Shown here piece by piece: positions 1 to 64,000 of a DNA stretch of 64,000 nt. The notes beneath the pieces are model-generated. The model saw only the letters and a list, made by a program, of their open reading frames with translations, did not search any database and was not told the DNA's origin. The translations under genes and the position numbers were made by a program. This DNA is from Candidatus Nanopelagicales bacterium (GTDB taxonomy: Bacteria; Actinomycetota; Actinomycetes; S36-B12), in the NCBI GenBank assembly GCA_017854795.1, contig JAFMHB010000003.1, positions 77,047 to 141,046 of the forward strand, given 5' to 3'. The stretch's first letter is position 1. Each line of letters opens with the position of its first letter.

Positions 1-577
1 TCAACTCATCAGCGGCAGGGAGACGCCCGTTCTGTGACGGGGGAATGTAACGGTGACTAACCACGGGAAGTCCGTGTCGTTCGGCCGGGTCTGCCTGCCG
101 CTGGGGCATGAACGTCACCGAGAAAAGTGTTGTACCACGGGGTCGCTCAACTTTAAAATGCAGAAGTTCATTCGACGACACCCGATCATTTGACCTGCCC
201 CAATCCCACGTCATCGACGCTAGTTTTTTCGGATACCCCCAAATCTCTCGCCCTGCTGAAAGGGGTGCCTCGCTGTCCGTAAAGATCAACGGCAAGTACC
301 AATACAAGGCACCGTCGCTGTCACGCACCCGAATCAAGGTATAGCTTTCGTGGAACGGCCCAAACGTGCTCCATCGGTAATTGCACACCCGGATTTCACA
401 TTGGGCTGGGTTGTCAGCCACTTCAAGTCCGGGCGGAAGTAGCACTGCTAGGCCTTCTGCATCGGCGGTAAAGCACACGCTCACCTGCTCTGCATCGCGA
501 AATTGATATGGGGGTGGCCCGTAGAGCGATGCCCCCAAGGGCATCGAGTATCCAGCACTGTCAAAGTTGTAGGACAT
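1..577 (-). CDS. Acetoacetate decarboxylase (ADC) family protein, truncated by the left window edge
   Basis: Not in the ORF track because no stop falls in the window. Manual minus-strand reading from ATG at 577 (AAGGAGG upstream) gives MSYNFDSAGYSMPLGASLYGPPPYQFRDAEQVSVCF...LYWYLPLIFTDSEAPLSAGREIWGYPKKLASMTWDWG..., open to position 1. 'REIWGYPKK' matches the ADC Schiff-base lysine motif. Confidence 0.82.
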   Translation of the reverse strand, partial: MSYNFDSAGYSMPLGASLYGPPPYQFRDAEQVSVCFTADAEGLAVLLPPGLEVADNPAQCEIRVCNYRWSTFGPFHESYTLIRVRDSDGALYWYLPLIFTDSEAPLSAGREIWGYPKKLASMTWDWGRSNDRVSSNELLHFKVERPRGTTLFSVTFMPQRQADPAERHGLPVVSHRYIPPSQNGRLPAADEL

Positions 578-617
578 CGTCCTCCTTTTTCAATTTTGCA
601 CGAAACGGTGACTGTTC

Positions 618-1826
618 CTACGCCGGGTATCTCTCAATGATCGTTGCATTCGCCATACCACCGGACTCGCACATTGTCCACAGTCCATACCTGCCACTTA
701 TCTCTTCGAGACGGCCAACAAGTTGTGCGAGTAAGCGTCCACCGGAAGCTCCCACCGGATGACCGAAAGCGATAGCTCCTCCCCAAGGATTTACTCGCGA
801 TCGGTCGATATCAAACTCCGACTCCCAAGCCAACACAACAGAAGCAAAAGCTTCATTCACTTCGAAGGTGTCCATATCTTGCGCGTTCAGACCGGCCTTT
901 CGCAAAACTTTTTCGGTTGCAGGGATGATTCCTGTTAACATCAAAATCGGATCATCTCCTACCGCGCTTGTCGCAACAATTCGCGCCCGCGGCGTAAGTG
1001 AATACTCCTGCAATGCGCGCTCAGAGACCACAAGAGTTGCTGCTGCACCGTCGGTGATCTGCGATGAATTGCCTGCCGTAACCCCCCAACGGATTTCTGG
1101 GAATCTCTCCAACATCTCGGGTCGTTCGTATGCGACCTTGAGCCCGGAAAGAATTTCCACCGTGGTGGTGTCACGGATCCCCTCATCTGTTGTAACAACG
1201 CTTCCATCTGTTGTCACCGGGACTATGTCACGGGCTAATAAACCGTTGTCGCGATAACGTGCTGCTTGCTGGTGTGAGGTCGCCGCGTACTCGTCCATAG
1301 CTAGCCGATCTATGTTCCAGCGGCCAGCGATGATCTCCGCAGAAATACCTTGTCCAACGAGCCCCTCCGGCACTACCGCATGAAAACGGGGACCGAGCTC
1401 GTCACGCCCCATCCGGTTAAGTTTCATGGGGACCCGGCTCATCATCTCCACACCGCCAACTGCGATCACATCCATTTGACCGGAGGCCACCGTCGCTGCA
1501 GCGAAATGAACCGCCTGTTGGAATGAACCGCATTTGCGGTCAAGGGTGACTCCCGGCACGGATGATGGCCAGCCTGATGCGAGAACGGCATGCCGTGCAA
1601 TGTTTCCTGCTTGCTCACCCACTTGCTGAACACACCCAACGATCGTGTCCTCAATAAACCCTGGATCTATACCGGTGCGCTGTTGCAATGCAATCAAAAC
1701 GGTAGAGAGCAAGTCGACAGGATGGGTTGCGACAAGAGACCCTGACTCCCGACCACGCCCGAAGGGTGTGCGGACTACGTCGACGATGTAAGCATCCATG
1801 CCATGCATCTTCTCACCAGCTTCCAT
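618..1826 (-). CDS. Thiolase / acetyl-CoA C-acyltransferase
   Basis: DAYIVDVVRTPFGRGR, DRKCGSFQQAVHFAA (nucleophilic Cys), NPWGGAIAFGHPVGASGGR, MCESGGMANATIIE. True start may be 1808 or 1799. Confidence 0.9.
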   Translation of the reverse strand: MEAGEKMHGMDAYIVDVVRTPFGRGRESGSLVATHPVDLLSTVLIALQQRTGIDPGFIEDTIVGCVQQVGEQAGNIARHAVLASGWPSSVPGVTLDRKCGSFQQAVHFAAATVASGQMDVIAVGGVEMMSRVPMKLNRMGRDELGPRFHAVVPEGLVGQGISAEIIAGRWNIDRLAMDEYAATSHQQAARYRDNGLLARDIVPVTTDGSVVTTDEGIRDTTTVEILSGLKVAYERPEMLERFPEIRWGVTAGNSSQITDGAAATLVVSERALQEYSLTPRARIVATSAVGDDPILMLTGIIPATEKVLRKAGLNAQDMDTFEVNEAFASVVLAWESEFDIDRSRVNPWGGAIAFGHPVGASGGRLLAQLVGRLEEISGRYGLWTMCESGGMANATIIERYPA

Positions 1827-1845
1827 CTCGTAAGTGGATCTCGGA

Positions 1846-3321
1846 CTAGCGGCCTAAGCGCTCCCGTTCCTTATCGCGCACCTCGCGTCGGAGAATCTTC
1901 GCGGCCGGGCTTTTGGGCAGTACCGGCCAGATAGCAATACTTCGAGGGCGCTTGTATTTTGGTACCCGATCTGCAACAAAGTCCAGGAGTTCTTGTTCTG
2001 AAACGTCGAAGCGCACTGCGACCACGCCATGGACAATCTCTCCCCACGTGTCGTCAGGGATGCCCACGACAGCTGCTTCTTTCACTGCAGGATGGTCGTT
2101 TAATGCGTCCTCGACCTCACGTGGATACACATTCGAACCACCGCTGATAATCATGTCGTTCTTTCGGTCGACGAGAAAAACGTACCCCTCCTCGTCCAAG
2201 TAACCGAGGTCACCGGTATGCAGCCAGCCATTTCGAATGGTCTGTTCAGTAAGTTCTGGTTTATTCCAATAGCCCTTCATCAACAAAGGTCCCCGGGCTA
2301 CCACTTCACCAATTTCGCCGGGCGGCAAGAAGTTATCGTCCTCGTCCATGGCCGCTACTTCCATCAAGGTGTAGGCCCGACCAGCAGATCCGATACGGTC
2401 ATGCTCTTCGGGCTGGAGGACCGTGATTGCCATCGGTGCCTCACTTTGTCCGTAGGACTGTGCAAGAACCTTGCCAAATATGCGCTGTGCTTTCTCGGAA
2501 ACCGACGGTGGAATCGGTGATGCTCCCCAGCACAGTCGTCGCAGTGAAGAGGTGTCGAAGTCATCCACACCAGGAACGTCAATAACGAGCGCAATCATGG
2601 TAGGGACCAAGAAGCTGTAGGAGGCTTTGGTTGATTGAAGTTCTTCGAGCCAAGTTTTTGCGTCAAACTTCGTCATGATGAGACTGCGAGCACCTCGCGC
2701 GAAGGAGGGAAGGAAGTACGCACCACTCGCATGAATAATCGGCGCCGCATGCAAAAAGGTGTCGTCTTGCCCAATGTCAGGCATTAGGTCGATGAGAAAG
2801 TTTGCAACTTCAGCATGCTCACCACGCATTGTCAACGTGACAGCTTTGGGCATCCCGGTTGTGCCACCGGTATAGCCCAGTCGATACGGCGCTTCCGGGT
2901 CGCGAGGCACGTAGCACTGTTCGTGCGGACCATTCCAGGCATTGTCCCTTAACCAAGAGACATCGGCTTCAAAAATAATGTCCGCACCACCCGGTGGGCG
3001 GTTACCGTTGTGGACGATAGCCCGACAGCCGGCATCTTCCAGCTTGTAGCTGTTCTGGGCCTGCGTGTCATTCTCGTTCAGCGGTACACGTACTAAACCG
3101 GATTTAGCCAACGAGTAGTACATGACGAGACACTCGATACCGTTAGGCAGCATTACACCAACACGGTCCCCGGGAAGTAATCCCTGAGCGATGAGCTGGT
3201 TGCCGATTCGGTCAGTTGCGGCGTCAAACTCGTTAAACGAAACAACTCGACCTTCGCATTCAAGTGCCGGCTTATCCCCAAAACGCCGCGCACTCTGTCT
3301 AATCAAGGCACCGATATCCAA
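1846..3321 (-). CDS. AMP-forming acyl-CoA synthetase/ligase
   Basis: ANL superfamily: YTGGTTGMPKAVTLT (variant P-loop), GWLHTGDLGYLDEEGYVFLVDRKNDMIISGGSNVYPREVED, C-terminal AAKILRRE. Confidence 0.88.
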   Translation of the reverse strand: MDIGALIRQSARRFGDKPALECEGRVVSFNEFDAATDRIGNQLIAQGLLPGDRVGVMLPNGIECLVMYYSLAKSGLVRVPLNENDTQAQNSYKLEDAGCRAIVHNGNRPPGGADIIFEADVSWLRDNAWNGPHEQCYVPRDPEAPYRLGYTGGTTGMPKAVTLTMRGEHAEVANFLIDLMPDIGQDDTFLHAAPIIHASGAYFLPSFARGARSLIMTKFDAKTWLEELQSTKASYSFLVPTMIALVIDVPGVDDFDTSSLRRLCWGASPIPPSVSEKAQRIFGKVLAQSYGQSEAPMAITVLQPEEHDRIGSAGRAYTLMEVAAMDEDDNFLPPGEIGEVVARGPLLMKGYWNKPELTEQTIRNGWLHTGDLGYLDEEGYVFLVDRKNDMIISGGSNVYPREVEDALNDHPAVKEAAVVGIPDDTWGEIVHGVVAVRFDVSEQELLDFVADRVPKYKRPRSIAIWPVLPKSPAAKILRREVRDKERERLGR

Positions 3322-3355
3322 GGTAGTACTCCTAGTTCATTATTCGAAGGTGTAT

Positions 3356-4810
3356 TTAGCGTTTGAGTGTGACGCTGAGATCGCCCTGCGTGTAACCCAA
3401 GTATTGGGAGGCTGTATTCGCCACCATTTCGCGCACGAGGGTCACTTCGGGTGAATCCGGGTATGAAAGATCAGTCTTAACCGGACCGGCGGCAAGCATC
3501 GCATCTACATCTGGGCCGGGAATGAGGTAACGCAGAATCAATTCCTCGTCAGAGAGATTTTCACCTAACTGATTGCGAATCTCTTTGAGTGATGGGTCAG
3601 GCCGTTCCCACACCAGGAATTCCTTACCGCGCTTACTGGAGAAAGCTTTATCCATAACCTCAGAACTAACCTCACCCGGGATTGGCCCCATGTGGCCTGC
3701 CAAGTACATGAGGTTTTCATCGGGGAAGACTGTGTATCGCTCTTCGTTGACAAGGTTGAGCAGAGCCTGAATACCCACAAGTTGAGAATACGGCGTTGCC
3801 ATGATGGGAAATCCCATCTCCTCACGTACGACACTAATCTCTTCTAGGAGTTCGCCGTAGCGATCTCCCATTCCGTATTGGTGCAACTGGTTAATTAAAG
3901 TGCCTGTCATTCCGCCGGGCAACTGGTGCGCGGAATGCGCAAGGTTGTATTCCCGAGGAGCTCCGAGTGTGTAGCCCTCAGCCTCGGCAACTCGGGTTAG
4001 GTGTTCTGAGATTCGTGGGATCAGGGACTCGTCAAGGTTGGTCTCAAAGCCCAGTCGACGCATATTGTCCGCAGTGATGTCAACCGACGGCATCGAAGGA
4101 CCGTTAGCCATCGGGCCCATTGCTGTATGCAAGATATGAATCCCCGCTTTGGCAGCTGTGAGGTAGTTCAGGGTGCTGATCCCGGTCGTGTTGTGGAAAT
4201 GTGCTTCCAGCGGGACCCCGTTAGCGGCCTCAACCATGCGCGGTATCCAGGTTGCTGCACGCTCGGGTGAAAGCACGCCGGCTTCGTCACCCAAGATAAT
4301 CGTTTCAGTACCCCAAGTAGACATTTCGCGAACAATGTTTGCGTAGAAGTCGTCTGTGTGTACCGGCGAATCAGCGAACATAACTTGCGGAGCGGACTGT
4401 GCGCCTGCATCCTGAACGATGCCACTCATCCACTTCATTTCATCAAGGTTGAATAAGCAGTCGAAGATCCACATGCTGCCGATACCGTGCTTCACCAAAG
4501 TTCGAACCCACAGTTCCAAGATCGACCTCGGTGTCAAGCCCATTCCGACAATGGCATTGGCTCGGGATCCAGCTCTCAGTCGACTCTTCGGCATGGCTGC
4601 TCGAATTAGGTCAAGACCCTCCCACGGATTTTCGCGGCAATAACGAACAAGGACTTCCATCAGACTGGAGCCGGTTAAGTCGACAATGTGATAACCCATG
4701 CTGTCTATGTCAGCGGCAATGGGAAGGCTATGACCCGCACGCATCCGCATACCCCACAGACTTTGTTGGCCATCGCGGAGGGTTTGGTCGATGAACTTGA
4801 TTTCGGTCAC
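3356..4810 (-). CDS. PycB/OadA-like (HMGL-like TIM barrel) carboxyltransferase subunit, CT1
   Basis: FIDQTLRDGQQSLWGMRMRAG, AHFHNTTGIS, HQLPGGMTGTLINQL, TPYSQLVGIQALLN. GTG start at 4810 overlaps the stop of the biotin carboxylase gene. Confidence 0.8.
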   Translation of the reverse strand: MTEIKFIDQTLRDGQQSLWGMRMRAGHSLPIAADIDSMGYHIVDLTGSSLMEVLVRYCRENPWEGLDLIRAAMPKSRLRAGSRANAIVGMGLTPRSILELWVRTLVKHGIGSMWIFDCLFNLDEMKWMSGIVQDAGAQSAPQVMFADSPVHTDDFYANIVREMSTWGTETIILGDEAGVLSPERAATWIPRMVEAANGVPLEAHFHNTTGISTLNYLTAAKAGIHILHTAMGPMANGPSMPSVDITADNMRRLGFETNLDESLIPRISEHLTRVAEAEGYTLGAPREYNLAHSAHQLPGGMTGTLINQLHQYGMGDRYGELLEEISVVREEMGFPIMATPYSQLVGIQALLNLVNEERYTVFPDENLMYLAGHMGPIPGEVSSEVMDKAFSSKRGKEFLVWERPDPSLKEIRNQLGENLSDEELILRYLIPGPDVDAMLAAGPVKTDLSYPDSPEVTLVREMVANTASQYLGYTQGDLSVTLKR

Positions 4811-6204
4811 GATGGCATCTTCTCCTTGGATTCGTTGTCTTGGTTCTCGTTTGTCCAGCGGGGTAGGAAGTCCTGTTCGACCCACCGCGTGTGGTGTCGC
4901 TGTTGCGCGAAGTCTTGGTCTGCGACAACACTGATCAGAAACTCTCGATTTGTTGTCACTCCATCGACTTTCAGGTGCTTGAGTGCCCGGCCCATTCGCG
5001 TTACCGCGTCACCGCGATCCGAGCCGTGCGTGAGCACCTTCGCGATCATCGAGTCGTAGTAGGGTGGAATCAGATATCCGCCGTAGACGTGGCTATCAAC
5101 GCGGACCCCTCCTCCTTGAGGTGGAATCCACTTTGTCACACGACCGGGCGCAGGCATGAAGTTATTTCGGGGGTCCTCAGCATTGACCCGGCACTCAATT
5201 GCATGGCCCGTGAGGTGGACCTCCGCTTGAGTAATCGACAGTGGCTCTCCCGCGGCAATACGCAACTGCTCGCGAACAATGTCAACTCCGGTAACGAGTT
5301 CGGTGACGGGGTGCTCAACCTGCACCCGCGTGTTCACTTCAAGAAAGGCGAACTCTCCCGTGATTGCGTCGACGACAAACTCAACAGTTGCAGCGCCTAC
5401 GTAGTCCAGCGCCCGGCAGAGTTCAACAGCAGAAACATGCAGTGCCTCTCGCACCTCCAGTGGTATCGAAATAGCAGGAGCTTCTTCCACGACCTTTTGA
5501 TATCGGCGCTGGGCCGAGCAGTCACGCTCACCCAAGTGAATTACATGACCATGCATGTCGGCCAAGATTTGAACCTCTACGTGCCGCGCTTGTGTAATGA
5601 ACTTCTCAACATAAACGCGACCGTCACCAAAGGCTTGCAGGGCTTCGTTGCTGGCTGATGCATACTTTTCATCAAGGTCGGAAAGCTCGTTGACAAGCAC
5701 CATGCCACGACCACCACCGCCGGCCGCCGCCTTCAAGAGAACGGGTAACCCAATTGCCTCTACTTGGGTGCGCGCTGCCTCGAGACTTTCAAGTGCTGCG
5801 CTACCGGCACCGGTATTGATACCCACTGACTCGGCCACAGCGCGTGCCTGAATTTTGTCCCCTCCTCGGCGAATTGTTTCACCTGAGGGTCCGATAAAAA
5901 TAATTCCGTTTTCAACGCATGCATCAGCAAGTTCAGGGCGTTCCGCGAGGAAACCATACCCGGGGTGGAGCGCATCACAGCCGGTTGCAAGTGCTGCTTG
6001 CATTACCCGATTTATATCTAAATAACTTTCCGTCGAGGCCCCTGGGCCAATGCACACCACGTAGTCGGCCAAGTAGGCAGCCATACTCTCCCGATCAGCC
6101 TCGGACACGATTGCGACAGACTCCACACCTTCATCCGCGCATGCGCGAATGATGCGGACCGCAATCTCGCCGCGGTTTGCAACTAGGACTCTTCGAAGGG
6201 CCAT
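4807..6204 (-). CDS. Biotin carboxylase subunit
   Basis: LVANRGEIAVRIIRACADEG, AAAGGGGRGM, HVEVQILADMHGHVIHLGERDCSAQRRYQKVVEEAPA, EVNTRVQVEHPVTE. Confidence 0.95.
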   Translation of the reverse strand: MALRRVLVANRGEIAVRIIRACADEGVESVAIVSEADRESMAAYLADYVVCIGPGASTESYLDINRVMQAALATGCDALHPGYGFLAERPELADACVENGIIFIGPSGETIRRGGDKIQARAVAESVGINTGAGSAALESLEAARTQVEAIGLPVLLKAAAGGGGRGMVLVNELSDLDEKYASASNEALQAFGDGRVYVEKFITQARHVEVQILADMHGHVIHLGERDCSAQRRYQKVVEEAPAISIPLEVREALHVSAVELCRALDYVGAATVEFVVDAITGEFAFLEVNTRVQVEHPVTELVTGVDIVREQLRIAAGEPLSITQAEVHLTGHAIECRVNAEDPRNNFMPAPGRVTKWIPPQGGGVRVDSHVYGGYLIPPYYDSMIAKVLTHGSDRGDAVTRMGRALKHLKVDGVTTNREFLISVVADQDFAQQRHHTRWVEQDFLPRWTNENQDNESKEKMPS

Positions 6205-6212
6205 CGATGCCG

Positions 6213-6749
6213 CTACTCGTGTGGGCGAATAACGACGAGGAGTTGTCCAAACTCGACCATCTGACCGTTATCCGGTTCAACAGCTACGACTGTGCCAGAT
6301 ACACCAGCCTTGACGTGGTTCATCAGTTTCATGACTTCGACGATCCCGACGGTATCTTCTGCGTCTACCTCTTGGCCGATGGTCACGAACTCGGGGGCCC
6401 CCGGCTGAGGTGAGCGCCAAAAAAGTCCCAGGGAAGGTGCCTTGACGCTATGGCCGTCTACCGAATTGCTGGCGACCGCGGGCTGACCAGCGCTCGAATG
6501 TGTCTCAACGTCAGACGCGGGGGTGGCAGCAGGGCTGTCCTGCGGAGCGGGAGTTGCAACGGGGGGAGGAGCTATCGTCTGGGAAACGGCAAGCCCTGAA
6601 TTGCGGTCCGCAGAAACCTCGGGGGGGCGCCCTGTTCTGGTCAGTTCAAGGGTTGTATCTCCAATTCGAACGGACATTTCACCCCAGTCGGATGCATCAA
6701 AAGTAGCAACGAGCGCTTTGATATCTTCCGGGGTGAGGGCCATGGCCAT
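6213..6749 (-). CDS. Biotin carboxyl carrier protein
   Basis: C-terminal biotinyl domain with VEVMKLMNHVKAGVSGTVVAV. The ORF N-terminal extension upstream of MAMALTPEDIK is probably untranslated. Confidence 0.85.
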   Translation of the reverse strand: MAMALTPEDIKALVATFDASDWGEMSVRIGDTTLELTRTGRPPEVSADRNSGLAVSQTIAPPPVATPAPQDSPAATPASDVETHSSAGQPAVASNSVDGHSVKAPSLGLFWRSPQPGAPEFVTIGQEVDAEDTVGIVEVMKLMNHVKAGVSGTVVAVEPDNGQMVEFGQLLVVIRPHE

Positions 6750-6897
6750 CCTTTCGACTTGGGTATCCACAGGATTCCCATAACTAACACAGAGGTCCGA
6801 TGTTTGATGCATACTAGTGCCAGGGAGGAACCAAGACAATGAGAACTCTAAAAATAGTCCGTTCGGCTTTCGCGGTCGCAAACCAGAATGAACGCGG

Positions 6898-7674
6898 ATG
6901 AGCGTCACCGACAGCACAATAGTTAAAATTCGCGATCTGATCGTGAGTGGTCAAATCAAGCCAGGTGATCGTCTGCCCCCAGAGCAAGAACTCGCCCTCT
7001 CCATGGGAATCTCACGAAGTTCGCTTCGTGAAGCCGTCAAAGCACTGAGTCAGGCAAAAGTACTCGACGTACGACGAGGAGATGGCACCTATGTGACCAG
7101 CCTCGAGCCCCAATTGCTGTTGTCCGGATTGTCCTTCGTCATTGATCTGATGGAAGACCGGACTCTCGCTGACATTTTTGAGGTCCGCAAACTCCTAGAA
7201 CCATCGTCGACCGCCCTTGCTGCGCAGCGAATCACCGATGTGCAACTGGAGGAACTTCGAGCCAGCATGGTCTCAATGCGTGAGGCCCACGACCCAGAAG
7301 AACTCGTTATCCGCGATATGGACTTCCACGCCCAGATTGCAGAGGCGACTGGTAACGCCAGCCTCTGCTCAATCCTTGATGCAATCTCTTCCCGTGCTGT
7401 ACGTGCTCGCGTGTGGCGCGCCTCGATGGTCGGCATGAAAACGATGACGTTGTCAGCACACCAACTCATTCTTGAAGCCCTTACCGACCGTGACCCTTCG
7501 CTGGCGCACGCGGCCGCAACCGTCCATGTCTCGGAATCAGAACGTTGGTTAAATGAGCACCTCTCAGTGCAAAAGCCTCACGGAAAAGTACCTTCGCGCA
7601 GCAATACGCAAATTCACGGTGAGACCCACATGCAAATGACTCAGACCCCCGTTGAACAAGGAGCTGTAACGTGA
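6898..7674 (+). CDS. GntR-family (FadR/FCD-type) transcriptional regulator
   Basis: GQIKPGDRLPPEQELALSMGISRSSLREAVKALSQAKVLDVRRGDGTYV wHTH plus a C-terminal FCD-like domain. 4-nt overlap with the next gene. Confidence 0.92.
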   Translation: MSVTDSTIVKIRDLIVSGQIKPGDRLPPEQELALSMGISRSSLREAVKALSQAKVLDVRRGDGTYVTSLEPQLLLSGLSFVIDLMEDRTLADIFEVRKLLEPSSTALAAQRITDVQLEELRASMVSMREAHDPEELVIRDMDFHAQIAEATGNASLCSILDAISSRAVRARVWRASMVGMKTMTLSAHQLILEALTDRDPSLAHAAATVHVSESERWLNEHLSVQKPHGKVPSRSNTQIHGETHMQMTQTPVEQGAVT

Positions 7675-8909
7675 GTGATCCGATTGTCCTTTCTGGTGTG
7701 GGTATCACCCCATTCGGTCGGCAGCCCGAAGAAACAGTGGCATCATTGGCTGCTGCCGCTACGGCTGCAGCAATCCTTGACTCAGGGATTGCGCCAGCTG
7801 ATATCGGGGTTGTTGTATTTGCAAACTCAACTCAGGGGGCAATGGACGGGCAACATGGGATCCGCGGGCAGTTGGCCCTGTCCGGGATCGACCTCGGTGT
7901 TGTCCCGATTATCAATGTGGAAAACGCCTGCTGTAGCGCCACAACCGCACTTCAAGTTGCAACGGCCTACGTTCGCGCCGGAATGGCACGACATGCTTTG
8001 GTCGTCGGGTCCGAAGTGATGACCCAAGCAAAACCTGAAGCAATCCTGGCCGCCTTCGAGGGGAGTTGGGATGTCGCTCATCGCGATGAGAGCATTGCTC
8101 GGCTAACTGACTGGGGCAGCGGAACACCTGCACCCGCGGATGCCATCGAATTAGCCAGTCGCACAGTCTTCATGGACATATATGCCGCTTTTGCGCGTGA
8201 TCATATGACCCGATTTGGGAGCACTGCCGAACAGTTTGCCGCCGTGAGCGCGAAGAATCACATGCACTCGGTTCACAACCCCAACGCTCAGTTCCAGAAG
8301 CCCTTCACGGTGGAGGAGATTCTGGCCAGCAAACAAGTTGTGTGGCCACTCACCGTTCCGATGTGCTCACCCATCAGTGATGGAGCAGCCGCAGCCGTGG
8401 TGTCACATCTCGCCGATGCAGCATCTCCTGACCGGGCCATTGTCATTCGCGGCATTGCCCTCGGACATGGAGGCGCTTGGGATGGTAAAGATCCCCAAGA
8501 TCACGTCAGTCATCGCACGGCACTACGTGCTTATCAAGAAGCAGGCCTCACACCCGCGGACGTCGACGTCGCAGAAGTACATGACGCCACAGCGGTGGGT
8601 GAAGTTCAACAGATCGAACATATGGGACTTGTTCCCTATGGTGATGGCGGCGCGGCAGCACAGCGCGGCGATACAGCAATTGGAGGATCGATTCCTGTTA
8701 ATCCTTCGGGAGGATTGGAATCACGCGGACACCCAATTGGCGCGACCGGACTAGCACAAATTCATGAACTCGTCACTCAACTTCGGGGTGATGCGGGGGC
8801 GCGACAGGTTGACGGTGCGCGGATTGCGCTTGCTGAAAATAGTGGCGGACTTGTCGGGGTAGAGGAGGCCGCCGTGGCGGTGACGCTGCTCGAGGCGCGG
8901 GGCAAATGA
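7671..8909 (+). CDS. SCP2-type thiolase / thiolase-like protein
   Basis: NVENACCSATTALQVA, NPSGGLESRGHPIGATGLAQIHEL; short SCP2-thiolase-like organisation. Confidence 0.85.
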   Translation: MSDPIVLSGVGITPFGRQPEETVASLAAAATAAAILDSGIAPADIGVVVFANSTQGAMDGQHGIRGQLALSGIDLGVVPIINVENACCSATTALQVATAYVRAGMARHALVVGSEVMTQAKPEAILAAFEGSWDVAHRDESIARLTDWGSGTPAPADAIELASRTVFMDIYAAFARDHMTRFGSTAEQFAAVSAKNHMHSVHNPNAQFQKPFTVEEILASKQVVWPLTVPMCSPISDGAAAAVVSHLADAASPDRAIVIRGIALGHGGAWDGKDPQDHVSHRTALRAYQEAGLTPADVDVAEVHDATAVGEVQQIEHMGLVPYGDGGAAAQRGDTAIGGSIPVNPSGGLESRGHPIGATGLAQIHELVTQLRGDAGARQVDGARIALAENSGGLVGVEEAAVAVTLLEARGK

Positions 8910-10435
8910 ACCTGGCGGAACTCCTGATTGCATCTGCTCGACGTGTCCCATTTTCAGTAGCACTAGTGTCGGGAAACCAACCCATCGCAACGTTTCGCAG
9001 TCTTGCTCAGCGGGTGGCTGGCCGAGCCCACACCTTGACCAAACAACATGGCATCGGTCCTGGGCATCGGGTTGCAATTTATGCCGAGAACAGCCCTGAT
9101 TACCTCGAGTACCTTCTCGCAATCTGGTGGACCGGTGCAACAGCTATCCCGATGAGCGCAATGCTGCACCCTCGTGAAGTAGTTGCATTACTCCTTGACT
9201 CACGGTCATCCCTCTGTCTTGTGTCAACGATTAAAGCCAACGAGTTAGCGTCAGAGTTGGTCCCGTGCCTTGTGCTTGAATGCAGGGAAGTGAGAGTCGC
9301 GGACCACACCGACCCGCCGCGGGTAATGGAATCCTTTGATCCAGCTTGGATTTTCTACACGAGTGGGACCACCGGAACCCCCAAGGGTGCTGTCCTCACG
9401 CACGGCAACCTCATGGCAATGACTTTGGCTTATCTCAGTGATGTCGAACCCCTCGACGAACGTTCGGGGCTACTACATCTCGCTCTCATGAGCCATGCGG
9501 GTGGACTTTTTTCACTTCCTTTTATCGCTCGAGGGGGACGCCAGGTTGTACCTGAGTCGTGCACTGCCGATCCCGCCGAAACGTGGTCACTGCTCGCAGA
9601 CCAGTCAGCCTTAAGTCTGTTCGCACCCCCGGTTCTTTTGCGGCGACTTGTTAATGCACCAGAGGCAGACCCAAGCGCGGCCGAGCACATGGGCACTGTC
9701 CTTGTTGGTGCAGCGCCGGTGCTGGTCAACGACCTTGTAACGGGGGTCGAAGTGTTCGGTCCACGAATTTGGAATGGCTATGGTCAAGGTGAAACCCCGT
9801 GCACGATCACGGCCCTGGACGCACGCAGTATCGGCAGCGCCGTTGCCACTTCAGACCTTGATCTGCTGCGCAGTGTCGGCTATCCACGAATCGGAACCGA
9901 GGTGCGCGTTGTTGACAACGACGCCCGTACCTGTCCCGATGGGGAGCCCGGTGAAATCACGGTTCATGGACCCACCGTCATGTCGGGCTACTGGGACCGG
10001 CCAACCGCTACCGCAGAGGCGATCCGTGATGGCTGGCTGCATACCGGCGATATCGGGGTGTTTCACAACGGAGCCCTCACCTTGCTCGACCGCAGTAAAG
10101 ATCTCGTCATTACCGGTGGAGCCAATGTTTACCCCCGAGAAGTAGAAGATGTCCTCCTCTCGCATGACACCGTGACCGACGTCGCCGTGATAGGGATGCC
10201 CGATGACGAATGGGGTGAGCGTGTGGTGGCTTTCATTGTCCCCTCAATCGCCGGCAACATTTCAAAGACAGAACTTGACGCCTACTGCATTGCGAACATA
10301 GCCCGCTACAAACGCCCAAAGGAGTATCACCAAGTCTCGACCCTTCCACGTAATGGGGCAGGGAAAGTCCTCAAAAACGAACTACGTGCAACCCTCACCG
10401 ACTCAATTACCAGCCAAATTAAGGAGCAACCATGA
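8906..10435 (+). CDS. AMP-forming acyl-CoA synthetase/ligase
   Basis: IFYTSGTTGTPKGAVLTH, GWLHTGDIGVFHNGALTLLDRSKDLVITGGANVYPREVEDVLL, GAGKVLKNEL. ATGA overlaps on both sides. Confidence 0.9.
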   Translation: MNLAELLIASARRVPFSVALVSGNQPIATFRSLAQRVAGRAHTLTKQHGIGPGHRVAIYAENSPDYLEYLLAIWWTGATAIPMSAMLHPREVVALLLDSRSSLCLVSTIKANELASELVPCLVLECREVRVADHTDPPRVMESFDPAWIFYTSGTTGTPKGAVLTHGNLMAMTLAYLSDVEPLDERSGLLHLALMSHAGGLFSLPFIARGGRQVVPESCTADPAETWSLLADQSALSLFAPPVLLRRLVNAPEADPSAAEHMGTVLVGAAPVLVNDLVTGVEVFGPRIWNGYGQGETPCTITALDARSIGSAVATSDLDLLRSVGYPRIGTEVRVVDNDARTCPDGEPGEITVHGPTVMSGYWDRPTATAEAIRDGWLHTGDIGVFHNGALTLLDRSKDLVITGGANVYPREVEDVLLSHDTVTDVAVIGMPDDEWGERVVAFIVPSIAGNISKTELDAYCIANIARYKRPKEYHQVSTLPRNGAGKVLKNELRATLTDSITSQIKEQP

Positions 10436-11892
10436 CCCACATTGATTTTCTTGACAGCACACTTCGTGACGGACAGCAAAGTTTGTGGGGCATGCGCATG
10501 CAAGCCGCTATGGCATTACCGGTGGCACCCATTTTGGATCGCGCCGGCTTCAAAGTAATTGACGCCGCCGCGAGTTCCTTCTTTGAAGTCCTCATCAAAT
10601 ACAAGCGTGAGAATCCATGGCAGGGACTGGATCTGTTGATGGGAGCTATCCGCCGTACGCCTGTGCGCGGTGGGATGCGCTCGAATGCGTGCATCAGCTT
10701 CGGGACAACTCCCGATGCGCTGATGGACATCTGGATGCGGCAACTCAACGAGCACGGTGTCCGAAGCTACTGGATTTACGACGGGTTATTCAATATCGAC
10801 AAGATGGCACGCCTTGCGCGAATTGCAAAGCAATACAATTCAGAAGTAGCTGGCACGGTCATTTTCGCCATGTCTCCTGTTCACACCGACGAGTACTACG
10901 CGGACAAAGTGCGCAAACTCGCAGCCATTCCCGAGGTTGACACGATTCTTCTTTATGACACCGCGGGTGTGCTTCATACCGACCGGTTACGAACACTTGT
11001 TCCGGCATTTGTGGAAAACGCCGGTGGCAAGCCGATCGAGATGCACTCCAATAACCTGATGGGTATCTCTGGAATGGCCTACTGTGAGGCTGTTCGCCTT
11101 GGCGTAAAAGTGCTGCACACGACAGTGCGCTCAATGGCGAACGGGCCATCAACTCCCAGTACCGAAAGCATGATTCGCAATATTGAACTTATGGGGTACA
11201 CGCATTCGGTTAATGGTGCCCTGCTGGGAGCGGTCTCGGACCACTTCGAAAGGGTGGGAAAACAAGAAGGACACCTGGTAAATCAATTTGCCGAGTACGA
11301 CCTTTTTAGTCTTCAACATCAGATTCCTGGCGGCATGACCGGCACGTTGAAAGCCCAACTCGAGCAGTACGGGATGACAGACCGCTTGGGAGAGGTGCTC
11401 GAAGAAACCGCTCGTGTTCGTCGCGAGTTGGGTTACCCAATGATGGTGACGCCATTTAGTCAGTTGGTCGGCATCCAAGCCGTACTCAACGTTGTTACCG
11501 GAAACCGCTACTCCGTTGTTCCCGACGAGGTCGTCCAGTACGCCGCGGGTTACTACGGGGAGACTCCGGCTCCCATTGAGCCAGACATTCTTGATCGCAT
11601 TATGGCCGCTCCTCGAGCCGCGGAAATCTTTGCTAATCCGCCCGAGCAACCCACAGAGGATGAACTGCGCAAGAAGTTTGGGACTACAGACGACGACGAG
11701 TTGGTCCTGAAGGCATTGGTACCGCAGTTTGACCTTGACGCAATGTATGCCGCCGGCCCGACCAAACGTGACTATCCACTCGCAAGCTCCGAGGTGCTGC
11801 AGGTTCGGCAACTGGTCTCCGCCATCAACGCGCCCTACGCCCGCGTTGCAACGGAGTCAATGGACATCGTGCTCCGCAGGTCGGGTGCATAA
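10432..11892 (+). CDS. Second PycB/OadA-like carboxyltransferase paralogue, CT2
   Basis: FLDSTLRDGQQSLWGMRMQAA, HQIPGGMTGTLKAQLEQYGMTDRLGEVLEE, TPFSQLVGIQAVLNVVTGNRYSVV. Clear homologue of CT1 across its length. Confidence 0.8.
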   Translation: MTHIDFLDSTLRDGQQSLWGMRMQAAMALPVAPILDRAGFKVIDAAASSFFEVLIKYKRENPWQGLDLLMGAIRRTPVRGGMRSNACISFGTTPDALMDIWMRQLNEHGVRSYWIYDGLFNIDKMARLARIAKQYNSEVAGTVIFAMSPVHTDEYYADKVRKLAAIPEVDTILLYDTAGVLHTDRLRTLVPAFVENAGGKPIEMHSNNLMGISGMAYCEAVRLGVKVLHTTVRSMANGPSTPSTESMIRNIELMGYTHSVNGALLGAVSDHFERVGKQEGHLVNQFAEYDLFSLQHQIPGGMTGTLKAQLEQYGMTDRLGEVLEETARVRRELGYPMMVTPFSQLVGIQAVLNVVTGNRYSVVPDEVVQYAAGYYGETPAPIEPDILDRIMAAPRAAEIFANPPEQPTEDELRKKFGTTDDDELVLKALVPQFDLDAMYAAGPTKRDYPLASSEVLQVRQLVSAINAPYARVATESMDIVLRRSGA

Positions 11893-11902
11893 GAACCTGG
11901 GT

Positions 11903-12643
11903 TTAGCCCAGCAAATCGGCTCCCCCATAAACAAACAATGTTTGGCCGGTGATCATGGACGCATCACTGGAGATGAGGAAGCGCGCAGTCGCGCAGTAGT
12001 CCTCGGGCACTACAAGACGCCCACTGGGGTTTTTTGCCTTGGCTGCCGCGATAACTTCGTCCGTTCGATCGCCAAAAACATCACGCAGTGCATCGGTGTC
12101 CTGGGTACTGGGGGCGAGACCGTTGACGCGAATGCCGAACGGGGCAAGTTCAACAGCCAAGTAACGAATAAGACCATCAGCATACGACTTGGCTGGTCCA
12201 ACCGTGCCGTAGCCGGCAACGTAGGTGCGAACACCCCGACTGGTGAGGTACAAAACCGCACTCCCCCGATCCAAATTCGGCCTGGCAGCACGAGTGAGCC
12301 ACAACAAAGACGTTGCATTCACAGCCAAGGTGTGTGCAAGATCCTCGTCACTGAGATCCATCAGCGGCCCAGTAACTACACGCACGGTGCTGTGAATCAA
12401 AACCCGAATTGGTTCTGCCAACGCGGCAGCGGCAGCAATAAGTTCCCTCACGCCTTCTTGAGTTCCGGTATCGGCGCGAACAATGGTCACGATTCGCCCG
12501 GCGGCCTCCAATCGCACCCGGGCCGACTCCGCGGCCGCGTCATCGGATCCATACCCGATTACAACGTTCTCCCCGGGCTCGCTCACACCATGTGCAAGTT
12601 CAAGGCCGATTCCTTTACTGCCACCTGCAACAACAACACTCAT
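11903..12643 (-). CDS. SDR-family oxidoreductase
   Basis: VVVAGGSKGIGLELAHG cofactor motif, YGTVGPAKSYADGLIRYLAVELAPFGIRVNGLAP. Confidence 0.85.
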   Translation of the reverse strand: MSVVVAGGSKGIGLELAHGVSEPGENVVIGYGSDDAAAESARVRLEAAGRIVTIVRADTGTQEGVRELIAAAAALAEPIRVLIHSTVRVVTGPLMDLSDEDLAHTLAVNATSLLWLTRAARPNLDRGSAVLYLTSRGVRTYVAGYGTVGPAKSYADGLIRYLAVELAPFGIRVNGLAPSTQDTDALRDVFGDRTDEVIAAAKAKNPSGRLVVPEDYCATARFLISSDASMITGQTLFVYGGADLLG

Positions 12644-12666
12644 ATTTCACTCCTCGGTTGGTCAAC

Positions 12667-13560
12667 ATGAGCGCCCATGCCCGCGGCCTCAGTATCGGTT
12701 TCGTAACTGTACTGCTCTTTGGTGCGACAGTGATCTTGCAAGCCTCTCTTGTCAAAGAGGGTGTCAAGCCATTCGCAGCCGTGGGGATTCGTTATCTTGT
12801 CGCTGGGATTGTATGCCTTGTGATTGTCGTGATAACCCGCCAATCATTGTTGCCGCACAAGGGGGAGCGAATCCCCGCGGTGCTGCTCGGAGCGTTCGTC
12901 TATGGACTCCAAGCTGTGTTGTTCTACAGCGCACTTAATTACGGCACGGTTGCCTCCGTGTCACTTCTTTTCTACACGTATCCGGTAATTGTGCTCCTAG
13001 CATCGTTGGCCCTTGGGCTCCGAAGGTGGTCATGGCTAGCAGGTGGGTCAGCGGGGCTATCTGTCGTTGGCGCAGCTCTGGTTGTGGCAACGGGTCGCGC
13101 TGTCGCCATTGAACCAATCGGTATCGCGATGGCATTGGGGTCAGCCTGTTGCGTTGCCGTCTTTCTACTTGCAAACAAACGACTCATCCCTACAACGCCC
13201 GCCATTGTGGCCGCGACGTGGGTCTCCTTTGGGGTCGCAACATCAACATTGCTAATTGCTTTCCTTTTGGGAGAGATAGAATCCTTTTCAGCGCGAGCGT
13301 GGCTTGTTTTGGTAATCTCAGGTGCCTTCACCGGCGTCGGAACTGCCGGAATGTACGTTGCGTTGGCGTTATTGGGTCCGGCACCGGCGTCCGTGCTGCT
13401 GAGTCTGCAGACTGTCGTAGCAATCACGGGCTCGGCCCTGCTCCTTGGTCAACCAGTCTTAGCCGGGCAAATTGTTGGCGGCGCCGCCATTCTTGGTGCG
13501 ATAGCGATTAGTGCCATCGGTACCCGCCGAGAATCTGCCGCAATCCCACGTCAGCAGTAA
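12667..13560 (+). CDS. EamA/DMT-superfamily transporter
   Basis: Multi-TM with a duplicated domain pattern; KEGVKPFAAVGIRYLVAGIVCL, YGTVASVSLLFYTYPVIVLLAS. Confidence 0.8.
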   Translation: MSAHARGLSIGFVTVLLFGATVILQASLVKEGVKPFAAVGIRYLVAGIVCLVIVVITRQSLLPHKGERIPAVLLGAFVYGLQAVLFYSALNYGTVASVSLLFYTYPVIVLLASLALGLRRWSWLAGGSAGLSVVGAALVVATGRAVAIEPIGIAMALGSACCVAVFLLANKRLIPTTPAIVAATWVSFGVATSTLLIAFLLGEIESFSARAWLVLVISGAFTGVGTAGMYVALALLGPAPASVLLSLQTVVAITGSALLLGQPVLAGQIVGGAAILGAIAISAIGTRRESAAIPRQQ

Positions 13561-13571
13561 ACATCTGATGT
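13561..13571. promoter_or_regulatory. 11-bp palindrome ACATCTGATGT (copy 1) upstream of the swivel-protein operon
   Basis: Identical to 23458-23468. Directly after the EamA stop codon and ~180 nt upstream of the swivel-protein start. Confidence 0.45.
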
Positions 13572-13753
13572 TGCCAAGATAGCCGGGGTGACTCTCGGTG
13601 TTAGGCCGCACGCTCGTTGGTGAGGCTTTGTGCGGGTTAAATATTTCTAAGAATCCCGACGTTACCCCCAAGATGCTTGCTATAGTTCCGATGTCTTCAC
13701 CGACATGTTCGAGGACAACCGTTCACGAATGTCCAGCCACCTAAGGAGGGTCC

Positions 13754-14452
13754 ATGAGCCAGCCAAAGATTATCGACGACAAGTGGGGCAAGGAAGCCAT
13801 GATGCCCACCGTCGAGTTCTATCACACTGCTATTCGGCGCTTAGTAGCCGAGAAATTCGCAGCTTCGGGCAAAACTTGGGAGGAAGCGGTTGTCGATCCC
13901 AGCCTTGAACTGACACGCTCCGACTTTGAAAACATCGAGCAGCAGTTGCTAGCGACCGGCTATCTGTTTGAAACTTCTGCTCAGATCTCGTTCATTGAAG
14001 AACCAGGGAAGTACAAGCCCGTCCAAGGAGTCGGTGATTCCGGTACACAAGGCAAAGATGACCAGGGACGACTTATCGTTGGAACCGGCGACAACGTCTT
14101 CACAGCCCCAGATTTAGAGGGCACTGCCCGCTTTGTTGGTACGGTAGACGTAGTCATGGACATGCTGATCAATGGTGTTCCTGAAGGAACCATCGCGATC
14201 ATTGATGACTCAGGTGGCACCTTGACCGCACCCATCCTCGAAGGTTTCGCAGGCGTGGTCTGTATGGGTGGGACGATCCGTTCGCATCTCGGCATCCTCA
14301 CCCGTGAATATGGCATCCCTTGCCTCATGGCATCTGAACTTGATGGACTTGTTGAGGGGGATCGCATTTTTGTCGAGTACTCCAAAGATGCCGCCAATGC
14401 ATACGCCGAGCGTGATGACGCTGCCCGTGCCTTAATCGTGAAGATCTCCTGA
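13754..14452 (+). CDS. Free-standing PEP-utilizer-type phosphohistidine (swivel) domain protein
   Basis: GTIAIIDDSGGTLTAPILEGFAGVVCMGGTIRSHLGILTREYGIPCLMASELDGLVEGDRIFVEYS resembles the PPDK/PEP-synthase mobile domain with the catalytic His in 'RSHLGIL'. AAGGAGG RBS upstream. Confidence 0.78.
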   Translation: MSQPKIIDDKWGKEAMMPTVEFYHTAIRRLVAEKFAASGKTWEEAVVDPSLELTRSDFENIEQQLLATGYLFETSAQISFIEEPGKYKPVQGVGDSGTQGKDDQGRLIVGTGDNVFTAPDLEGTARFVGTVDVVMDMLINGVPEGTIAIIDDSGGTLTAPILEGFAGVVCMGGTIRSHLGILTREYGIPCLMASELDGLVEGDRIFVEYSKDAANAYAERDDAARALIVKIS

Positions 14453-14469
14453 AAGGGGAATTAAATCTA

Positions 14470-16044
14470 ATGACTTCGAACTACACATACGCAGAACTAT
14501 TGGCGGACAATGCTTGGATCCGCAAATCCAGTGACATCTTTTACTGGCAGTGCACAACCCGAACCGTTCAGGAGTCCAAGCTCTTCCCGGTGAACCCGTA
14601 TATCGCTCTGTCGTACTACAACTGCTGGTATCGATACCCTGAACTGCTGCGCAAGATCGACGCGGCAATGCCGGCGGAAGAGATTGGTGACCGTGCTCGA
14701 GAAGTATCCACGGGCGTTAACACGATCATGCTGGGAATCATCCAGCAATTCTACTTGGGCGGCCGCCAGTTCCTCATGGATATGGGCATGATCAATGCAA
14801 CCGACGGCATCGACGACATGAAGTTCGTTCTCGATTTCACACGGCGTGCCAACCTTGGATATCACCGACAGAATTCATACGTTCTCAATAGCGATGACAA
14901 TAACAAGGGTCAGATACACCCGGAACGCACTCTTCAAGTTTTTGAAGCCGACGCGCTCGGATGCAAGCCCGGGGACAAACTACATAACGCTGTAGTGCGT
15001 TTCTTGGCGACGGCATCCCAGTACGCATTCCTTAAAAACTGTGAGTGCCGACTCGGCATTAACAATAGTGGTCCATACAAGGTGGGCAACAATGAAATGC
15101 TCGTTCGAGATTTCATTGACTTGGCTGAGGGCGACTACCCCTGGCTAGATGGAGTTACAGCCGACATTGAGTACAACAACCTGACCATGCCGGTCATTAT
15201 GAAAGATACTCATTTCAACATTGTCGACGACTGGGGTTCTTTCGAAGCTACCCCTTCATATGACCACGACAATATGATCGCCGTCGGTCTCTACACATCT
15301 GATTACCTCTCCAACGGTTACCTTCCAGTGCACATGAATAACGCAAGTGACCTAGCGGACTATCTTGATCACAGTCGCGAAACCATGGCGACGGCAACAT
15401 CAGAATTGTGGAAGCGAATTTCAGGCTGGACGCGTGATCAAATGGTTGATGCTGGTGCGTTGGTCTACTACTCGGTCGCTAAGGACCTTGCTCACTTTGC
15501 AGGCGTCTACGAGCAGAACGACTGGATGCAACTTGAAGAGCGCACTCAACGACTCAAGCCGATCATGAACGATGAATACGGTAATCACGCTATCGCTGAG
15601 TTGGTCGGTTACATCTCTCTCAGCAGCCAGCAGAACAACCCGTACAACATGAACAAGTGGTCGGATCAACCCAATGACATGTGGTCGGCTATCCCGTATT
15701 CGGTCCTTGAAGGTAACGAGTGGACCGCTTCGGTGGGTCCAATTCGCGCAGGAAGTACTTCACTTCCACCAAAGACCCAGAAGTACACGACGACTCAAGG
15801 CAAGTTGACTCAGGACGAGTGCAACGCAGCGGCTCGCAAGTTCGTCTCGGGTCCCGTTGCTGCTGGGTCCAAGATCTACGACGATTCGTGGATCAAGTAC
15901 AACTACGCATCTCCTGAAGCAAATAACCTTTACAAGGCAACGCAAGAAAACTCGCGTTTGCTCAAGGGCAAGGGAGCAGGCCTTTCTCGGGCTGACATTG
16001 ACGCTATCCGTATAGCAGCTGGAGAGCAGCCACTCGGAGGCTGA
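14470..16044 (+). CDS. Conserved-looking 524-aa protein of unknown function, directly downstream of the swivel protein
   Basis: Long ORF with codon structure and spacing (17 nt) consistent with an operon. No family recognised by eye; no PEP/pyruvate TIM-barrel signature seen. Confidence 0.8.
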   Translation: MTSNYTYAELLADNAWIRKSSDIFYWQCTTRTVQESKLFPVNPYIALSYYNCWYRYPELLRKIDAAMPAEEIGDRAREVSTGVNTIMLGIIQQFYLGGRQFLMDMGMINATDGIDDMKFVLDFTRRANLGYHRQNSYVLNSDDNNKGQIHPERTLQVFEADALGCKPGDKLHNAVVRFLATASQYAFLKNCECRLGINNSGPYKVGNNEMLVRDFIDLAEGDYPWLDGVTADIEYNNLTMPVIMKDTHFNIVDDWGSFEATPSYDHDNMIAVGLYTSDYLSNGYLPVHMNNASDLADYLDHSRETMATATSELWKRISGWTRDQMVDAGALVYYSVAKDLAHFAGVYEQNDWMQLEERTQRLKPIMNDEYGNHAIAELVGYISLSSQQNNPYNMNKWSDQPNDMWSAIPYSVLEGNEWTASVGPIRAGSTSLPPKTQKYTTTQGKLTQDECNAAARKFVSGPVAAGSKIYDDSWIKYNYASPEANNLYKATQENSRLLKGKGAGLSRADIDAIRIAAGEQPLGG

Positions 16045-16060
16045 GCTTCAACCATTGCGT

Positions 16061-16092
16061 TGGGGGTGAGTCAGATTCTTGACTCACCCCCA
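16061..16092. terminator. Perfect 13-bp hairpin (TGGGGGTGAGTCA-6-TGACTCACCCCCA)
   Basis: Lies 17 nt after the stop of the 524-aa gene. No strong U-tract follows, so it could be an attenuator or a processing/stability element. Confidence 0.65.
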
Positions 16093-16129
16093 AACTATTT
16101 GTGCATGTTGATCCGAAAGGGGTATCCAG

Positions 16130-16882
16130 ATGGGAAATCTTGATGGACGAATCGCAATTGTCACGGGGGCTGGTGCAGGAATCGGCGCTGCTTGTGCACG
16201 TGAATTAGCAAGGCGAGGAGCGATCGTCGTGGTCAGCGACATCAACGCATCGGCAGCTCAGCGGGTCGCCGCCGAGATAACGAGCACCGGCGGCAACGCT
16301 ACTTCCTCTATGACAGATGTCCGCGAACCTGAAGCGCTCGTAGCACTTGTCAAGCAAACGGTTAGCGAGCGCGGGCGGCTAGACATTGCAGTCAACAACG
16401 CCGGCATCAGCGCTGAACAGCTCCCCATTGCGGATCTGACCCCAGAACTGTGGCGCAAGACATTGGACATCAATATTGATGGGGTCTTTTTTAGCATGCG
16501 CGCAGAAATTCCAGCAATGATCGTCGGCGGTGGCGGTTCAATCATTAACATGGGCTCGATCTTGAGCAGTATTGCGTGGCCCAATGCTGCTGCCTACACC
16601 ACATCCAAGCATGCAGTCTTGGGCATGACCAGAAGTGCCGCCTTGGACTACGCGTCAGTTGGTATCCGAGTCAACGCTGTCGGCCCAGGCTTTGTGAGCA
16701 CGGACCTTGTTCGCAATGCCTTGTCGCCAGAGGTGTTCAACGAGCTCGCATCCATGCACCCGATCGGACGCATGGGTTCCCCTGATGATGTCGCCAAGTT
16801 AGTAGCTTTTCTTGCCAGTGATGACTCAGCAAACATCACCGGTGGCTACCAAGTAACCGACGGCGGCTTCTCTATCCGCTAA
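16130..16882 (+). CDS. SDR-family oxidoreductase
   Basis: VTGAGAGIGAACARELARRGA, NNAGIS, YTTSKHAVLGMTRSAALDYASVGIRVNAVGPG. Confidence 0.92.
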   Translation: MGNLDGRIAIVTGAGAGIGAACARELARRGAIVVVSDINASAAQRVAAEITSTGGNATSSMTDVREPEALVALVKQTVSERGRLDIAVNNAGISAEQLPIADLTPELWRKTLDINIDGVFFSMRAEIPAMIVGGGGSIINMGSILSSIAWPNAAAYTTSKHAVLGMTRSAALDYASVGIRVNAVGPGFVSTDLVRNALSPEVFNELASMHPIGRMGSPDDVAKLVAFLASDDSANITGGYQVTDGGFSIR

Positions 16883-18059
16883 TACTTCTAACCATCATCG
16901 GTACGGGACGGAATACCACCAATGCAACACCTAGGAGGGCTAAAGCGGGAACAATGAGGAACGCCCATTGCAATCCAAATCCATCTGCCATTGCACCGAG
17001 CGCGAATGGAGCAATCATGACCGCGATGCCCGCGGCCATCGTGCCGGTGCCGGATGCTCGGTCTGCAAATTGTGGTGCACTGCGAATGGAGCGGCCTATC
17101 GCTAAGGGCCAGTGTAAGCCAACTCCACAACCGGTAATCACTAAGAATAGCAACATAATTCCGACATTTGGGATTGACCAGACTACCAAGAATGCCAAGC
17201 CACTGAGTGTGAAAGCTCCTATCAAAAGTCGCTCTGGATTCACCCGCTCTGCAATGCGACTGCCAACCACCCTGCCAAGCAGTAAACCAATGACGATACC
17301 GACCAAGGCGGCTTGCTCGGCACCGCCATCCAATCCACCGCGCTCTTTCAGGTAATCCGTACTCCACAGTGCTAGGCAATATTCAATACCTGCCGCTGGA
17401 AGCATCGTGAGTGCAGTCCACCAAAACAATTTCGGGAGATCACGCACTTTGCTTGGCAATTCACGTGTATCTCCCCGACCGTCGTACTCGCGCACACTTC
17501 TGCCTCGAAAAATTTCAACAAGGAGAAAGCACAAGGCGACGGTCCACAGTGCTGGGCGCCAGCCCCATCCAATTGCAATTCCTACTCCCGCGACGACGGG
17601 CCCAATAAAACTCGCTACCGCAGCTAATGCGCTCGCCTCAGATAATGCTGCGGGTGCGGCTAAGCCCTGCTGTGCGCTAACAAACGCGCTCACGCCCGAT
17701 ACGGCAAGTGCGCCTCCACATGCCGCGATGAACGTACCAACTAATGTGACTGCAAATGGTAATCCACAAGTTATCATCAAAATGCCGGCTATAACAACGC
17801 ATGACCCGAGCCTCATGCTGCCACCACGACCCAGTTTTCCAGCCACTCGAGCATTGAGCCCGGACATCACCACTAAACCTAGAGCTATGGCAGTTCCATA
17901 GAGGCCTGCAACGGTCAAGGAGATGCCCTGCTCAGCAGTTAATGAAGCACGTGTCGCACCAAATGCGTATACCCAAGCCCCGTAGGCTCCCATCAAAAAG
18001 TAGGTCACCCAAGTTGTTTTCACTCGGGTAGGGCGCAATTCAACTTGTGAATTCTGCAT
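16872..18059 (-). CDS. MFS transporter
   Basis: About 12 hydrophobic segments; MGAYGAWVYAFGATRASLTAEQG and GTGTMAAGIAVMIAPFALGAMAD. 11-nt tail-to-tail overlap with the SDR. Confidence 0.82.
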   Translation of the reverse strand: MQNSQVELRPTRVKTTWVTYFLMGAYGAWVYAFGATRASLTAEQGISLTVAGLYGTAIALGLVVMSGLNARVAGKLGRGGSMRLGSCVVIAGILMITCGLPFAVTLVGTFIAACGGALAVSGVSAFVSAQQGLAAPAALSEASALAAVASFIGPVVAGVGIAIGWGWRPALWTVALCFLLVEIFRGRSVREYDGRGDTRELPSKVRDLPKLFWWTALTMLPAAGIEYCLALWSTDYLKERGGLDGGAEQAALVGIVIGLLLGRVVGSRIAERVNPERLLIGAFTLSGLAFLVVWSIPNVGIMLLFLVITGCGVGLHWPLAIGRSIRSAPQFADRASGTGTMAAGIAVMIAPFALGAMADGFGLQWAFLIVPALALLGVALVVFRPVPMMVRSISG

Positions 18060-18137
18060 AATGAACTGTAATCGGTTTTGTTGTGCCGTATCCCTAGTTT
18101 CTCAACTGTTCACTTTGTTCATCAGTTATTTGCGGAA

Positions 18138-19895
18138 TTATTTCTCCCGTGCAACTCTGACCGCGAGAACTTGAAGAGGGAGAACCGGCCGTGCAACAAC
18201 TCGCGAGATGCCAGCATCAAGGGCGGCCTTCATCCCCGCTGGGGTCGACAACAGGGAACCGCGCACGCACTGAGCACCGACCAAGATCGAAGCTAAACCG
18301 GCAAAATCAATAGTGTTACCTTCAATACCCACACCAAACCCGGCTGCATCAAGATCCAATACCCCACCAGGATCTGATTCCACTACGTCGATCGGTGCGT
18401 AATCTTGCGCCCATTTTGCGAATTGGGTCAGCCAAAGGTCGTCAGAGATGCCGGTCTCAATCATGGGCATCTCGCCGAGGTAGACGCGTCCACCTTCACC
18501 GTCAACAGTGAGTAACTTGCCAGCCAAACTTTGCGCCACTCCCTCACCTACGCCGACCACGCTCGGTCTACCCAATGCCCGGGTAACAACGGCCGCATGC
18601 GAGGTTGATCCACCAAGTTCGGTGACAACCGCGACGGCTGCGATCATGCCGTGTACATCGTTCGGGCTTGTATTGGGGCGAACCAAAACTATTGACTCGC
18701 CTTCGGCTGTACGTCGCTCTGCTTCATCCGGATCAATTACACCGATCCCACAGGCGACACCAGGACAGGCGGGCTCACCACTTGCGGTCAGATGTTTTTC
18801 ACTGTGCACCGGATCAAGTTTCGGAAGCAAGACGGTTCGAACTTGCTCAGGTGTAACTCTCGCTACCGCTTCTTCTGCCGTTATCGCACCTTCGCTAGCT
18901 AGATCCACTGCGATTCGGATTGCTGCTTGCGGGGATCGCTTTGCCGATCGGGTTTGAAGTAGGTACAGGCGCCCCTCTTGCACCGTGAACTCGATATCTT
19001 GAACTTCACCATGCTCGCGTTCAAGAATATTGGCCCAAACAAGTAGCTCTTCATGAACATCAGGCATGGCACTTTCCAGCGTCACCATGTCTTGGACTGC
19101 GTGCGTTCCACCCACTACGTCATCACCTTGACCGCCGGGCAACCACTCGCCATAAGGTTTTGGATCACCCGAAAGTGGGTTGCGAGTGAACAGGACGCCG
19201 GTGCCCGATCGATCGCCGAGGTTTCCGAACACCATTGCCTGTACCGTTACGGCGGTGCCGCCAACCTCGTTCATATTCCAGTGTCGGCGATAAGCTTTCG
19301 CCCTTGGCGAGTCCCATGAGTTAAAGACCGCGCAGATTGCGCCACTCAGCTGCTGAAAAGGGTCTCGTGGTATTTCCTCATCTGTATCCGTTAGTACTTC
19401 TGCACGTATTTCCTCAGCACTCATGCCACCGCTATAAGTTTCAAGATCTGCTTTGAGGACAACATCTCCATACTGGTGACAAAAGCGCGCGTGCGTATCA
19501 AGTGCGTACTCGGCATTTCCTGTGAGATTGGCCAAGCCAACTTCAACCCCATCAGTGACTCCGAGGTTCAATACAGTGTCCATCATCCCTGGCATGCTGA
19601 TTGCCGCGCCCGATCGGACAGAGACCAGCAGTGGAGCTTCCGGGTCGCCGAATCGCCTGCCGGTCATAGTTTCGAGGTAGGCGATGCCCTCAAGGACACC
19701 GGTCCAAACTTCATCCTCTAAAACCGCACCACCCTCGTGGTATTTGCTGCACTCACTGACCGGTAAAACGAAAGCCGGAGGAACCCGAAGTCCCAAACTC
19801 AACATGCGACCGATACTCCAGGCCTTGCCACCAATGAGTTCCCGTGGTGGAAGTTGGGTTCCTTCCAGACAAATCACGCGCGATTCGGACATCAC
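18138..19895 (-). CDS. Pyruvate-phosphate-dikinase-like protein with ATP-grasp and swivel domains, lacking the PEP/pyruvate-binding barrel
   Basis: GGKAWSIGRMLSLGLRVPPAFVL, LVSVRSGAAISMPGMMDTVLNLG, GTGVLFTRNPLSGDPKPYGEW, DIEFTVQEGRLYLLQTRSAKR, GGSTSHAAVVTRALGRPSVVGVG. Only ~110 non-barrel residues follow the swivel domain. Confidence 0.9.
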   Translation of the reverse strand: MMSESRVICLEGTQLPPRELIGGKAWSIGRMLSLGLRVPPAFVLPVSECSKYHEGGAVLEDEVWTGVLEGIAYLETMTGRRFGDPEAPLLVSVRSGAAISMPGMMDTVLNLGVTDGVEVGLANLTGNAEYALDTHARFCHQYGDVVLKADLETYSGGMSAEEIRAEVLTDTDEEIPRDPFQQLSGAICAVFNSWDSPRAKAYRRHWNMNEVGGTAVTVQAMVFGNLGDRSGTGVLFTRNPLSGDPKPYGEWLPGGQGDDVVGGTHAVQDMVTLESAMPDVHEELLVWANILEREHGEVQDIEFTVQEGRLYLLQTRSAKRSPQAAIRIAVDLASEGAITAEEAVARVTPEQVRTVLLPKLDPVHSEKHLTASGEPACPGVACGIGVIDPDEAERRTAEGESIVLVRPNTSPNDVHGMIAAVAVVTELGGSTSHAAVVTRALGRPSVVGVGEGVAQSLAGKLLTVDGEGGRVYLGEMPMIETGISDDLWLTQFAKWAQDYAPIDVVESDPGGVLDLDAAGFGVGIEGNTIDFAGLASILVGAQCVRGSLLSTPAGMKAALDAGISRVVARPVLPLQVLAVRVAREK

Positions 19896-20500
19896 TACTC
19901 CTGACGTGTACGGCCGAGCATGCGGAGAAGATCCTCATGCAACTCGAACCAAACGGTGTGGTAACTATCGATACGGACGCCACTAACCCAATCAATTTCC
20001 CCTGCAAGCACTCGGTCGTAGGCTGATTCAAGTCGTTCGAGATACCTCGTCAATCGAGGCTGGGCCTCTGCGCAGCGACCGACTACTCGCTCGGCTCGCT
20101 CGTGAAGGTCGCCAAGTCGGTCGATAATCCCATTGTCATAATCCTTATCTTCATGATCATTGGGGATCCGAGTTGAACCCGTCGGCACGGTCTGCCAATC
20201 GGTAAACAGGGCCAGCAGTCCGGTGTTCACTTTTTCAAACCGTTCATAAGCAGCGGTTAAGGCGCCGTCCTCACGGGCCGCCGCGAAGACAATCGGGTAT
20301 TGGGCTGCAAGCATGGTTTGGCCATCAGGGGCAACCATGTACGTTCCTCGAGCACCAGCGACTAAACCTTTACCTGCAGCGGCCTCTAGCGCGGCGGTCA
20401 CTTCTTCTTCATTGAGCCCCAGCAGATCCGCAACAGCCGCCGGCCCCGCCGCCTTGCGAACTGCCAATCCGTGAACTGCTAAAAATTCGATGTCGGTCAT
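19895..20500 (-). CDS. wHTH-like N-terminus plus helical C-terminus, translationally coupled to the PPDK-like gene
   Basis: MTDIEFLAVHGLAVRKAAGPAAVADLLGLNEEEVTAALEAAAGKGLV looks like a helix-turn-helix. Stop overlaps the PPDK-like GTG start (TAGTG). Confidence 0.7.
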   Translation of the reverse strand: MTDIEFLAVHGLAVRKAAGPAAVADLLGLNEEEVTAALEAAAGKGLVAGARGTYMVAPDGQTMLAAQYPIVFAAAREDGALTAAYERFEKVNTGLLALFTDWQTVPTGSTRIPNDHEDKDYDNGIIDRLGDLHERAERVVGRCAEAQPRLTRYLERLESAYDRVLAGEIDWVSGVRIDSYHTVWFELHEDLLRMLGRTRQE

Positions 20501-20693
20501 ATTGCCGTCCTTCAAGAGATTCGATTCCGATTCAGTTTTACACATTAAGTTGAAGTGCATCATTGTGTTATGAACTCGTCCAGGAAATCGGAAAATCAGT
20601 GTGTTATTCCACACACCCATTCGATAATGGGATTCTCGTATTTCTCGATCGCTCTTGTGGCAAGAACATAATTTTTTATTCTATTGCGTTAAA

Positions 20694-20709
20694 ACTAACG
20701 TATGTTAGT
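20694..20709. promoter_or_regulatory. Inverted repeat ACTAAC-GTAT-GTTAGT upstream of the acyl-CoA dehydrogenase
   Basis: Perfect 6+4+6 inverted repeat 54 nt before the ATG at 20763. CGTATGTT recurs just downstream (TAGCGTATGTTTT). Confidence 0.5.
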
Positions 20710-20762
20710 CTAGCGTATGTTTTGAAGGTTTACCGTCATTGCTCTCGAAAGGACAATCGTTA

Positions 20763-21908
20763 ATGAAGCGCACCATTTTCAACGAGGACCACAATGCCTT
20801 TCGAAAAAGTTCTCGGGCATTCGTCGAGCGAACCCTTGAGCCCGGTTACGGATCATTTGTTGATAACAAGGAGATCTCGAGAGAAGTTTGGATTGAAGCC
20901 GGACGCAATGAACTCTTAGGCCTCGATGTTCCGGAAGAGTTTGGTGGTGTCGATGCTGGGGACTACCGTTTCAATGCGGTACTAGGAGAAGAACTCGCTC
21001 GTGCCTCGATGGCATTCAACTCATGCTTCCAGATGCACTTCGATGTGACACTTCCTTACATCGTTAAGTACGGGACTACCGAGCAGAAACAACGCTGGTT
21101 GCCAGGAGCGTGTTCGGGAGAGATTCTTACTACGGTGGCAATGACTGAGCCCTCCGGTGGGTCTGATCTTGCCGCCCTTCGCTCAAGCGCAGTGCAATCC
21201 GGTACAGACTGGATAATCAATGGCTCCAAGACTTTCATTACAAACGGCTACACGGCCGACTTGGTTGTTGTTGCAGTCAAAACCAGTCCCGACAAGGGCG
21301 CAAAAGGGATCACCTTATTTGCGGTAGAGGATGGGATGCCTGGTTTCGAGCGCGGACGAAAACTTGACAAGGTCGGGCAGCCGGAAGCCAATACTGCTGA
21401 ACTGTTTTTCCAAGATGTACGAGTCCCTGCCGAAAACATCATCGGTGAAGTAGATCGTGGATTCATTCAGATGATGGAGCAACTGCCGCAAGAGCGAATT
21501 GGTGCGGCCGTAGGTAACCTCGCCCATGTTGCCGCGATCCTTGATGAGACCCTCGAGTACGCCAAAGAGCGTCAGGCTTTCGGCCAGTCAATTGGCTCTT
21601 TCCAACACAATAAGTTCTTGCTGGCTGAGCTGTACACCCGAATTGAAGTGAGTCAGGTGTATGTCGACGCTTGTGTATTGGCCCACTCGGAGGGAGAGCT
21701 CTCTGCGGTTGACGCCGCCAAAGTGAAGTACTGGACAGCAGATGTCCAAAATGATGTGCTCGATGCTTGTGTACAGCTCTACGGTGGTTACGGCTACATG
21801 CGCGAATATCGGGTGGCTCAAGCCTGGATGGATGCCCGGGTAACCAAGATCTGGGGAGGCACTAATGAAATCATGAAGGAAATAATTGGGCGAGATTTAG
21901 GCCTCTAA
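20763..21908 (+). CDS. Acyl-CoA dehydrogenase
   Basis: TVAMTEPSGGSDLAALRSSA, ERQAFGQSIGSFQHNKFLLAEL, QLYGGYGYMREYRVAQAWMDARVTKIWGGTNEIMKEIIGRDL. Confidence 0.93.
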   Translation: MKRTIFNEDHNAFRKSSRAFVERTLEPGYGSFVDNKEISREVWIEAGRNELLGLDVPEEFGGVDAGDYRFNAVLGEELARASMAFNSCFQMHFDVTLPYIVKYGTTEQKQRWLPGACSGEILTTVAMTEPSGGSDLAALRSSAVQSGTDWIINGSKTFITNGYTADLVVVAVKTSPDKGAKGITLFAVEDGMPGFERGRKLDKVGQPEANTAELFFQDVRVPAENIIGEVDRGFIQMMEQLPQERIGAAVGNLAHVAAILDETLEYAKERQAFGQSIGSFQHNKFLLAELYTRIEVSQVYVDACVLAHSEGELSAVDAAKVKYWTADVQNDVLDACVQLYGGYGYMREYRVAQAWMDARVTKIWGGTNEIMKEIIGRDLGL

Positions 21909-21957
21909 CGCTAGTAAGCAACCACACAATTTCATTCAAACTCAACCAAGGAATCCC

Positions 21958-22695
21958 ATGCCAAACTTGACTTTTAACTTCACGCAACAAACAGTGATAG
22001 TTACCGGGGCCGCACGCGGCGTCGGGCTTGAACTCGCTCGATTCTTTGCTGAGGCCGGTGCCGATGTTGTGGCCGTCGACTTCGATGGTGATGTCCTAGC
22101 AAGTGCGGTAGCCGATTTCAACGCCTTTGCTATCCAGGCCGATGTCAGCAACACCGTTGACGTCCAGCGCGTTGTTGACGCCACTGTCAATAAATTTGGT
22201 CAAATAGATGTTTTGGTCAACAACGCCGGAATTCTCCGGGATGGTGTTCTGTGGAAGATGACCGATGAGGATTGGGATGCAGTCTTGGCAGTTCATGCTG
22301 GTGGCACTTTCAAGTTCACACGTGCTTGTGTCCCACATTTTCGCGCCCGATCCTACGGACGAATCATCAACGTCACCTCCTACACCGGATTGCGTGGCAA
22401 CACCGGACAGGCCAACTACGCCACCGCGAAGGCTGGGATCATTGGATTTACAAAAACTGCCGCAAAAGAACTGGCACGTTTCGGGATTTCTGTCAATGCG
22501 ATCTCACCGAACGCGGAGACGCGCATGGTTGCAGCGATTCCGCCAGAAAAATTAGCTGAACTCGCAGCGACAATTCCCATGGGTCGTTTTGCACAACCGT
22601 CAGAAATGTGTGCAGCCGTGGGTTTCCTGGCGTCAGACGTCTCGGGTTACATTACAGGCGTGGTTTTACCTGTTGATGGTGGAATTTCAATGTAA
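21958..22695 (+). CDS. SDR-family oxidoreductase (3-oxoacyl reductase-like)
   Basis: VTGAARGVGLELARFF, NNAGILRDGVLWKMTDEDWDAVLAVHAGGTF, YATAKAGIIGFTKTAAKELARFGISVNAISP. Confidence 0.92.
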   Translation: MPNLTFNFTQQTVIVTGAARGVGLELARFFAEAGADVVAVDFDGDVLASAVADFNAFAIQADVSNTVDVQRVVDATVNKFGQIDVLVNNAGILRDGVLWKMTDEDWDAVLAVHAGGTFKFTRACVPHFRARSYGRIINVTSYTGLRGNTGQANYATAKAGIIGFTKTAAKELARFGISVNAISPNAETRMVAAIPPEKLAELAATIPMGRFAQPSEMCAAVGFLASDVSGYITGVVLPVDGGISM

Positions 22696-22701
22696 GTGTG
22701 G

Positions 22702-23445
22702 TCAGTCTGAAATAAGAACTTGCCGTAAAACTTCAAGGGTGTCTTTGGAAACCCCGATGGATTGCAGATATTTATCTCCCGACCCATACTCGCTATAGAG
22801 TCCATCGAGGAAACCGCTCATGGTCTCCGGGGCAGAGTCTTGAACCCCCGTCGGTTGTTTATCTAGGTACTTGCCGTAACTCTTGAGGCGCAGTAACCGA
22901 GCGTGCACGAGCGGATAAGTTTCACGGGATCGCACATAATCAGCAACAATGGCTTCACGCTGAACATTGATTGCATCCAGGATCACCGCAACTACAACGC
23001 CAGTTCGATCCTTGCCAGCCGCGCAATGAACGACTGCGGGAAGACCCTCGCTCGCGAGCACTTCAGCGATAGTTCCGAAGGAATCGCTACTCACTGTGAG
23101 AAACCCTAAATAGTGCGGCACCAACATTTCTGGGGTGATCAACGGGACGGCTGTTCCAGGAACACTGGGATCCACACTGATCAGAGGTACGTTCACATGC
23201 CGGACTTCGCTGTGATTTTCCAGAGAGCCGCGACCCTCACGGACGACCTCCCCCTCAAGCCGGAGGTCGATCACGGTTCGAAGACCGACTTCATTCGCCA
23301 ACCGATGGGCATCGGAATTATCAATTTCCTGCAAGGTGTCACTGCGAAAGATGCGGCCTGCTCTCACCCGACTACCTCGTGTTGTTGGCAGCCCGCCAAG
23401 ATCGCGCCAGTTGTATGCCTGTTGGGGTGTCCATGACGTATCCAT
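22702..23445 (-). CDS. Tyrosine/dual-specificity-like protein phosphatase
   Basis: HCAAGKDRTGVVVAVILDA (CX5R signature), NWRDLGGLPTTRGSRVRAGRIFRSDTL. Start refined to ATG at 23445. Confidence 0.88.
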   Translation of the reverse strand: MDTSWTPQQAYNWRDLGGLPTTRGSRVRAGRIFRSDTLQEIDNSDAHRLANEVGLRTVIDLRLEGEVVREGRGSLENHSEVRHVNVPLISVDPSVPGTAVPLITPEMLVPHYLGFLTVSSDSFGTIAEVLASEGLPAVVHCAAGKDRTGVVVAVILDAINVQREAIVADYVRSRETYPLVHARLLRLKSYGKYLDKQPTGVQDSAPETMSGFLDGLYSEYGSGDKYLQSIGVSKDTLEVLRQVLISD

Positions 23446-23457
23446 CTTCTCCAGTAT

Positions 23458-23468
23458 ACATCTGATGT
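23458..23468. promoter_or_regulatory. 11-bp palindrome ACATCTGATGT (copy 2) in a divergent intergenic region
   Basis: 5+1+5 palindrome between the phosphatase (-) and thiolase (+) genes. Identical to 13561-13571. Confidence 0.5.
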
Positions 23469-23602
23469 TTCTATGCGTTGGATTCCACAACCGACTAGAC
23501 TCAAACAAGATTAACCCTAAAATTTGCCCCGAAGGTCCTACGGCTGAAAACTTCTGTCTGTGGCTTTCGCAGGCCCTTTCCACATCATGAGGAGAAAACA
23601 TT

Positions 23603-24757
23603 ATGCGTGACGCAGTCATCGTCGGAGCTGTTCGCAGTCCCATTGGAGTTGGCAAGCCCGAGAAGGGGTCACTGAGTGGCATCAACCCGGTTGACCTCTC
23701 TGCAATGGTGCTTGAAGGACTGATGGCACGCACGGGAGTGGACCCCGCTTTGGTCGACGACGTCATTTGGGGATGTGTCTCCCAAGTTGGCGAACAATCA
23801 TTTAACATCGGTCGAAACGCGGCGCTTGCTGCCGGTTTCCCCGAGTCAGTACCGGGCGTGACCGTGGATCGCCAGTGTGGATCGAGTCAGCAGGCAGCAC
23901 ACTTCGCAGCTGCAGGAGTTATTGCCGGCCAGTACGACATGGTGATCGCCGGTGGCGTTGAGTCAATGTCCCGAGTCCCCATGTTTTCAAACACGGTGGG
24001 TGGCGACGGTCCTTTCGGGCCGCGCATGTTGGATCGCTACGAAAACAATCTCGTCCCACAGGGAATCAGCGCCGAGATGATCGCCACTAAGTGGGGTCTT
24101 TCGCGAACTGACCTTGACGAACTCGCGGTGGCTTCCCATGCGCGCGCAACAGCAGCCACTGAATCTGGAATCTTTGGTGAAGAGATCATCCCAATAACCA
24201 CCGCGGCCGGAATTGTTTCAACTGACCAAGGAATCCGTCCCGGTACTAGCTTGGAGGGACTCGCCGCGCTAAAGACCCCGTTCCAAGAAGGTGGAGTTGT
24301 CACTGCAGGTAACGCCTCCCAAATATCCGACGGTGCAGCAGCCCTACTCATCACAACATCTGAGCGAGCTGCCGAATTGGGACTCACACCACTAGCCCGA
24401 TTCCACACCTTCGCACTTGCCGGAGTAGATCCGGTAATTATGCTGACGGGTCCCATTCCGGCAACCCAAAAAGTTCTACAACGTAGCGGCCTGTCCATCT
24501 CAGACATTGGTGCCTTCGAAGTTAACGAGGCTTTTGCTTCCGTGCTGGGAGCCTGGCTAAAAGAGACGGGGGCTTCACACGAGTTGACCAACATCAATGG
24601 AGGCGCCATGGCACTTGGTCACCCACTCGGTGCTTCCGGGGCGCGGGTAATGACCACGCTCGTGCACCAGATGCGCCGAAGCGGAGCTCGTTATGGACTG
24701 CAATCAATCTGTGAGGGTGGCGGCATGGCGAATGCCACAATCCTCGAGCTTCTGTAG
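23603..24757 (+). CDS. Thiolase / acetyl-CoA C-acetyltransferase
   Basis: DAVIVGAVRSPIGVGK, VDRQCGSSQQAAHFAA, NINGGAMALGHPLGASGARVM, ICEGGGMANATILE. Confidence 0.93.
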   Translation: MRDAVIVGAVRSPIGVGKPEKGSLSGINPVDLSAMVLEGLMARTGVDPALVDDVIWGCVSQVGEQSFNIGRNAALAAGFPESVPGVTVDRQCGSSQQAAHFAAAGVIAGQYDMVIAGGVESMSRVPMFSNTVGGDGPFGPRMLDRYENNLVPQGISAEMIATKWGLSRTDLDELAVASHARATAATESGIFGEEIIPITTAAGIVSTDQGIRPGTSLEGLAALKTPFQEGGVVTAGNASQISDGAAALLITTSERAAELGLTPLARFHTFALAGVDPVIMLTGPIPATQKVLQRSGLSISDIGAFEVNEAFASVLGAWLKETGASHELTNINGGAMALGHPLGASGARVMTTLVHQMRRSGARYGLQSICEGGGMANATILELL

Positions 24758-24759
24758 GG

Positions 24760-25545
24760 GTGTCCAAGATGACCAACAAGGTCTACGCCAGTGCTGCCGA
24801 GGCACTCTCCGATATCAGCAACGGCGCAACTATTGCTGTTGGAGGCTTTGGCCTGTGTGGCATTCCCAGTGTGCTTATCAATGCGCTTCTACAGTTAGCA
24901 CCAAAAGACTTGCAGGTGGTGAGCAACAACTGTGGCATTGATGATTGGGGGCTCGGCCTACTACTTCGAGCTGGCCTTATCTCGCGAATGACTTCTTCTT
25001 ATGTTGGGGAAAACAAAGAGTTCGAGCGTCAATACCTTTCCGGTGAGCTCGAGGTCGAACTCGTACCGCAAGGAACCCTCGCCGAACGTTTGCGGGCCGG
25101 TGGCGCCGGGATTCCGGCCTTCTACACGCCAGCGGGTGTCGGAACTTTAGTCGCTGAAGGCGGAATGCCACTGCGTTACAACTCAGATGGCTCAGTGGCA
25201 ATTGAGTCCGCACCCAAAGTTGTCGGAACATTCGACCTCGAGGGCGTACCCAACGAGTACGTTCTTGAACACGGCATTCGCACCGACTTCTCCCTAGTTC
25301 GAGCAAGTATTGGTGACACCGCAGGCAACTTGGTTTTCCACCGAAGTACCAGAAATTTTAACTCGCTGGCTGCAGCGGCGGGGCGAATCACAATCGCCGA
25401 GGTAGAGGATCTTGTGGAGCCGGGGCAGATCGACCCCGAACTCGTCCACACGCCAGGAATCTTTGTTCAGCGCATCGTTCCGCTCAATGCGGAACAGGCT
25501 GCCGACAAGCGAATCGAACGTCGCACACTGAGGAGTACCCCATGA
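24760..25545 (+). CDS. 3-oxoacid CoA-transferase subunit A
   Basis: [65 protein letters not shown]. Confidence 0.92.
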
Positions 25546-26192
25546 GTTGGACTCGAGAGCAGATGGCCGTCCGGGTAGGTCAAGAGCTTCAGGACGGGCA
25601 GTATGTAAACCTTGGAATTGGCCTCCCAACGCTCATCCCCAACCACCTTCCGTCCGGTGTGAATGTGATTTTGCAGAGCGAGAATGGCATCTTGGGTACC
25701 GGGGCTTATCCCGATGAAAATGAAGTCGACGCCGACCTCATCAATGCGGGCAAAGAAACCGTTACCGTCCTTCCGGGGGCATCATTTTTCGACTCAGCAA
25801 CTAGTTTCGCGATGATCCGCGGCGGCCATATCGATGCCGCTGTCCTCGGCGCAATGCAAGTTTCCACGGATGGTGACCTTGCTAACTGGATGATCCCCGG
25901 CAAGATGGTTAAAGGCATGGGTGGTGCAATGGATTTGGTTCACGGTGCTAAGAGAGTGATAGTGATGATGGAACACACTGCCAAAGACGGGAGTCACAAG
26001 ATCGTCGATACCTGTGACCTTCCGCTTACTGGCCGGAAGGTTGTTCATCGGATCATTACAGACTTAGCCGTTATTGACGTTACACCGGAAGGTCTCGTCC
26101 TTCGGGAGACCGCACCCGGTGTAGATCTCGAGCAGGTTCAGTCCGCAACAGGACCTACCTTGATCATTGCCGAGAGTTACAGGCAGGCATGA
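25542..26192 (+). CDS. 3-oxoacid CoA-transferase subunit B
   Basis: [65 protein letters not shown] overlap with subunit A. Confidence 0.93.
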
Positions 26193-27238
26193 GTAACTTG
26201 CCATCAGCCAGTTTTAAGATCGACGCAAACTTCGGCACTGGAGCTACGGGCGACATCCAAGACATTCGGGATTTGGCAATATCCGCGCAAAGATCAGGAT
26301 TTAATGCGATCTGGTCCTCCGAGGCGAAACACGATCCATTCCTCCCTTTACTCGTTGCCGCAGAAGCCACAAGCACTCTCACTGTGGGTACATCTATCGC
26401 CGTCGCCTTCGCTCGCTCCCCGATGACCCTCGCCCAGACAGCCTACGACCTTCAGTCACTCACCAAGGGACGGTTCGTGCTCGGGCTCGGCAGCCAAGTG
26501 AAACCCCACATCCAAAGACGATTCTCTATGCCCTGGAGTGAACCAGCTCCACGAATGCGCGAATACGTTCAAGCACTCAAAGCCATCTGGTCCGCATGGC
26601 AAGAGGGGACACCATTGCGCTTTGTTGGGGAGCACTATAAACACACACTGATGACACCGTTTTTTGCCCCCGACTCACATCCGTACGGCCCACCGCCCGT
26701 CTACGTCGCTGCCGTTGGATCAGTTATGACCAAGGTTGCGGGTGAAGTAGCCGACGGCGTGATTTTGCACGGCTTCACAACTCGCCGCTACATCAAAGAG
26801 GTCTCACTTCCCGCCGTTTCGGCGGGCCTGAAGCAAGGGGATCGCGAGGAAGGCGCTTGCGCCATAAGCCTCATGGGTTTCGTAGTTAGCGGAGATACCA
26901 GTGAAGAAATGGATCGGGCCGCAGCAGCCGTTCGACAGCAAATCGGTTTCTACGGCAGTACACCGGCTTACCGTCCCGTGCTCGAACTACATGGTTGGGG
27001 TGAACTAGCCGACACACTTTCCGGCCTCGCACGTGAAGGTGGTGACGCTTGGGCGACTATGGGAGAACATATCCCCGATACGGTGCTGGAACAGTTTGCG
27101 GTGATTGCCCCTCGCAATGAGTTAGCAGAGGCAATCACCCAACGGTTCGAAGGTGTTCTCGACCGGTTCTCCTTCTATGTTCCCTACCAAGTTGCCAATG
27201 GTTTTTGGGACCCGGTCGTTCGCGACTTGCGCGCTTAG
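26189..27238 (+). CDS. LLM-class, probably F420-dependent, oxidoreductase
   Basis: Luciferase-like TIM barrel: [75 protein letters not shown]. Confidence 0.85.
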
Positions 27239-27957
27239 CCGGGACGAACTACTTCGCCGTCACCGGACAAACGGCGGTAGGCGAGTGCATCAGCCAAGTA
27301 GCTAAATGCTGCCACGAATACGTTGACAAACAACGCTATGACTGCCACAACGACAAGAAGAATTGAAGTCAGAACATTCGAATCTGAATCAAGCATGCCC
27401 GTCAAAATTCCCTGCGCAAGCGCAACAACCAGAGTGATGGCGACGGTTGACCCGATGAGCACAATTCGGAAACCAATGAAACGCCAGAACGACGTTGTGA
27501 TTAACTCCCAACTCATTGCGAGAGAAGCAAATCCGGTCATACCTGGCTTACCAATAAGAGCATAGGGAAATAGCGCGAACATGAACGCAAAAATCAATCC
27601 AGGAATAATGAATGCAAACAGTCCAATGGTGACTATGCCGATATAGACGACGCCCGCGACCAGGAACCACCAGAAGCGATCAGATCGCAGCAACACACTC
27701 ACTGATGGCTTGGCGCCTTCCGAGGCGTTGTAAGCATTTCGCAGAATCCCCAGGAATGTGTAAAAGAAGCCCAGGATTCCGATAAAGATCACAATTGCAC
27801 CGAGCGCAGGAACTGCAATAGCAGCCAGGACGCCGACGACAATAATTGCGGAAGGAATCGCAATCGCAACCACAATCACTAGCAACCAGTGCCAGTATTG
27901 ACGCTTGGCCAAACTCCAGGCTTCATCAAGTACTGCGGCAATATCAAATCCACTCAT
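27235..27957 (-). CDS. Multi-pass membrane protein of unknown function
   Basis: Five or six strongly hydrophobic segments; start refined to MSGFDIAAVLDEAW. Confidence 0.7.
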   Translation of the reverse strand: MSGFDIAAVLDEAWSLAKRQYWHWLLVIVVAIAIPSAIIVVGVLAAIAVPALGAIVIFIGILGFFYTFLGILRNAYNASEGAKPSVSVLLRSDRFWWFLVAGVVYIGIVTIGLFAFIIPGLIFAFMFALFPYALIGKPGMTGFASLAMSWELITTSFWRFIGFRIVLIGSTVAITLVVALAQGILTGMLDSDSNVLTSILLVVVAVIALFVNVFVAAFSYLADALAYRRLSGDGEVVRPG

Positions 27958-28125
27958 GGGTTTACACCTTTCTTCATATTTTCCGTCACCCATCCGGGTG
28001 ATTCATTACCCCCAACTATGACCTAGTTGTCCTTGAAATCACCGTAATGAGACAGGAATTAGGTAAATCATTCGCTACCTTTAACTGATTGGGTGTATTC
28101 AAACACCCTCAATCTGAGGAGAAAT

Positions 28126-28476
28126 ATGTCTTTCGGAGACGCGATCAAATCTGGATTTTCAAATTATGTGAAGTTTGACGGTCGAGCCAGCCGCTCTGAG
28201 TTTTGGTGGTTCATTCTATTTATCTCCATCATCGGGGTCGTTATTAACATAATTGATAACGCCATCGGGACGGGGATTGTCATTAGCTTGATCTGGTCGC
28301 TCGCAGTATTGCTACCTGTGCTCGGGCTTTATTTCCGCCGTTTGCACGACACTGATCGCTCAGCCTGGTGGTTACTTATTGGGTTTATCCCATTCGTCGG
28401 ATCAATTGTGTTAATTGTGTTCTGGGCAATCAATGGAACACCTGGTGACAATAAATATGGTGCACCTGCCAGTTAA
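28126..28476 (+). CDS. DUF805-family small membrane protein
   Basis: YVKFDGRASRSEFWWFILF ... RRLHDTDRSAWWLLIGFIPFVGSIVLIVFWAINGTPGDNKYG. Confidence 0.9.
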   Translation: MSFGDAIKSGFSNYVKFDGRASRSEFWWFILFISIIGVVINIIDNAIGTGIVISLIWSLAVLLPVLGLYFRRLHDTDRSAWWLLIGFIPFVGSIVLIVFWAINGTPGDNKYGAPAS

Positions 28477-28492
28477 GAATTCTCAATCGATT

Positions 28493-28521
28493 GTGGGTGA
28501 GCACCCAAAGTGCTCGCCCAC
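28493..28521 (+). terminator. Rho-independent-type terminator after the DUF805 gene
   Basis: GTGGGTGAGCAC-CCAAA-GTGCTCGCCCAC (one G-U) followed by TTTCATTTT. Confidence 0.7.
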
Positions 28522-28530
28522 TTTCATTTT

Positions 28531-29574
28531 CTAAGGCGCAGAACGTAGATCGCTCAACACGTATGCCAATAATTCTTGTCCATGATCTGACGCTGTCACA
28601 ATGTCTGCGACGTGCAGATCAACGCCGCCGAATGACTGTAGGCGCAGAACATCTCCATTACGATTTCGATTAGGGAAAATCCCAGCAAAACTAAATTGTA
28701 AGGCGCTCTCTTGCTGTTCAAGAACAATTTGTGTTTGCGGGACCTGCAACGGCATATCGAGATACACGGCGTCACGACCCTTAACATCAAGTTGCTCGCT
28801 TCGAATGTGTGACACAATTTGCGCCAAGTCATATCCTGGTATCTCAACATGGATCACTGCCGAGTTGTGGTCATCCTTTTCTTCAACGGTGAGAACCGTT
28901 TCATCGACAATGTGTATTTCAGGAGAAGCCGCGACGATCTCGCCATGAAGGCCTGAGGTTTCCAGAATAGACAACACAATTACTCGGTGTTTTTCAGGGA
29001 CGAACATAGGTCGGTTCTCACCACCATTGAGTTTCAGATAAAACAAAGCAACTGACTGACGGTGGGCATCGGGGTCTACGGCTGCATTGTTGCTCACCGT
29101 TGAAGGAATCCACCCAAGCAAAAATCCTGTTTCATGCGCACCTAATGCGATGTTTGCTTTTTGTGAATACGGGTGTGCTGCCGTTGCTTCACTAAAGATT
29201 CCTAGATACCCAGCTTCAGCCGCCCACTGAGCGGCAAATCTTTTCAATCTCTCAAAAACATGATGGCCTCGTGCTGCGTCACGCACAACGGCGACTCCCG
29301 CATGCATGACCCGCTCCGTGGTTTCCTCAACCATAAGTGCCATGTGACCAAGGATGGTGCCATCAGATAGGTGACCGATCGCGCTACGCAGCGTATGTGT
29401 GTTGATCCGGTGCGCAATTTGATCGGGTTGATACACCCACTCCGCGTCATAAGTGTCGCCATAAGCCTCGCGGACAAGCTCCACCAGAACACTGGATTCT
29501 TCAGCCGCAAGAAAGCGGATATGAACCTCAGCTTCCTCCGTCGCTGGCGCTTGCTCAGAGGATTGGTAATTCAT
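28531..29574 (-). CDS. GNAT-like N-acetyltransferase
   Basis: N-terminal acetyltransferase-like pattern (HAGVAVVRDAARGHHVFERLKRFAAQWAAEAGYLGIFSEATAAHPYSQKANIALG). Confidence 0.6.
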   Translation of the reverse strand: MNYQSSEQAPATEEAEVHIRFLAAEESSVLVELVREAYGDTYDAEWVYQPDQIAHRINTHTLRSAIGHLSDGTILGHMALMVEETTERVMHAGVAVVRDAARGHHVFERLKRFAAQWAAEAGYLGIFSEATAAHPYSQKANIALGAHETGFLLGWIPSTVSNNAAVDPDAHRQSVALFYLKLNGGENRPMFVPEKHRVIVLSILETSGLHGEIVAASPEIHIVDETVLTVEEKDDHNSAVIHVEIPGYDLAQIVSHIRSEQLDVKGRDAVYLDMPLQVPQTQIVLEQQESALQFSFAGIFPNRNRNGDVLRLQSFGGVDLHVADIVTASDHGQELLAYVLSDLRSAP

Positions 29575-29606
29575 TGGTTGATTATGACAATGATTGCGGC
29601 CATAAA

Positions 29607-29647
29607 ACGAAGGTGGGGCCGCTCTTACGAGCCGGCCCCACCTTCGT
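29607..29647 (-). terminator. Terminator of the rpsF-ssb-rpsR-rplI operon
   Basis: 14-bp perfect stem ACGAAGGTGGGGCC/GGCCCCACCTTCGT with an inner GCTC/GAGC. On the minus strand it is followed by TTTTATGG. Confidence 0.8.
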
Positions 29648-29660
29648 GTGTTTCAAGATA

Positions 29661-30107
29661 CTAGTTAGCTGCGACCTCAAAGGTAACCTTCGCGGTGACG
29701 CCAGGATGAACCTCAACGGTGGCGCTGTGCTTTCCAACCGTTTTGACTGCGCCGGCCAGGTGCACCTTGCGCTTATCAATGGAGATGTTGCCGGCAGATT
29801 TAACTGCACCAGCAATATCAGCGGTCGTAACTGAACCAAAGAGCTTGCCGGTTGCTCCAGCCTTAGCGGGAACAACAATCACCATTGATTCAAGTGACTG
29901 CTTGATTTCATTGGCATGATCGCGGTCGCGAACCTCGCGCACCTTGCGGGCGCGCTTGATTTGTACAACCTGCTTCTCGCCGCCACGGGTCCACGAGATT
30001 GCAAAGCCACGTGGAAGTAGGAAGTTACGGCCGTAACCGTCCTTCACTTCAACGATGTCTCCAGCAGTTCCGAGACCATTAACTTCCTGAGTGAGTATGA
30101 GTTTCAT
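29661..30107 (-). CDS. rplI: 50S ribosomal protein L9
   Basis: MKLILTQEVNGLGTAGDIVEVKDGYGRNFLLPRGFA. Confidence 0.97.
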   Translation of the reverse strand: MKLILTQEVNGLGTAGDIVEVKDGYGRNFLLPRGFAISWTRGGEKQVVQIKRARKVREVRDRDHANEIKQSLESMVIVVPAKAGATGKLFGSVTTADIAGAVKSAGNISIDKRKVHLAGAVKTVGKHSATVEVHPGVTAKVTFEVAAN

Positions 30108-30123
30108 TGTGAGTCTCCTTTAC

Positions 30124-30384
30124 TTACCGCGTTGCCGCTGAGTAGGGAAGAAGTGCCATTTCACGGGCGTTCTTCACAGCCATGGCAACATCGCGCTGGT
30201 GCTGGGTGCAGTTACCTGTTACCCGGCGAGCACGAATCTTGCCGCGATCGGAAATGAATTTGCGAAGTAGGTTTACGTCTTTGTAGTCAAGACCCTTTAC
30301 TTCTTTCTTGCAGAAAGCACAGGCCTTGGCCTTCACCATCTTGTTCTTGTCCAACGTTTGTTGGCGCTTGTTATCGCGTGCCAT
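30124..30384 (-). CDS. rpsR: 30S ribosomal protein S18
   Basis: [60 protein letters not shown]. Confidence 0.97.
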
Positions 30385-30425
30385 TGTGTTAACTCCTTGA
30401 AGTTATTGTTGTTAAATTTATATGA

Positions 30426-30896
30426 TTAAAAAGGTGGTTCGTCAAAGTTTGCAGGAGGTGCATCAGTTGCCCAGGGGTCGTCTGCAGGAGCTGCGGAACC
30501 ACCACCTGAACTAAATCCACCATCGGAGCGCTGAACTCGATTGACCTTCGCTGTTGCATAACGCAGTGCGGGACCAACATCCTCGACTTCAACTTCCATC
30601 ACTGTTCGCTTTTCGCCCTCACGGGTTTCATAGGAACGCTGCTTCAACTTGCCCGAAACCATTACTCGAGTTCCCTTTGTGAGTGACTCGGCAACATTCT
30701 CGGCGTATTGACGCCACACACTGCACCGCAAGTAGGTCGGATCCCCGTCTTTCCATTCATTTGTCGTTTTGTCCAAGTAACGTGAACTTGTAGCAACGGT
30801 GAATGAGGCGACAGCGGCGCCGCTGGGGGTGAAGCGCAGTTCAGGATCGTTGGTCAGGTTGCCAACAACCGTCACGTTGATATCCCCGGCCGCCAT
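30426..30896 (-). CDS. ssb: Single-stranded DNA-binding protein
   Basis: [35 protein letters not shown], acidic tip [14 protein letters not shown]. Confidence 0.96.
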
Positions 30897-31204
30897 TAGG
30901 AAGCCTTAACCGCAACGGACCAGTTGGGACGAATCACCTTGGTGCGAACAACAGCTTCGTTGAGTGAAAGTTGACGGTCCAGTTCAGCAACTGCTTCAGG
31001 GGTCGACAACAACTCAATGACGGCGTAGTAGCCCTCGGTCTTGTGATTGATCTCGTAGGAGAAGCGACGCTTGCCCCATAGATCTACTTTTTCAACAGTT
31101 CCACCGTCTGCCTTGATCACATTAAGGAATGTGTCGAGACTGGGGGCAATTGTTTTTTCTTCGAGTTCAGAGTCCAGAATGACCATGACTTCGTATTTAC
31201 GCAT
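30896..31204 (-). CDS. rpsF: 30S ribosomal protein S6
   Basis: [39 protein letters not shown]. Confidence 0.97.
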
Positions 31205-31398
31205 GAATTAACCCACCTCCTTCGGACTAAACGGTCACGGCATTTCCGTGACAGGAGGGTTTCTGCCCCCGAAGGCTATCTGCATCCACCGATTACCCGT
31301 GCGCTGCCCCCATATCCACACTCCCCTGATGCTTTTCCCATGTGCTGACTCATGATGGAATCCTGTAGACGTGTCCATTTTCCCTCCACAGCACGATT

Positions 31399-31417
31399 GG
31401 TACCGAAAATGGTACCG
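31399..31417. promoter_or_regulatory. Tandem GGTACCG sites upstream of the antitoxin gene; candidate RHH autoregulatory operator
   Basis: GGTACCGAAAATGGTACCG: two 6-bp palindromes with centres 12 bp apart, 8 nt before the antitoxin ATG at 31425. Confidence 0.55.
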
Positions 31418-31424
31418 TTTTTCC

Positions 31425-31712
31425 ATGAGTTTGAACCTTAGGCTTTCTGATGACCTAGCCGCCGGCCTTCGATCATTGGCTCAAGACACCGGGAAGTCAC
31501 AGCAGGCCTTGATCCGCGAGGCGATCGAGATGTACCTGCGGGATTACAAAGTCCAGGCGTATCCACCTGAGATCCGGTACGCGATCACTCCGGCGACAAC
31601 CACTTACGCGGCGGCGCTGGAAGAAGTAAAGGCCATGGGGGACCTAGAAACCTTGACCGATAAAGAATCCATGCTGGCAACACTTCAAGAACTACGTGAA
31701 GATCGTGTGTGA
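31425..31712 (+). CDS. Ribbon-helix-helix antitoxin-like protein
   Basis: MSLNLRLSDDLAAGLRSLAQDTGKSQQALIREAIEMYL RHH fold pattern; precedes a PIN-domain gene. Confidence 0.82.
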   Translation: MSLNLRLSDDLAAGLRSLAQDTGKSQQALIREAIEMYLRDYKVQAYPPEIRYAITPATTTYAAALEEVKAMGDLETLTDKESMLATLQELREDRV

Positions 31713-31724
31713 ACGGGCTCAAAA

Positions 31725-32111
31725 ATGAAGCTATACGTTGACACCAACATTCTCCTTCAGGATTTGATTGACCACCCGGATTCAGGTGCAGTTGCGGGGG
31801 AGTCTTTTCGGTTTCAGAGCCAAGGCCACACATTGGTTTCCAGTGTGCTGACCGCCGTTGAAATCGATCGGGTCTTGCTACGGCACGGCGGTTCACGGAC
31901 CCAGATAACGGCAACGTTGCTCCGTGGATTCGACCTCTTGGCGATCACGCCTGCAGTACTTGACCTGGCGCGCGTCATTCCCGTGCAATTCCTCAAGACC
32001 TTGGACTCACTGCATCTCGCAACGGCGGTCATCAGTCGTTGTGACGCGGTGATCACCATGGACCAGCAATTGGCCCAGGCTTGCGCAGAAATTGGATTAG
32101 CTGTCGCCTAA
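31725..32111 (+). CDS. PIN-domain (VapC-like) toxin
   Basis: MKLYVDTNILLQDL, TAVEIDRVL, LKTLDSLHLATAV, DAVITMDQQLAQAC: conserved acidic residues of PIN nucleases. Confidence 0.85.
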   Translation: MKLYVDTNILLQDLIDHPDSGAVAGESFRFQSQGHTLVSSVLTAVEIDRVLLRHGGSRTQITATLLRGFDLLAITPAVLDLARVIPVQFLKTLDSLHLATAVISRCDAVITMDQQLAQACAEIGLAVA

Positions 32112-32200
32112 AAGGAATTCCATCTTTAATACACACCCTTGTGTCATGCCAGTGAATCAATAGCGCGAAGTCCAGAGTGGGTGGGGAATAGGCTGCTCCC

Positions 32201-32980
32201 GTGCGGATTGCTACTTGGAATGTGAACTCTGTCGGGGCCCGGATTGATCGGGTGGTGGAGTGGTTGGAGAGTGTCCAACCTGATGTTGTGGCATTGCAAG
32301 AACTCAAATGCACCGATGAAGCGTTTCCCCACCTACCTATCCAGGCTGCAGGGTACGAGGCGCTGACCCACGGTACGGGTCGCTGGAATGGTGTTGCGAT
32401 CCTGACTCGGGTGGGTGCAACCGATGTTGTCCGCGGTTTGGTCGGTCAGCCTGAATTTGACGGTGCTGCAGAGCCTCGTGCAATTGGGGCGACGTGCGGT
32501 GGAGTGCGGGTGTGGAGTTTGTATTGCCCAAATGGCCGCGAACCTGGACACGATCACTACAACTACAAGTTGGAGTGGTTCAAAGCTTTGAATGCGACGG
32601 TTGAATCTGAGTTGGCTGCTTATCCGGATCTTCCATTTGCTGCAATTGGTGACTACAACATTGCACCGACTGATGCAGACGTGTGGGATATTTCGAAATT
32701 CATTGACTCAACCCATGTGACTGCTGCAGAACGGGCGGCGCTGACTGATCTTTCTGCTCTTGGATTGAGTGAGGTAATGCCCCGTTCACTCAAGGGCGAG
32801 CCGTACACGTTCTGGGATTACCGCAATGGTTCATTTCACCGTGGGTGGGGAATGCGGATTGATTTGGTATACGGCAATGCTGCGTTCACTTCGCGGGTGA
32901 GTGATGCGTACGTTGATCGCGATGCACGCAAGGGTAAAGGCGCCTCCGACCACGCACCGGTGGTCGTTGATCTGACATGA
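32201..32980 (+). CDS. xthA: Exodeoxyribonuclease III
   Basis: MRIATWNVNSVGARIDRVVEWLESVQPDVVALQELKC, GDYNIAPTDADV, GWGMRIDLVYGN, ASDHAPVVVDL. Confidence 0.93.
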   Translation: MRIATWNVNSVGARIDRVVEWLESVQPDVVALQELKCTDEAFPHLPIQAAGYEALTHGTGRWNGVAILTRVGATDVVRGLVGQPEFDGAAEPRAIGATCGGVRVWSLYCPNGREPGHDHYNYKLEWFKALNATVESELAAYPDLPFAAIGDYNIAPTDADVWDISKFIDSTHVTAAERAALTDLSALGLSEVMPRSLKGEPYTFWDYRNGSFHRGWGMRIDLVYGNAAFTSRVSDAYVDRDARKGKGASDHAPVVVDLT

Positions 32981-34092
32981 TTTTAGAAGTCCGTCGGATT
33001 AGCACCGAGCAGCATTCTGATTACCTGGATGGCGTGATTGCCTCAGGATCACTAGGGGTGTCATTTTTGCAACTGCCTGCTTGGGGCAGTGTCAAAGTTG
33101 GTTGGCGACCAGAGTCTGTTGGTTGGTTCCACGATTCAACACTCGTTGGCGTAGCACTTGTTCTCTACCGACCGATTCCCAAGTTGCCTCAACGATCCTT
33201 GGCTTATGTTCCTGAAGGTCCGATCATCGATTGGGAAAGTAATGATCTTTCTTCATGGTTAACACCTTTGATTTCACACGTTAAGGGGCGTGGCGCTTTT
33301 CAATTAAAGATGGGTCCACCGGTTGCCGTGCGTCAATGGGATGCACAAACGATTAAGGCGTCAATCGATAGCGTCTCTCTGCTCGGTGAAGTCATGGCGG
33401 ATCGGGAATTCTCCGTAGGTGAGAGTGTGATTGAGTCGTTGCGTTCAATGGGATTTGTGCAGGAAGTCAATGTTGGTGCTGGTTTTGGTGACGTACAACC
33501 ACGATATGTTTTTCAAGTCCCGCTCGCAGGTCGATCCGAAGATGACGTGTTCGCTGGTTTCAATCAATTGTGGCGCCGCAATGTCCGCAAGGCTAACAAG
33601 GCCGGGGTGGAAATTTCGTTGGGAACACGCGACGACCTTGCTGCATTCCATGCCGTTTACGTTGAGACCGCCGCGCGTGATGGGTTCACTCCTCGCGGCT
33701 TGGTGTATTTCGAAAGAATGTGTGATGCACTCGGTGATCACTTCACTGTGCACATAGCTCGTCATGAAGGACACATTGCTGCTGCAACAATCATGATCAC
33801 GGTGGGTGGGCACGCCTGGTATTCCTATGGTGCTTCCACGACTGCGGACCGCGATGTTCGGCCTTCAAATGCATTGCAGTGGTCCATGATTAAAACGGCA
33901 CTTGCGTCCGGGTGCAGTGTTTACGACCTTCGAGGAATCTCGAACACACTTGATACATCTGACCATCTCTTTGGATTGGTCTCCTTCAAGTTGGGTTCAG
34001 GTGGTTTCGCCCAGGAGTATGTTGGTGAGTGGGATTACGTGATTCGTAAGTCGTGGGCTCGCGCTTTTTCGATCTACCAACGGCGAGGCTAG
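32977..34092 (+). CDS. FemAB/FmhB-like peptidoglycan bridge aminoacyltransferase
   Basis: FNQLWRRNVRKANKAGVEISLGTRDDLAAFHAVYVETAARDGFTPRGLVYF ... WSYGAST..RPSNALQWSMIKTALASGCSVYDLRG. ATGA overlap with xthA. Confidence 0.87.
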   Translation: MILEVRRISTEQHSDYLDGVIASGSLGVSFLQLPAWGSVKVGWRPESVGWFHDSTLVGVALVLYRPIPKLPQRSLAYVPEGPIIDWESNDLSSWLTPLISHVKGRGAFQLKMGPPVAVRQWDAQTIKASIDSVSLLGEVMADREFSVGESVIESLRSMGFVQEVNVGAGFGDVQPRYVFQVPLAGRSEDDVFAGFNQLWRRNVRKANKAGVEISLGTRDDLAAFHAVYVETAARDGFTPRGLVYFERMCDALGDHFTVHIARHEGHIAAATIMITVGGHAWYSYGASTTADRDVRPSNALQWSMIKTALASGCSVYDLRGISNTLDTSDHLFGLVSFKLGSGGFAQEYVGEWDYVIRKSWARAFSIYQRRG

Positions 34093-34127
34093 TAAGCGGA
34101 TCTCATGGATCCTGACATGATGAACAG

Positions 34128-35288
34128 GTGTCCTTCACCCTCCAAATAAACGGCGAAAAATGGCGTACTCACCTGCGCGCTGTTGTTAATGCGCTCACCA
34201 GCGCAAGTGGGAGTTCCCCCGTCCCTGTGATCAAGGGAAATGGCTACGGCCTCGGCCAAGAATTCCTCGGTGCAACCGCAATGGATCTTGGCGCCGACAC
34301 AATCGCTGTTGGAACCGTCTTTGAAATTGAGTCCGTTGTCGGGGTAACCGAAGGCGACATTGTGGTTCTTCAACCATTTGATCCACGTGATGCCGTGGCC
34401 GCCAAGAAATGGTGGGAGATCGGTGAGAAGTTTTATTCCGGGCGAATTATTCGCACGGTTGCAAGCCTTGAGGCACTCACAGAGTTGGTTAACGGGGCCG
34501 GAAGTGTGCGAGTAATTCTTGAGGCTCGCAGTTCCATGGTGCGATTTGGGTTCACTGAATCCGAACTCATTGGTGCATTGAATAACCCTGAGATCCGCGC
34601 TGCCCTCGCAACTGGTCGAATCTTTATTGAGGGAATGACCATTCACCTGCCCATTGATCGCAGTAAACCCAGTGAACCCAGTGAATCCGGTGCAGCTGAT
34701 TCACATGCTGTTGAAGTGATGCGTTGGGCTGGACTGTGGGAAAAGGAAACTGCCGTGTGGGAAGGCCACTCGCCCCCTGCACCCGTGATTTGGGTTTCAC
34801 ATTGCACTGATGCAGAGCTTGCAACTATTCGGCAGAGTGTGAGCGAGTTGATTGTGCGCGTGCGAGTGGGTACCAGGCTTTGGCTGGGTGATCGATCCGC
34901 ACTGTCCGCTACTGGAACAGTGTTAGCGGTGCATCCTGTTTCTGAAGGTGTGAAGGTCGGCTACCGGCAGCGAAGCGCGGGCAAGAATGCCACTCTTATT
35001 GTCGTTAGTGGAGGTACAGCCAATGGAATTGGTTTGAGTGCACCTTCACCAACCACGTCACTGCGACAGCGAGTCACCTCGTTGGGAGTTGGGGCACTTG
35101 ATGCCGCTGGAAAGGCAATGTCGCCTTTTAATATTGGTGGTAAACAACGCTGGTTTGCCGAGCCCCCACATCAACATGTTTCGATGTTGTGGTTGAACAA
35201 CGAATCGGTTTTGCCGCGAGTCGGTGATCAGGTGAGTGCTGAGGTTCGATTTACCACATCACGCTTTGACTCTGTGTTTGTTGTCTGA
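34128..35288 (+). CDS. Alanine racemase-like PLP enzyme
   Basis: PVPVIKGNGYGLG (PLP-lysine motif like Alr AVVKADAYGHG), C-terminal MLWLNNESVLPRVGDQVSAEVRFTTSRFDSV. Confidence 0.8.
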   Translation: MSFTLQINGEKWRTHLRAVVNALTSASGSSPVPVIKGNGYGLGQEFLGATAMDLGADTIAVGTVFEIESVVGVTEGDIVVLQPFDPRDAVAAKKWWEIGEKFYSGRIIRTVASLEALTELVNGAGSVRVILEARSSMVRFGFTESELIGALNNPEIRAALATGRIFIEGMTIHLPIDRSKPSEPSESGAADSHAVEVMRWAGLWEKETAVWEGHSPPAPVIWVSHCTDAELATIRQSVSELIVRVRVGTRLWLGDRSALSATGTVLAVHPVSEGVKVGYRQRSAGKNATLIVVSGGTANGIGLSAPSPTTSLRQRVTSLGVGALDAAGKAMSPFNIGGKQRWFAEPPHQHVSMLWLNNESVLPRVGDQVSAEVRFTTSRFDSVFVV

Positions 35289-36577
35289 TCTGTGTTTGTT
35301 GTCTGCCCTTGCTGAATATCAATCACAATCCGAATTGCGAAATAAAGGGTCGCTGCAATGTGGACAAAGGTAGCTGCGGCATACCACTGCGGTGTCAGTG
35401 TTTGTGATTCGTCGACTCCATATCCGGCTAGAAACCACCAGATCGCAATAAAGTAAATAACCTCACCGAACTGCCAGATCAGGAAATCGCGCCAGTTCGG
35501 TCGGGCCAATACGGCAAGTGGCACGAGCCAAAGAACGTATTGAGGTGAATACACCTTGTTAGTAACGACAAATGCAGCAAGGATCAAGAATGAAATCTGG
35601 GCAAGGTTAGGTGAATGTGGAACCCTTTTCACCATAATTGCAATCCCAATGAGTAGTAGCACAAACAATGCGGTCGAAGCAAAGTTGAGTAAATTCTCCG
35701 GGATTGTTGGTAATCCAATTTGGGTTAGGGCGTACCAGAAGGAACCGAAGTCAATGGATCGACCGAAGTTGAACGAATAAAAATGAATCCATCCTTCAAA
35801 GTTTGCAATCGCAAATGGGATGTTGACCGCAAGGAAAGTCGAGAATGTTGCCACGATCATGTTGAGTGTTGGTCGCCATGATTTATTTTTCCAGGCCAAA
35901 AGAAGGAAGCCAATGAGAAGGAAAACTGGATAGAACTTCGATGCTACGGCTAGACCCAGTAAGACTCCGGTGAGCACTGGTTTCTCTTTTGACCAAGCGA
36001 GAAATGCGAGGGAAACAAGGGCAATCGGGATGAGATCCCAGTTGATCGTTGCCGCCAAGATCATGGTGGGAGCAAAAACAATCATCGCAGCCCGCCACGG
36101 ATCCTTCGGCTTGGTAAGCGCCGTCGCGATTACGGTGACAACAAAGGGTATGAATAAAAGGATCACATTGACATCGAAGAATGCCCGGTATCCGTCAGGG
36201 TAATGCGGGAGGATCCATCCCGTTATCGCTGCTGAGATGTACATAAAAACACCTGCACCCACCGGATACTCCAAGTACATGCCATTTGTTCCCGTTTGGA
36301 CATAGGGAAAAATTCCTTCCGCGAATCCACGGTCAACATAGAGCGGTGGAATATCCGAGTAACACAGGTGCATGTAGCGCTGCGGGTCACTCCATCCATT
36401 CGCCATGCAAGAGAAGTCGAGTAGGTATCCCAAGGCATAGGTGATTGCAGCCAAAATAATAAGTACGTAAATCGGCGGTAGAAGTGTGTAACCTCGATTG
36501 GCAAGTCGGCCAAACGGTCCCCCGAGGCGCTCGGTGATTGCTGGCTCGCTCACAAGTGAATTATGGTCTGCCTTCAT
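35228..36577 (-). CDS. GT87-type polyprenol-phosphate-mannose-dependent mannosyltransferase-like membrane protein
   Basis: Multi-TM; ASKFYPVFLLIGFLLLAWKNKSW, next to ponA as in mycobacteria (Rv0051-type position). Confidence 0.78.
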   Translation of the reverse strand: MKADHNSLVSEPAITERLGGPFGRLANRGYTLLPPIYVLIILAAITYALGYLLDFSCMANGWSDPQRYMHLCYSDIPPLYVDRGFAEGIFPYVQTGTNGMYLEYPVGAGVFMYISAAITGWILPHYPDGYRAFFDVNVILLFIPFVVTVIATALTKPKDPWRAAMIVFAPTMILAATINWDLIPIALVSLAFLAWSKEKPVLTGVLLGLAVASKFYPVFLLIGFLLLAWKNKSWRPTLNMIVATFSTFLAVNIPFAIANFEGWIHFYSFNFGRSIDFGSFWYALTQIGLPTIPENLLNFASTALFVLLLIGIAIMVKRVPHSPNLAQISFLILAAFVVTNKVYSPQYVLWLVPLAVLARPNWRDFLIWQFGEVIYFIAIWWFLAGYGVDESQTLTPQWYAAATFVHIAATLYFAIRIVIDIQQGQTTNTDQTTNTESKRDVVNRTSALT

Positions 36578-38717
36578 CTATCGGTGGATCTGTTGGGGGT
36601 GCATCCGGTCCGAACTCATTCGTCGGCGCTTCGGTTTCGTTGAAGTCAACGGTTGCCGGATCCGAGCCAGTGTTCTCAGGCCCAAACTCGTTTATGACCT
36701 CAGGGATTGGGCAGCCGAATGGGATTTCCTCCAAATCGGTTTCAATGAAGTCTGGGCATTCAACAGGGGTAAACACATCATCTGGAGGTGCCGGGAAATC
36801 CATGACAGGTTCTTTTTTGAGTGCGTCCTTCATGAACGCGGTCCAGATTGAACCCGGAAAAGAGCCGCCTGTAACCGTGGCCAACCCACCTGTTCCTGAC
36901 ATAGAGATTGGTATTCCATTCGAGTCTTCTTTTGCCATAAGAACAGCGGCAGAAATTTGCGGTGTGTAGCCGGCAAACCAGGCGCTTTTGTTGTCATCTG
37001 TTGTTCCCGTTTTGGCGGCCGCTGGTCGATCCAGTGCAAGAGCGGTGGTTCCTGTGCCATTGGTAACAACTTTGGCCAACGAGTAACTCACGGTGTTTGC
37101 TACATCCGGACCGAAGGCGTTCGTAAGTGTTGGCTCGTACTGGTACAGCAAACCACCATTGGGACCAAAGACTTGTTTAACAAATGTTGTGCTGCTGCGT
37201 ACTCCTTCGTTGGCAAATGTTGCGTAGGCATTCGCCATGTCTAGTCCTGAAGGGGACGCGGTGCCTAGGACAAATGTCAGATCAGGTGATTCCAAGTTCA
37301 TGCCCGGGGTCGTATCAGGGACACCAGCGGCGAGGGCGGCGTTAACCACACTCCCAACACCAATGTCAGCCGTGAGTTCGACGTAGGCGGAGTTAATGCT
37401 TAGTTCCGTTGCTTGAAGGAGTGAGACAACGCCATAAGAATTATTTCCGTAGTTGTTGAAGGTATAACCGTTAACCGTTGAAGGTGAGTTTCCATTCCAC
37501 AATGAATTCAGTTGCACAGATTGGTCTAGCCCTGCCGCGAGTGCAAATGGTTTAAATGTTGAACCCGCCTGGGCAAACTGTTGGGTGGCGTTATTGATTT
37601 GGTCGGTAATAAAGTTGGTACCGCCATACATTGCGAGCACCTCGCCCGTTCCTGGTTGTACCGCTGCCAGGCCAATGCGTAGTCCGTCAGTTCCTGAAGT
37701 TGGACCTTGATCTCTCACGGCTCGTTGGGCGGATCGTTGGGCTTTGCGATCAAATGAACTAATGATCTTTAGGCCGCCAAGTTGAATCTCTTCTTGGTCG
37801 TAGCCTTGGGCGATTAGTTGTCGCTCAACTGCTGTGAGTAGGAATCCGACTTGACCACCGAGACGGTCCTTTTGTTTGAAGTCAACGATTTTGGGAAAGT
37901 TTGCGGAGTCCCGTTGCTTTTGGGTGATGTCACCCATTTCCACCATGGAGTCCAGAACATATGACCAACGGGCTTTGAGGCCGCTTAAGTTCTCTTCGGG
38001 ACTGAGTCCTGATGGAGATTTGATAACGGATGCAAGGACGGCACCTTGGGTGAAGTCGAGTTCTTTTACCGGTACCCCGAAGTAGGCGATCGAGGCCGCT
38101 TCAATTCCATTTGCGTTTCTACCGAAGTAGATTGTGTTCAAGTAGTCCTCGAGGATTTGTTCTTTTGAAATTACCGTTTCCAATTTGAATGCGAGTAGTG
38201 CTTCACTGACTTTGCGGTTCCATGTTCGATCCTGTGTGAGGAATGCAATCTTGGCGTACTGCTGCGTGATGGTTGATCCACCTTGAGTATTGCCACCCGT
38301 GAGATTGTTGAAAGCTGCGCGCGCGATTCCTACTGGTGAAATTCCGCCATGGTTGTAAAAGTCTCGGTCTTCCGCTGATAGGACAGCTTGTTGAACGTCA
38401 AGGGGGATGTCGGCTAATGAGACGGATCGTCGGGTTGATTCACCCAGGCGACCAATTTCATTTTTACCGTCGGCGTAATACACGACGGTTGCTTCACTTG
38501 TTGCCAATTCATTCGGTGTTGGCACCTCAGTGCGAGCTAGTAAAATAGCAAATACGGTTGTGCCTACGGCTGCGAGGAGAACGAGAATCCACAGGGTTCG
38601 GCGTAGCCAGCGGCGGCGCCATAGCGGAACGTACGCATTGGCGCTTGTGCTCCGCTTGATCGGCTTTTTCTTCGCCGTGCTTTTAGCAGCGGAGCTCTTC
38701 TTGGCTGGGGAGCTCAC
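36561..38717 (-). CDS. Bifunctional penicillin-binding protein 1A-type
   Basis: AVLSAEDRDFYNHGGISPVGIARAAFNNLTGGNTQGGSTITQQYAKIAFL glycosyltransferase motif, AGSTFKPFALAAGL and AAKTGTTDDNKSAWFAGYTPQ transpeptidase motifs. Confidence 0.96.
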   Translation of the reverse strand: MSSPAKKSSAAKSTAKKKPIKRSTSANAYVPLWRRRWLRRTLWILVLLAAVGTTVFAILLARTEVPTPNELATSEATVVYYADGKNEIGRLGESTRRSVSLADIPLDVQQAVLSAEDRDFYNHGGISPVGIARAAFNNLTGGNTQGGSTITQQYAKIAFLTQDRTWNRKVSEALLAFKLETVISKEQILEDYLNTIYFGRNANGIEAASIAYFGVPVKELDFTQGAVLASVIKSPSGLSPEENLSGLKARWSYVLDSMVEMGDITQKQRDSANFPKIVDFKQKDRLGGQVGFLLTAVERQLIAQGYDQEEIQLGGLKIISSFDRKAQRSAQRAVRDQGPTSGTDGLRIGLAAVQPGTGEVLAMYGGTNFITDQINNATQQFAQAGSTFKPFALAAGLDQSVQLNSLWNGNSPSTVNGYTFNNYGNNSYGVVSLLQATELSINSAYVELTADIGVGSVVNAALAAGVPDTTPGMNLESPDLTFVLGTASPSGLDMANAYATFANEGVRSSTTFVKQVFGPNGGLLYQYEPTLTNAFGPDVANTVSYSLAKVVTNGTGTTALALDRPAAAKTGTTDDNKSAWFAGYTPQISAAVLMAKEDSNGIPISMSGTGGLATVTGGSFPGSIWTAFMKDALKKEPVMDFPAPPDDVFTPVECPDFIETDLEEIPFGCPIPEVINEFGPENTGSDPATVDFNETEAPTNEFGPDAPPTDPPIDEGRP

Positions 38718-38773
38718 GGTTGTCCTATCGGGGGAAGGGGACAGATTTGCCTTAGTAATGCCTTAGATATGCC

Positions 38774-39292
38774 TTAGTCCAACAGATCATCGGCCTTAAA
38801 AGCCGGTACGGCGCGCCGGGGAGTTCCATCTCCGAGGGAAAAGGCACGAATCAGGTAGTTCCAATGGCAGTCGGGGCAGACCTCAACAACATAGACCCGG
38901 AATTCACCGAATTTGCTGCACATCGGTGTTAGTTCTTCGGCTTTGCGGATTCTTCCCGCGTAGGGGCCTAGTTCATCACCGTATATATAGTGCAAATCCA
39001 CGAGGTGTTTACTTCTGCAGGCAGGGCAGTTGCCTTTGGCTGGCTCCCCGTGGAATTTGGCCGCTTTGAGCAAATATGGGTCTGCTTCACAGTAGTCACT
39101 GGTGAGGGCGCCGCCGCGGTGCAGTTTTGTGACGTCTGCCGCTCTGGAGAGTCCGTAATCCACCACGTTTCGTGGTTTTCGAGGGTCTGATACAGGTTCT
39201 GGGGCAGGGATTGGGCCTCTTTTGGGTGGATTTTTGGCGGATTCTCCACGGGCCACTCGACCTCGCACCCCTTCCCTGCGCATCTGAGCCAT
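38774..39292 (-). CDS. DUF5318-family protein
   Basis: CPACRSKHLVDLHYIYGDELGPYAGRI...VYVVEVCPDCHWNYLIRAF; gene position next to ponA/padR as in other actinobacteria. Confidence 0.82.
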   Translation of the reverse strand: MAQMRREGVRGRVARGESAKNPPKRGPIPAPEPVSDPRKPRNVVDYGLSRAADVTKLHRGGALTSDYCEADPYLLKAAKFHGEPAKGNCPACRSKHLVDLHYIYGDELGPYAGRIRKAEELTPMCSKFGEFRVYVVEVCPDCHWNYLIRAFSLGDGTPRRAVPAFKADDLLD

Positions 39293-39356
39293 GTCATGAG
39301 TTTAAACCCGAATTGCGTTATGCGGCTAATCTAAGTTACGGGGTATTGCACATTAG

Positions 39357-39375
39357 ATATATCGAAACGATATAT
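39357..39375. promoter_or_regulatory. PadR-type operator ATATATCG-AAA-CGATATAT
   Basis: Perfect 8+3+8 palindrome overlapping a TATATT -10-like element, 9 nt before the likely GTG start of padR. Confidence 0.65.
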
Positions 39376-39383
39376 TGACCCAC

Positions 39384-39953
39384 GTGAGTAGCCGCCGCGA
39401 TGTCTTAAGCTTCGCAATCCTGGGCGTACTCGGTGACGGCCCGCAGCATGGTTATGAATTGCGGAAACGACTCACGACGGTCCTCGGTCCATTTCGAGCA
39501 CTTTCCTATGGCTCTTTGTATCCAGCACTGAAGCGGATGAACGCCACCGGACTGATCGAGGAAGAGTCGCTCACGCCAGCCACAGAAAGCACCGCGCCTG
39601 CTCTGTCCGGACGACGGGCTCGAATTGTTTATGCAATCACGGCTGAAGGAAAAGAAATTTTTGGTGAGTGGGCGAATAAGCCAGGGCCTGAAGCCTGGGA
39701 GGACGAAGGTTTTGCTGCACACCTTGCATTTTTTTCGGCAACCGAAGAGCGCACCCGTCTTCGTATATTGGAAGGCCGCCGCTCTCGGCTTGAAGAGCGT
39801 GTTGAGGCCTTACGTGAATCACTCACCCGGGGCAAAGAGCGCGTAGACGCATACACACTTCAACTTCAACAGCACGGACTAGAAGGGGCTGAGCGCGAAG
39901 TGCGCTGGCTCACGGAATTAATTGATCAAGAGAAAGTAACCCAAGAAAGGTAA
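39384..39953 (+). CDS. PadR-family transcriptional regulator
   Basis: SFAILGVLGDGPQHGYELRKRLTTVLGPFRALSYGSLYPALKRMNATGLIEEE. GTG at 39384 is a better start than TTG at 39375. Confidence 0.93.
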   Translation: MSSRRDVLSFAILGVLGDGPQHGYELRKRLTTVLGPFRALSYGSLYPALKRMNATGLIEEESLTPATESTAPALSGRRARIVYAITAEGKEIFGEWANKPGPEAWEDEGFAAHLAFFSATEERTRLRILEGRRSRLEERVEALRESLTRGKERVDAYTLQLQQHGLEGAEREVRWLTELIDQEKVTQER

Positions 39954-39956
39954 CAA

Positions 39957-41051
39957 ATGAGTGCACAATCCGGCGGAGAAATTCGCGTAGCAATTGTTGG
40001 TGTTGGAAACTGCGCCGCATCCCTCGTTCAGGGTGTGGAGTACTACAAGAATGCCAAGGTAGGTGAGTTTGTCCCCGGACTCATGCACGTTCAGTTTGGC
40101 CCCTACCACGTAAGTGACGTCAACTTTGTTGTCGCATTTGACGTTGACTCCAAAAAAGTTGGTCTTGACCTCGCTGATGCAATCGGTGCATCCGAGAACA
40201 ACACAATCAAATTGTGTGACGTTCCCAGCACCGGCGTGAAGGTGTCACGTGGCCAAACACTTGATGGTCTCGGCAAGTACTACCGCGAGACAATCACCGA
40301 GTCTGACTCCCCTGAGGTTGACGTTGTTCAAACTCTCAAAGACGCCAAGGTTGACGTTGTCGTCTGCTACCTGCCCGTAGGTTCGGAAGCAGCAGCAAAG
40401 TTCTATGCACAGTGCGCAATTGATGCCGGGTGCGGTTTTGTTAACGCCCTTCCCGTCTTCATTGCAGGCACTCCTGAATGGGCAAAGAAATTCGAAGACG
40501 CCGGTCTACCAATTGTTGGTGACGACATTAAGAGCCAGGTTGGCGCAACAATCACGCACCGTGTTTTGGCCAAATTGTTCGAGGACCGCGGCGTAATCGT
40601 TGACCGCACCTACCAACTCAATGTTGGTGGAAACATGGACTTCAAGAACATGCTTGAGCGCGATCGCCTTGAGTCTAAGAAGATTTCAAAGACGCAGTCG
40701 GTCACTTCCCAGCTCTCACACGACCTGGGTGAAAAGAATGTTCACATCGGTCCTTCGGACTACATTGCTTGGCTCGATGACCGCAAGTGGGCCTTTGTCC
40801 GCCTAGAAGGTCGCGCATTCGGTGACGTTCCCTTAAACCTCGAGTACAAACTCGAAGTGTGGGATTCACCCAACAGTGCCGGTGTAATCATCGATGCGGT
40901 TCGTGCAGCAAAGATCGCGATGGACCGCAAGATTGGTGGACCGATTCTCTCGGCGTCCAGTTACTTCATGAAATCACCTCCAGTGCAGTACAACGACTCC
41001 GAGGCAAAGCAGGCAGTCGAAGACTTTATCGCTGGCACCATCGACCGATAG
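39957..41051 (+). CDS. ino1: Inositol-3-phosphate synthase
   Basis: [79 protein letters not shown]. Confidence 0.96.
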
Positions 41052-41058
41052 TCCTTCG

Positions 41059-41100
41059 ACAACCGGTAGCCTGCGTCCTTGTGCAGCGGCTACCGGTTGT
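41059..41100 (+). terminator. Long hairpin directly after ino1 (ACAACCGGTAGC ... GCTACCGGTTGT)
   Basis: 12-bp perfect outer stem, inner CTGC/GCAG stem, 8 nt after the ino1 stop. Confidence 0.65.
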
Positions 41101-42367
41101 TCGGTCCCTACTTCACCGCAAGGATTTCCGAGCCCTCTACAGCACTCGATTAGTTGGCCAATTCGGGGACGGTTTTTTTCAGGCAGCACTTGCCTCATTT
41201 GTTCTTTTCTCACCAGAGCGCGAACCGAATGCCACCGCAATTGCGGTGGCATTCGGTATTTTGCTCTTGCCCTATTCTTTAGTTGGACCCTTTGCGGGTG
41301 TCTTCCTTGACCGTTGGTTGCGGCGAAATATTTTGGTTCGCGCAAACCTGTTGAAAGCGCTGCTCACAATTCCCGTCATTGCGGCCGTTCTTGCGGGAAG
41401 TGAATCGGTCATCCTTGGGATTTGTGTTCTCGCTGTACTCGGGGTCGGCAGATTTATCTTGGCGGGGCTATCTGCGTCCTTGCCCCATGTTGTCAGCGGG
41501 AAAGAACTGATTTACGCGAACGCGTTAACACCTACCTCGGGAACCATTGCATTCGTTGTTGGTGCAACGACCGGTTTAGGAATTAGGCAACTTTTTGGTG
41601 GTGGAGATTCTGGTAGCGTCGCGCTGCTTCTGTTTTCGATAGGTACCTTTATCTCTGCTGCCTTTATTGCGCGAACATTCGCGGTTCATGCTTTAGGACC
41701 GACACACCAACTCAAAGCCTCAATGGTCGACTCACTCCGTGGAGTCACAGGAGATCTTCTTGTCGGTGTGCGCACATTAAGTGCACATAGAGAAGCTGCC
41801 AGAGCGCTCACGCTCGTTGCCTTTAACCGAATTTCATTCGGTGTAATCACCGCTGGAGCGCTGTTACTACTTCGGAACACATTTCACCAAAGCAGTAATG
41901 CCAATGCTGCACTTGCAGACTTTGCGATCCTCTCCGGCTTTGCAGCCGCTGCCGCGCTCATCGCTGCTATTTTGACCCCTTGGGTGTCCCGGAAAATTGG
42001 GATTCCTCGTTGGTCCGCCCTGACCGTTGCCCAAGCATCAATTGGCATGGTGCTTTTCGCGGTCGCTGCAATACAAGAGAATTTTCCACTTCTCCTGGTG
42101 GCCGGATTTAGTCTGGGCTTTGCGGGCCAAGCGGTCAAAGTGTGTTCGGACACCGTCATTCAACGCAAAATCCCCGATGAAAGCCTCGGTCGAGTCTTCT
42201 CCCTTTTCGACATGAGTGTGAATGTCGCCCTGGTCTCCGGAATCATTTTGGTGGCATTACTTGCTCCGGTATCGGGAGTCGCGCCAATTGTGTACATCGG
42301 GGTTGGTGTTGGTTTGGCGCTGGCCAGTATTTGGTACTGGCGTTCGGGCAGCCAAAACCCGGTGTGA
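41081..42367 (+). CDS. MFS transporter
   Basis: LPVVRSLLHRKDFRALYSTRLVGQFGDGFFQAALASFVLF...YSLVGPFAGVFLDRWLRRNILVRANLLKAL. The ORF-track N-terminus overlaps ino1 and is not credible. GTG at 41081 is the most upstream plausible start. Confidence 0.85.
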   Translation: MQRLPVVRSLLHRKDFRALYSTRLVGQFGDGFFQAALASFVLFSPEREPNATAIAVAFGILLLPYSLVGPFAGVFLDRWLRRNILVRANLLKALLTIPVIAAVLAGSESVILGICVLAVLGVGRFILAGLSASLPHVVSGKELIYANALTPTSGTIAFVVGATTGLGIRQLFGGGDSGSVALLLFSIGTFISAAFIARTFAVHALGPTHQLKASMVDSLRGVTGDLLVGVRTLSAHREAARALTLVAFNRISFGVITAGALLLLRNTFHQSSNANAALADFAILSGFAAAAALIAAILTPWVSRKIGIPRWSALTVAQASIGMVLFAVAAIQENFPLLLVAGFSLGFAGQAVKVCSDTVIQRKIPDESLGRVFSLFDMSVNVALVSGIILVALLAPVSGVAPIVYIGVGVGLALASIWYWRSGSQNPV

Positions 42368-42421
42368 TCCCGCTAGTGAGTATTGGTACCGCAAACCGGA
42401 GTCATTGAGTAGAGTTCTCCT

Positions 42422-43690
42422 ATGTCCATGGGAGCTACCGAGCAGTATCAACGCAGTCCAGTTACACGTGACCGAGTTCGTCCACGGACGATTTTCTCCA
42501 TCATTGTTTTCGTCCTAGCAACTATTTTGACCCCTGTCTCTGTCGCTGGGCACTGGGCTCATTCCACGGTTATTGACGCGGAGCGGTACATCGAAACTAT
42601 AGGACCAATCGGTGCTAGCCCCGAGGTTCAAACAGCATTCGCTGAAGTGGTCACCGACTCGATCGTTGCACAGGTGGACACAGAGTCGCTCGTCAGTGAT
42701 TTCCTGGGTGGAATTCTGCCGAACAGTGCGGTCACCGATCGCCTTGCTGGCCCCATTGCAACGGGGATCAACGGTTTGATTGGACAGGCGGTAGAAACGT
42801 TTGTCACTTCCGATGCCTTCACTACCGCCTGGCTCGCACTCAATAAAGCCGCCCAAAATGGATTCATCGCCCTTTTAAAGAATGAACCCAGTGGACCAAT
42901 TGAAATTCAAGGTGATGACGTTGTTCTCAACCTTGACTCAGTGATCAAGCTTGCTCAAGACAAGTTAGTGGAAAGTGGTATTTCCTTCGCCGCAAATGTC
43001 ACCGTCCCAACGACAGACAAGCAATTTGTATTGATGAGTGCTCCTGCTCTCAGCCAGGCGCGTACCTTTTATGCGTTCTCCGCACCGTTCCTCAGCTGGA
43101 TCATGGTCTTGATCGCAGCCATGTTTATTCTCGCAATCTTACTGGCACGACGCAGAGCTCGAACAACTGTGGCCGTCGGCATTGTTGTTATTGGATCATC
43201 TCTCTTGCTGTATGCCGGAACCGTCCTTGGTGAAGGAGCTGTCAATAATCAATTTGCAGGTACTATTTTTGAGAGTGCAGCCGTTGTTGTCTATCAAACT
43301 TTCTTGGCCTACTTGATCTCTGGGCTGCAATCATTGGCAGCACTCGGTGTCATAGTGATTATTGGAGGTTGGCTTGCTGGGCGCACGAACTCCGCCCAAT
43401 ACGTTCGTGCTCACTTCAATCGGGGACTTAGCGAAATCGCTGATCGAACAGGTCTAAACACGGGCGAGAAATTGGCACCCTATGCGCCCATTATTCGTTG
43501 GGCCGTGGTTTGCGTTTGGCTCCTCGTGCTTCTGAGCGGTACCTACCTCGGCAGCGTGAGCGGTGTAATGGTCACACTCCTTATGGCTGGGATCTGGACC
43601 GGATTGGAGATTCTTATCCGCGCTCGGACCACCATTGAAGTAATTGTTGTGTCGCAGATTGAGGTGATTGAGGTCCCTGATCAAGTCTAA
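42422..43690 (+). CDS. Membrane protein of unknown function
   Basis: N-terminal TM followed by an extracytoplasmic domain and multiple C-terminal TMs. Confidence 0.75.
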   Translation: MSMGATEQYQRSPVTRDRVRPRTIFSIIVFVLATILTPVSVAGHWAHSTVIDAERYIETIGPIGASPEVQTAFAEVVTDSIVAQVDTESLVSDFLGGILPNSAVTDRLAGPIATGINGLIGQAVETFVTSDAFTTAWLALNKAAQNGFIALLKNEPSGPIEIQGDDVVLNLDSVIKLAQDKLVESGISFAANVTVPTTDKQFVLMSAPALSQARTFYAFSAPFLSWIMVLIAAMFILAILLARRRARTTVAVGIVVIGSSLLLYAGTVLGEGAVNNQFAGTIFESAAVVVYQTFLAYLISGLQSLAALGVIVIIGGWLAGRTNSAQYVRAHFNRGLSEIADRTGLNTGEKLAPYAPIIRWAVVCVWLLVLLSGTYLGSVSGVMVTLLMAGIWTGLEILIRARTTIEVIVVSQIEVIEVPDQV

Positions 43691-45056
43691 GTTCCATCAG
43701 GAACTTATAGGCTTCACCAACCTCACGACCCGGTCCTATTCCTAAGATCTCCATGATTTGCGATCCATCAAGATCCGGTCGCATCGCATCAAGTTCTTCC
43801 TGCTCCTGCAATTGCGTAATGCGCTGTTCCAAACTGTCGTAAGCGGCTTGTAATGCCGCCGCCCTGCGCTTGTTTCGGGTCGTTGAATCGGCCCGCGTCA
43901 ATTTGTGAAGCCGATTCAACTGGGCGCCTGCATCTCGCACATAACGGCGAACAGCGGAATCACTCCATTCCCCTGTGCCATAACCGTGGAAGCGCAAATG
44001 CAACTCAACGAGAGTTGACACTTCCTCGATCTGTTCGTTGCTAAATCGAAGAGCCTTCATACGTTTTTTTGCCATGCGAGCACCGACAACTTCGTGGTGG
44101 TGGAAAGAGACCCTGCCGTCAGACTCAAACTTGCGGGTTTTTGGTTTACCAATGTCGTGCAGAAGTGCCGCTAATCGAAGAATCAAGTCATTGGGGAGAG
44201 CGGGTTCATGGATAGTTTCCAAATCGATCGCTTGCTCAAGCACCGTCAGTGTGTGTTCATACACATCCTTGTGATGGTGGTGTTCGTCTTCTTCTAGTTG
44301 AAGCATGGGTAACTCTGGCAATACGTATTCGGCAAGTCCTGTTTCCACCATGACGGTCAATCCAATTCGTGGATGTTCAGACATGACGATCTTGATTAAT
44401 TCTTCGCGGATTCGCTCGGCTGAAACTATCTCGAGTCGCGGCGCCATTTCACGCATTGCCTCAATGACGTCAGGTGCAATTGAAAAGCGTAATTGAGAGG
44501 AGAAGCGCGCCGCCCGCATCATTCGCAGGGGGTCATCGGAAAATGACTGTGTTGCAGTGAATGGAGTCGTTAACACCTTCTCTTCTAAGTGTTGCAAACC
44601 ATTAAAAAGATCAACAAACTCCAAAGTAGGGAGTTTTAGTGCCATCGCGTTCACGGTAAAATCTCGGCGACCAAGGTCTGCGGCTAACTCTGTTCCAAAC
44701 TCAACATCGGGCTTACGGGAATCCGCGTTGTAATTCTCACTGCGATAGGTCGTGATTTCAATCTGGCGTTTGTCTTTACTGGCACTGATAGTGCCAAATT
44801 CGATCCCTGTGTCCCAAGTGTGCTCAGCCCATCCACCCAGAATTCGCTTAATGTCTGCGGGGTGGGCGCTAGTGGTGAAGTCAAGATCCGCCAACGGGGA
44901 GGTGTGCCCGAGAAATGCGTCCCGAACTGGGCCGCCAACCAGGGCAAGTTCAAAGCCTGAAGTGTGGAAAAGCATTCCGAGTTCATAGAGCAAACCGGCG
45001 ACGGGAGCTAGGCCCTCGAGTGCTTGACGCTGAAGTGAAGTGGACACGGCAGCCAA
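43614..45056 (-). CDS. pcnA: CCA tRNA nucleotidyltransferase / poly(A) polymerase family with HD domain
   Basis: LVGGPVRDAFLGHTSPLADLDFTTSAHP, RRDFTVNAMAL, ALLHDIGKPKTRKFESDGRVSFHHHEVVGARM. Confidence 0.94.
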   Translation of the reverse strand: MAAVSTSLQRQALEGLAPVAGLLYELGMLFHTSGFELALVGGPVRDAFLGHTSPLADLDFTTSAHPADIKRILGGWAEHTWDTGIEFGTISASKDKRQIEITTYRSENYNADSRKPDVEFGTELAADLGRRDFTVNAMALKLPTLEFVDLFNGLQHLEEKVLTTPFTATQSFSDDPLRMMRAARFSSQLRFSIAPDVIEAMREMAPRLEIVSAERIREELIKIVMSEHPRIGLTVMVETGLAEYVLPELPMLQLEEDEHHHHKDVYEHTLTVLEQAIDLETIHEPALPNDLILRLAALLHDIGKPKTRKFESDGRVSFHHHEVVGARMAKKRMKALRFSNEQIEEVSTLVELHLRFHGYGTGEWSDSAVRRYVRDAGAQLNRLHKLTRADSTTRNKRRAAALQAAYDSLEQRITQLQEQEELDAMRPDLDGSQIMEILGIGPGREVGEAYKFLMELRLDQGPQSPQSATQQLLQWWSERG

Positions 45057-45088
45057 GGTTACTCACCCACTGCCTTTATCCTCGATAC

Positions 45089-47263
45089 ATGGTGTTTTTG
45101 GGCGAGCGCATTCCCTCATGGCACCGCTTGCTCTTGGTGATCCCTTTCCTAGTTTCCAGCCTGGCCGTAATCGGGGTTGGAGCAACACCCACGGCCGCTG
45201 ACCCTACGGGTTCGGTGATAGCTGTAGTGCTCGACCGGATGACTCCCATTGCGCCACGCCCCGGCAGCACCTTGCGGATTTCCGGAAAATTACTCAATTC
45301 GTCGGGTTCGGCGGTTAACAAGGTCTCTGCGCGTCTTGGAATTTCGGCCAGTCCGCTTGATGAGCGCGCTCAAGTCTCCAAAACCTCAGATCTTGAGCTC
45401 AATCCTGAAATTGACCCCGTTGACTATTTCCTTAACCGGACCAAGGTGGACGTGAGTGATGTGTTGAGGCCGGGTGATCAAGCCACCTTCGAGATTTCCG
45501 TCCCGGTAAATGACCTACCTCTTGGCCGTGATGGTGTCTACACCGTCATGATTGAGATTCTGGGATCGACCGGAGTAGGAAATGTGAGCCGCCAGGGTGG
45601 TGTCAGGACGTTTATTCCCTGGATGGGTCCGAAGTCCAATCCCATTGATTTGGTGTGGCTGTGGCCACTTGCTGACTACCCGGCTCAGGAAGCAAATGGC
45701 GTTCTGTTGAATGAGGGGATACCGCGTTCTTTGGCCCCAGGGGGTCGGCTTGCCTCACTTCTGGACATTGCAGTCAGAAACTCCAGCAAAGTGAGTTGGA
45801 TCGCAGATCCTCAATTACTGCAGGTCGCCCAAGACCTATCCGGTGGCTATCAAGTTCGCAGCGGTGATTCGATTTCAGTTGGTGATCTATCCCAAGACGC
45901 TGGTCAATGGTTGAACCGATTAGGACAGGCACTGAATTCGAGCCGGAATACGGAAGCTGCTGGATCGGCTTCCGCTGATCGGCTGCCACTTCGAGTGACA
46001 CCGTATGCAGATATTGATGCAAGTGCCGTAACACGTTCCGGTCTAGACACCGATGTTGTTCGTTCGACCACAACTGCGGCAGGTGTGGCATCTAGTGTTC
46101 TAGGTCAAAGTGTTGAAGGCACTTTATTTTGGGCGCCAAGTGGACGACTCAACAAGAAAACCGGCGACCTGCTGGCATCAAGTGGTGTTCGCACCGTGAT
46201 CCTGCGCGGTACAGCCCTGCCACCCTCGAACCCAGCAACTGTGTCAACCGGATTCGGTGTGTTAGGTACAACATACGGTGGAATGAATGCGGTACTCATT
46301 GACACTGGTTTGAGTACAACCTTAAGTCTTCCTCAAACTTCAGCATCCGATGAAATTTTGATGCGTCAACGATTTCTGGCCGAGACTGTCCTGCTCAGTC
46401 AACTTATTCCTACTGAATCTGCTTCCCGAATGATCGTTGTCGGTCCGCAGGACATTCACTGGAACCCTTCATCCCTTGCCCTTAATTCATTGTTAGACGC
46501 CACAGGGAAGGTGCCTTGGCTCAATGCAGCCTCACTCTCCGAGTTGCTCAACGAAAACAGTACCGAGATCCCGCGTAAGCGGCTTGGATACGGGCCCAGA
46601 GCCAGAGGTGCTGAACTCCCAGCCACCTATATCCAAAAAGTACAAGTAGCCAGTGATGAGTTGGCATCCCTTACAGCTGTACTCGACAACCCCAGTGGTA
46701 TCACGGATGCCTACTCTGAGGCGATCTTGCGGGCACAATCAAGTGCTTGGCGTCTCGACCCCGCTACGGGTGTTGAACTTGTTTCCAGTATTTCAACGAG
46801 TCTACGGGAGCAAATTAATAGGGTTTACGCCCTCTCCGAAGGAACAATCACGCTCTCTGGTGAGAGTGGTTTAGTTCCGGTAACCATTGCCAATGATCTT
46901 GATCGCAGCGTCACAATTGGTGTGCAGTTGCGGGGGATTCCCAATGTGCGTCTTGAGAGTGACCCCCTTTATGAAATCACCATTGGTCCCGGCAAGAAAG
47001 TCAGTGTTGAACTTGAGGCCACGGTTGTGGGTGGTCGAACATTGAGTGCTGGCGTTCAGTTACTCACCCCTGAAGGTCAAGATTTTGGGCTACCGGCACG
47101 AATTGAACTTGTTTCCACGGCATATGCCCGGGCCGCTGCTTGGGTGATTGGCGCGGCATTCGCTGCAATCGTTCTATTTGTTGTTGTGGGAATTACGCGG
47201 CGCGTTCACAAGGCTGCTACTGGAGCTCGGGGCAATTCACAGAAGAATGAGTCACATGTCTGA
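45089..47263 (+). CDS. DUF6049-family secreted/membrane protein (Rv3909-type position)
   Basis: Signal peptide LLLVIPFLVSSLAVIGVGATPTAADPTG, large extracytoplasmic region, C-terminal TM AAAWVIGAAFAAIVLFVVVGI; located between pcnA and murJ. Confidence 0.75.
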   Translation: MVFLGERIPSWHRLLLVIPFLVSSLAVIGVGATPTAADPTGSVIAVVLDRMTPIAPRPGSTLRISGKLLNSSGSAVNKVSARLGISASPLDERAQVSKTSDLELNPEIDPVDYFLNRTKVDVSDVLRPGDQATFEISVPVNDLPLGRDGVYTVMIEILGSTGVGNVSRQGGVRTFIPWMGPKSNPIDLVWLWPLADYPAQEANGVLLNEGIPRSLAPGGRLASLLDIAVRNSSKVSWIADPQLLQVAQDLSGGYQVRSGDSISVGDLSQDAGQWLNRLGQALNSSRNTEAAGSASADRLPLRVTPYADIDASAVTRSGLDTDVVRSTTTAAGVASSVLGQSVEGTLFWAPSGRLNKKTGDLLASSGVRTVILRGTALPPSNPATVSTGFGVLGTTYGGMNAVLIDTGLSTTLSLPQTSASDEILMRQRFLAETVLLSQLIPTESASRMIVVGPQDIHWNPSSLALNSLLDATGKVPWLNAASLSELLNENSTEIPRKRLGYGPRARGAELPATYIQKVQVASDELASLTAVLDNPSGITDAYSEAILRAQSSAWRLDPATGVELVSSISTSLREQINRVYALSEGTITLSGESGLVPVTIANDLDRSVTIGVQLRGIPNVRLESDPLYEITIGPGKKVSVELEATVVGGRTLSAGVQLLTPEGQDFGLPARIELVSTAYARAAAWVIGAAFAAIVLFVVVGITRRVHKAATGARGNSQKNESHV

Positions 47264-48923
47264 GCGGGCGTTGTTGGGTCCTAGCACCGTTATGGCCGCG
47301 GGCACCGTTACTTCACGCGTAACGGGAATCGCGCGCGACATCACGATGACGGCTGCGCTCGGATTCTTTTTGGTATCCGATGCATTTTCGTTGGGTAACT
47401 CACTTCCCAACATGATTTATATTTTAATTCTTGGTGGCGCATTAAACGCTGTCTTTATTCCACAACTCGTTCGCAAAATGAAAGACGACGCAGATGACGG
47501 ACGTGCTTATGCCGACCGACTCATTACGTTGACGGCAACGGCTTTACTTGCATTGTCGATCATTTCAATTATTTTGGCGCCATGGATTGTTGACCTTTAC
47601 ACACCGAGTGACTATCCACAAAGTGAGTTTGATTTAGCTGTTGCATTTACTCGCTTATGTTTACCACAGATATTTTTCTATGGTCTCTACACAATGTTCA
47701 GTCAAGTGTTGAACACCCGCGGAAAATTTGGTGCACCGATGTTCGCTCCCATCGCGAACAACATTGTGGCAATCTCAACCTTCCTTCTGTTCATTTATTT
47801 CGCAGGCACCAGTGCCGCAGCTGATGGCAATCTCACATCGGGTGAGATTTGGTTACTCGGCTTGGGTACCACTTTGGGTGTCGTTATTCAGGCCTGCATT
47901 TTGATTCCTGTCCTGTACCGCGCTGGATACGTGTGGCACCCACATTTTGATTGGAGGGGCTACGGTCTTCAAAAGGCAGGGAAACTGGCTGCATGGACAA
48001 TTGGTCTCGTACTTGTTAATCAATTGACGTACCTAGTAATCACGCGATTTGCTACCCAAGCGAACATCAATGCGATCTCGTCTGGCGCCGCGGCAGCGGG
48101 ACTCACTACCTACCAAAAAGCACATCTGGTTTTCATGTTGCCCCACAGTGTGATCACAGTTTCCGTCATCACGGCCTTACTTCCTTCACTTAGTCGAGTT
48201 GCACACTCAGGAAAACTCACTCAGGTTTCACGTGACCTCGTTGGCGCAATGCGTCTGGTTTCATTTCTCATTATTCCTGTTACGGCCATGATCTTGGTCG
48301 GTGGCACTTCAGTGGCTGTTTTGCTCTTTGACTTCGGTGCTGCAACAACCGATCAAGCCCGAATACTGGGCGGAGTCATCTCAGTCTTCATGCTGGGAAT
48401 GCTTCCATTTACTCTCTTTTACGTCTTACTGCGCGGCTTCTACTCACTGGAAGACACCCGAACCCCATTTTTCATCACTGTCGTTTTCTCGCTGGTCTTC
48501 CTTGGCCTTCTCGTCCCTATCTTTGGTCTCCTCACCGGTGAAGGTGTGCAAATCACCTACATTGCCTTGTGTTACAGCGCCTCTTACTGGGTAGGCCTCG
48601 TCATTGCCTGGATTGTTTTGGCCCGCAAGTTAGGTGGACTCTCATCACTTTCTGTAATCGGATCGATTGGACGAATGCTGGTCGTCGGCATTCTCTCTGT
48701 TCTCGTCATGCTGTTCACCCAAAGCCGACTCAATCAATTCTTTTTCGGTGACACCAATTTCGTGAATTATTCTGACAAAACCACGCTGCTTATTCGGCTA
48801 GTTTTGGTAATCCTTAGTGGAGCAGTCAGCTACATCGCTTTGTCTTGGCTCTTCCGTGTTCCTGAGATAACCCTTGCCTATCGTGTGTTCCGCGAGAAAC
48901 TAAGTCCTAAGGTGAAGTCGTGA
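47247..48923 (+). CDS. murJ: Lipid II flippase MurJ / MviN
   Basis: AAGTVTSRVTGIARDITMTAALG, ALNAVFIPQLVRKMK, multi-TM, LLRGFYSLEDTRTPFFITVV. Confidence 0.93.
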   Translation: MSHMSERALLGPSTVMAAGTVTSRVTGIARDITMTAALGFFLVSDAFSLGNSLPNMIYILILGGALNAVFIPQLVRKMKDDADDGRAYADRLITLTATALLALSIISIILAPWIVDLYTPSDYPQSEFDLAVAFTRLCLPQIFFYGLYTMFSQVLNTRGKFGAPMFAPIANNIVAISTFLLFIYFAGTSAAADGNLTSGEIWLLGLGTTLGVVIQACILIPVLYRAGYVWHPHFDWRGYGLQKAGKLAAWTIGLVLVNQLTYLVITRFATQANINAISSGAAAAGLTTYQKAHLVFMLPHSVITVSVITALLPSLSRVAHSGKLTQVSRDLVGAMRLVSFLIIPVTAMILVGGTSVAVLLFDFGAATTDQARILGGVISVFMLGMLPFTLFYVLLRGFYSLEDTRTPFFITVVFSLVFLGLLVPIFGLLTGEGVQITYIALCYSASYWVGLVIAWIVLARKLGGLSSLSVIGSIGRMLVVGILSVLVMLFTQSRLNQFFFGDTNFVNYSDKTTLLIRLVLVILSGAVSYIALSWLFRVPEITLAYRVFREKLSPKVKS

Positions 48924-50506
48924 TCGGTTCAGGAACCAAGTTCAATCGGTACACGCTGCTGGAAATTATCAGCGAGCACCCTCCCGTGGATGGAGGTCAG
49001 TTCACGGTTCAGTTGTGGCGTGGTCGCGACGACATCTTGGATCGAAACATTGCTATTCGTCTAATGCGGACACAAGATCAACGCTTGGTCAAAGTTCTCG
49101 GAGCTGCTCAAGCTGCCGCAATGGCCGATGACCGCCGACTTCTCCGAGTACTCGATATTCTCGATATTGGTGCTACGGAGGACGATCCCCCGTACACCGC
49201 AATTATTAGCGAATGGTGCACCGGGACACCACTTCACATTGCCGTTGACGGTGTAGACACCCCGGCATACGATGCCGAATTTTCACTGGATTCTGTTTCT
49301 AGTATTGCTTGGGCATTGAATGCCTGCCTATCAATTAATCTTGAGCACGGTCGGCTTCGCCCCAGTTGTATCTTCTTGACCGAAAACTCTGAAGTGTTAA
49401 TTAGTGGCCTCGCTGTTGACCACGCACTATTCGGCCCTTTGTTTGAGACACAGAGCTCACAGGATGCTACTACTGGGAGAGACGTTAACGGGCTGGGTTC
49501 ATTGCTCTACTGCTTCACAACAGGTTTGTGGCCCTACCCCGTGTATTCCAGTGAGAAGAATCCAGATCCAATGTTGAGCGTTCACGTTCCCTTCTCACCC
49601 AAAGCGGGAAAAGACATTCCGTTACCGTCGAGTGTAAAAGCGAGTATTCCTCGCGCCGTCGACGACATTGTCAGTCGAAGTGTGATCGGTGCAAGTAAGT
49701 CCCGCGGTGTAACGCGAATTCAAGACTCCCTCGGTTTCGCCAACTCAATTGCTGCTGCTCGGGATTACCACACCCCACTGAGCACGACAACTGTCCGAGC
49801 ACCTGTTGGTATCTCTCAAGACACTTCACCCAAAAGTGTTATAAAGCGTGTAATTGGTGTGGTGATTGCTGCCACCATCATCCTTGCTGTTTCATTATTG
49901 GGAATACAACTCCTAAGTGCATCCAACTCAACTACCGCTCAGGTGGATTCCGAAGGTAGCGTGGTCAACTCAACCGAAATTCTCACGAGCCCAGCGACCC
50001 CATACATTGAAATTGAAGTCGGCAATACCGCCGGCACCATTCCCATTGCCTCCGTGCGCTCATTTGACCCGCGCGGTGGTCCACCCAATGGTGCTTTGGG
50101 TACCGAACGAGAAAATAGTGCCCCACGCGCAATTGACGGTGATGCCGTCACCGCTTGGACCACCAAGACCTACAAAACTGCATCCCTTGGTAAAAAAGGT
50201 GGGGTTGGCTTGATCCTTGATCTTGGTGAGGAAGCGGATGTCACAGGTGTTTCTCTCGGGTTAGTTGGCTACGGAACCGACCTACAGGTTCGCGTTGCCA
50301 ATGAGATTTTGCCTGATCCAGATTTGTGGACAAAGTTGGTCAGTATTGATGACGCGGGCCCACAAATAGACCTTCGTGCCCCCAGACCCGTATCCGGTCG
50401 TTATGTGCTGATTTGGTTGACGGGTATTCCGCCAAAGGAGAGTGGGGAGAAATTCCAGGGGGGAATCACGAGTGCATCCGTATTCGGAGCGATCAAAGAC
50501 GACTGA
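48920..50506 (+). CDS. Pseudokinase-like protein with one TM and a C-terminal discoidin-like extracellular domain
   Basis: Kinase-like N-lobe, degenerate catalytic region (HGRLRPSCIFLTENSEVLISGLAVD: no HRD or DFG), TM VIGVVIAATIILAVSLLGIQLL, C-terminal AIDGDAVTAWTTKTYKTA...GLILDLGEEADVTGVSLGLVG. 4-nt overlap with murJ. Confidence 0.82.
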   Translation: MIGSGTKFNRYTLLEIISEHPPVDGGQFTVQLWRGRDDILDRNIAIRLMRTQDQRLVKVLGAAQAAAMADDRRLLRVLDILDIGATEDDPPYTAIISEWCTGTPLHIAVDGVDTPAYDAEFSLDSVSSIAWALNACLSINLEHGRLRPSCIFLTENSEVLISGLAVDHALFGPLFETQSSQDATTGRDVNGLGSLLYCFTTGLWPYPVYSSEKNPDPMLSVHVPFSPKAGKDIPLPSSVKASIPRAVDDIVSRSVIGASKSRGVTRIQDSLGFANSIAAARDYHTPLSTTTVRAPVGISQDTSPKSVIKRVIGVVIAATIILAVSLLGIQLLSASNSTTAQVDSEGSVVNSTEILTSPATPYIEIEVGNTAGTIPIASVRSFDPRGGPPNGALGTERENSAPRAIDGDAVTAWTTKTYKTASLGKKGGVGLILDLGEEADVTGVSLGLVGYGTDLQVRVANEILPDPDLWTKLVSIDDAGPQIDLRAPRPVSGRYVLIWLTGIPPKESGEKFQGGITSASVFGAIKDD

Positions 50507-50589
50507 TTCATGGCAAATTGGTCGGAATTAGGTGTCCCACAAGCAATGGGCAACCACAGAAGGTGCCGCCCTTTCATTAGGCTAATCGC

Positions 50590-51234
50590 GTGCCTGCAAC
50601 CGATCTCCACGAATTAAGTGATCGTGAGTTGATGGCAGCCCATGTCGCAGGGGATTCCCAAGCATTTAGTGAACTTATTTCTCGGCACAGGGACCGCCTC
50701 TGGTCGGTCTCACTTCGAACGACGGGTGACCCTGAAGAGGCCAGTGATGCCCTCCAGGACGCTTTGATCTCCGCTTTTCGACGTGCCGACCAATACCGTG
50801 GTGAAGCCGCCGTCACCACGTGGTTGCACCGGATTGTGGTCAATGCCGGATTGGATCGGCTTCGTCGCCGGGCGGTACGCCCTACAACCACTTTGCCTGA
50901 CCACCATGACAACAATGCCTTGGAGATCGTAGAGCCTCGGGACGCTATTACCGAGCGGGAGAACTGGATCGAGATCTCAGCTGCCCTTGCCGAGTTGCCG
51001 CAGGACCAAAGGGAAGCCATTATTTTAGTTGATGTCCAAGGGTACTCGGTTGAGGCGGCCGCAAAGGAACTTAATTGCCCCACTGGGACGATTAAAAGCC
51101 GATGTAGCCGTGGCCGAGCCAAACTCGCCGAGAGTTTGGGTCACCTGCGGAACCAAGACGTCGGAGAAATCGTCACAACGACAGATCGAGAATCAGCGGG
51201 CAGGAATTTAACCAAGTCAGGGGAGGAGGAGTAA
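50590..51234 (+). CDS. sigM: ECF-type RNA polymerase sigma factor (SigM-like)
   Basis: DSQAFSELISRHRDRLWSVSLRTTGDPEEASDALQDALISAFRRADQYRGEAAVTTWLHRIVVNAGLDRLRRR, LPQDQREAIILVDVQGYSVEAAAKELNCPTGTIKSRCSRGRAKLAE; upstream of trxB/trxA. Confidence 0.93.
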   Translation: MPATDLHELSDRELMAAHVAGDSQAFSELISRHRDRLWSVSLRTTGDPEEASDALQDALISAFRRADQYRGEAAVTTWLHRIVVNAGLDRLRRRAVRPTTTLPDHHDNNALEIVEPRDAITERENWIEISAALAELPQDQREAIILVDVQGYSVEAAAKELNCPTGTIKSRCSRGRAKLAESLGHLRNQDVGEIVTTTDRESAGRNLTKSGEEE

Positions 51235-51236
51235 AC

Positions 51237-52160
51237 GTGAAAGACCATAACGAAAGCTCCGAATTCCCAGAAGGTGAGTTCCCAGAAGGTGAGTTCCCAG
51301 AGGGTGAATTCAGGGAACCCTACGGCGACATAGCAGCCTATGGCCGGTACTTGGACGCTGAACCGCTAGAGGCGATGCCAACGAGTGTCTGGGAGCACAT
51401 CTCCACGACCCTCTCCTTAGAGTCCGCCGACCGAGTGATCCCGGATTCACCAGCAGCCCTTGGCTCAGATCCCGCGGTCCGTGAACTTGAGAGCTACCGA
51501 AAGCACCGTGTCGGGGGCAAATGGGTTGGTGGTTTGGTGGCTGCGAGTGTGACCCTGTTCGCTGTCGGGATAGGTGTCAATGTCCTAAATTCAGACACCG
51601 CTGATCAGAATTCTGTCGTCGCTGGGGCTCAGCCGGCTCAATCTGACTCGCTGGCTGCTGCTTCGCCTCAGATTATTCAGGCGGGTTTTGTCCCACCCGC
51701 TGTCGAAGTACTCGAAAGCGGCAGCGACTACAACTCGACGAATCTCAGGGACAATGTGACCCTCCTGTTGAGCAAACTGGGAATTAAGAAACCTATGGAC
51801 ATTTTCATGACTCCTGTGAGTGACATGACAACTAAAAAGATGACCAAAGCGACAGGGATGACGGGAAGTTTGGAATCCTTGCGCAACTGTCTCAATGAGA
51901 TCACCCAGTCGGAGTCCTCTCAGGCCATTTTCGTTGACCGAGCTACCTTCCAAGGGATGGACGCCGGAGTGATCGTGATACCTATGGTCATGTTCAAAGG
52001 CATGGATACTCTCGCAACCAGTGATGACCGAATGAAATTCGCATACGACCTTGAGTCCTCAGGGGCTGACCTTGGTGCACTTGATGTTTGGGTTGTTGGC
52101 CCTGACTGTGGAACTTTGGCACTTGATGTTTACTCACATGTGAGCCACTCACTCAAATAG
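51237..52160 (+). CDS. Putative anti-sigma factor / single-TM protein paired with SigM
   Basis: Immediately downstream of the sigma factor; single [24 protein letters not shown]-terminal EFPEG repeats. Confidence 0.7.
51261..51305. repeat. Three 15-bp tandem repeats (GARTTCCCAGARGGT) encoding (EFPEG)3
   Basis: GAATTCCCAGAAGGT GAGTTCCCAGAAGGT GAGTTCCCAGAGGGT then degenerate GAATTC. Confidence 0.9.
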
Positions 52161-52237
52161 TTCAACCCGAGTCTGGAGCGGTAGACTCGCACCGCCCATA
52201 TATTCCTCGGCAGCACAAGTTGAAAGTAGTGGTTTTC

Positions 52238-53167
52238 GTGAGTGAAGTTCGCAACGTAATAATTGTTGGATCCGGTCCTGCCGGCTACACGGCAGCGGTT
52301 TACGCGGCGCGTGCGCAACTTAATCCACTCCTTTTTGAAGGGGCAGTGACCGCTGGTGGAGCGCTCATGAACACGACCGAGGTTGAGAACTTTCCTGGCT
52401 TTGAAGACGGAATCATGGGACCGCAGCTCATGGAAAATATGCGCGCACAAGCTGTTCGATTTGGCGCCGAGATTATTACCGATGACATAACCGAGATTAA
52501 CGTTGAAGGTGACATTAAGTCAGTGACTGACGGTGCTGGCAACGTTCATCAAGCCCGAACCTTGATTTTGGCTATGGGATCGGGTTACCGTGAACTTGGT
52601 TTGCCCAATGAGAAGCGACTCAGTGGTCACGGGGTTTCATGGTGTGCAACCTGTGATGGTTTCTTCTTCCGCGACCAAGACATTGCTGTCGTTGGAGGTG
52701 GTGACTCTGCACTAGAAGAAGCAACCTTCCTCACCCGATTCGCTAGGTCTGTGACACTGATTCACCGTCGCGGCGAACTTCGTGGCAGCAAGATCATGCA
52801 AGAGCGTGCGCTGGCAAACGAGAAGATTCACGTCGCTTGGAACAGTGAGGTTGCTGCAATTCATGGTGATGCAAAACTCTCTGGCATCACACTCCGCGAC
52901 ACGGAAAACGGCACCGAACGTGAACTCGCCGTCACCGGACTGTTCATCGCAATCGGCCATGATCCCCGATCGGAACTACTCCCAGGAAAAGTTGAACTCG
53001 ACCCCGAAGGCTACGTACTTGTTCAACCGAATTCGACCCGAACCTCGGCCCCTGGGGTGTTTGCCTGTGGGGATCTCGTTGACCACATCTACCGTCAGGC
53101 GATCACCGCGGCTGGAACCGGTTGCTCGGCAGCCCTTGACGCTGAGCGGTATCTCGCCCACCAGTAG
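52238..53167 (+). CDS. trxB: Thioredoxin-disulfide reductase
   Basis: [98 protein letters not shown]. Confidence 0.97.
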
Positions 53168-53219
53168 CAGTAGCGCCAGACCTTTTCGCTAAGTTAGCCA
53201 CTAATCAAAGGAGAATCAC

Positions 53220-53540
53220 ATGGGAGCAACCAAAATCGTCACCGACGCCAACTTCGCCGACGAAGTACTCATGAGCGAGAAGCCCGTTCTCGTTGACTTT
53301 TGGGCCGAATGGTGTGGACCATGCAAGATGGTTGCCCCGATCCTTGAGGAAATTGCAGCAGCCAATGATGGAATCGTGATCGCAAAGATGAATGTTGACG
53401 AAAACCCGTCAACACCCGCCTCTTACGGCATCACGTCAATCCCCACCATGAACGTGTACCAGGGCGGTCAGATCGTAAAGACAATCATTGGTGCAAAGCC
53501 AAAGGCTGCTTTACTCGCTGACCTGGCTCCGTACCTGTAG
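53220..53540 (+). CDS. trxA: Thioredoxin
   Basis: VDFWAEWCGPCKMVAPILEEIA, YGITSIPTMNVYQGGQ. Confidence 0.97.
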   Translation: MGATKIVTDANFADEVLMSEKPVLVDFWAEWCGPCKMVAPILEEIAAANDGIVIAKMNVDENPSTPASYGITSIPTMNVYQGGQIVKTIIGAKPKAALLADLAPYL

Positions 53541-53543
53541 GCA

Positions 53544-54593
53544 ATGCTCCGCCTTGGTTCAACCGGGGCGGCCGTTGCGGAGGTTCGCGCACGGCTCGCG
53601 CACCTCGGTTTACTTGATAACAAGAACGACAGTACCGACACCGAAAATATCTATGATGAAAACGTCGCTATTGCTATTCGCACCTTTCAACAGGAGCGCG
53701 GAATCACCGTTGACGGTCTTGTTGGCCCAGAAACCTTTCGCCGTCTCGAGGAAGCGCGCTGGCAATTAGGGGATCGGGTACTTTCATTCACTCCGGGTCA
53801 TTTAATGGTCGGGGACGACGTAACCGAACTCCAGCGCCGGCTCAATCAACTGGGCTTTAATGCTGGGCGCCCTGATGGCATTTTTGGCTCAGGGACTGAT
53901 CTTGCACTGCGCGAGTTTCAACGTGGTGTGGGTGTAAGTGCTGACGGGACCTGCGCATTAGACACACTGCGTGCATTTGAGCGACTCTCTCGCTCGATTA
54001 TTGGTGGGGACTCGGGTGCATTACGTGAGCATGCATCCCTTGCCTCACTGCGAACTGGAATCGTAGACAAAGTGATCGTGATTGACCCGGGTGAGAGCGT
54101 CCACCCGGAATTGACTTACGCAATTTGCGCTCGAATCGAGGGTCGGTTGGCAGCCCTAGGTACTCAAGTTCTTCTGACCCGACCGGAAATTCCCGTGGTT
54201 CAGAAAACTCAGTCGACACTTGCGGAGTTTGCAAACGCTATGGACGCCGACATTGTGATCTCGTTGCATCTTGATCACGTGGAGAGCCCAAAACCCAATG
54301 GGATTTCTGTTTACTATTTTGGTTTGCCTAATGCTGGTGTCCATTCACCCGGTGGTCGAATTCTGGCGGGGTTAATAAATGAGGAACTCATCAGCCGAAC
54401 CGATCGGAAAGACTGTCAGATTCACGCGAGGACTTGGGACCTACTGCGGTTCACCAAGATGCCCACCGTTCGCATTGAGCTCGGATACATGTCTAACGTT
54501 GGAGATGCGAAGCGTTTAACCTCGGAGGCTTTCCACGACGCCGTGGCTGAAGGCGTTGTGGCAGCACTCACAAAGTTTTGCTCTCCCCGTTAG
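53544..54593 (+). CDS. CwlM-like protein: two peptidoglycan-binding domains plus a degenerate amidase_3 domain
   Basis: Two PG_binding_1-like repeats (TFQQERGITVDGLVGPETFRRL; LREFQRGVGVSADGTCALDTLRAF), then VIVIDPGESVHPELTYAICARIEGRLAALGTQVLLTR...ADIVISLHLDH...VRIELGYMSN; directly after trxA. Confidence 0.88.
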   Translation: MLRLGSTGAAVAEVRARLAHLGLLDNKNDSTDTENIYDENVAIAIRTFQQERGITVDGLVGPETFRRLEEARWQLGDRVLSFTPGHLMVGDDVTELQRRLNQLGFNAGRPDGIFGSGTDLALREFQRGVGVSADGTCALDTLRAFERLSRSIIGGDSGALREHASLASLRTGIVDKVIVIDPGESVHPELTYAICARIEGRLAALGTQVLLTRPEIPVVQKTQSTLAEFANAMDADIVISLHLDHVESPKPNGISVYYFGLPNAGVHSPGGRILAGLINEELISRTDRKDCQIHARTWDLLRFTKMPTVRIELGYMSNVGDAKRLTSEAFHDAVAEGVVAALTKFCSPR

Positions 54594-54669
54594 GCCAAAC
54601 CAGTCGCAATAGAAAACCTAGTCCAACGCCAATACCGATCAAAAGCACTGCCGAGAAGAATCTTTTCAC
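54568..54669 (-). CDS. 33-aa single-TM microprotein candidate
   Basis: GTG start at 54669, GGGAGG upstream, VKRFFSAVLLIGIGVGLGFLLRLVWPNGESKTL*. Too short for the ORF track in this form. Confidence 0.45.
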   Translation of the reverse strand: MKRFFSAVLLIGIGVGLGFLLRLVWPNGESKTL

Positions 54670-54699
54670 CTCGTACCTCCCATGTGGAAGACTACGCGA

Positions 54700-55128
54700 A
54701 TGAGTAACTGGGGCGGCTACACCCACCGGGTTCGATACAACGAGGTTGACCCGCAGAGCATTGTGTTCAATTCCCGCTACCTTGAGTTTTTTGATGCAGC
54801 TAATATTGAATTTTTCCGGGAATACGGCTATCCACTTGACGCAATGGCCGCGGCAGGACTCGAGCCTGTTGTTGTTGAGGCAAATATTCGCTACCACGCC
54901 TCGGCACAGGTCGATCAACTCCTTCATATTGATGTGAGTTGCCCACGATTGGGAAATACAAGTTTTGATTTGAGTTTTGAAGCTCGGATTCAGGATCCTG
55001 AAACTGGCTCACTCTCAGAGAGAGTCATCACTTCAGCGACTATCAGTTACGTGAATGTGGACCAAGTAACTAGGACGTCAACACCAATTCCACAGGAATT
55101 CCGAAGTTTCCTTGGGTCGGCAAAATAA
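54700..55128 (+). CDS. Acyl-CoA thioesterase (4HBT/hot-dog family)
   Basis: THRVRYNEVDPQSIVFNSRYLEFFDAANIEFFRE, NIRYHASAQVDQLLHIDV. Confidence 0.88.
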   Translation: MSNWGGYTHRVRYNEVDPQSIVFNSRYLEFFDAANIEFFREYGYPLDAMAAAGLEPVVVEANIRYHASAQVDQLLHIDVSCPRLGNTSFDLSFEARIQDPETGSLSERVITSATISYVNVDQVTRTSTPIPQEFRSFLGSAK

Positions 55129-55130
55129 AA

Positions 55131-55973
55131 TTACGCAACAAGCTGCGTAATGGGCGCTAAAAGTTCATTAATTTGATTTGTGCGTAATACGGTGAACGCG
55201 ACAAGAATCAGAATCAATCCGACAACTCCAGCAATCTGTACCGTGATTCGGATTCGTTTTGGTGGGAACACCATTATTGCGGCTACGGCCGCACCAACGA
55301 CTAAACCACCAAAATGCGCTCGCCAGTCAACCCCTGGTGAAAAGAATCCAATGGCAACGTTGACGACAAGTAGAAACAACACCTGCTTAATGTCATAGCG
55401 CAATCGGCGACCGGCAACGATTAATGCACCCATCAAACCAAAGATCGCACCTGATGCTCCAACAGAAACTGTTTGTAAATCTGAGAACCAGTATGAAGCG
55501 ACTGAACCACCGAGTGCGGAAAGAAGGTACAAAACAATAAATCGCGTGTGCCCAAGAATTCGCTCAAGGGTTGGACCGAGAAAGAACAGCACATACATGT
55601 TGAATGCTATGTGAATAAAGGATCCGTGCAAGAAAGCGCTTGTAAATAAGCGCCACCACTCGCCACCTTGTGCAATTGCCACGGGGTACATGCCGTAGTC
55701 GACGGCTACTTTGTTAACGCCTTGGGCATATTGAATCGCAAACAAAACAACGTTGAGCCCAATGAGGAAGTAGGTAACACGCGGAGTGCTGATCAATGCA
55801 CCACCAGCAACCGTTTTGGCAGCTGGTGGCACATTGGTTTTCATGCAGTCTGGGCACCTATATCCGACGGGTGCGGCAATCATGCATTCGGTGCAAATTG
55901 GATTCTCACACCGTGAGCATGAAATACGCGTTGGTCTATCCGGATGCCGATAGCAGGAGGGGGTTTCTTCCAC
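55131..55973 (-). CDS. Rhomboid-family intramembrane serine protease with N-terminal zinc-binding motif
   Basis: CYRHPDRPTRISCSRCENPICTECMIAAPVGYRCPDC; GSFIHIAFNMYVLFFLGPTLER; SVGASGAIFGLMGAL; WRAHFGGLVVGAAVA. Confidence 0.93.
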   Translation of the reverse strand: MEETPSCYRHPDRPTRISCSRCENPICTECMIAAPVGYRCPDCMKTNVPPAAKTVAGGALISTPRVTYFLIGLNVVLFAIQYAQGVNKVAVDYGMYPVAIAQGGEWWRLFTSAFLHGSFIHIAFNMYVLFFLGPTLERILGHTRFIVLYLLSALGGSVASYWFSDLQTVSVGASGAIFGLMGALIVAGRRLRYDIKQVLFLLVVNVAIGFFSPGVDWRAHFGGLVVGAAVAAIMVFPPKRIRITVQIAGVVGLILILVAFTVLRTNQINELLAPITQLVA

Positions 55974-55978
55974 TGAAA

Positions 55979-56497
55979 TTAGCTGCGAACAATCTCAATC
56001 GATTGGATCACAACATCTGACTTCGGGCGATCTTGCGAACCAGTTTCAACAGCTGCAATTGCGTCGACGACATCGCGACCGGCCTGATCTGCAACTTCAC
56101 CGAAAATCGTGTGCTTGAAATTTAGCCACGTGGTTGCAGCAACGGTAATGAAAAACTGTGAACCATTTGTTCCTGGTCCCGAATTTGCCATTGCCAAGAG
56201 GTACGGCTTATCGAATGTGAGTTCTGGGTGTGCCTCGTCCTCGAAGCGGTAACCGGGTCCACCTGTTCCTGTACCAAGTGGGTCTCCACCTTGAATCATG
56301 AATCCTGGAATGATCCGGTGAAAGATAACGTCCTTGTACAAGGGTGCGGACGTCTTCGCGCTCACGCGGGGGTCGGTCCATTCCTTGGTTCCTTCTGACA
56401 GGCCAGTGAAGTTTTCTACTGTTTTGGGTGCGTGGTCGGGGAAAAGATTGCAGGTAATGTCGCCAAGATTTGTATGAATAATCGCTTGTAATGTCAT
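55979..56497 (-). CDS. ppiA: Cyclophilin-type peptidyl-prolyl cis-trans isomerase
   Basis: IIHTNLGDITCNLFPDHAPKTVENFTGL, VIFHRIIPGFMIQGGDPLGTGTGGPGYRFEDE, GPGTNGSQFFITVAATTWLNFKHTIFGEV. Confidence 0.94.
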   Translation of the reverse strand: MTLQAIIHTNLGDITCNLFPDHAPKTVENFTGLSEGTKEWTDPRVSAKTSAPLYKDVIFHRIIPGFMIQGGDPLGTGTGGPGYRFEDEAHPELTFDKPYLLAMANSGPGTNGSQFFITVAATTWLNFKHTIFGEVADQAGRDVVDAIAAVETGSQDRPKSDVVIQSIEIVRS

Positions 56498-56628
56498 GGG
56501 CTGATCTTTCCACGCTGCCTTGGCACCTATTCGCGCGGGCGTGTACTTGTGGCCTGAAAGTGAGCCAATCGTTGCGCCTGTGCGCTCACCAACGGGCACA
56601 AGTGCTAACAAACAAGTAATAAAACTTG

Positions 56629-56701
56629 TGGAGCTTAGGAGACTCGAACTCCTGACATCTGCCTTGCAAAGGCAGCGCTCTACCAACTGAGCTAAAGCCC
56701 C
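56629..56701 (-). tRNA. tRNA-Ala(TGC)
   Basis: Revcomp GGGGCTTTAGCTCAGTTGGTAGAGCGCTGCCTTTGCAAGGCAGATGTCAGGAGTTCGAGTCTCCTAAGCTCCA; cloverleaf pairs, anticodon TGC; CCA not encoded. Confidence 0.95.
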
Positions 56702-56759
56702 TCATGTAACGGGATGTGCTCCGGAAACAGTGTGAACTGTTTTCGACGCGAGGGAGATG

Positions 56760-56885
56760 CTAGCGCAGGTCCTGACTGGCCCCAACTTCAGACCATAGGT
56801 CGTCGTCAGTTTCAACTTCAGTGACCTTTCGATACACCAAATACCCGACACCTGCTAAAAGGATGAGTAACAGCAACTTCTTCAT
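56760..56885 (-). CDS. DLW-39-family small protein (41 aa)
   Basis: Manual minus-strand read: MKKLLLLILLAGVGYLVYRKVTEVETDDDLWSEVGASQDLR*. DDLW motif and position between tRNA-Ala and tRNA-Ile match the actinobacterial DLW-39 family. Missed by the ORF track (<60 aa). Confidence 0.85.
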   Translation of the reverse strand: MKKLLLLILLAGVGYLVYRKVTEVETDDDLWSEVGASQDLR

Positions 56886-57076
56886 GGGTCAAAGATACAC
56901 CGCTATCCCTCTAAGACAAAAATCCTGGTTTCTCCTGCTCCAATGTCCATATATTTCGCATTCTGACTAAATCCATGGATATTCGCTAATCGACCATCTG
57001 TGAACAAATACTCCCGAATATGCCAATTGTTGACCAAAAGTGCCTGGAAAATGCTGATGGCGGGGTCAAGGCTGGG

Positions 57077-57151
57077 TGGGCCCAGATGGACTTGAACCAT
57101 CGACCTCTTCCTTATCAGGGAAGCGCTCTAACCAAGCTGAGCTATGGGCCC
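57077..57151 (-). tRNA. tRNA-Ile(GAT)
   Basis: Revcomp GGGCCCATAGCTCAGCTTGGTTAGAGCGCTTCCCTGATAAGGAAGAGGTCGATGGTTCAAGTCCATCTGGGCCCA; anticodon GAT. Confidence 0.95.
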
Positions 57152-57319
57152 GCATCGCACGAATGGCGAAGGTTAAGGCTACCGCCTCGCGTTACCGGCT
57201 ACAAACCCGGTTCACTACTTGGAAAAAGTGTCGCGCTACCAAAGGTAATCGGTGGTCGATCGTGTTCAGTCTGATAGGACGAAAAATAGGACAATTGAGG
57301 GTTGTTACGCACATCGAAA

Positions 57320-58774
57320 CTACTTCAGCGAGGACAAAATTTCCGAGACCTCAACAGTTGAACATCGAATTTGCCAGTCACTAATGCCGTAGGGAACGAT
57401 CAATCGGCCTTGGTGCACTAAGCCGCCGCAGGAGTAGACGACATTCGGCACATATCCATTGCGTTCTTCCTCTGTTGGTTCGATCAAAGGTTCCGGCAAA
57501 CGCCCAAGCACCTTACTGGGATCAGACTTGTCAAGGAGTAGAGCTCCAATGCAGTAACGCCGCATCGGACCTGCACCATGCGTTAAGACCAGCCACCCTT
57601 CATCAATTTCCATGGGTGATCCGCAGTTACCCATGTGCACGAGTTCCCAGGGTTGTTCTGCGCCAATAAGGGGATTTACGTCGTTCCAGTGGTATCCGTC
57701 AGAGGAAAATGTCAAAGAAATGAATTCGCGATCATGGCGCGAGAGTGCGCAGTACCTATCGGCAATTCGTTTTGGAAAGAAAGCTAATCCTTTATTTTGC
57801 ACGGCGACCCCTGTCATCGGCATGGAGGAGAAGGATTGAAAATCATCGGTTTCTATCACGCGTGTGTTAACAGAAGAACCGTCATATGCCGTGTAACTGG
57901 CCCGATAGCGAACCGGCTCGTCTTCATCCTCGAGCCTGACAAATCGTGCATCTTCCATTCCTCGACGTTCATCGGGGGCAACGGGCCACAACACTCGCTC
58001 GCTGAGATCTGAGTCATGTGGGAAGTCACTTTCATAACTACTACGAGCTATCTCATCCATAGCCCTAATGAGTTCTACTGATGGGGTATGCCGCACCCCA
58101 GCCAAATCAAGTTGGGTCAGACTCGCCATGAGATCTTCTGGTGTGAACTTATCCGGCAACATCGCCAGAACCAACTCTAAATCAGCGCTATCAACCCCTG
58201 CCTCAAGTGCAGCCTGACGTACCAAACGATTACGAAGAACTGTGAATCTCTTCGCGCGGGTAGACGCAAAAGGGGATGCTGGATCAACGTTAATTTGTCC
58301 ATCGCTCGATATAAAACCTGAGCGAAACACTATGGTAGAAATGTGACCTTCACCAACAGCTCGTACGCTGAGGATGAAGCGTAAAGTGTCCGAATCTTCC
58401 TCCCCTTCATTGGGAAAAGGGACTATCGAAGGATTGAAATAGGCAGCCCCTTCAAGGGCGTACTCCTGAGTGAAAAAGGCCCCGATAAGTGCTTTGCGTT
58501 CATCTGAAATGGGTTCCTTAACGAGATGGGCAACAGCCCGAAAGTGGGCATCAAATTGCCCTTTCAGATTTTTGTGGCGAGACTCGAATTGCTTTTCCAC
58601 TGTATGCAGTGTCCGAACAACAACGTCCTCTTTCAAGGACAGTGCACGTTGGAGAACCTGAGGAATTCGAGAATGACCGTTGATGAGTTCCTCTTCACCA
58701 GGAATGAACAACCGACACAGCACCCGCTCAGAGTCGCCGTGAAGAGAAAGAGAGGTTCGCTGGAAGGTCTTCAT
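57320..58774 (-). CDS. GH130-type mannoside phosphorylase-like protein
   Basis: GMEDARFVRLEDEDEPVRYRASYTAYDGSS, MGNCGSPMEIDEGWLVLTHGAGPMRRYCIGALLLDKSDPSKVLGRLPEPLIEPTEEERNGYVPNVVYSCG. Confidence 0.82.
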   Translation of the reverse strand: MKTFQRTSLSLHGDSERVLCRLFIPGEEELINGHSRIPQVLQRALSLKEDVVVRTLHTVEKQFESRHKNLKGQFDAHFRAVAHLVKEPISDERKALIGAFFTQEYALEGAAYFNPSIVPFPNEGEEDSDTLRFILSVRAVGEGHISTIVFRSGFISSDGQINVDPASPFASTRAKRFTVLRNRLVRQAALEAGVDSADLELVLAMLPDKFTPEDLMASLTQLDLAGVRHTPSVELIRAMDEIARSSYESDFPHDSDLSERVLWPVAPDERRGMEDARFVRLEDEDEPVRYRASYTAYDGSSVNTRVIETDDFQSFSSMPMTGVAVQNKGLAFFPKRIADRYCALSRHDREFISLTFSSDGYHWNDVNPLIGAEQPWELVHMGNCGSPMEIDEGWLVLTHGAGPMRRYCIGALLLDKSDPSKVLGRLPEPLIEPTEEERNGYVPNVVYSCGGLVHQGRLIVPYGISDWQIRCSTVEVSEILSSLK

Positions 58775-59769
58775 GCCGGTACCTCAGCAAAAATATTTGC
58801 TCGATCAGCCACACTGAGATAGGCGAGGGTGGATTCAGCACCATTGTTTTCGTTCCTGCCATCTTGAGTTAGGCCGTCGAACCCTGCTCCTGTCGCGAGG
58901 TCACACATAGAGACACCTTGGTCGTTATGACCATCAAACCATTGGTACGCCCTACGAATCGAACGAATCCACATTGGATCACTTGTGATGTCATAGGCAG
59001 TTGAGCATGCATCTGCCATAGCTGCAATTTCAATGGGCTGCTGATCAAATGCAGGCAAGACATCACCTGGCGCCCACCCTTTGTGGGGAATGGGTGAAAA
59101 GTGGTCACCATTCATTTGTATCTCAATCAACCAATTGAGCATCAGCATTCCCAATCGCATCTGGTCTTGTCGCTGCAAGTGAAGTCCCCCCAACATAAGC
59201 ACCTCAGGAATTACTGCATTCGCATAAGTGAGCCTCGGCTCCGGCCACGGCCAAGTCAGCGTCGTTGGAATGGGTATTGCAGCAAGTGCATCCTCGAGGA
59301 GTGCTTTAGCTACACGATCTCCGGGAAGCACATGCAGAACTTCGGAAGCACCAAGTGCGGCAAAGGCCATGGATCGCACGAATGGGGAACGTCTGCGTGC
59401 AGAAAGCTGGAATCGTTCGTACGCCTCAGTACCCTGATTGTTATCACCACTCATTCGGACAGTTGTCCCCCAGGCCCACAGTGCCCGACCCCAATGATCA
59501 TGTGTGCTCGGTTCACCTGACCATAAGCCGTCAATGCTAAGCCTATTCTGAATGAGGCCCTGAGAGTCTTGGGATTGTTCAAGGAAAGCTAAATAGATAG
59601 ACAGCATGCGTTGAAGTTGCAGGTCTTTTGATCGTAACCTTTGTAACACAACTACACCGCGTGCAACGTCATCAACGCAATAACCGTGTTCGGGACGTGG
59701 TTGGTTCCCGTCACAATGTTCGAATAGACCTACGTTGTCCGTGATGGATACGAGATGATCCATCCTCAT
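58771..59769 (-). CDS. Alpha/alpha-toroid glycosidase/transferase-like protein paired with GT4 and GH130
   Basis: NQPRPEHGYCVDDVARGVVVLQRL, STHDHWGRALWAWGTTVRM. 4-nt overlaps with both neighbours. Confidence 0.6.
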   Translation of the reverse strand: MRMDHLVSITDNVGLFEHCDGNQPRPEHGYCVDDVARGVVVLQRLRSKDLQLQRMLSIYLAFLEQSQDSQGLIQNRLSIDGLWSGEPSTHDHWGRALWAWGTTVRMSGDNNQGTEAYERFQLSARRRSPFVRSMAFAALGASEVLHVLPGDRVAKALLEDALAAIPIPTTLTWPWPEPRLTYANAVIPEVLMLGGLHLQRQDQMRLGMLMLNWLIEIQMNGDHFSPIPHKGWAPGDVLPAFDQQPIEIAAMADACSTAYDITSDPMWIRSIRRAYQWFDGHNDQGVSMCDLATGAGFDGLTQDGRNENNGAESTLAYLSVADRANIFAEVPA

Positions 59770-60944
59770 GAGGCTTCACTCAGGGCAGCACGAACTAATG
59801 GTTCACGCTCAAGTGTGGCTCCACTCAGCGGGTTTCTTTGTTCATAGATGATGGAATGGGCAAGTTTATTGAATTCATTTCCCACGGAAGGCCAAAGGAA
59901 CTTAGTTGACTTAATCCGGGTCTGTGAACGCATATGCCTTCGAATTTGCGGCTGCAGAATCAATTGTTGTAAGGCATCAGCGATGTCATCCGGATTTTGA
60001 TGATCCACTAGGGCTCCCGTGCCGTCACCTAGAAGTTCAACTGCATGTGGAAAGCGTGTCGCGATAACTGGGCCACCCGCAACCATCGCCTCAGCTAACA
60101 CACCAGATGTAACCTGATCTCGCGCATCGTATGGCAACAAATAGAAGTCGGCCGACGTGATCACCCGCGCCAACGCCGCTGAATCAAGGTAACCATCTAA
60201 AAAATGGACATGATCGGCAACACCAAGTGTTCGGGCCAGATTTTCTAAGTATTCTCGGTATCGGTAACCGTCACGTTGCACCACTTTAGGGTGGGTTTGA
60301 CCGACAACATAATAATCCGGCATTGGATCAACGTCGCGTAGTTGCGCAAGGGCTTCAATCCCCCATTCGATTCCCTTCCCTTCTCCCAAGAGTCCCCATG
60401 TGAGAATTCGGGGTCGCATTCGGATTTCTTCACCACGCTCAGGAATGCTCAGCCCCGGCGCACCGTGTGGAATTACTTTGATACGACGTTTATAAACATT
60501 ATGTGATCGAATCAGGGATTGAAGTGCTGATTCGGAAAGCACAACGACAGTGTCCGAGTCATCTAGAAGGGTTTGAACAACATGCTGTTGTCCTGGAGTC
60601 GGTTGAGCCGCAACGGTATGCAAAACACTAATGAAAGGGACCTTCAGGCCACTGAGAATCTCGAGAAGCTCAACTCCATCGTCCCCGCCGTATATGCCAA
60701 ACTCGTGCTGCACGATCACAATGTCGTGGTCATTAAGTGTGCGGATGGTTCGTGCGACATCACTTTTCGTGTCGTGGTCAGCAATGATTATCGGATTGTT
60801 CGCTGGTTCCTTATTTCCCCCTAACCGCACGATATTCACGTCTATCCCCGTCCCTGTGATTGCCGTCGCGAGTGATCGCGAAAAAGTCGCGATTCCACAT
60901 TGGGTCGGTGGATAAGTGCTGAGCATGGCAATCCGCAAATTCAT
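59766..60944 (-). CDS. GT4-family glycosyltransferase
   Basis: MLSTYPPTQCGIATFSRSLATAI, ILTWGLLGEGKGIEWGIEALAQL, YLLPYDARDQVTSGVLAEAMVAGGPVIATRFPHAVELLGDGTGALV. Confidence 0.88.
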   Translation of the reverse strand: MNLRIAMLSTYPPTQCGIATFSRSLATAITGTGIDVNIVRLGGNKEPANNPIIIADHDTKSDVARTIRTLNDHDIVIVQHEFGIYGGDDGVELLEILSGLKVPFISVLHTVAAQPTPGQQHVVQTLLDDSDTVVVLSESALQSLIRSHNVYKRRIKVIPHGAPGLSIPERGEEIRMRPRILTWGLLGEGKGIEWGIEALAQLRDVDPMPDYYVVGQTHPKVVQRDGYRYREYLENLARTLGVADHVHFLDGYLDSAALARVITSADFYLLPYDARDQVTSGVLAEAMVAGGPVIATRFPHAVELLGDGTGALVDHQNPDDIADALQQLILQPQIRRHMRSQTRIKSTKFLWPSVGNEFNKLAHSIIYEQRNPLSGATLEREPLVRAALSEAS

Positions 60945-61135
60945 CTGCTAGTCCCTTCAATTGGTTAGAACGCCAATGGTGCTGGAGATCCAGAGTCAAA
61001 ACGCGGTCAAAGTAGGCAATAGTCAGACAATGACCATTCATTTGGGACCATTTCGCGAGTCGCATATGACCTCGCGAGCCAACACATTGGAGGTGTTGCT
61101 GATATTCGGCCCACTGTGAGCGATAGCCTTACGAG

Positions 61136-61999
61136 GTGAAGGGAATAATTCTCGCTGGGGGGACCGGAAGTCGGCTGTGGCCGGTCACCAAAGGGGTAAG
61201 CAAACAATTGCTCCCGGTCTACGACAAGCCGATGCTGCATTACCCGCTGGCCACCTTGATGGCAGCCGGTATTAGGGAAATTTTAGTGATCACTACCCCT
61301 GAAGATTCAGAGTCCTTCTCGCGACTATTAGGTGACGGTTCAGCTTGGGGGATGACAATTAGTTTTGCAACACAACCAAAGCCGGATGGTCTGGCCCAAG
61401 CTTTTTTGATCGGTGAGAAGTTCTTAGACGGGGATTCCGCTGCTTTGATTTTGGGGGACAATCTTTTCTATGGCCCCTCATTGGGACGTAAGCTTGCTGA
61501 CTTGACTTCGGTGGTTGGCGCCCATGTGTTTGCCTACGAGGTTGCAAACCCCAGTGAATACGGTGTCGTCGCATTTGATGGTGCTGGTGTGGCAACTTCC
61601 ATTGAAGAAAAACCTGTGAACCCTCAAAGTTCCTACGCTGTCCCAGGTTTATATTTTTATGACAATACGGTTGTTGAGGTCGCCAAGTCCATTAAGCCTT
61701 CGGCTCGGGGTGAATTGGAAATCACGGCGGTGAATGACCACTACTTACAGGCTGGAGCACTGAAGGTCGCGGTTTTGGAGCGTGGAACTGCCTGGCTGGA
61801 CACGGGAACATTTCGTTCTTTACAGGATGCTGGTGAGTTTGTTCGCGTGATGGAAGATCGCACCGGAACTAAAGTTGGTTGCGTCGAGGAAATCGCGTGG
61901 CGTAATGGCTGGATCACTTCGGCACAATTATTGGAACTTGCCCAACCGCTGCTCAAAAGTGGTTACGGCGATTACCTTGTTGCACTTGCCAACAAGTAA
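61136..61999 (+). CDS. rfbA: Glucose-1-phosphate thymidylyltransferase
   Basis: [85 protein letters not shown] start. Confidence 0.94.
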
Positions 62000-62019
62000 T
62001 TGACAAAAAGTTTTTGCGT

Positions 62020-62394
62020 TTAGGCGTCCTCGGAGAGTACAACTTCAATACCACCGGTGATTCCTACCGTAAGGTTGTACAGAATCGTGAACAAGCCCGC
62101 GAGCGCTGAAATCAAGACGATTTCAACCGAGGCAATAATGAGCGTTGCACCGATCACTTGCCAAAATCCAAGCGAAGTAATTAGATCAAGTCCACTCGTA
62201 CTGCCAACAACGTCTGTGACCGTTCCGGAGAGTGATTCAATAACGCCCGTGCGGTCCAGAATGAACCACACGGACGTTACCGCTATGACGAGAACAATTC
62301 CAATCGCGAGCGAGAGAATGAAAGCCGCTTTGGTCACCGACCAGGGATCAAACCTGGAAACGTAAAGGCGTGCCCGCCGCTGACCTACATTCAC
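62020..62394 (-). CDS. DUF3566-family transmembrane protein
   Basis: [43 protein letters not shown]; directly downstream of gyrA (ATGA overlap). Confidence 0.9.
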
Positions 62395-64000
62395 TCGCTT
62401 GCCTGACCTTCGACTTCTTCAACTACCTCAATCGCGGGTGCTTCTTCAGACGATTGCCTATCTTTGGTGAGTTCTTCACCATCTGTGACTTCTTCGTCGT
62501 CTTCCGTGCCCTTGGCAACAGCCACGACACTGACGTCTTCACCTAGGCGCATCATGCGAACACCCATCGTGTCTCGACCGGAGGCACGGATCTCGTCGAC
62601 TTTGGTGCGAATAACGACTCCGTTCGATGCGATTGCAAAAATCTGATCGGATTCCGCACACACCATGGCGCCAACGAGCTCACCGCGTTCTTCTGGCAAT
62701 TTCATTGCACGAACACCCTTAATGCCACGCCCTTTTGCCACCCATTCATCAACTGAAGTTCGTTTGGCGAACCCACCGTCGGTGATGGTGACTACGAAAG
62801 TACCCGGGGTAACAACGTCCATGGACAAAAGTGCGTCGTCGCCACGGAATCGCATTCCAATCACGCCACCCGTTGCCCTACCCATTGGTCGCAATGTGTC
62901 GTCGTTGGCTGTGAATCGAGCTGACAAACCTTTTCTGGAGACTAATAGCAGGTCATCTGTTTCGGACACGAGTCGTGCTCCGATTAGCTCGTCACCTTCG
63001 TGCAGGTTGATCGCGATAATTCCACCTTGACGGTTGGTGTCGTATTCACTCAATCGAGTTTTCTTCACCATCCCGGATTTTGTTGAGAGTACGAGGTAGT
63101 CACTTGCTGCATAGTCTGGAATGGCAAGAACCTGCGCAATTGTTTCATCGGGTTGGAATGCCAACAGGTTAGCGACATGTTGTCCGCGTGCATCACGTCC
63201 TGTTTCCGGTAACTGGTAAGCCTTCGCGCGGTAGACCCGACCAAGGTTGGTGAAGAACAGGATCCAATGGTGGGTGGTGCTGACAAACATGTGCTCCACA
63301 ACATCGTCTTGTCGCAGGTTCGCACCTTTGACTCCACGACCGCCGCGGCGTTGAGACCGATAGAGGTCACTCAGGGTCCGCTTGGCGTACCCACCGGAAG
63401 TGATAGTGACAACGACATCCTCGACCGCAATCAGATCTTCATCGGTAACGTCACCGTCCCAAGCAACAATCTCGGTGCGACGTTCGTCACCGAACTTGTC
63501 AGATATTTCCGTGAGTTCGTCACTGACAATTGTTCGTTGACGTTGATCTGATGCCAAAATATCGTTGTAATCCGCGATCTTGCTCATCAGTTCTTCGTAT
63601 TCGTCAATTATCTTTTGACGCTCCATTGCGGCAAGACGACGTAATTGCATGTCAAGAATTGCTACTGCCTGGATTTCATCTATGTCGAGAAGATCAATCA
63701 GACCGCTACGGGCTTCTTCAACTGTTGCACTGGCACGAATTAATGCGATGACAGCGTCGAGGGCATCAAGTGCTTTGAGGTAACCACTGAGGATATGCGC
63801 GCGCTCTTCAGCTTTGCGTAGACGAAATCGGGTGCGACGCTGAATCACTTCAATTTGGTGCAATACCCAGTAACTCAGGAATTGCTCCAGGGTCAACGTT
63901 CGCGGCACCGAGTCAACGAGTGCCAACATGTTCGCACCGAAGTTGTCTTGGAGTTGCGTGTGTTTGAACAACTGGTTCAACACAACCTGAGCCACAGCAT
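62391..64000 (-). CDS. gyrA: DNA gyrase subunit A, C-terminal part (truncated by the right window edge)
   Basis: [86 protein letters not shown] GyrA box; beta-pinwheel repeats. Confidence 0.97.

Follow-up and report, generated by a model that had tools for sequence, protein, structure and literature searches.

A putative acceptor-binding subunit of a multi-part, histidine swivel-dependent small-molecule kinase from an undescribed bacterial protein family

The window studied here, a stretch of 64,000 nucleotides from a Candidatus Nanopelagicales bacterium, encodes on its forward strand (positions 14470-16044) a protein of 524 residues that probably binds the acceptor in a small-molecule kinase made of several subunits and driven by ATP, operating like HpeHI, CreHI, PpsAB, and rifampin phosphotransferase (RPH). 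Sequence searches place the protein in a bacterial family that has not been described, of which it is the founding member here and for which a role in acceptor binding and phosphotransfer is proposed. Since members of this family are always accompanied by, or fused to, a phosphate-carrying histidine domain, they are most likely the part of the kinase that holds the substrate.

The reading frame, of 524 codons, starts with an ATG codon downstream of a Shine-Dalgarno-like AAAGGGG. When the surrounding 8 kb were shuffled 200 times, no open frame longer than 257 codons arose. When the gene was compared with that of a 98%-identical relative, 113 synonymous and only 9 non-synonymous codon differences were counted, which indicates that the protein is under strong constraint (purifying selection). 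The upstream gene, coding for a histidine swivel protein, stops at position 14452, leaving the gap of 17 nt that had been reported in the first-pass annotation. A terminator-like hairpin, formed by a perfect inverted repeat of 14 bp (16060-16093, forward strand), begins 15 nt past the 524-codon frame and suggests that the two genes make up one transcription unit. The composition of the protein is likewise as first described, rich in Asn (7.3%, compared with a mean of 2.7% and a standard deviation of 1.1 for the other genes of the cluster) and in Phe, Trp, and Tyr (together 11.1%, compared with 6.3% and a standard deviation of 2.0).

On its own, the 524-residue protein gave no match in Pfam or NCBIfam and nothing significant among PDB sequences, and a profile of 16 family members also found no match in Pfam, NCBIfam, or PDB. 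These searches agree with the initial view that the protein has no PEP-utilizer barrel and belongs to no known family; a barrel was discarded as no barrel family was matched. A phage or defence origin was also rejected, PHROGs and PADLOC searches having returned no match, and a scan of viral contigs gave no relative. The label "orphan", on the other hand, proved wrong, as homologues are present in at least 24 non-redundant loci. The closest ones (72-98% identical) come from the same family of Actinomycetota (Candidatus Nanopelagicales and Actinomycetota MAG records), followed by one Actinomycetes MAG (64%) and by plasmids of Rhodococcus pyridinivorans P23, R. oxybenzonivorans S2-17, and Novosphingobium resinovorum SA1 (46-52%), while remote homologues (24-29%) are found in R. 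opacus B4 and, among Burkholderiales, in Paraburkholderia and Methylibium petroleiphilum PM1. Of 397 genomes that evenly sample the phylum, 6 carry the family. The record holding the 98%-identical protein (CAMAVT010000007.1) is titled Bifidobacterium breve, yet in view of this identity the title looks mislabelled.

At least 90% of the 24 members compared retain S36, P40, Y44, P57, G98, R99, G106, F187, R194, G201, P202, Y203, R213, W225, P262, and Y333, and R31 is also invariant in the alignment of 16 members. The conserved Asp, His, and Asn residues that had been expected are thus not a feature of the wide family, where Arg, Gly, and aromatic residues are kept instead, although many of them are retained in close relatives. 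It is plausible, from the alignment, that the invariant arginines contact phosphate. AlphaFold2, run with an alignment of only 7 sequences, modelled the protein with a mean pLDDT of 34.8.

The constant partner of the family is the swivel. In the window, this subunit (13754-14452, forward strand) has 232 residues with a 105-residue N-terminal extension, and its PEP-utilizers mobile domain (PF00391, E 3.7e-06) spans residues 143-207 and contains the motif GGTIRSHLGI; no PEP-utilizer barrel family was matched. All loci examined were searched with profiles of the 524-residue family, the swivel, the 201-residue protein described below, and PPDK. In 24 of 24 non-redundant systems, the family member is accompanied by a swivel on the same strand, either overlapping, fused, or within about 1.1 kb; in Novosphingobium alone, the distance is about 8 kb within the same cluster, and the swivel adjoins the pair of 201-residue protein and PPDK. 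The catalytic histidine is kept in every one of these 24 swivels, within the motif SH[LIV]xI. Three loci encode the swivel and the 524-type domain, in this order, as a single open reading frame (L015, 7077-8882; L016, 7397-9106; L023, 8167-9987), and in two further cases (R. opacus B4, L018 9239-11674; and L021, 5481-8030) the single chain additionally includes the 201-residue type. Together with the gene context, this pairing and these fusions support the earlier proposal that the protein would be the acceptor or catalytic partner of the swivel. The distance matrices of swivels and 524-type proteins correlate with r = 0.95 (24 systems, including three paralogous pairs of one plasmid), which is weak evidence only as shared ancestry of neighbouring genes contributes to this value. 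In the stretches of L015 and L016 that were read, three swivel/524-type pairs stand beside one pair of 201-residue protein and PPDK, as expected if acceptors specialize and the donor is shared.

A hypothetical protein of 370-380 residues recurs beside remote 524-type systems (L016, 9133-10278; L018, 13583-14701; L020, 8183-9319), and none was seen in the part of the window that was examined. On the plasmid of M. petroleiphilum PM1, the remote 524-type, swivel, and 201-residue genes (L020, 9890-12779) are located about 3.4 kb from a set of cobalamin-dependent mutase, CoA ligase, and MeaB genes. A tertiary alcohol as substrate, considered because this copy lies near a methylmalonyl-CoA-mutase-type gene, was dropped as no paper on it was found.

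The proposed ATP-side donor is a short PPDK of 585 residues (18138-19895, reverse strand; PRK05878, E 1.5e-202), which is composed of an ATP-grasp domain (PPDK_N) and its own swivel with the motif GGSTSHAA. Both are shared with PPDK and PEP synthase, whereas the barrel of PPDK, PEP synthase, and PtsI is missing from the short PPDK, the swivel protein, and the 524-residue protein alike; in the short PPDK, no barrel family was matched and the PEP/pyruvate barrel motif is absent. Barrel-less proteins fitting the NCBIfam model "pyruvate, phosphate dikinase" (PRK05878) may not be PPDK enzymes. The short PPDK is adjoined by a protein of 201 residues (19895-20500, reverse strand; "HY") with a winged-helix N-terminal part and a helical C-terminal part. 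The helical half is rich in Asp and His, and the conserved motifs of the protein are NDHxDxDYD, DSYHTVW, and HEDLL. Its structure was predicted with a pLDDT of 90.8, and MarR-type winged helices superpose on about 75-80 residues of the model, the rest being without a clear match. Homologues are annotated elsewhere as MarR regulators or hypothetical proteins, and in one case the 201-residue type is fused to a protein annotated as AMP-binding.

The 201-residue protein and a barrel-less short PPDK with its own GGxxSHAA swivel are adjacent in the window, Rhodococcus, Novosphingobium, and Paraburkholderia, and the same adjacency occurs in Mycobacterium branderi, M. avium, Diaphorobacter, and Streptomyces. 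Plasmids carry the pair in Mycobacterium, Diaphorobacter, Streptomyces, and Rhodococcus. In Mycobacterium, Diaphorobacter, and one Rhodococcus, an HpeH-type acceptor protein is encoded near the donor pair instead of the 524 type, so that the same donor pair seems to be shared by two families of acceptors and the 524-residue protein takes the position of the HpeH-type acceptor and swivel proteins seen in several loci. In the sample of 397 genomes, the 201-residue protein is present in all 6 genomes with the 524-residue family and in 25 of the 391 without it (Fisher P 1.4e-7; 5 of 5 and P 1.8e-6 when the genome of the window is left out). Among relatives, the respective counts are 8 of 10 and 25 of 185 (P 1.1e-5). 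The 201-residue protein is probably a functional component of the kinase, not a transcription factor. Elsewhere in the genome of the window, which is small and seems rich in swivel kinases, contigs 54 and 8 (L036 and L037) encode four acceptor and swivel proteins of the HpeH/PRK08296 type (588-590 residues), as well as a second homologue of the 201-residue protein directly before a PPDK-like protein that keeps the barrel motif.

The closest described systems are two-component swivel kinases, in which the acceptor domain is of the HpeH/RPH type (PMC9618137, PMC12167813). HpeHI, the hydroxyphenylethanone dikinase of Rhodococcus rhodochrous GD02, phosphorylates 4-hydroxyacetophenone and acetovanillone, with HpeH providing the acceptor domain and swivel and HpeI the ATP-grasp domain. 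HpeH also catalyses the exchange of phosphate between phosphorylated product and substrate (PMC12167813). In the pathway, the phosphorylated ketone is carboxylated by HpeCBA and its phosphate is removed by HpeD, after which HpeE and HpeF are proposed to form and then cleave a CoA ester (PMC9618137, PMC12167813). For the exact gene set, only these Hpe/Acv papers were found in the literature. Like HpeHI, and also CreHI, PpsAB, and AcvAB, the system in the window would pair a histidine swivel with an acceptor domain that is not a barrel, and its candidate ATP-grasp partner is the separate short PPDK with PPDK_N in the cluster (a genomic association). It would also take the same place as HpeHI, at the head of a phosphorylation, carboxylation, dephosphorylation, and CoA pathway (PMC9618137, PMC12167813). 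It differs in that the swivel is encoded by a separate upstream gene or is N-terminal in fusions, whereas it is C-terminal in the same chain in the HpeH type, and in that the ATP side consists of a short PPDK with its own swivel plus the extra 201-residue component. RPH likewise phosphorylates a small molecule with ATP-grasp, substrate-binding, and swivel modules, yet these are arranged in one chain in the order ATP-grasp, acceptor, and swivel, and the RIF-binding domain, which serves as its acceptor domain, was not matched by the 524 profile.

Together with the putative kinase, the surrounding genes represent, by functional class, the complete Hpe-type list of a kinase, a three-part biotin carboxylase, a phosphatase, a CoA ligase, and an acyl-cleaving enzyme. 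The biotin carboxylase (4807-6204, reverse strand) is 53-56% identical to the copy in the Rhodococcus and Novosphingobium clusters, and is accompanied by a biotin carboxyl carrier protein (6213-6917, reverse strand; PF00364), the start of whose reading frame is uncertain, and by two PYC/OADA-type carboxyltransferases (3356-4885, reverse strand, with PF02436 and PF00682; and 10432-11892, forward strand, 46-66% identical in homologous clusters). The phosphatase (22702-23808, reverse strand) is of the Y_phosphatase3 type (residues 129-366, E 7.9e-53); its true start lies downstream of the start of the open reading frame, and the Rhodococcus cluster copies are 38-40% identical. One AMP-forming CoA ligase (1846-3321, reverse strand) shares 53% identity with the Rhodococcus ligase directly after the 524 homologue, and a second copy is located at 8906-10435 on the forward strand. 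A thiolase-like protein of the Thiolase_C_1 type (7671-8909, forward strand) and thiolases at 618-1826 (reverse strand) and 23603-24757 (forward strand; 52-53% identical to those of L014 and L017) complete the set.

The same functions make up the Hpe/Acv acetovanillone pathway (kinase, biotin-dependent carboxylase, phosphatase, CoA ligase, and thiolytic or hydrolytic cleavage). The differences concern the acceptor family of the kinase, the phosphatase (Y_phosphatase3 in the window, NagD-like HpeD in the Hpe pathway), and the final cleavage, which involves a thiolase in the window and a CouO-like enzyme in the Hpe pathway. On Rhodococcus plasmids, the kinase, CoA ligase, biotin carboxylase set, thiolase, and phosphatase genes are collinear, and these functions match those of the Hpe operon, for which biochemical proof exists (PMC9618137). 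In R. opacus B4, the fused kinase is found with a P450, a ferredoxin, aldehyde and alcohol dehydrogenases, and a phosphatase, a context that resembles the Cre pathway for 4-cresol. By analogy, the 524-residue family would stand where HpeH or CreH does, in both carboxylase and P450 contexts.

In the proposed mechanism, the short PPDK, aided by the 201-residue protein, would take a phosphate from ATP and pass it to the histidine of the 232-residue swivel, either straight from the ATP-grasp domain or through the histidine of its own swivel. The charged swivel would then dock on the 524-residue protein, which would hold a small organic substrate to be phosphorylated in this complex. Such a kinase would act first in a degradation pathway. 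Its phosphorylated product, in all likelihood a hydroxylated ketone, would next be a substrate of the biotin-dependent carboxylase, lose its phosphate through the Y_phosphatase3-type enzyme, and finally be joined to CoA and cleaved by thiolase. As both the swivel of the PPDK and the free swivel have intact motifs, they may form a relay, in which phosphate would move from ATP to the histidine of the barrel-less PPDK, on to the histidine of the free swivel, and finally to the substrate on the 524-residue protein. A more elaborate version, combining a new acceptor fold, this two-histidine relay, the 201-residue protein as docking adaptor, and one donor feeding interchangeable acceptors, is put forward tentatively and is rather doubtful as a whole. 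Several observations speak against the acceptor reading itself, as the short PPDK already has a swivel histidine, so that a second swivel would not seem to be needed, the swivel and 524-residue genes of the window lie on the strand opposite to those of the PPDK and 201-residue protein, and no similarity of the 524-residue protein to the acceptor domain of HpeH and RPH was detected.

This last point bears on whether the protein could be a very diverged HpeH/RPH acceptor fold, and the system thus a split and re-ordered HpeHI kinase, which we regard as possible but somewhat short of probable. The shared role, pathway type, and swivel pairing would fit, and HpeH and RPH are only about 20% identical (PMC12167813), so that a fold may be conserved without sequence similarity. 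Nevertheless, a direct profile-profile comparison with the HpeH type by hhalign returned a probability of 0.1%. In a control, a profile of six HpeH-type proteins (including two from contig 54 and two from contig 8 of the same genome) retrieved RPH from the PDB with E 2.5e-53 in an alignment that includes part of the acceptor domain, whereas the 16-member 524 profile retrieved nothing. In addition, the swivel is N-terminal to the 524 domain in fusions but C-terminal to the acceptor domain in HpeH and RPH. At the level of sequence profiles, homology to HpeH, CreH, and PpsA (PRK08296 type) was therefore not detected, and given the reversed domain order, the 524-residue protein appears to work like these kinases and not to be a member of their acceptor family.

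It is unlikely that the protein instead processes the phosphorylated intermediate, for example by elimination or rearrangement, and does not provide the acceptor site of phosphotransfer. Its neighbours are mostly catabolic enzymes and strict pairing with a swivel would also fit the channelling of a phospho-intermediate, yet its partner is the swivel domain itself, also in fusions, and remains so in different pathways (the P450 type in R. opacus and the carboxylase type in the window), and no other protein of the set stands out as an acceptor site for the swivel. Least of all do we expect the swivel, the 524-residue protein, and the 201-residue protein to act as a phosphorelay with a sensing or regulatory function in the pathway, without making a metabolite. 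The MarR-like winged helix of the 201-residue protein and the annotation of some homologues as MarR regulators would suit such a relay, but this protein is fused to the swivel and 524-type domains in two open reading frames and to the AMP-binding-annotated protein in another, it adjoins the short PPDK in the majority of loci in which the two could be seen, and a large, strictly swivel-paired domain within catabolic clusters would be unusual for a regulator.

Besides inactivating rifampin, swivel-based small-molecule kinases perform the first step in the breakdown of phenol, cresol, and lignin ketones. If the acceptor-subunit reading is true, the 524-residue family would represent another acceptor module, apparently unrelated to the first and served by a modular donor, and would enlarge the set of bacterial routes by which recalcitrant compounds are tagged with phosphate ahead of degradation. 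It would then also give a function to many genes annotated as "hypothetical protein", "PEP-utilizing enzyme", "MarR regulator", or "pyruvate, phosphate dikinase", including genes on Mycobacterium and Rhodococcus plasmids.

As for the catabolic island as a whole, a single biotin carboxylase is accompanied by two carboxyltransferases, two CoA ligases, and several thiolases, so that carboxylation possibly takes place in two steps, either in parallel or one after the other. Immediately upstream of the window (L038), two open reading frames that look acetoacetate-decarboxylase-like by sequence and a second Y_phosphatase3-like one, 37% identical to that of the window, are found at 9842-10651, 16854-17624, and 15085-15834, respectively, and the pathway island extends upstream of the window.
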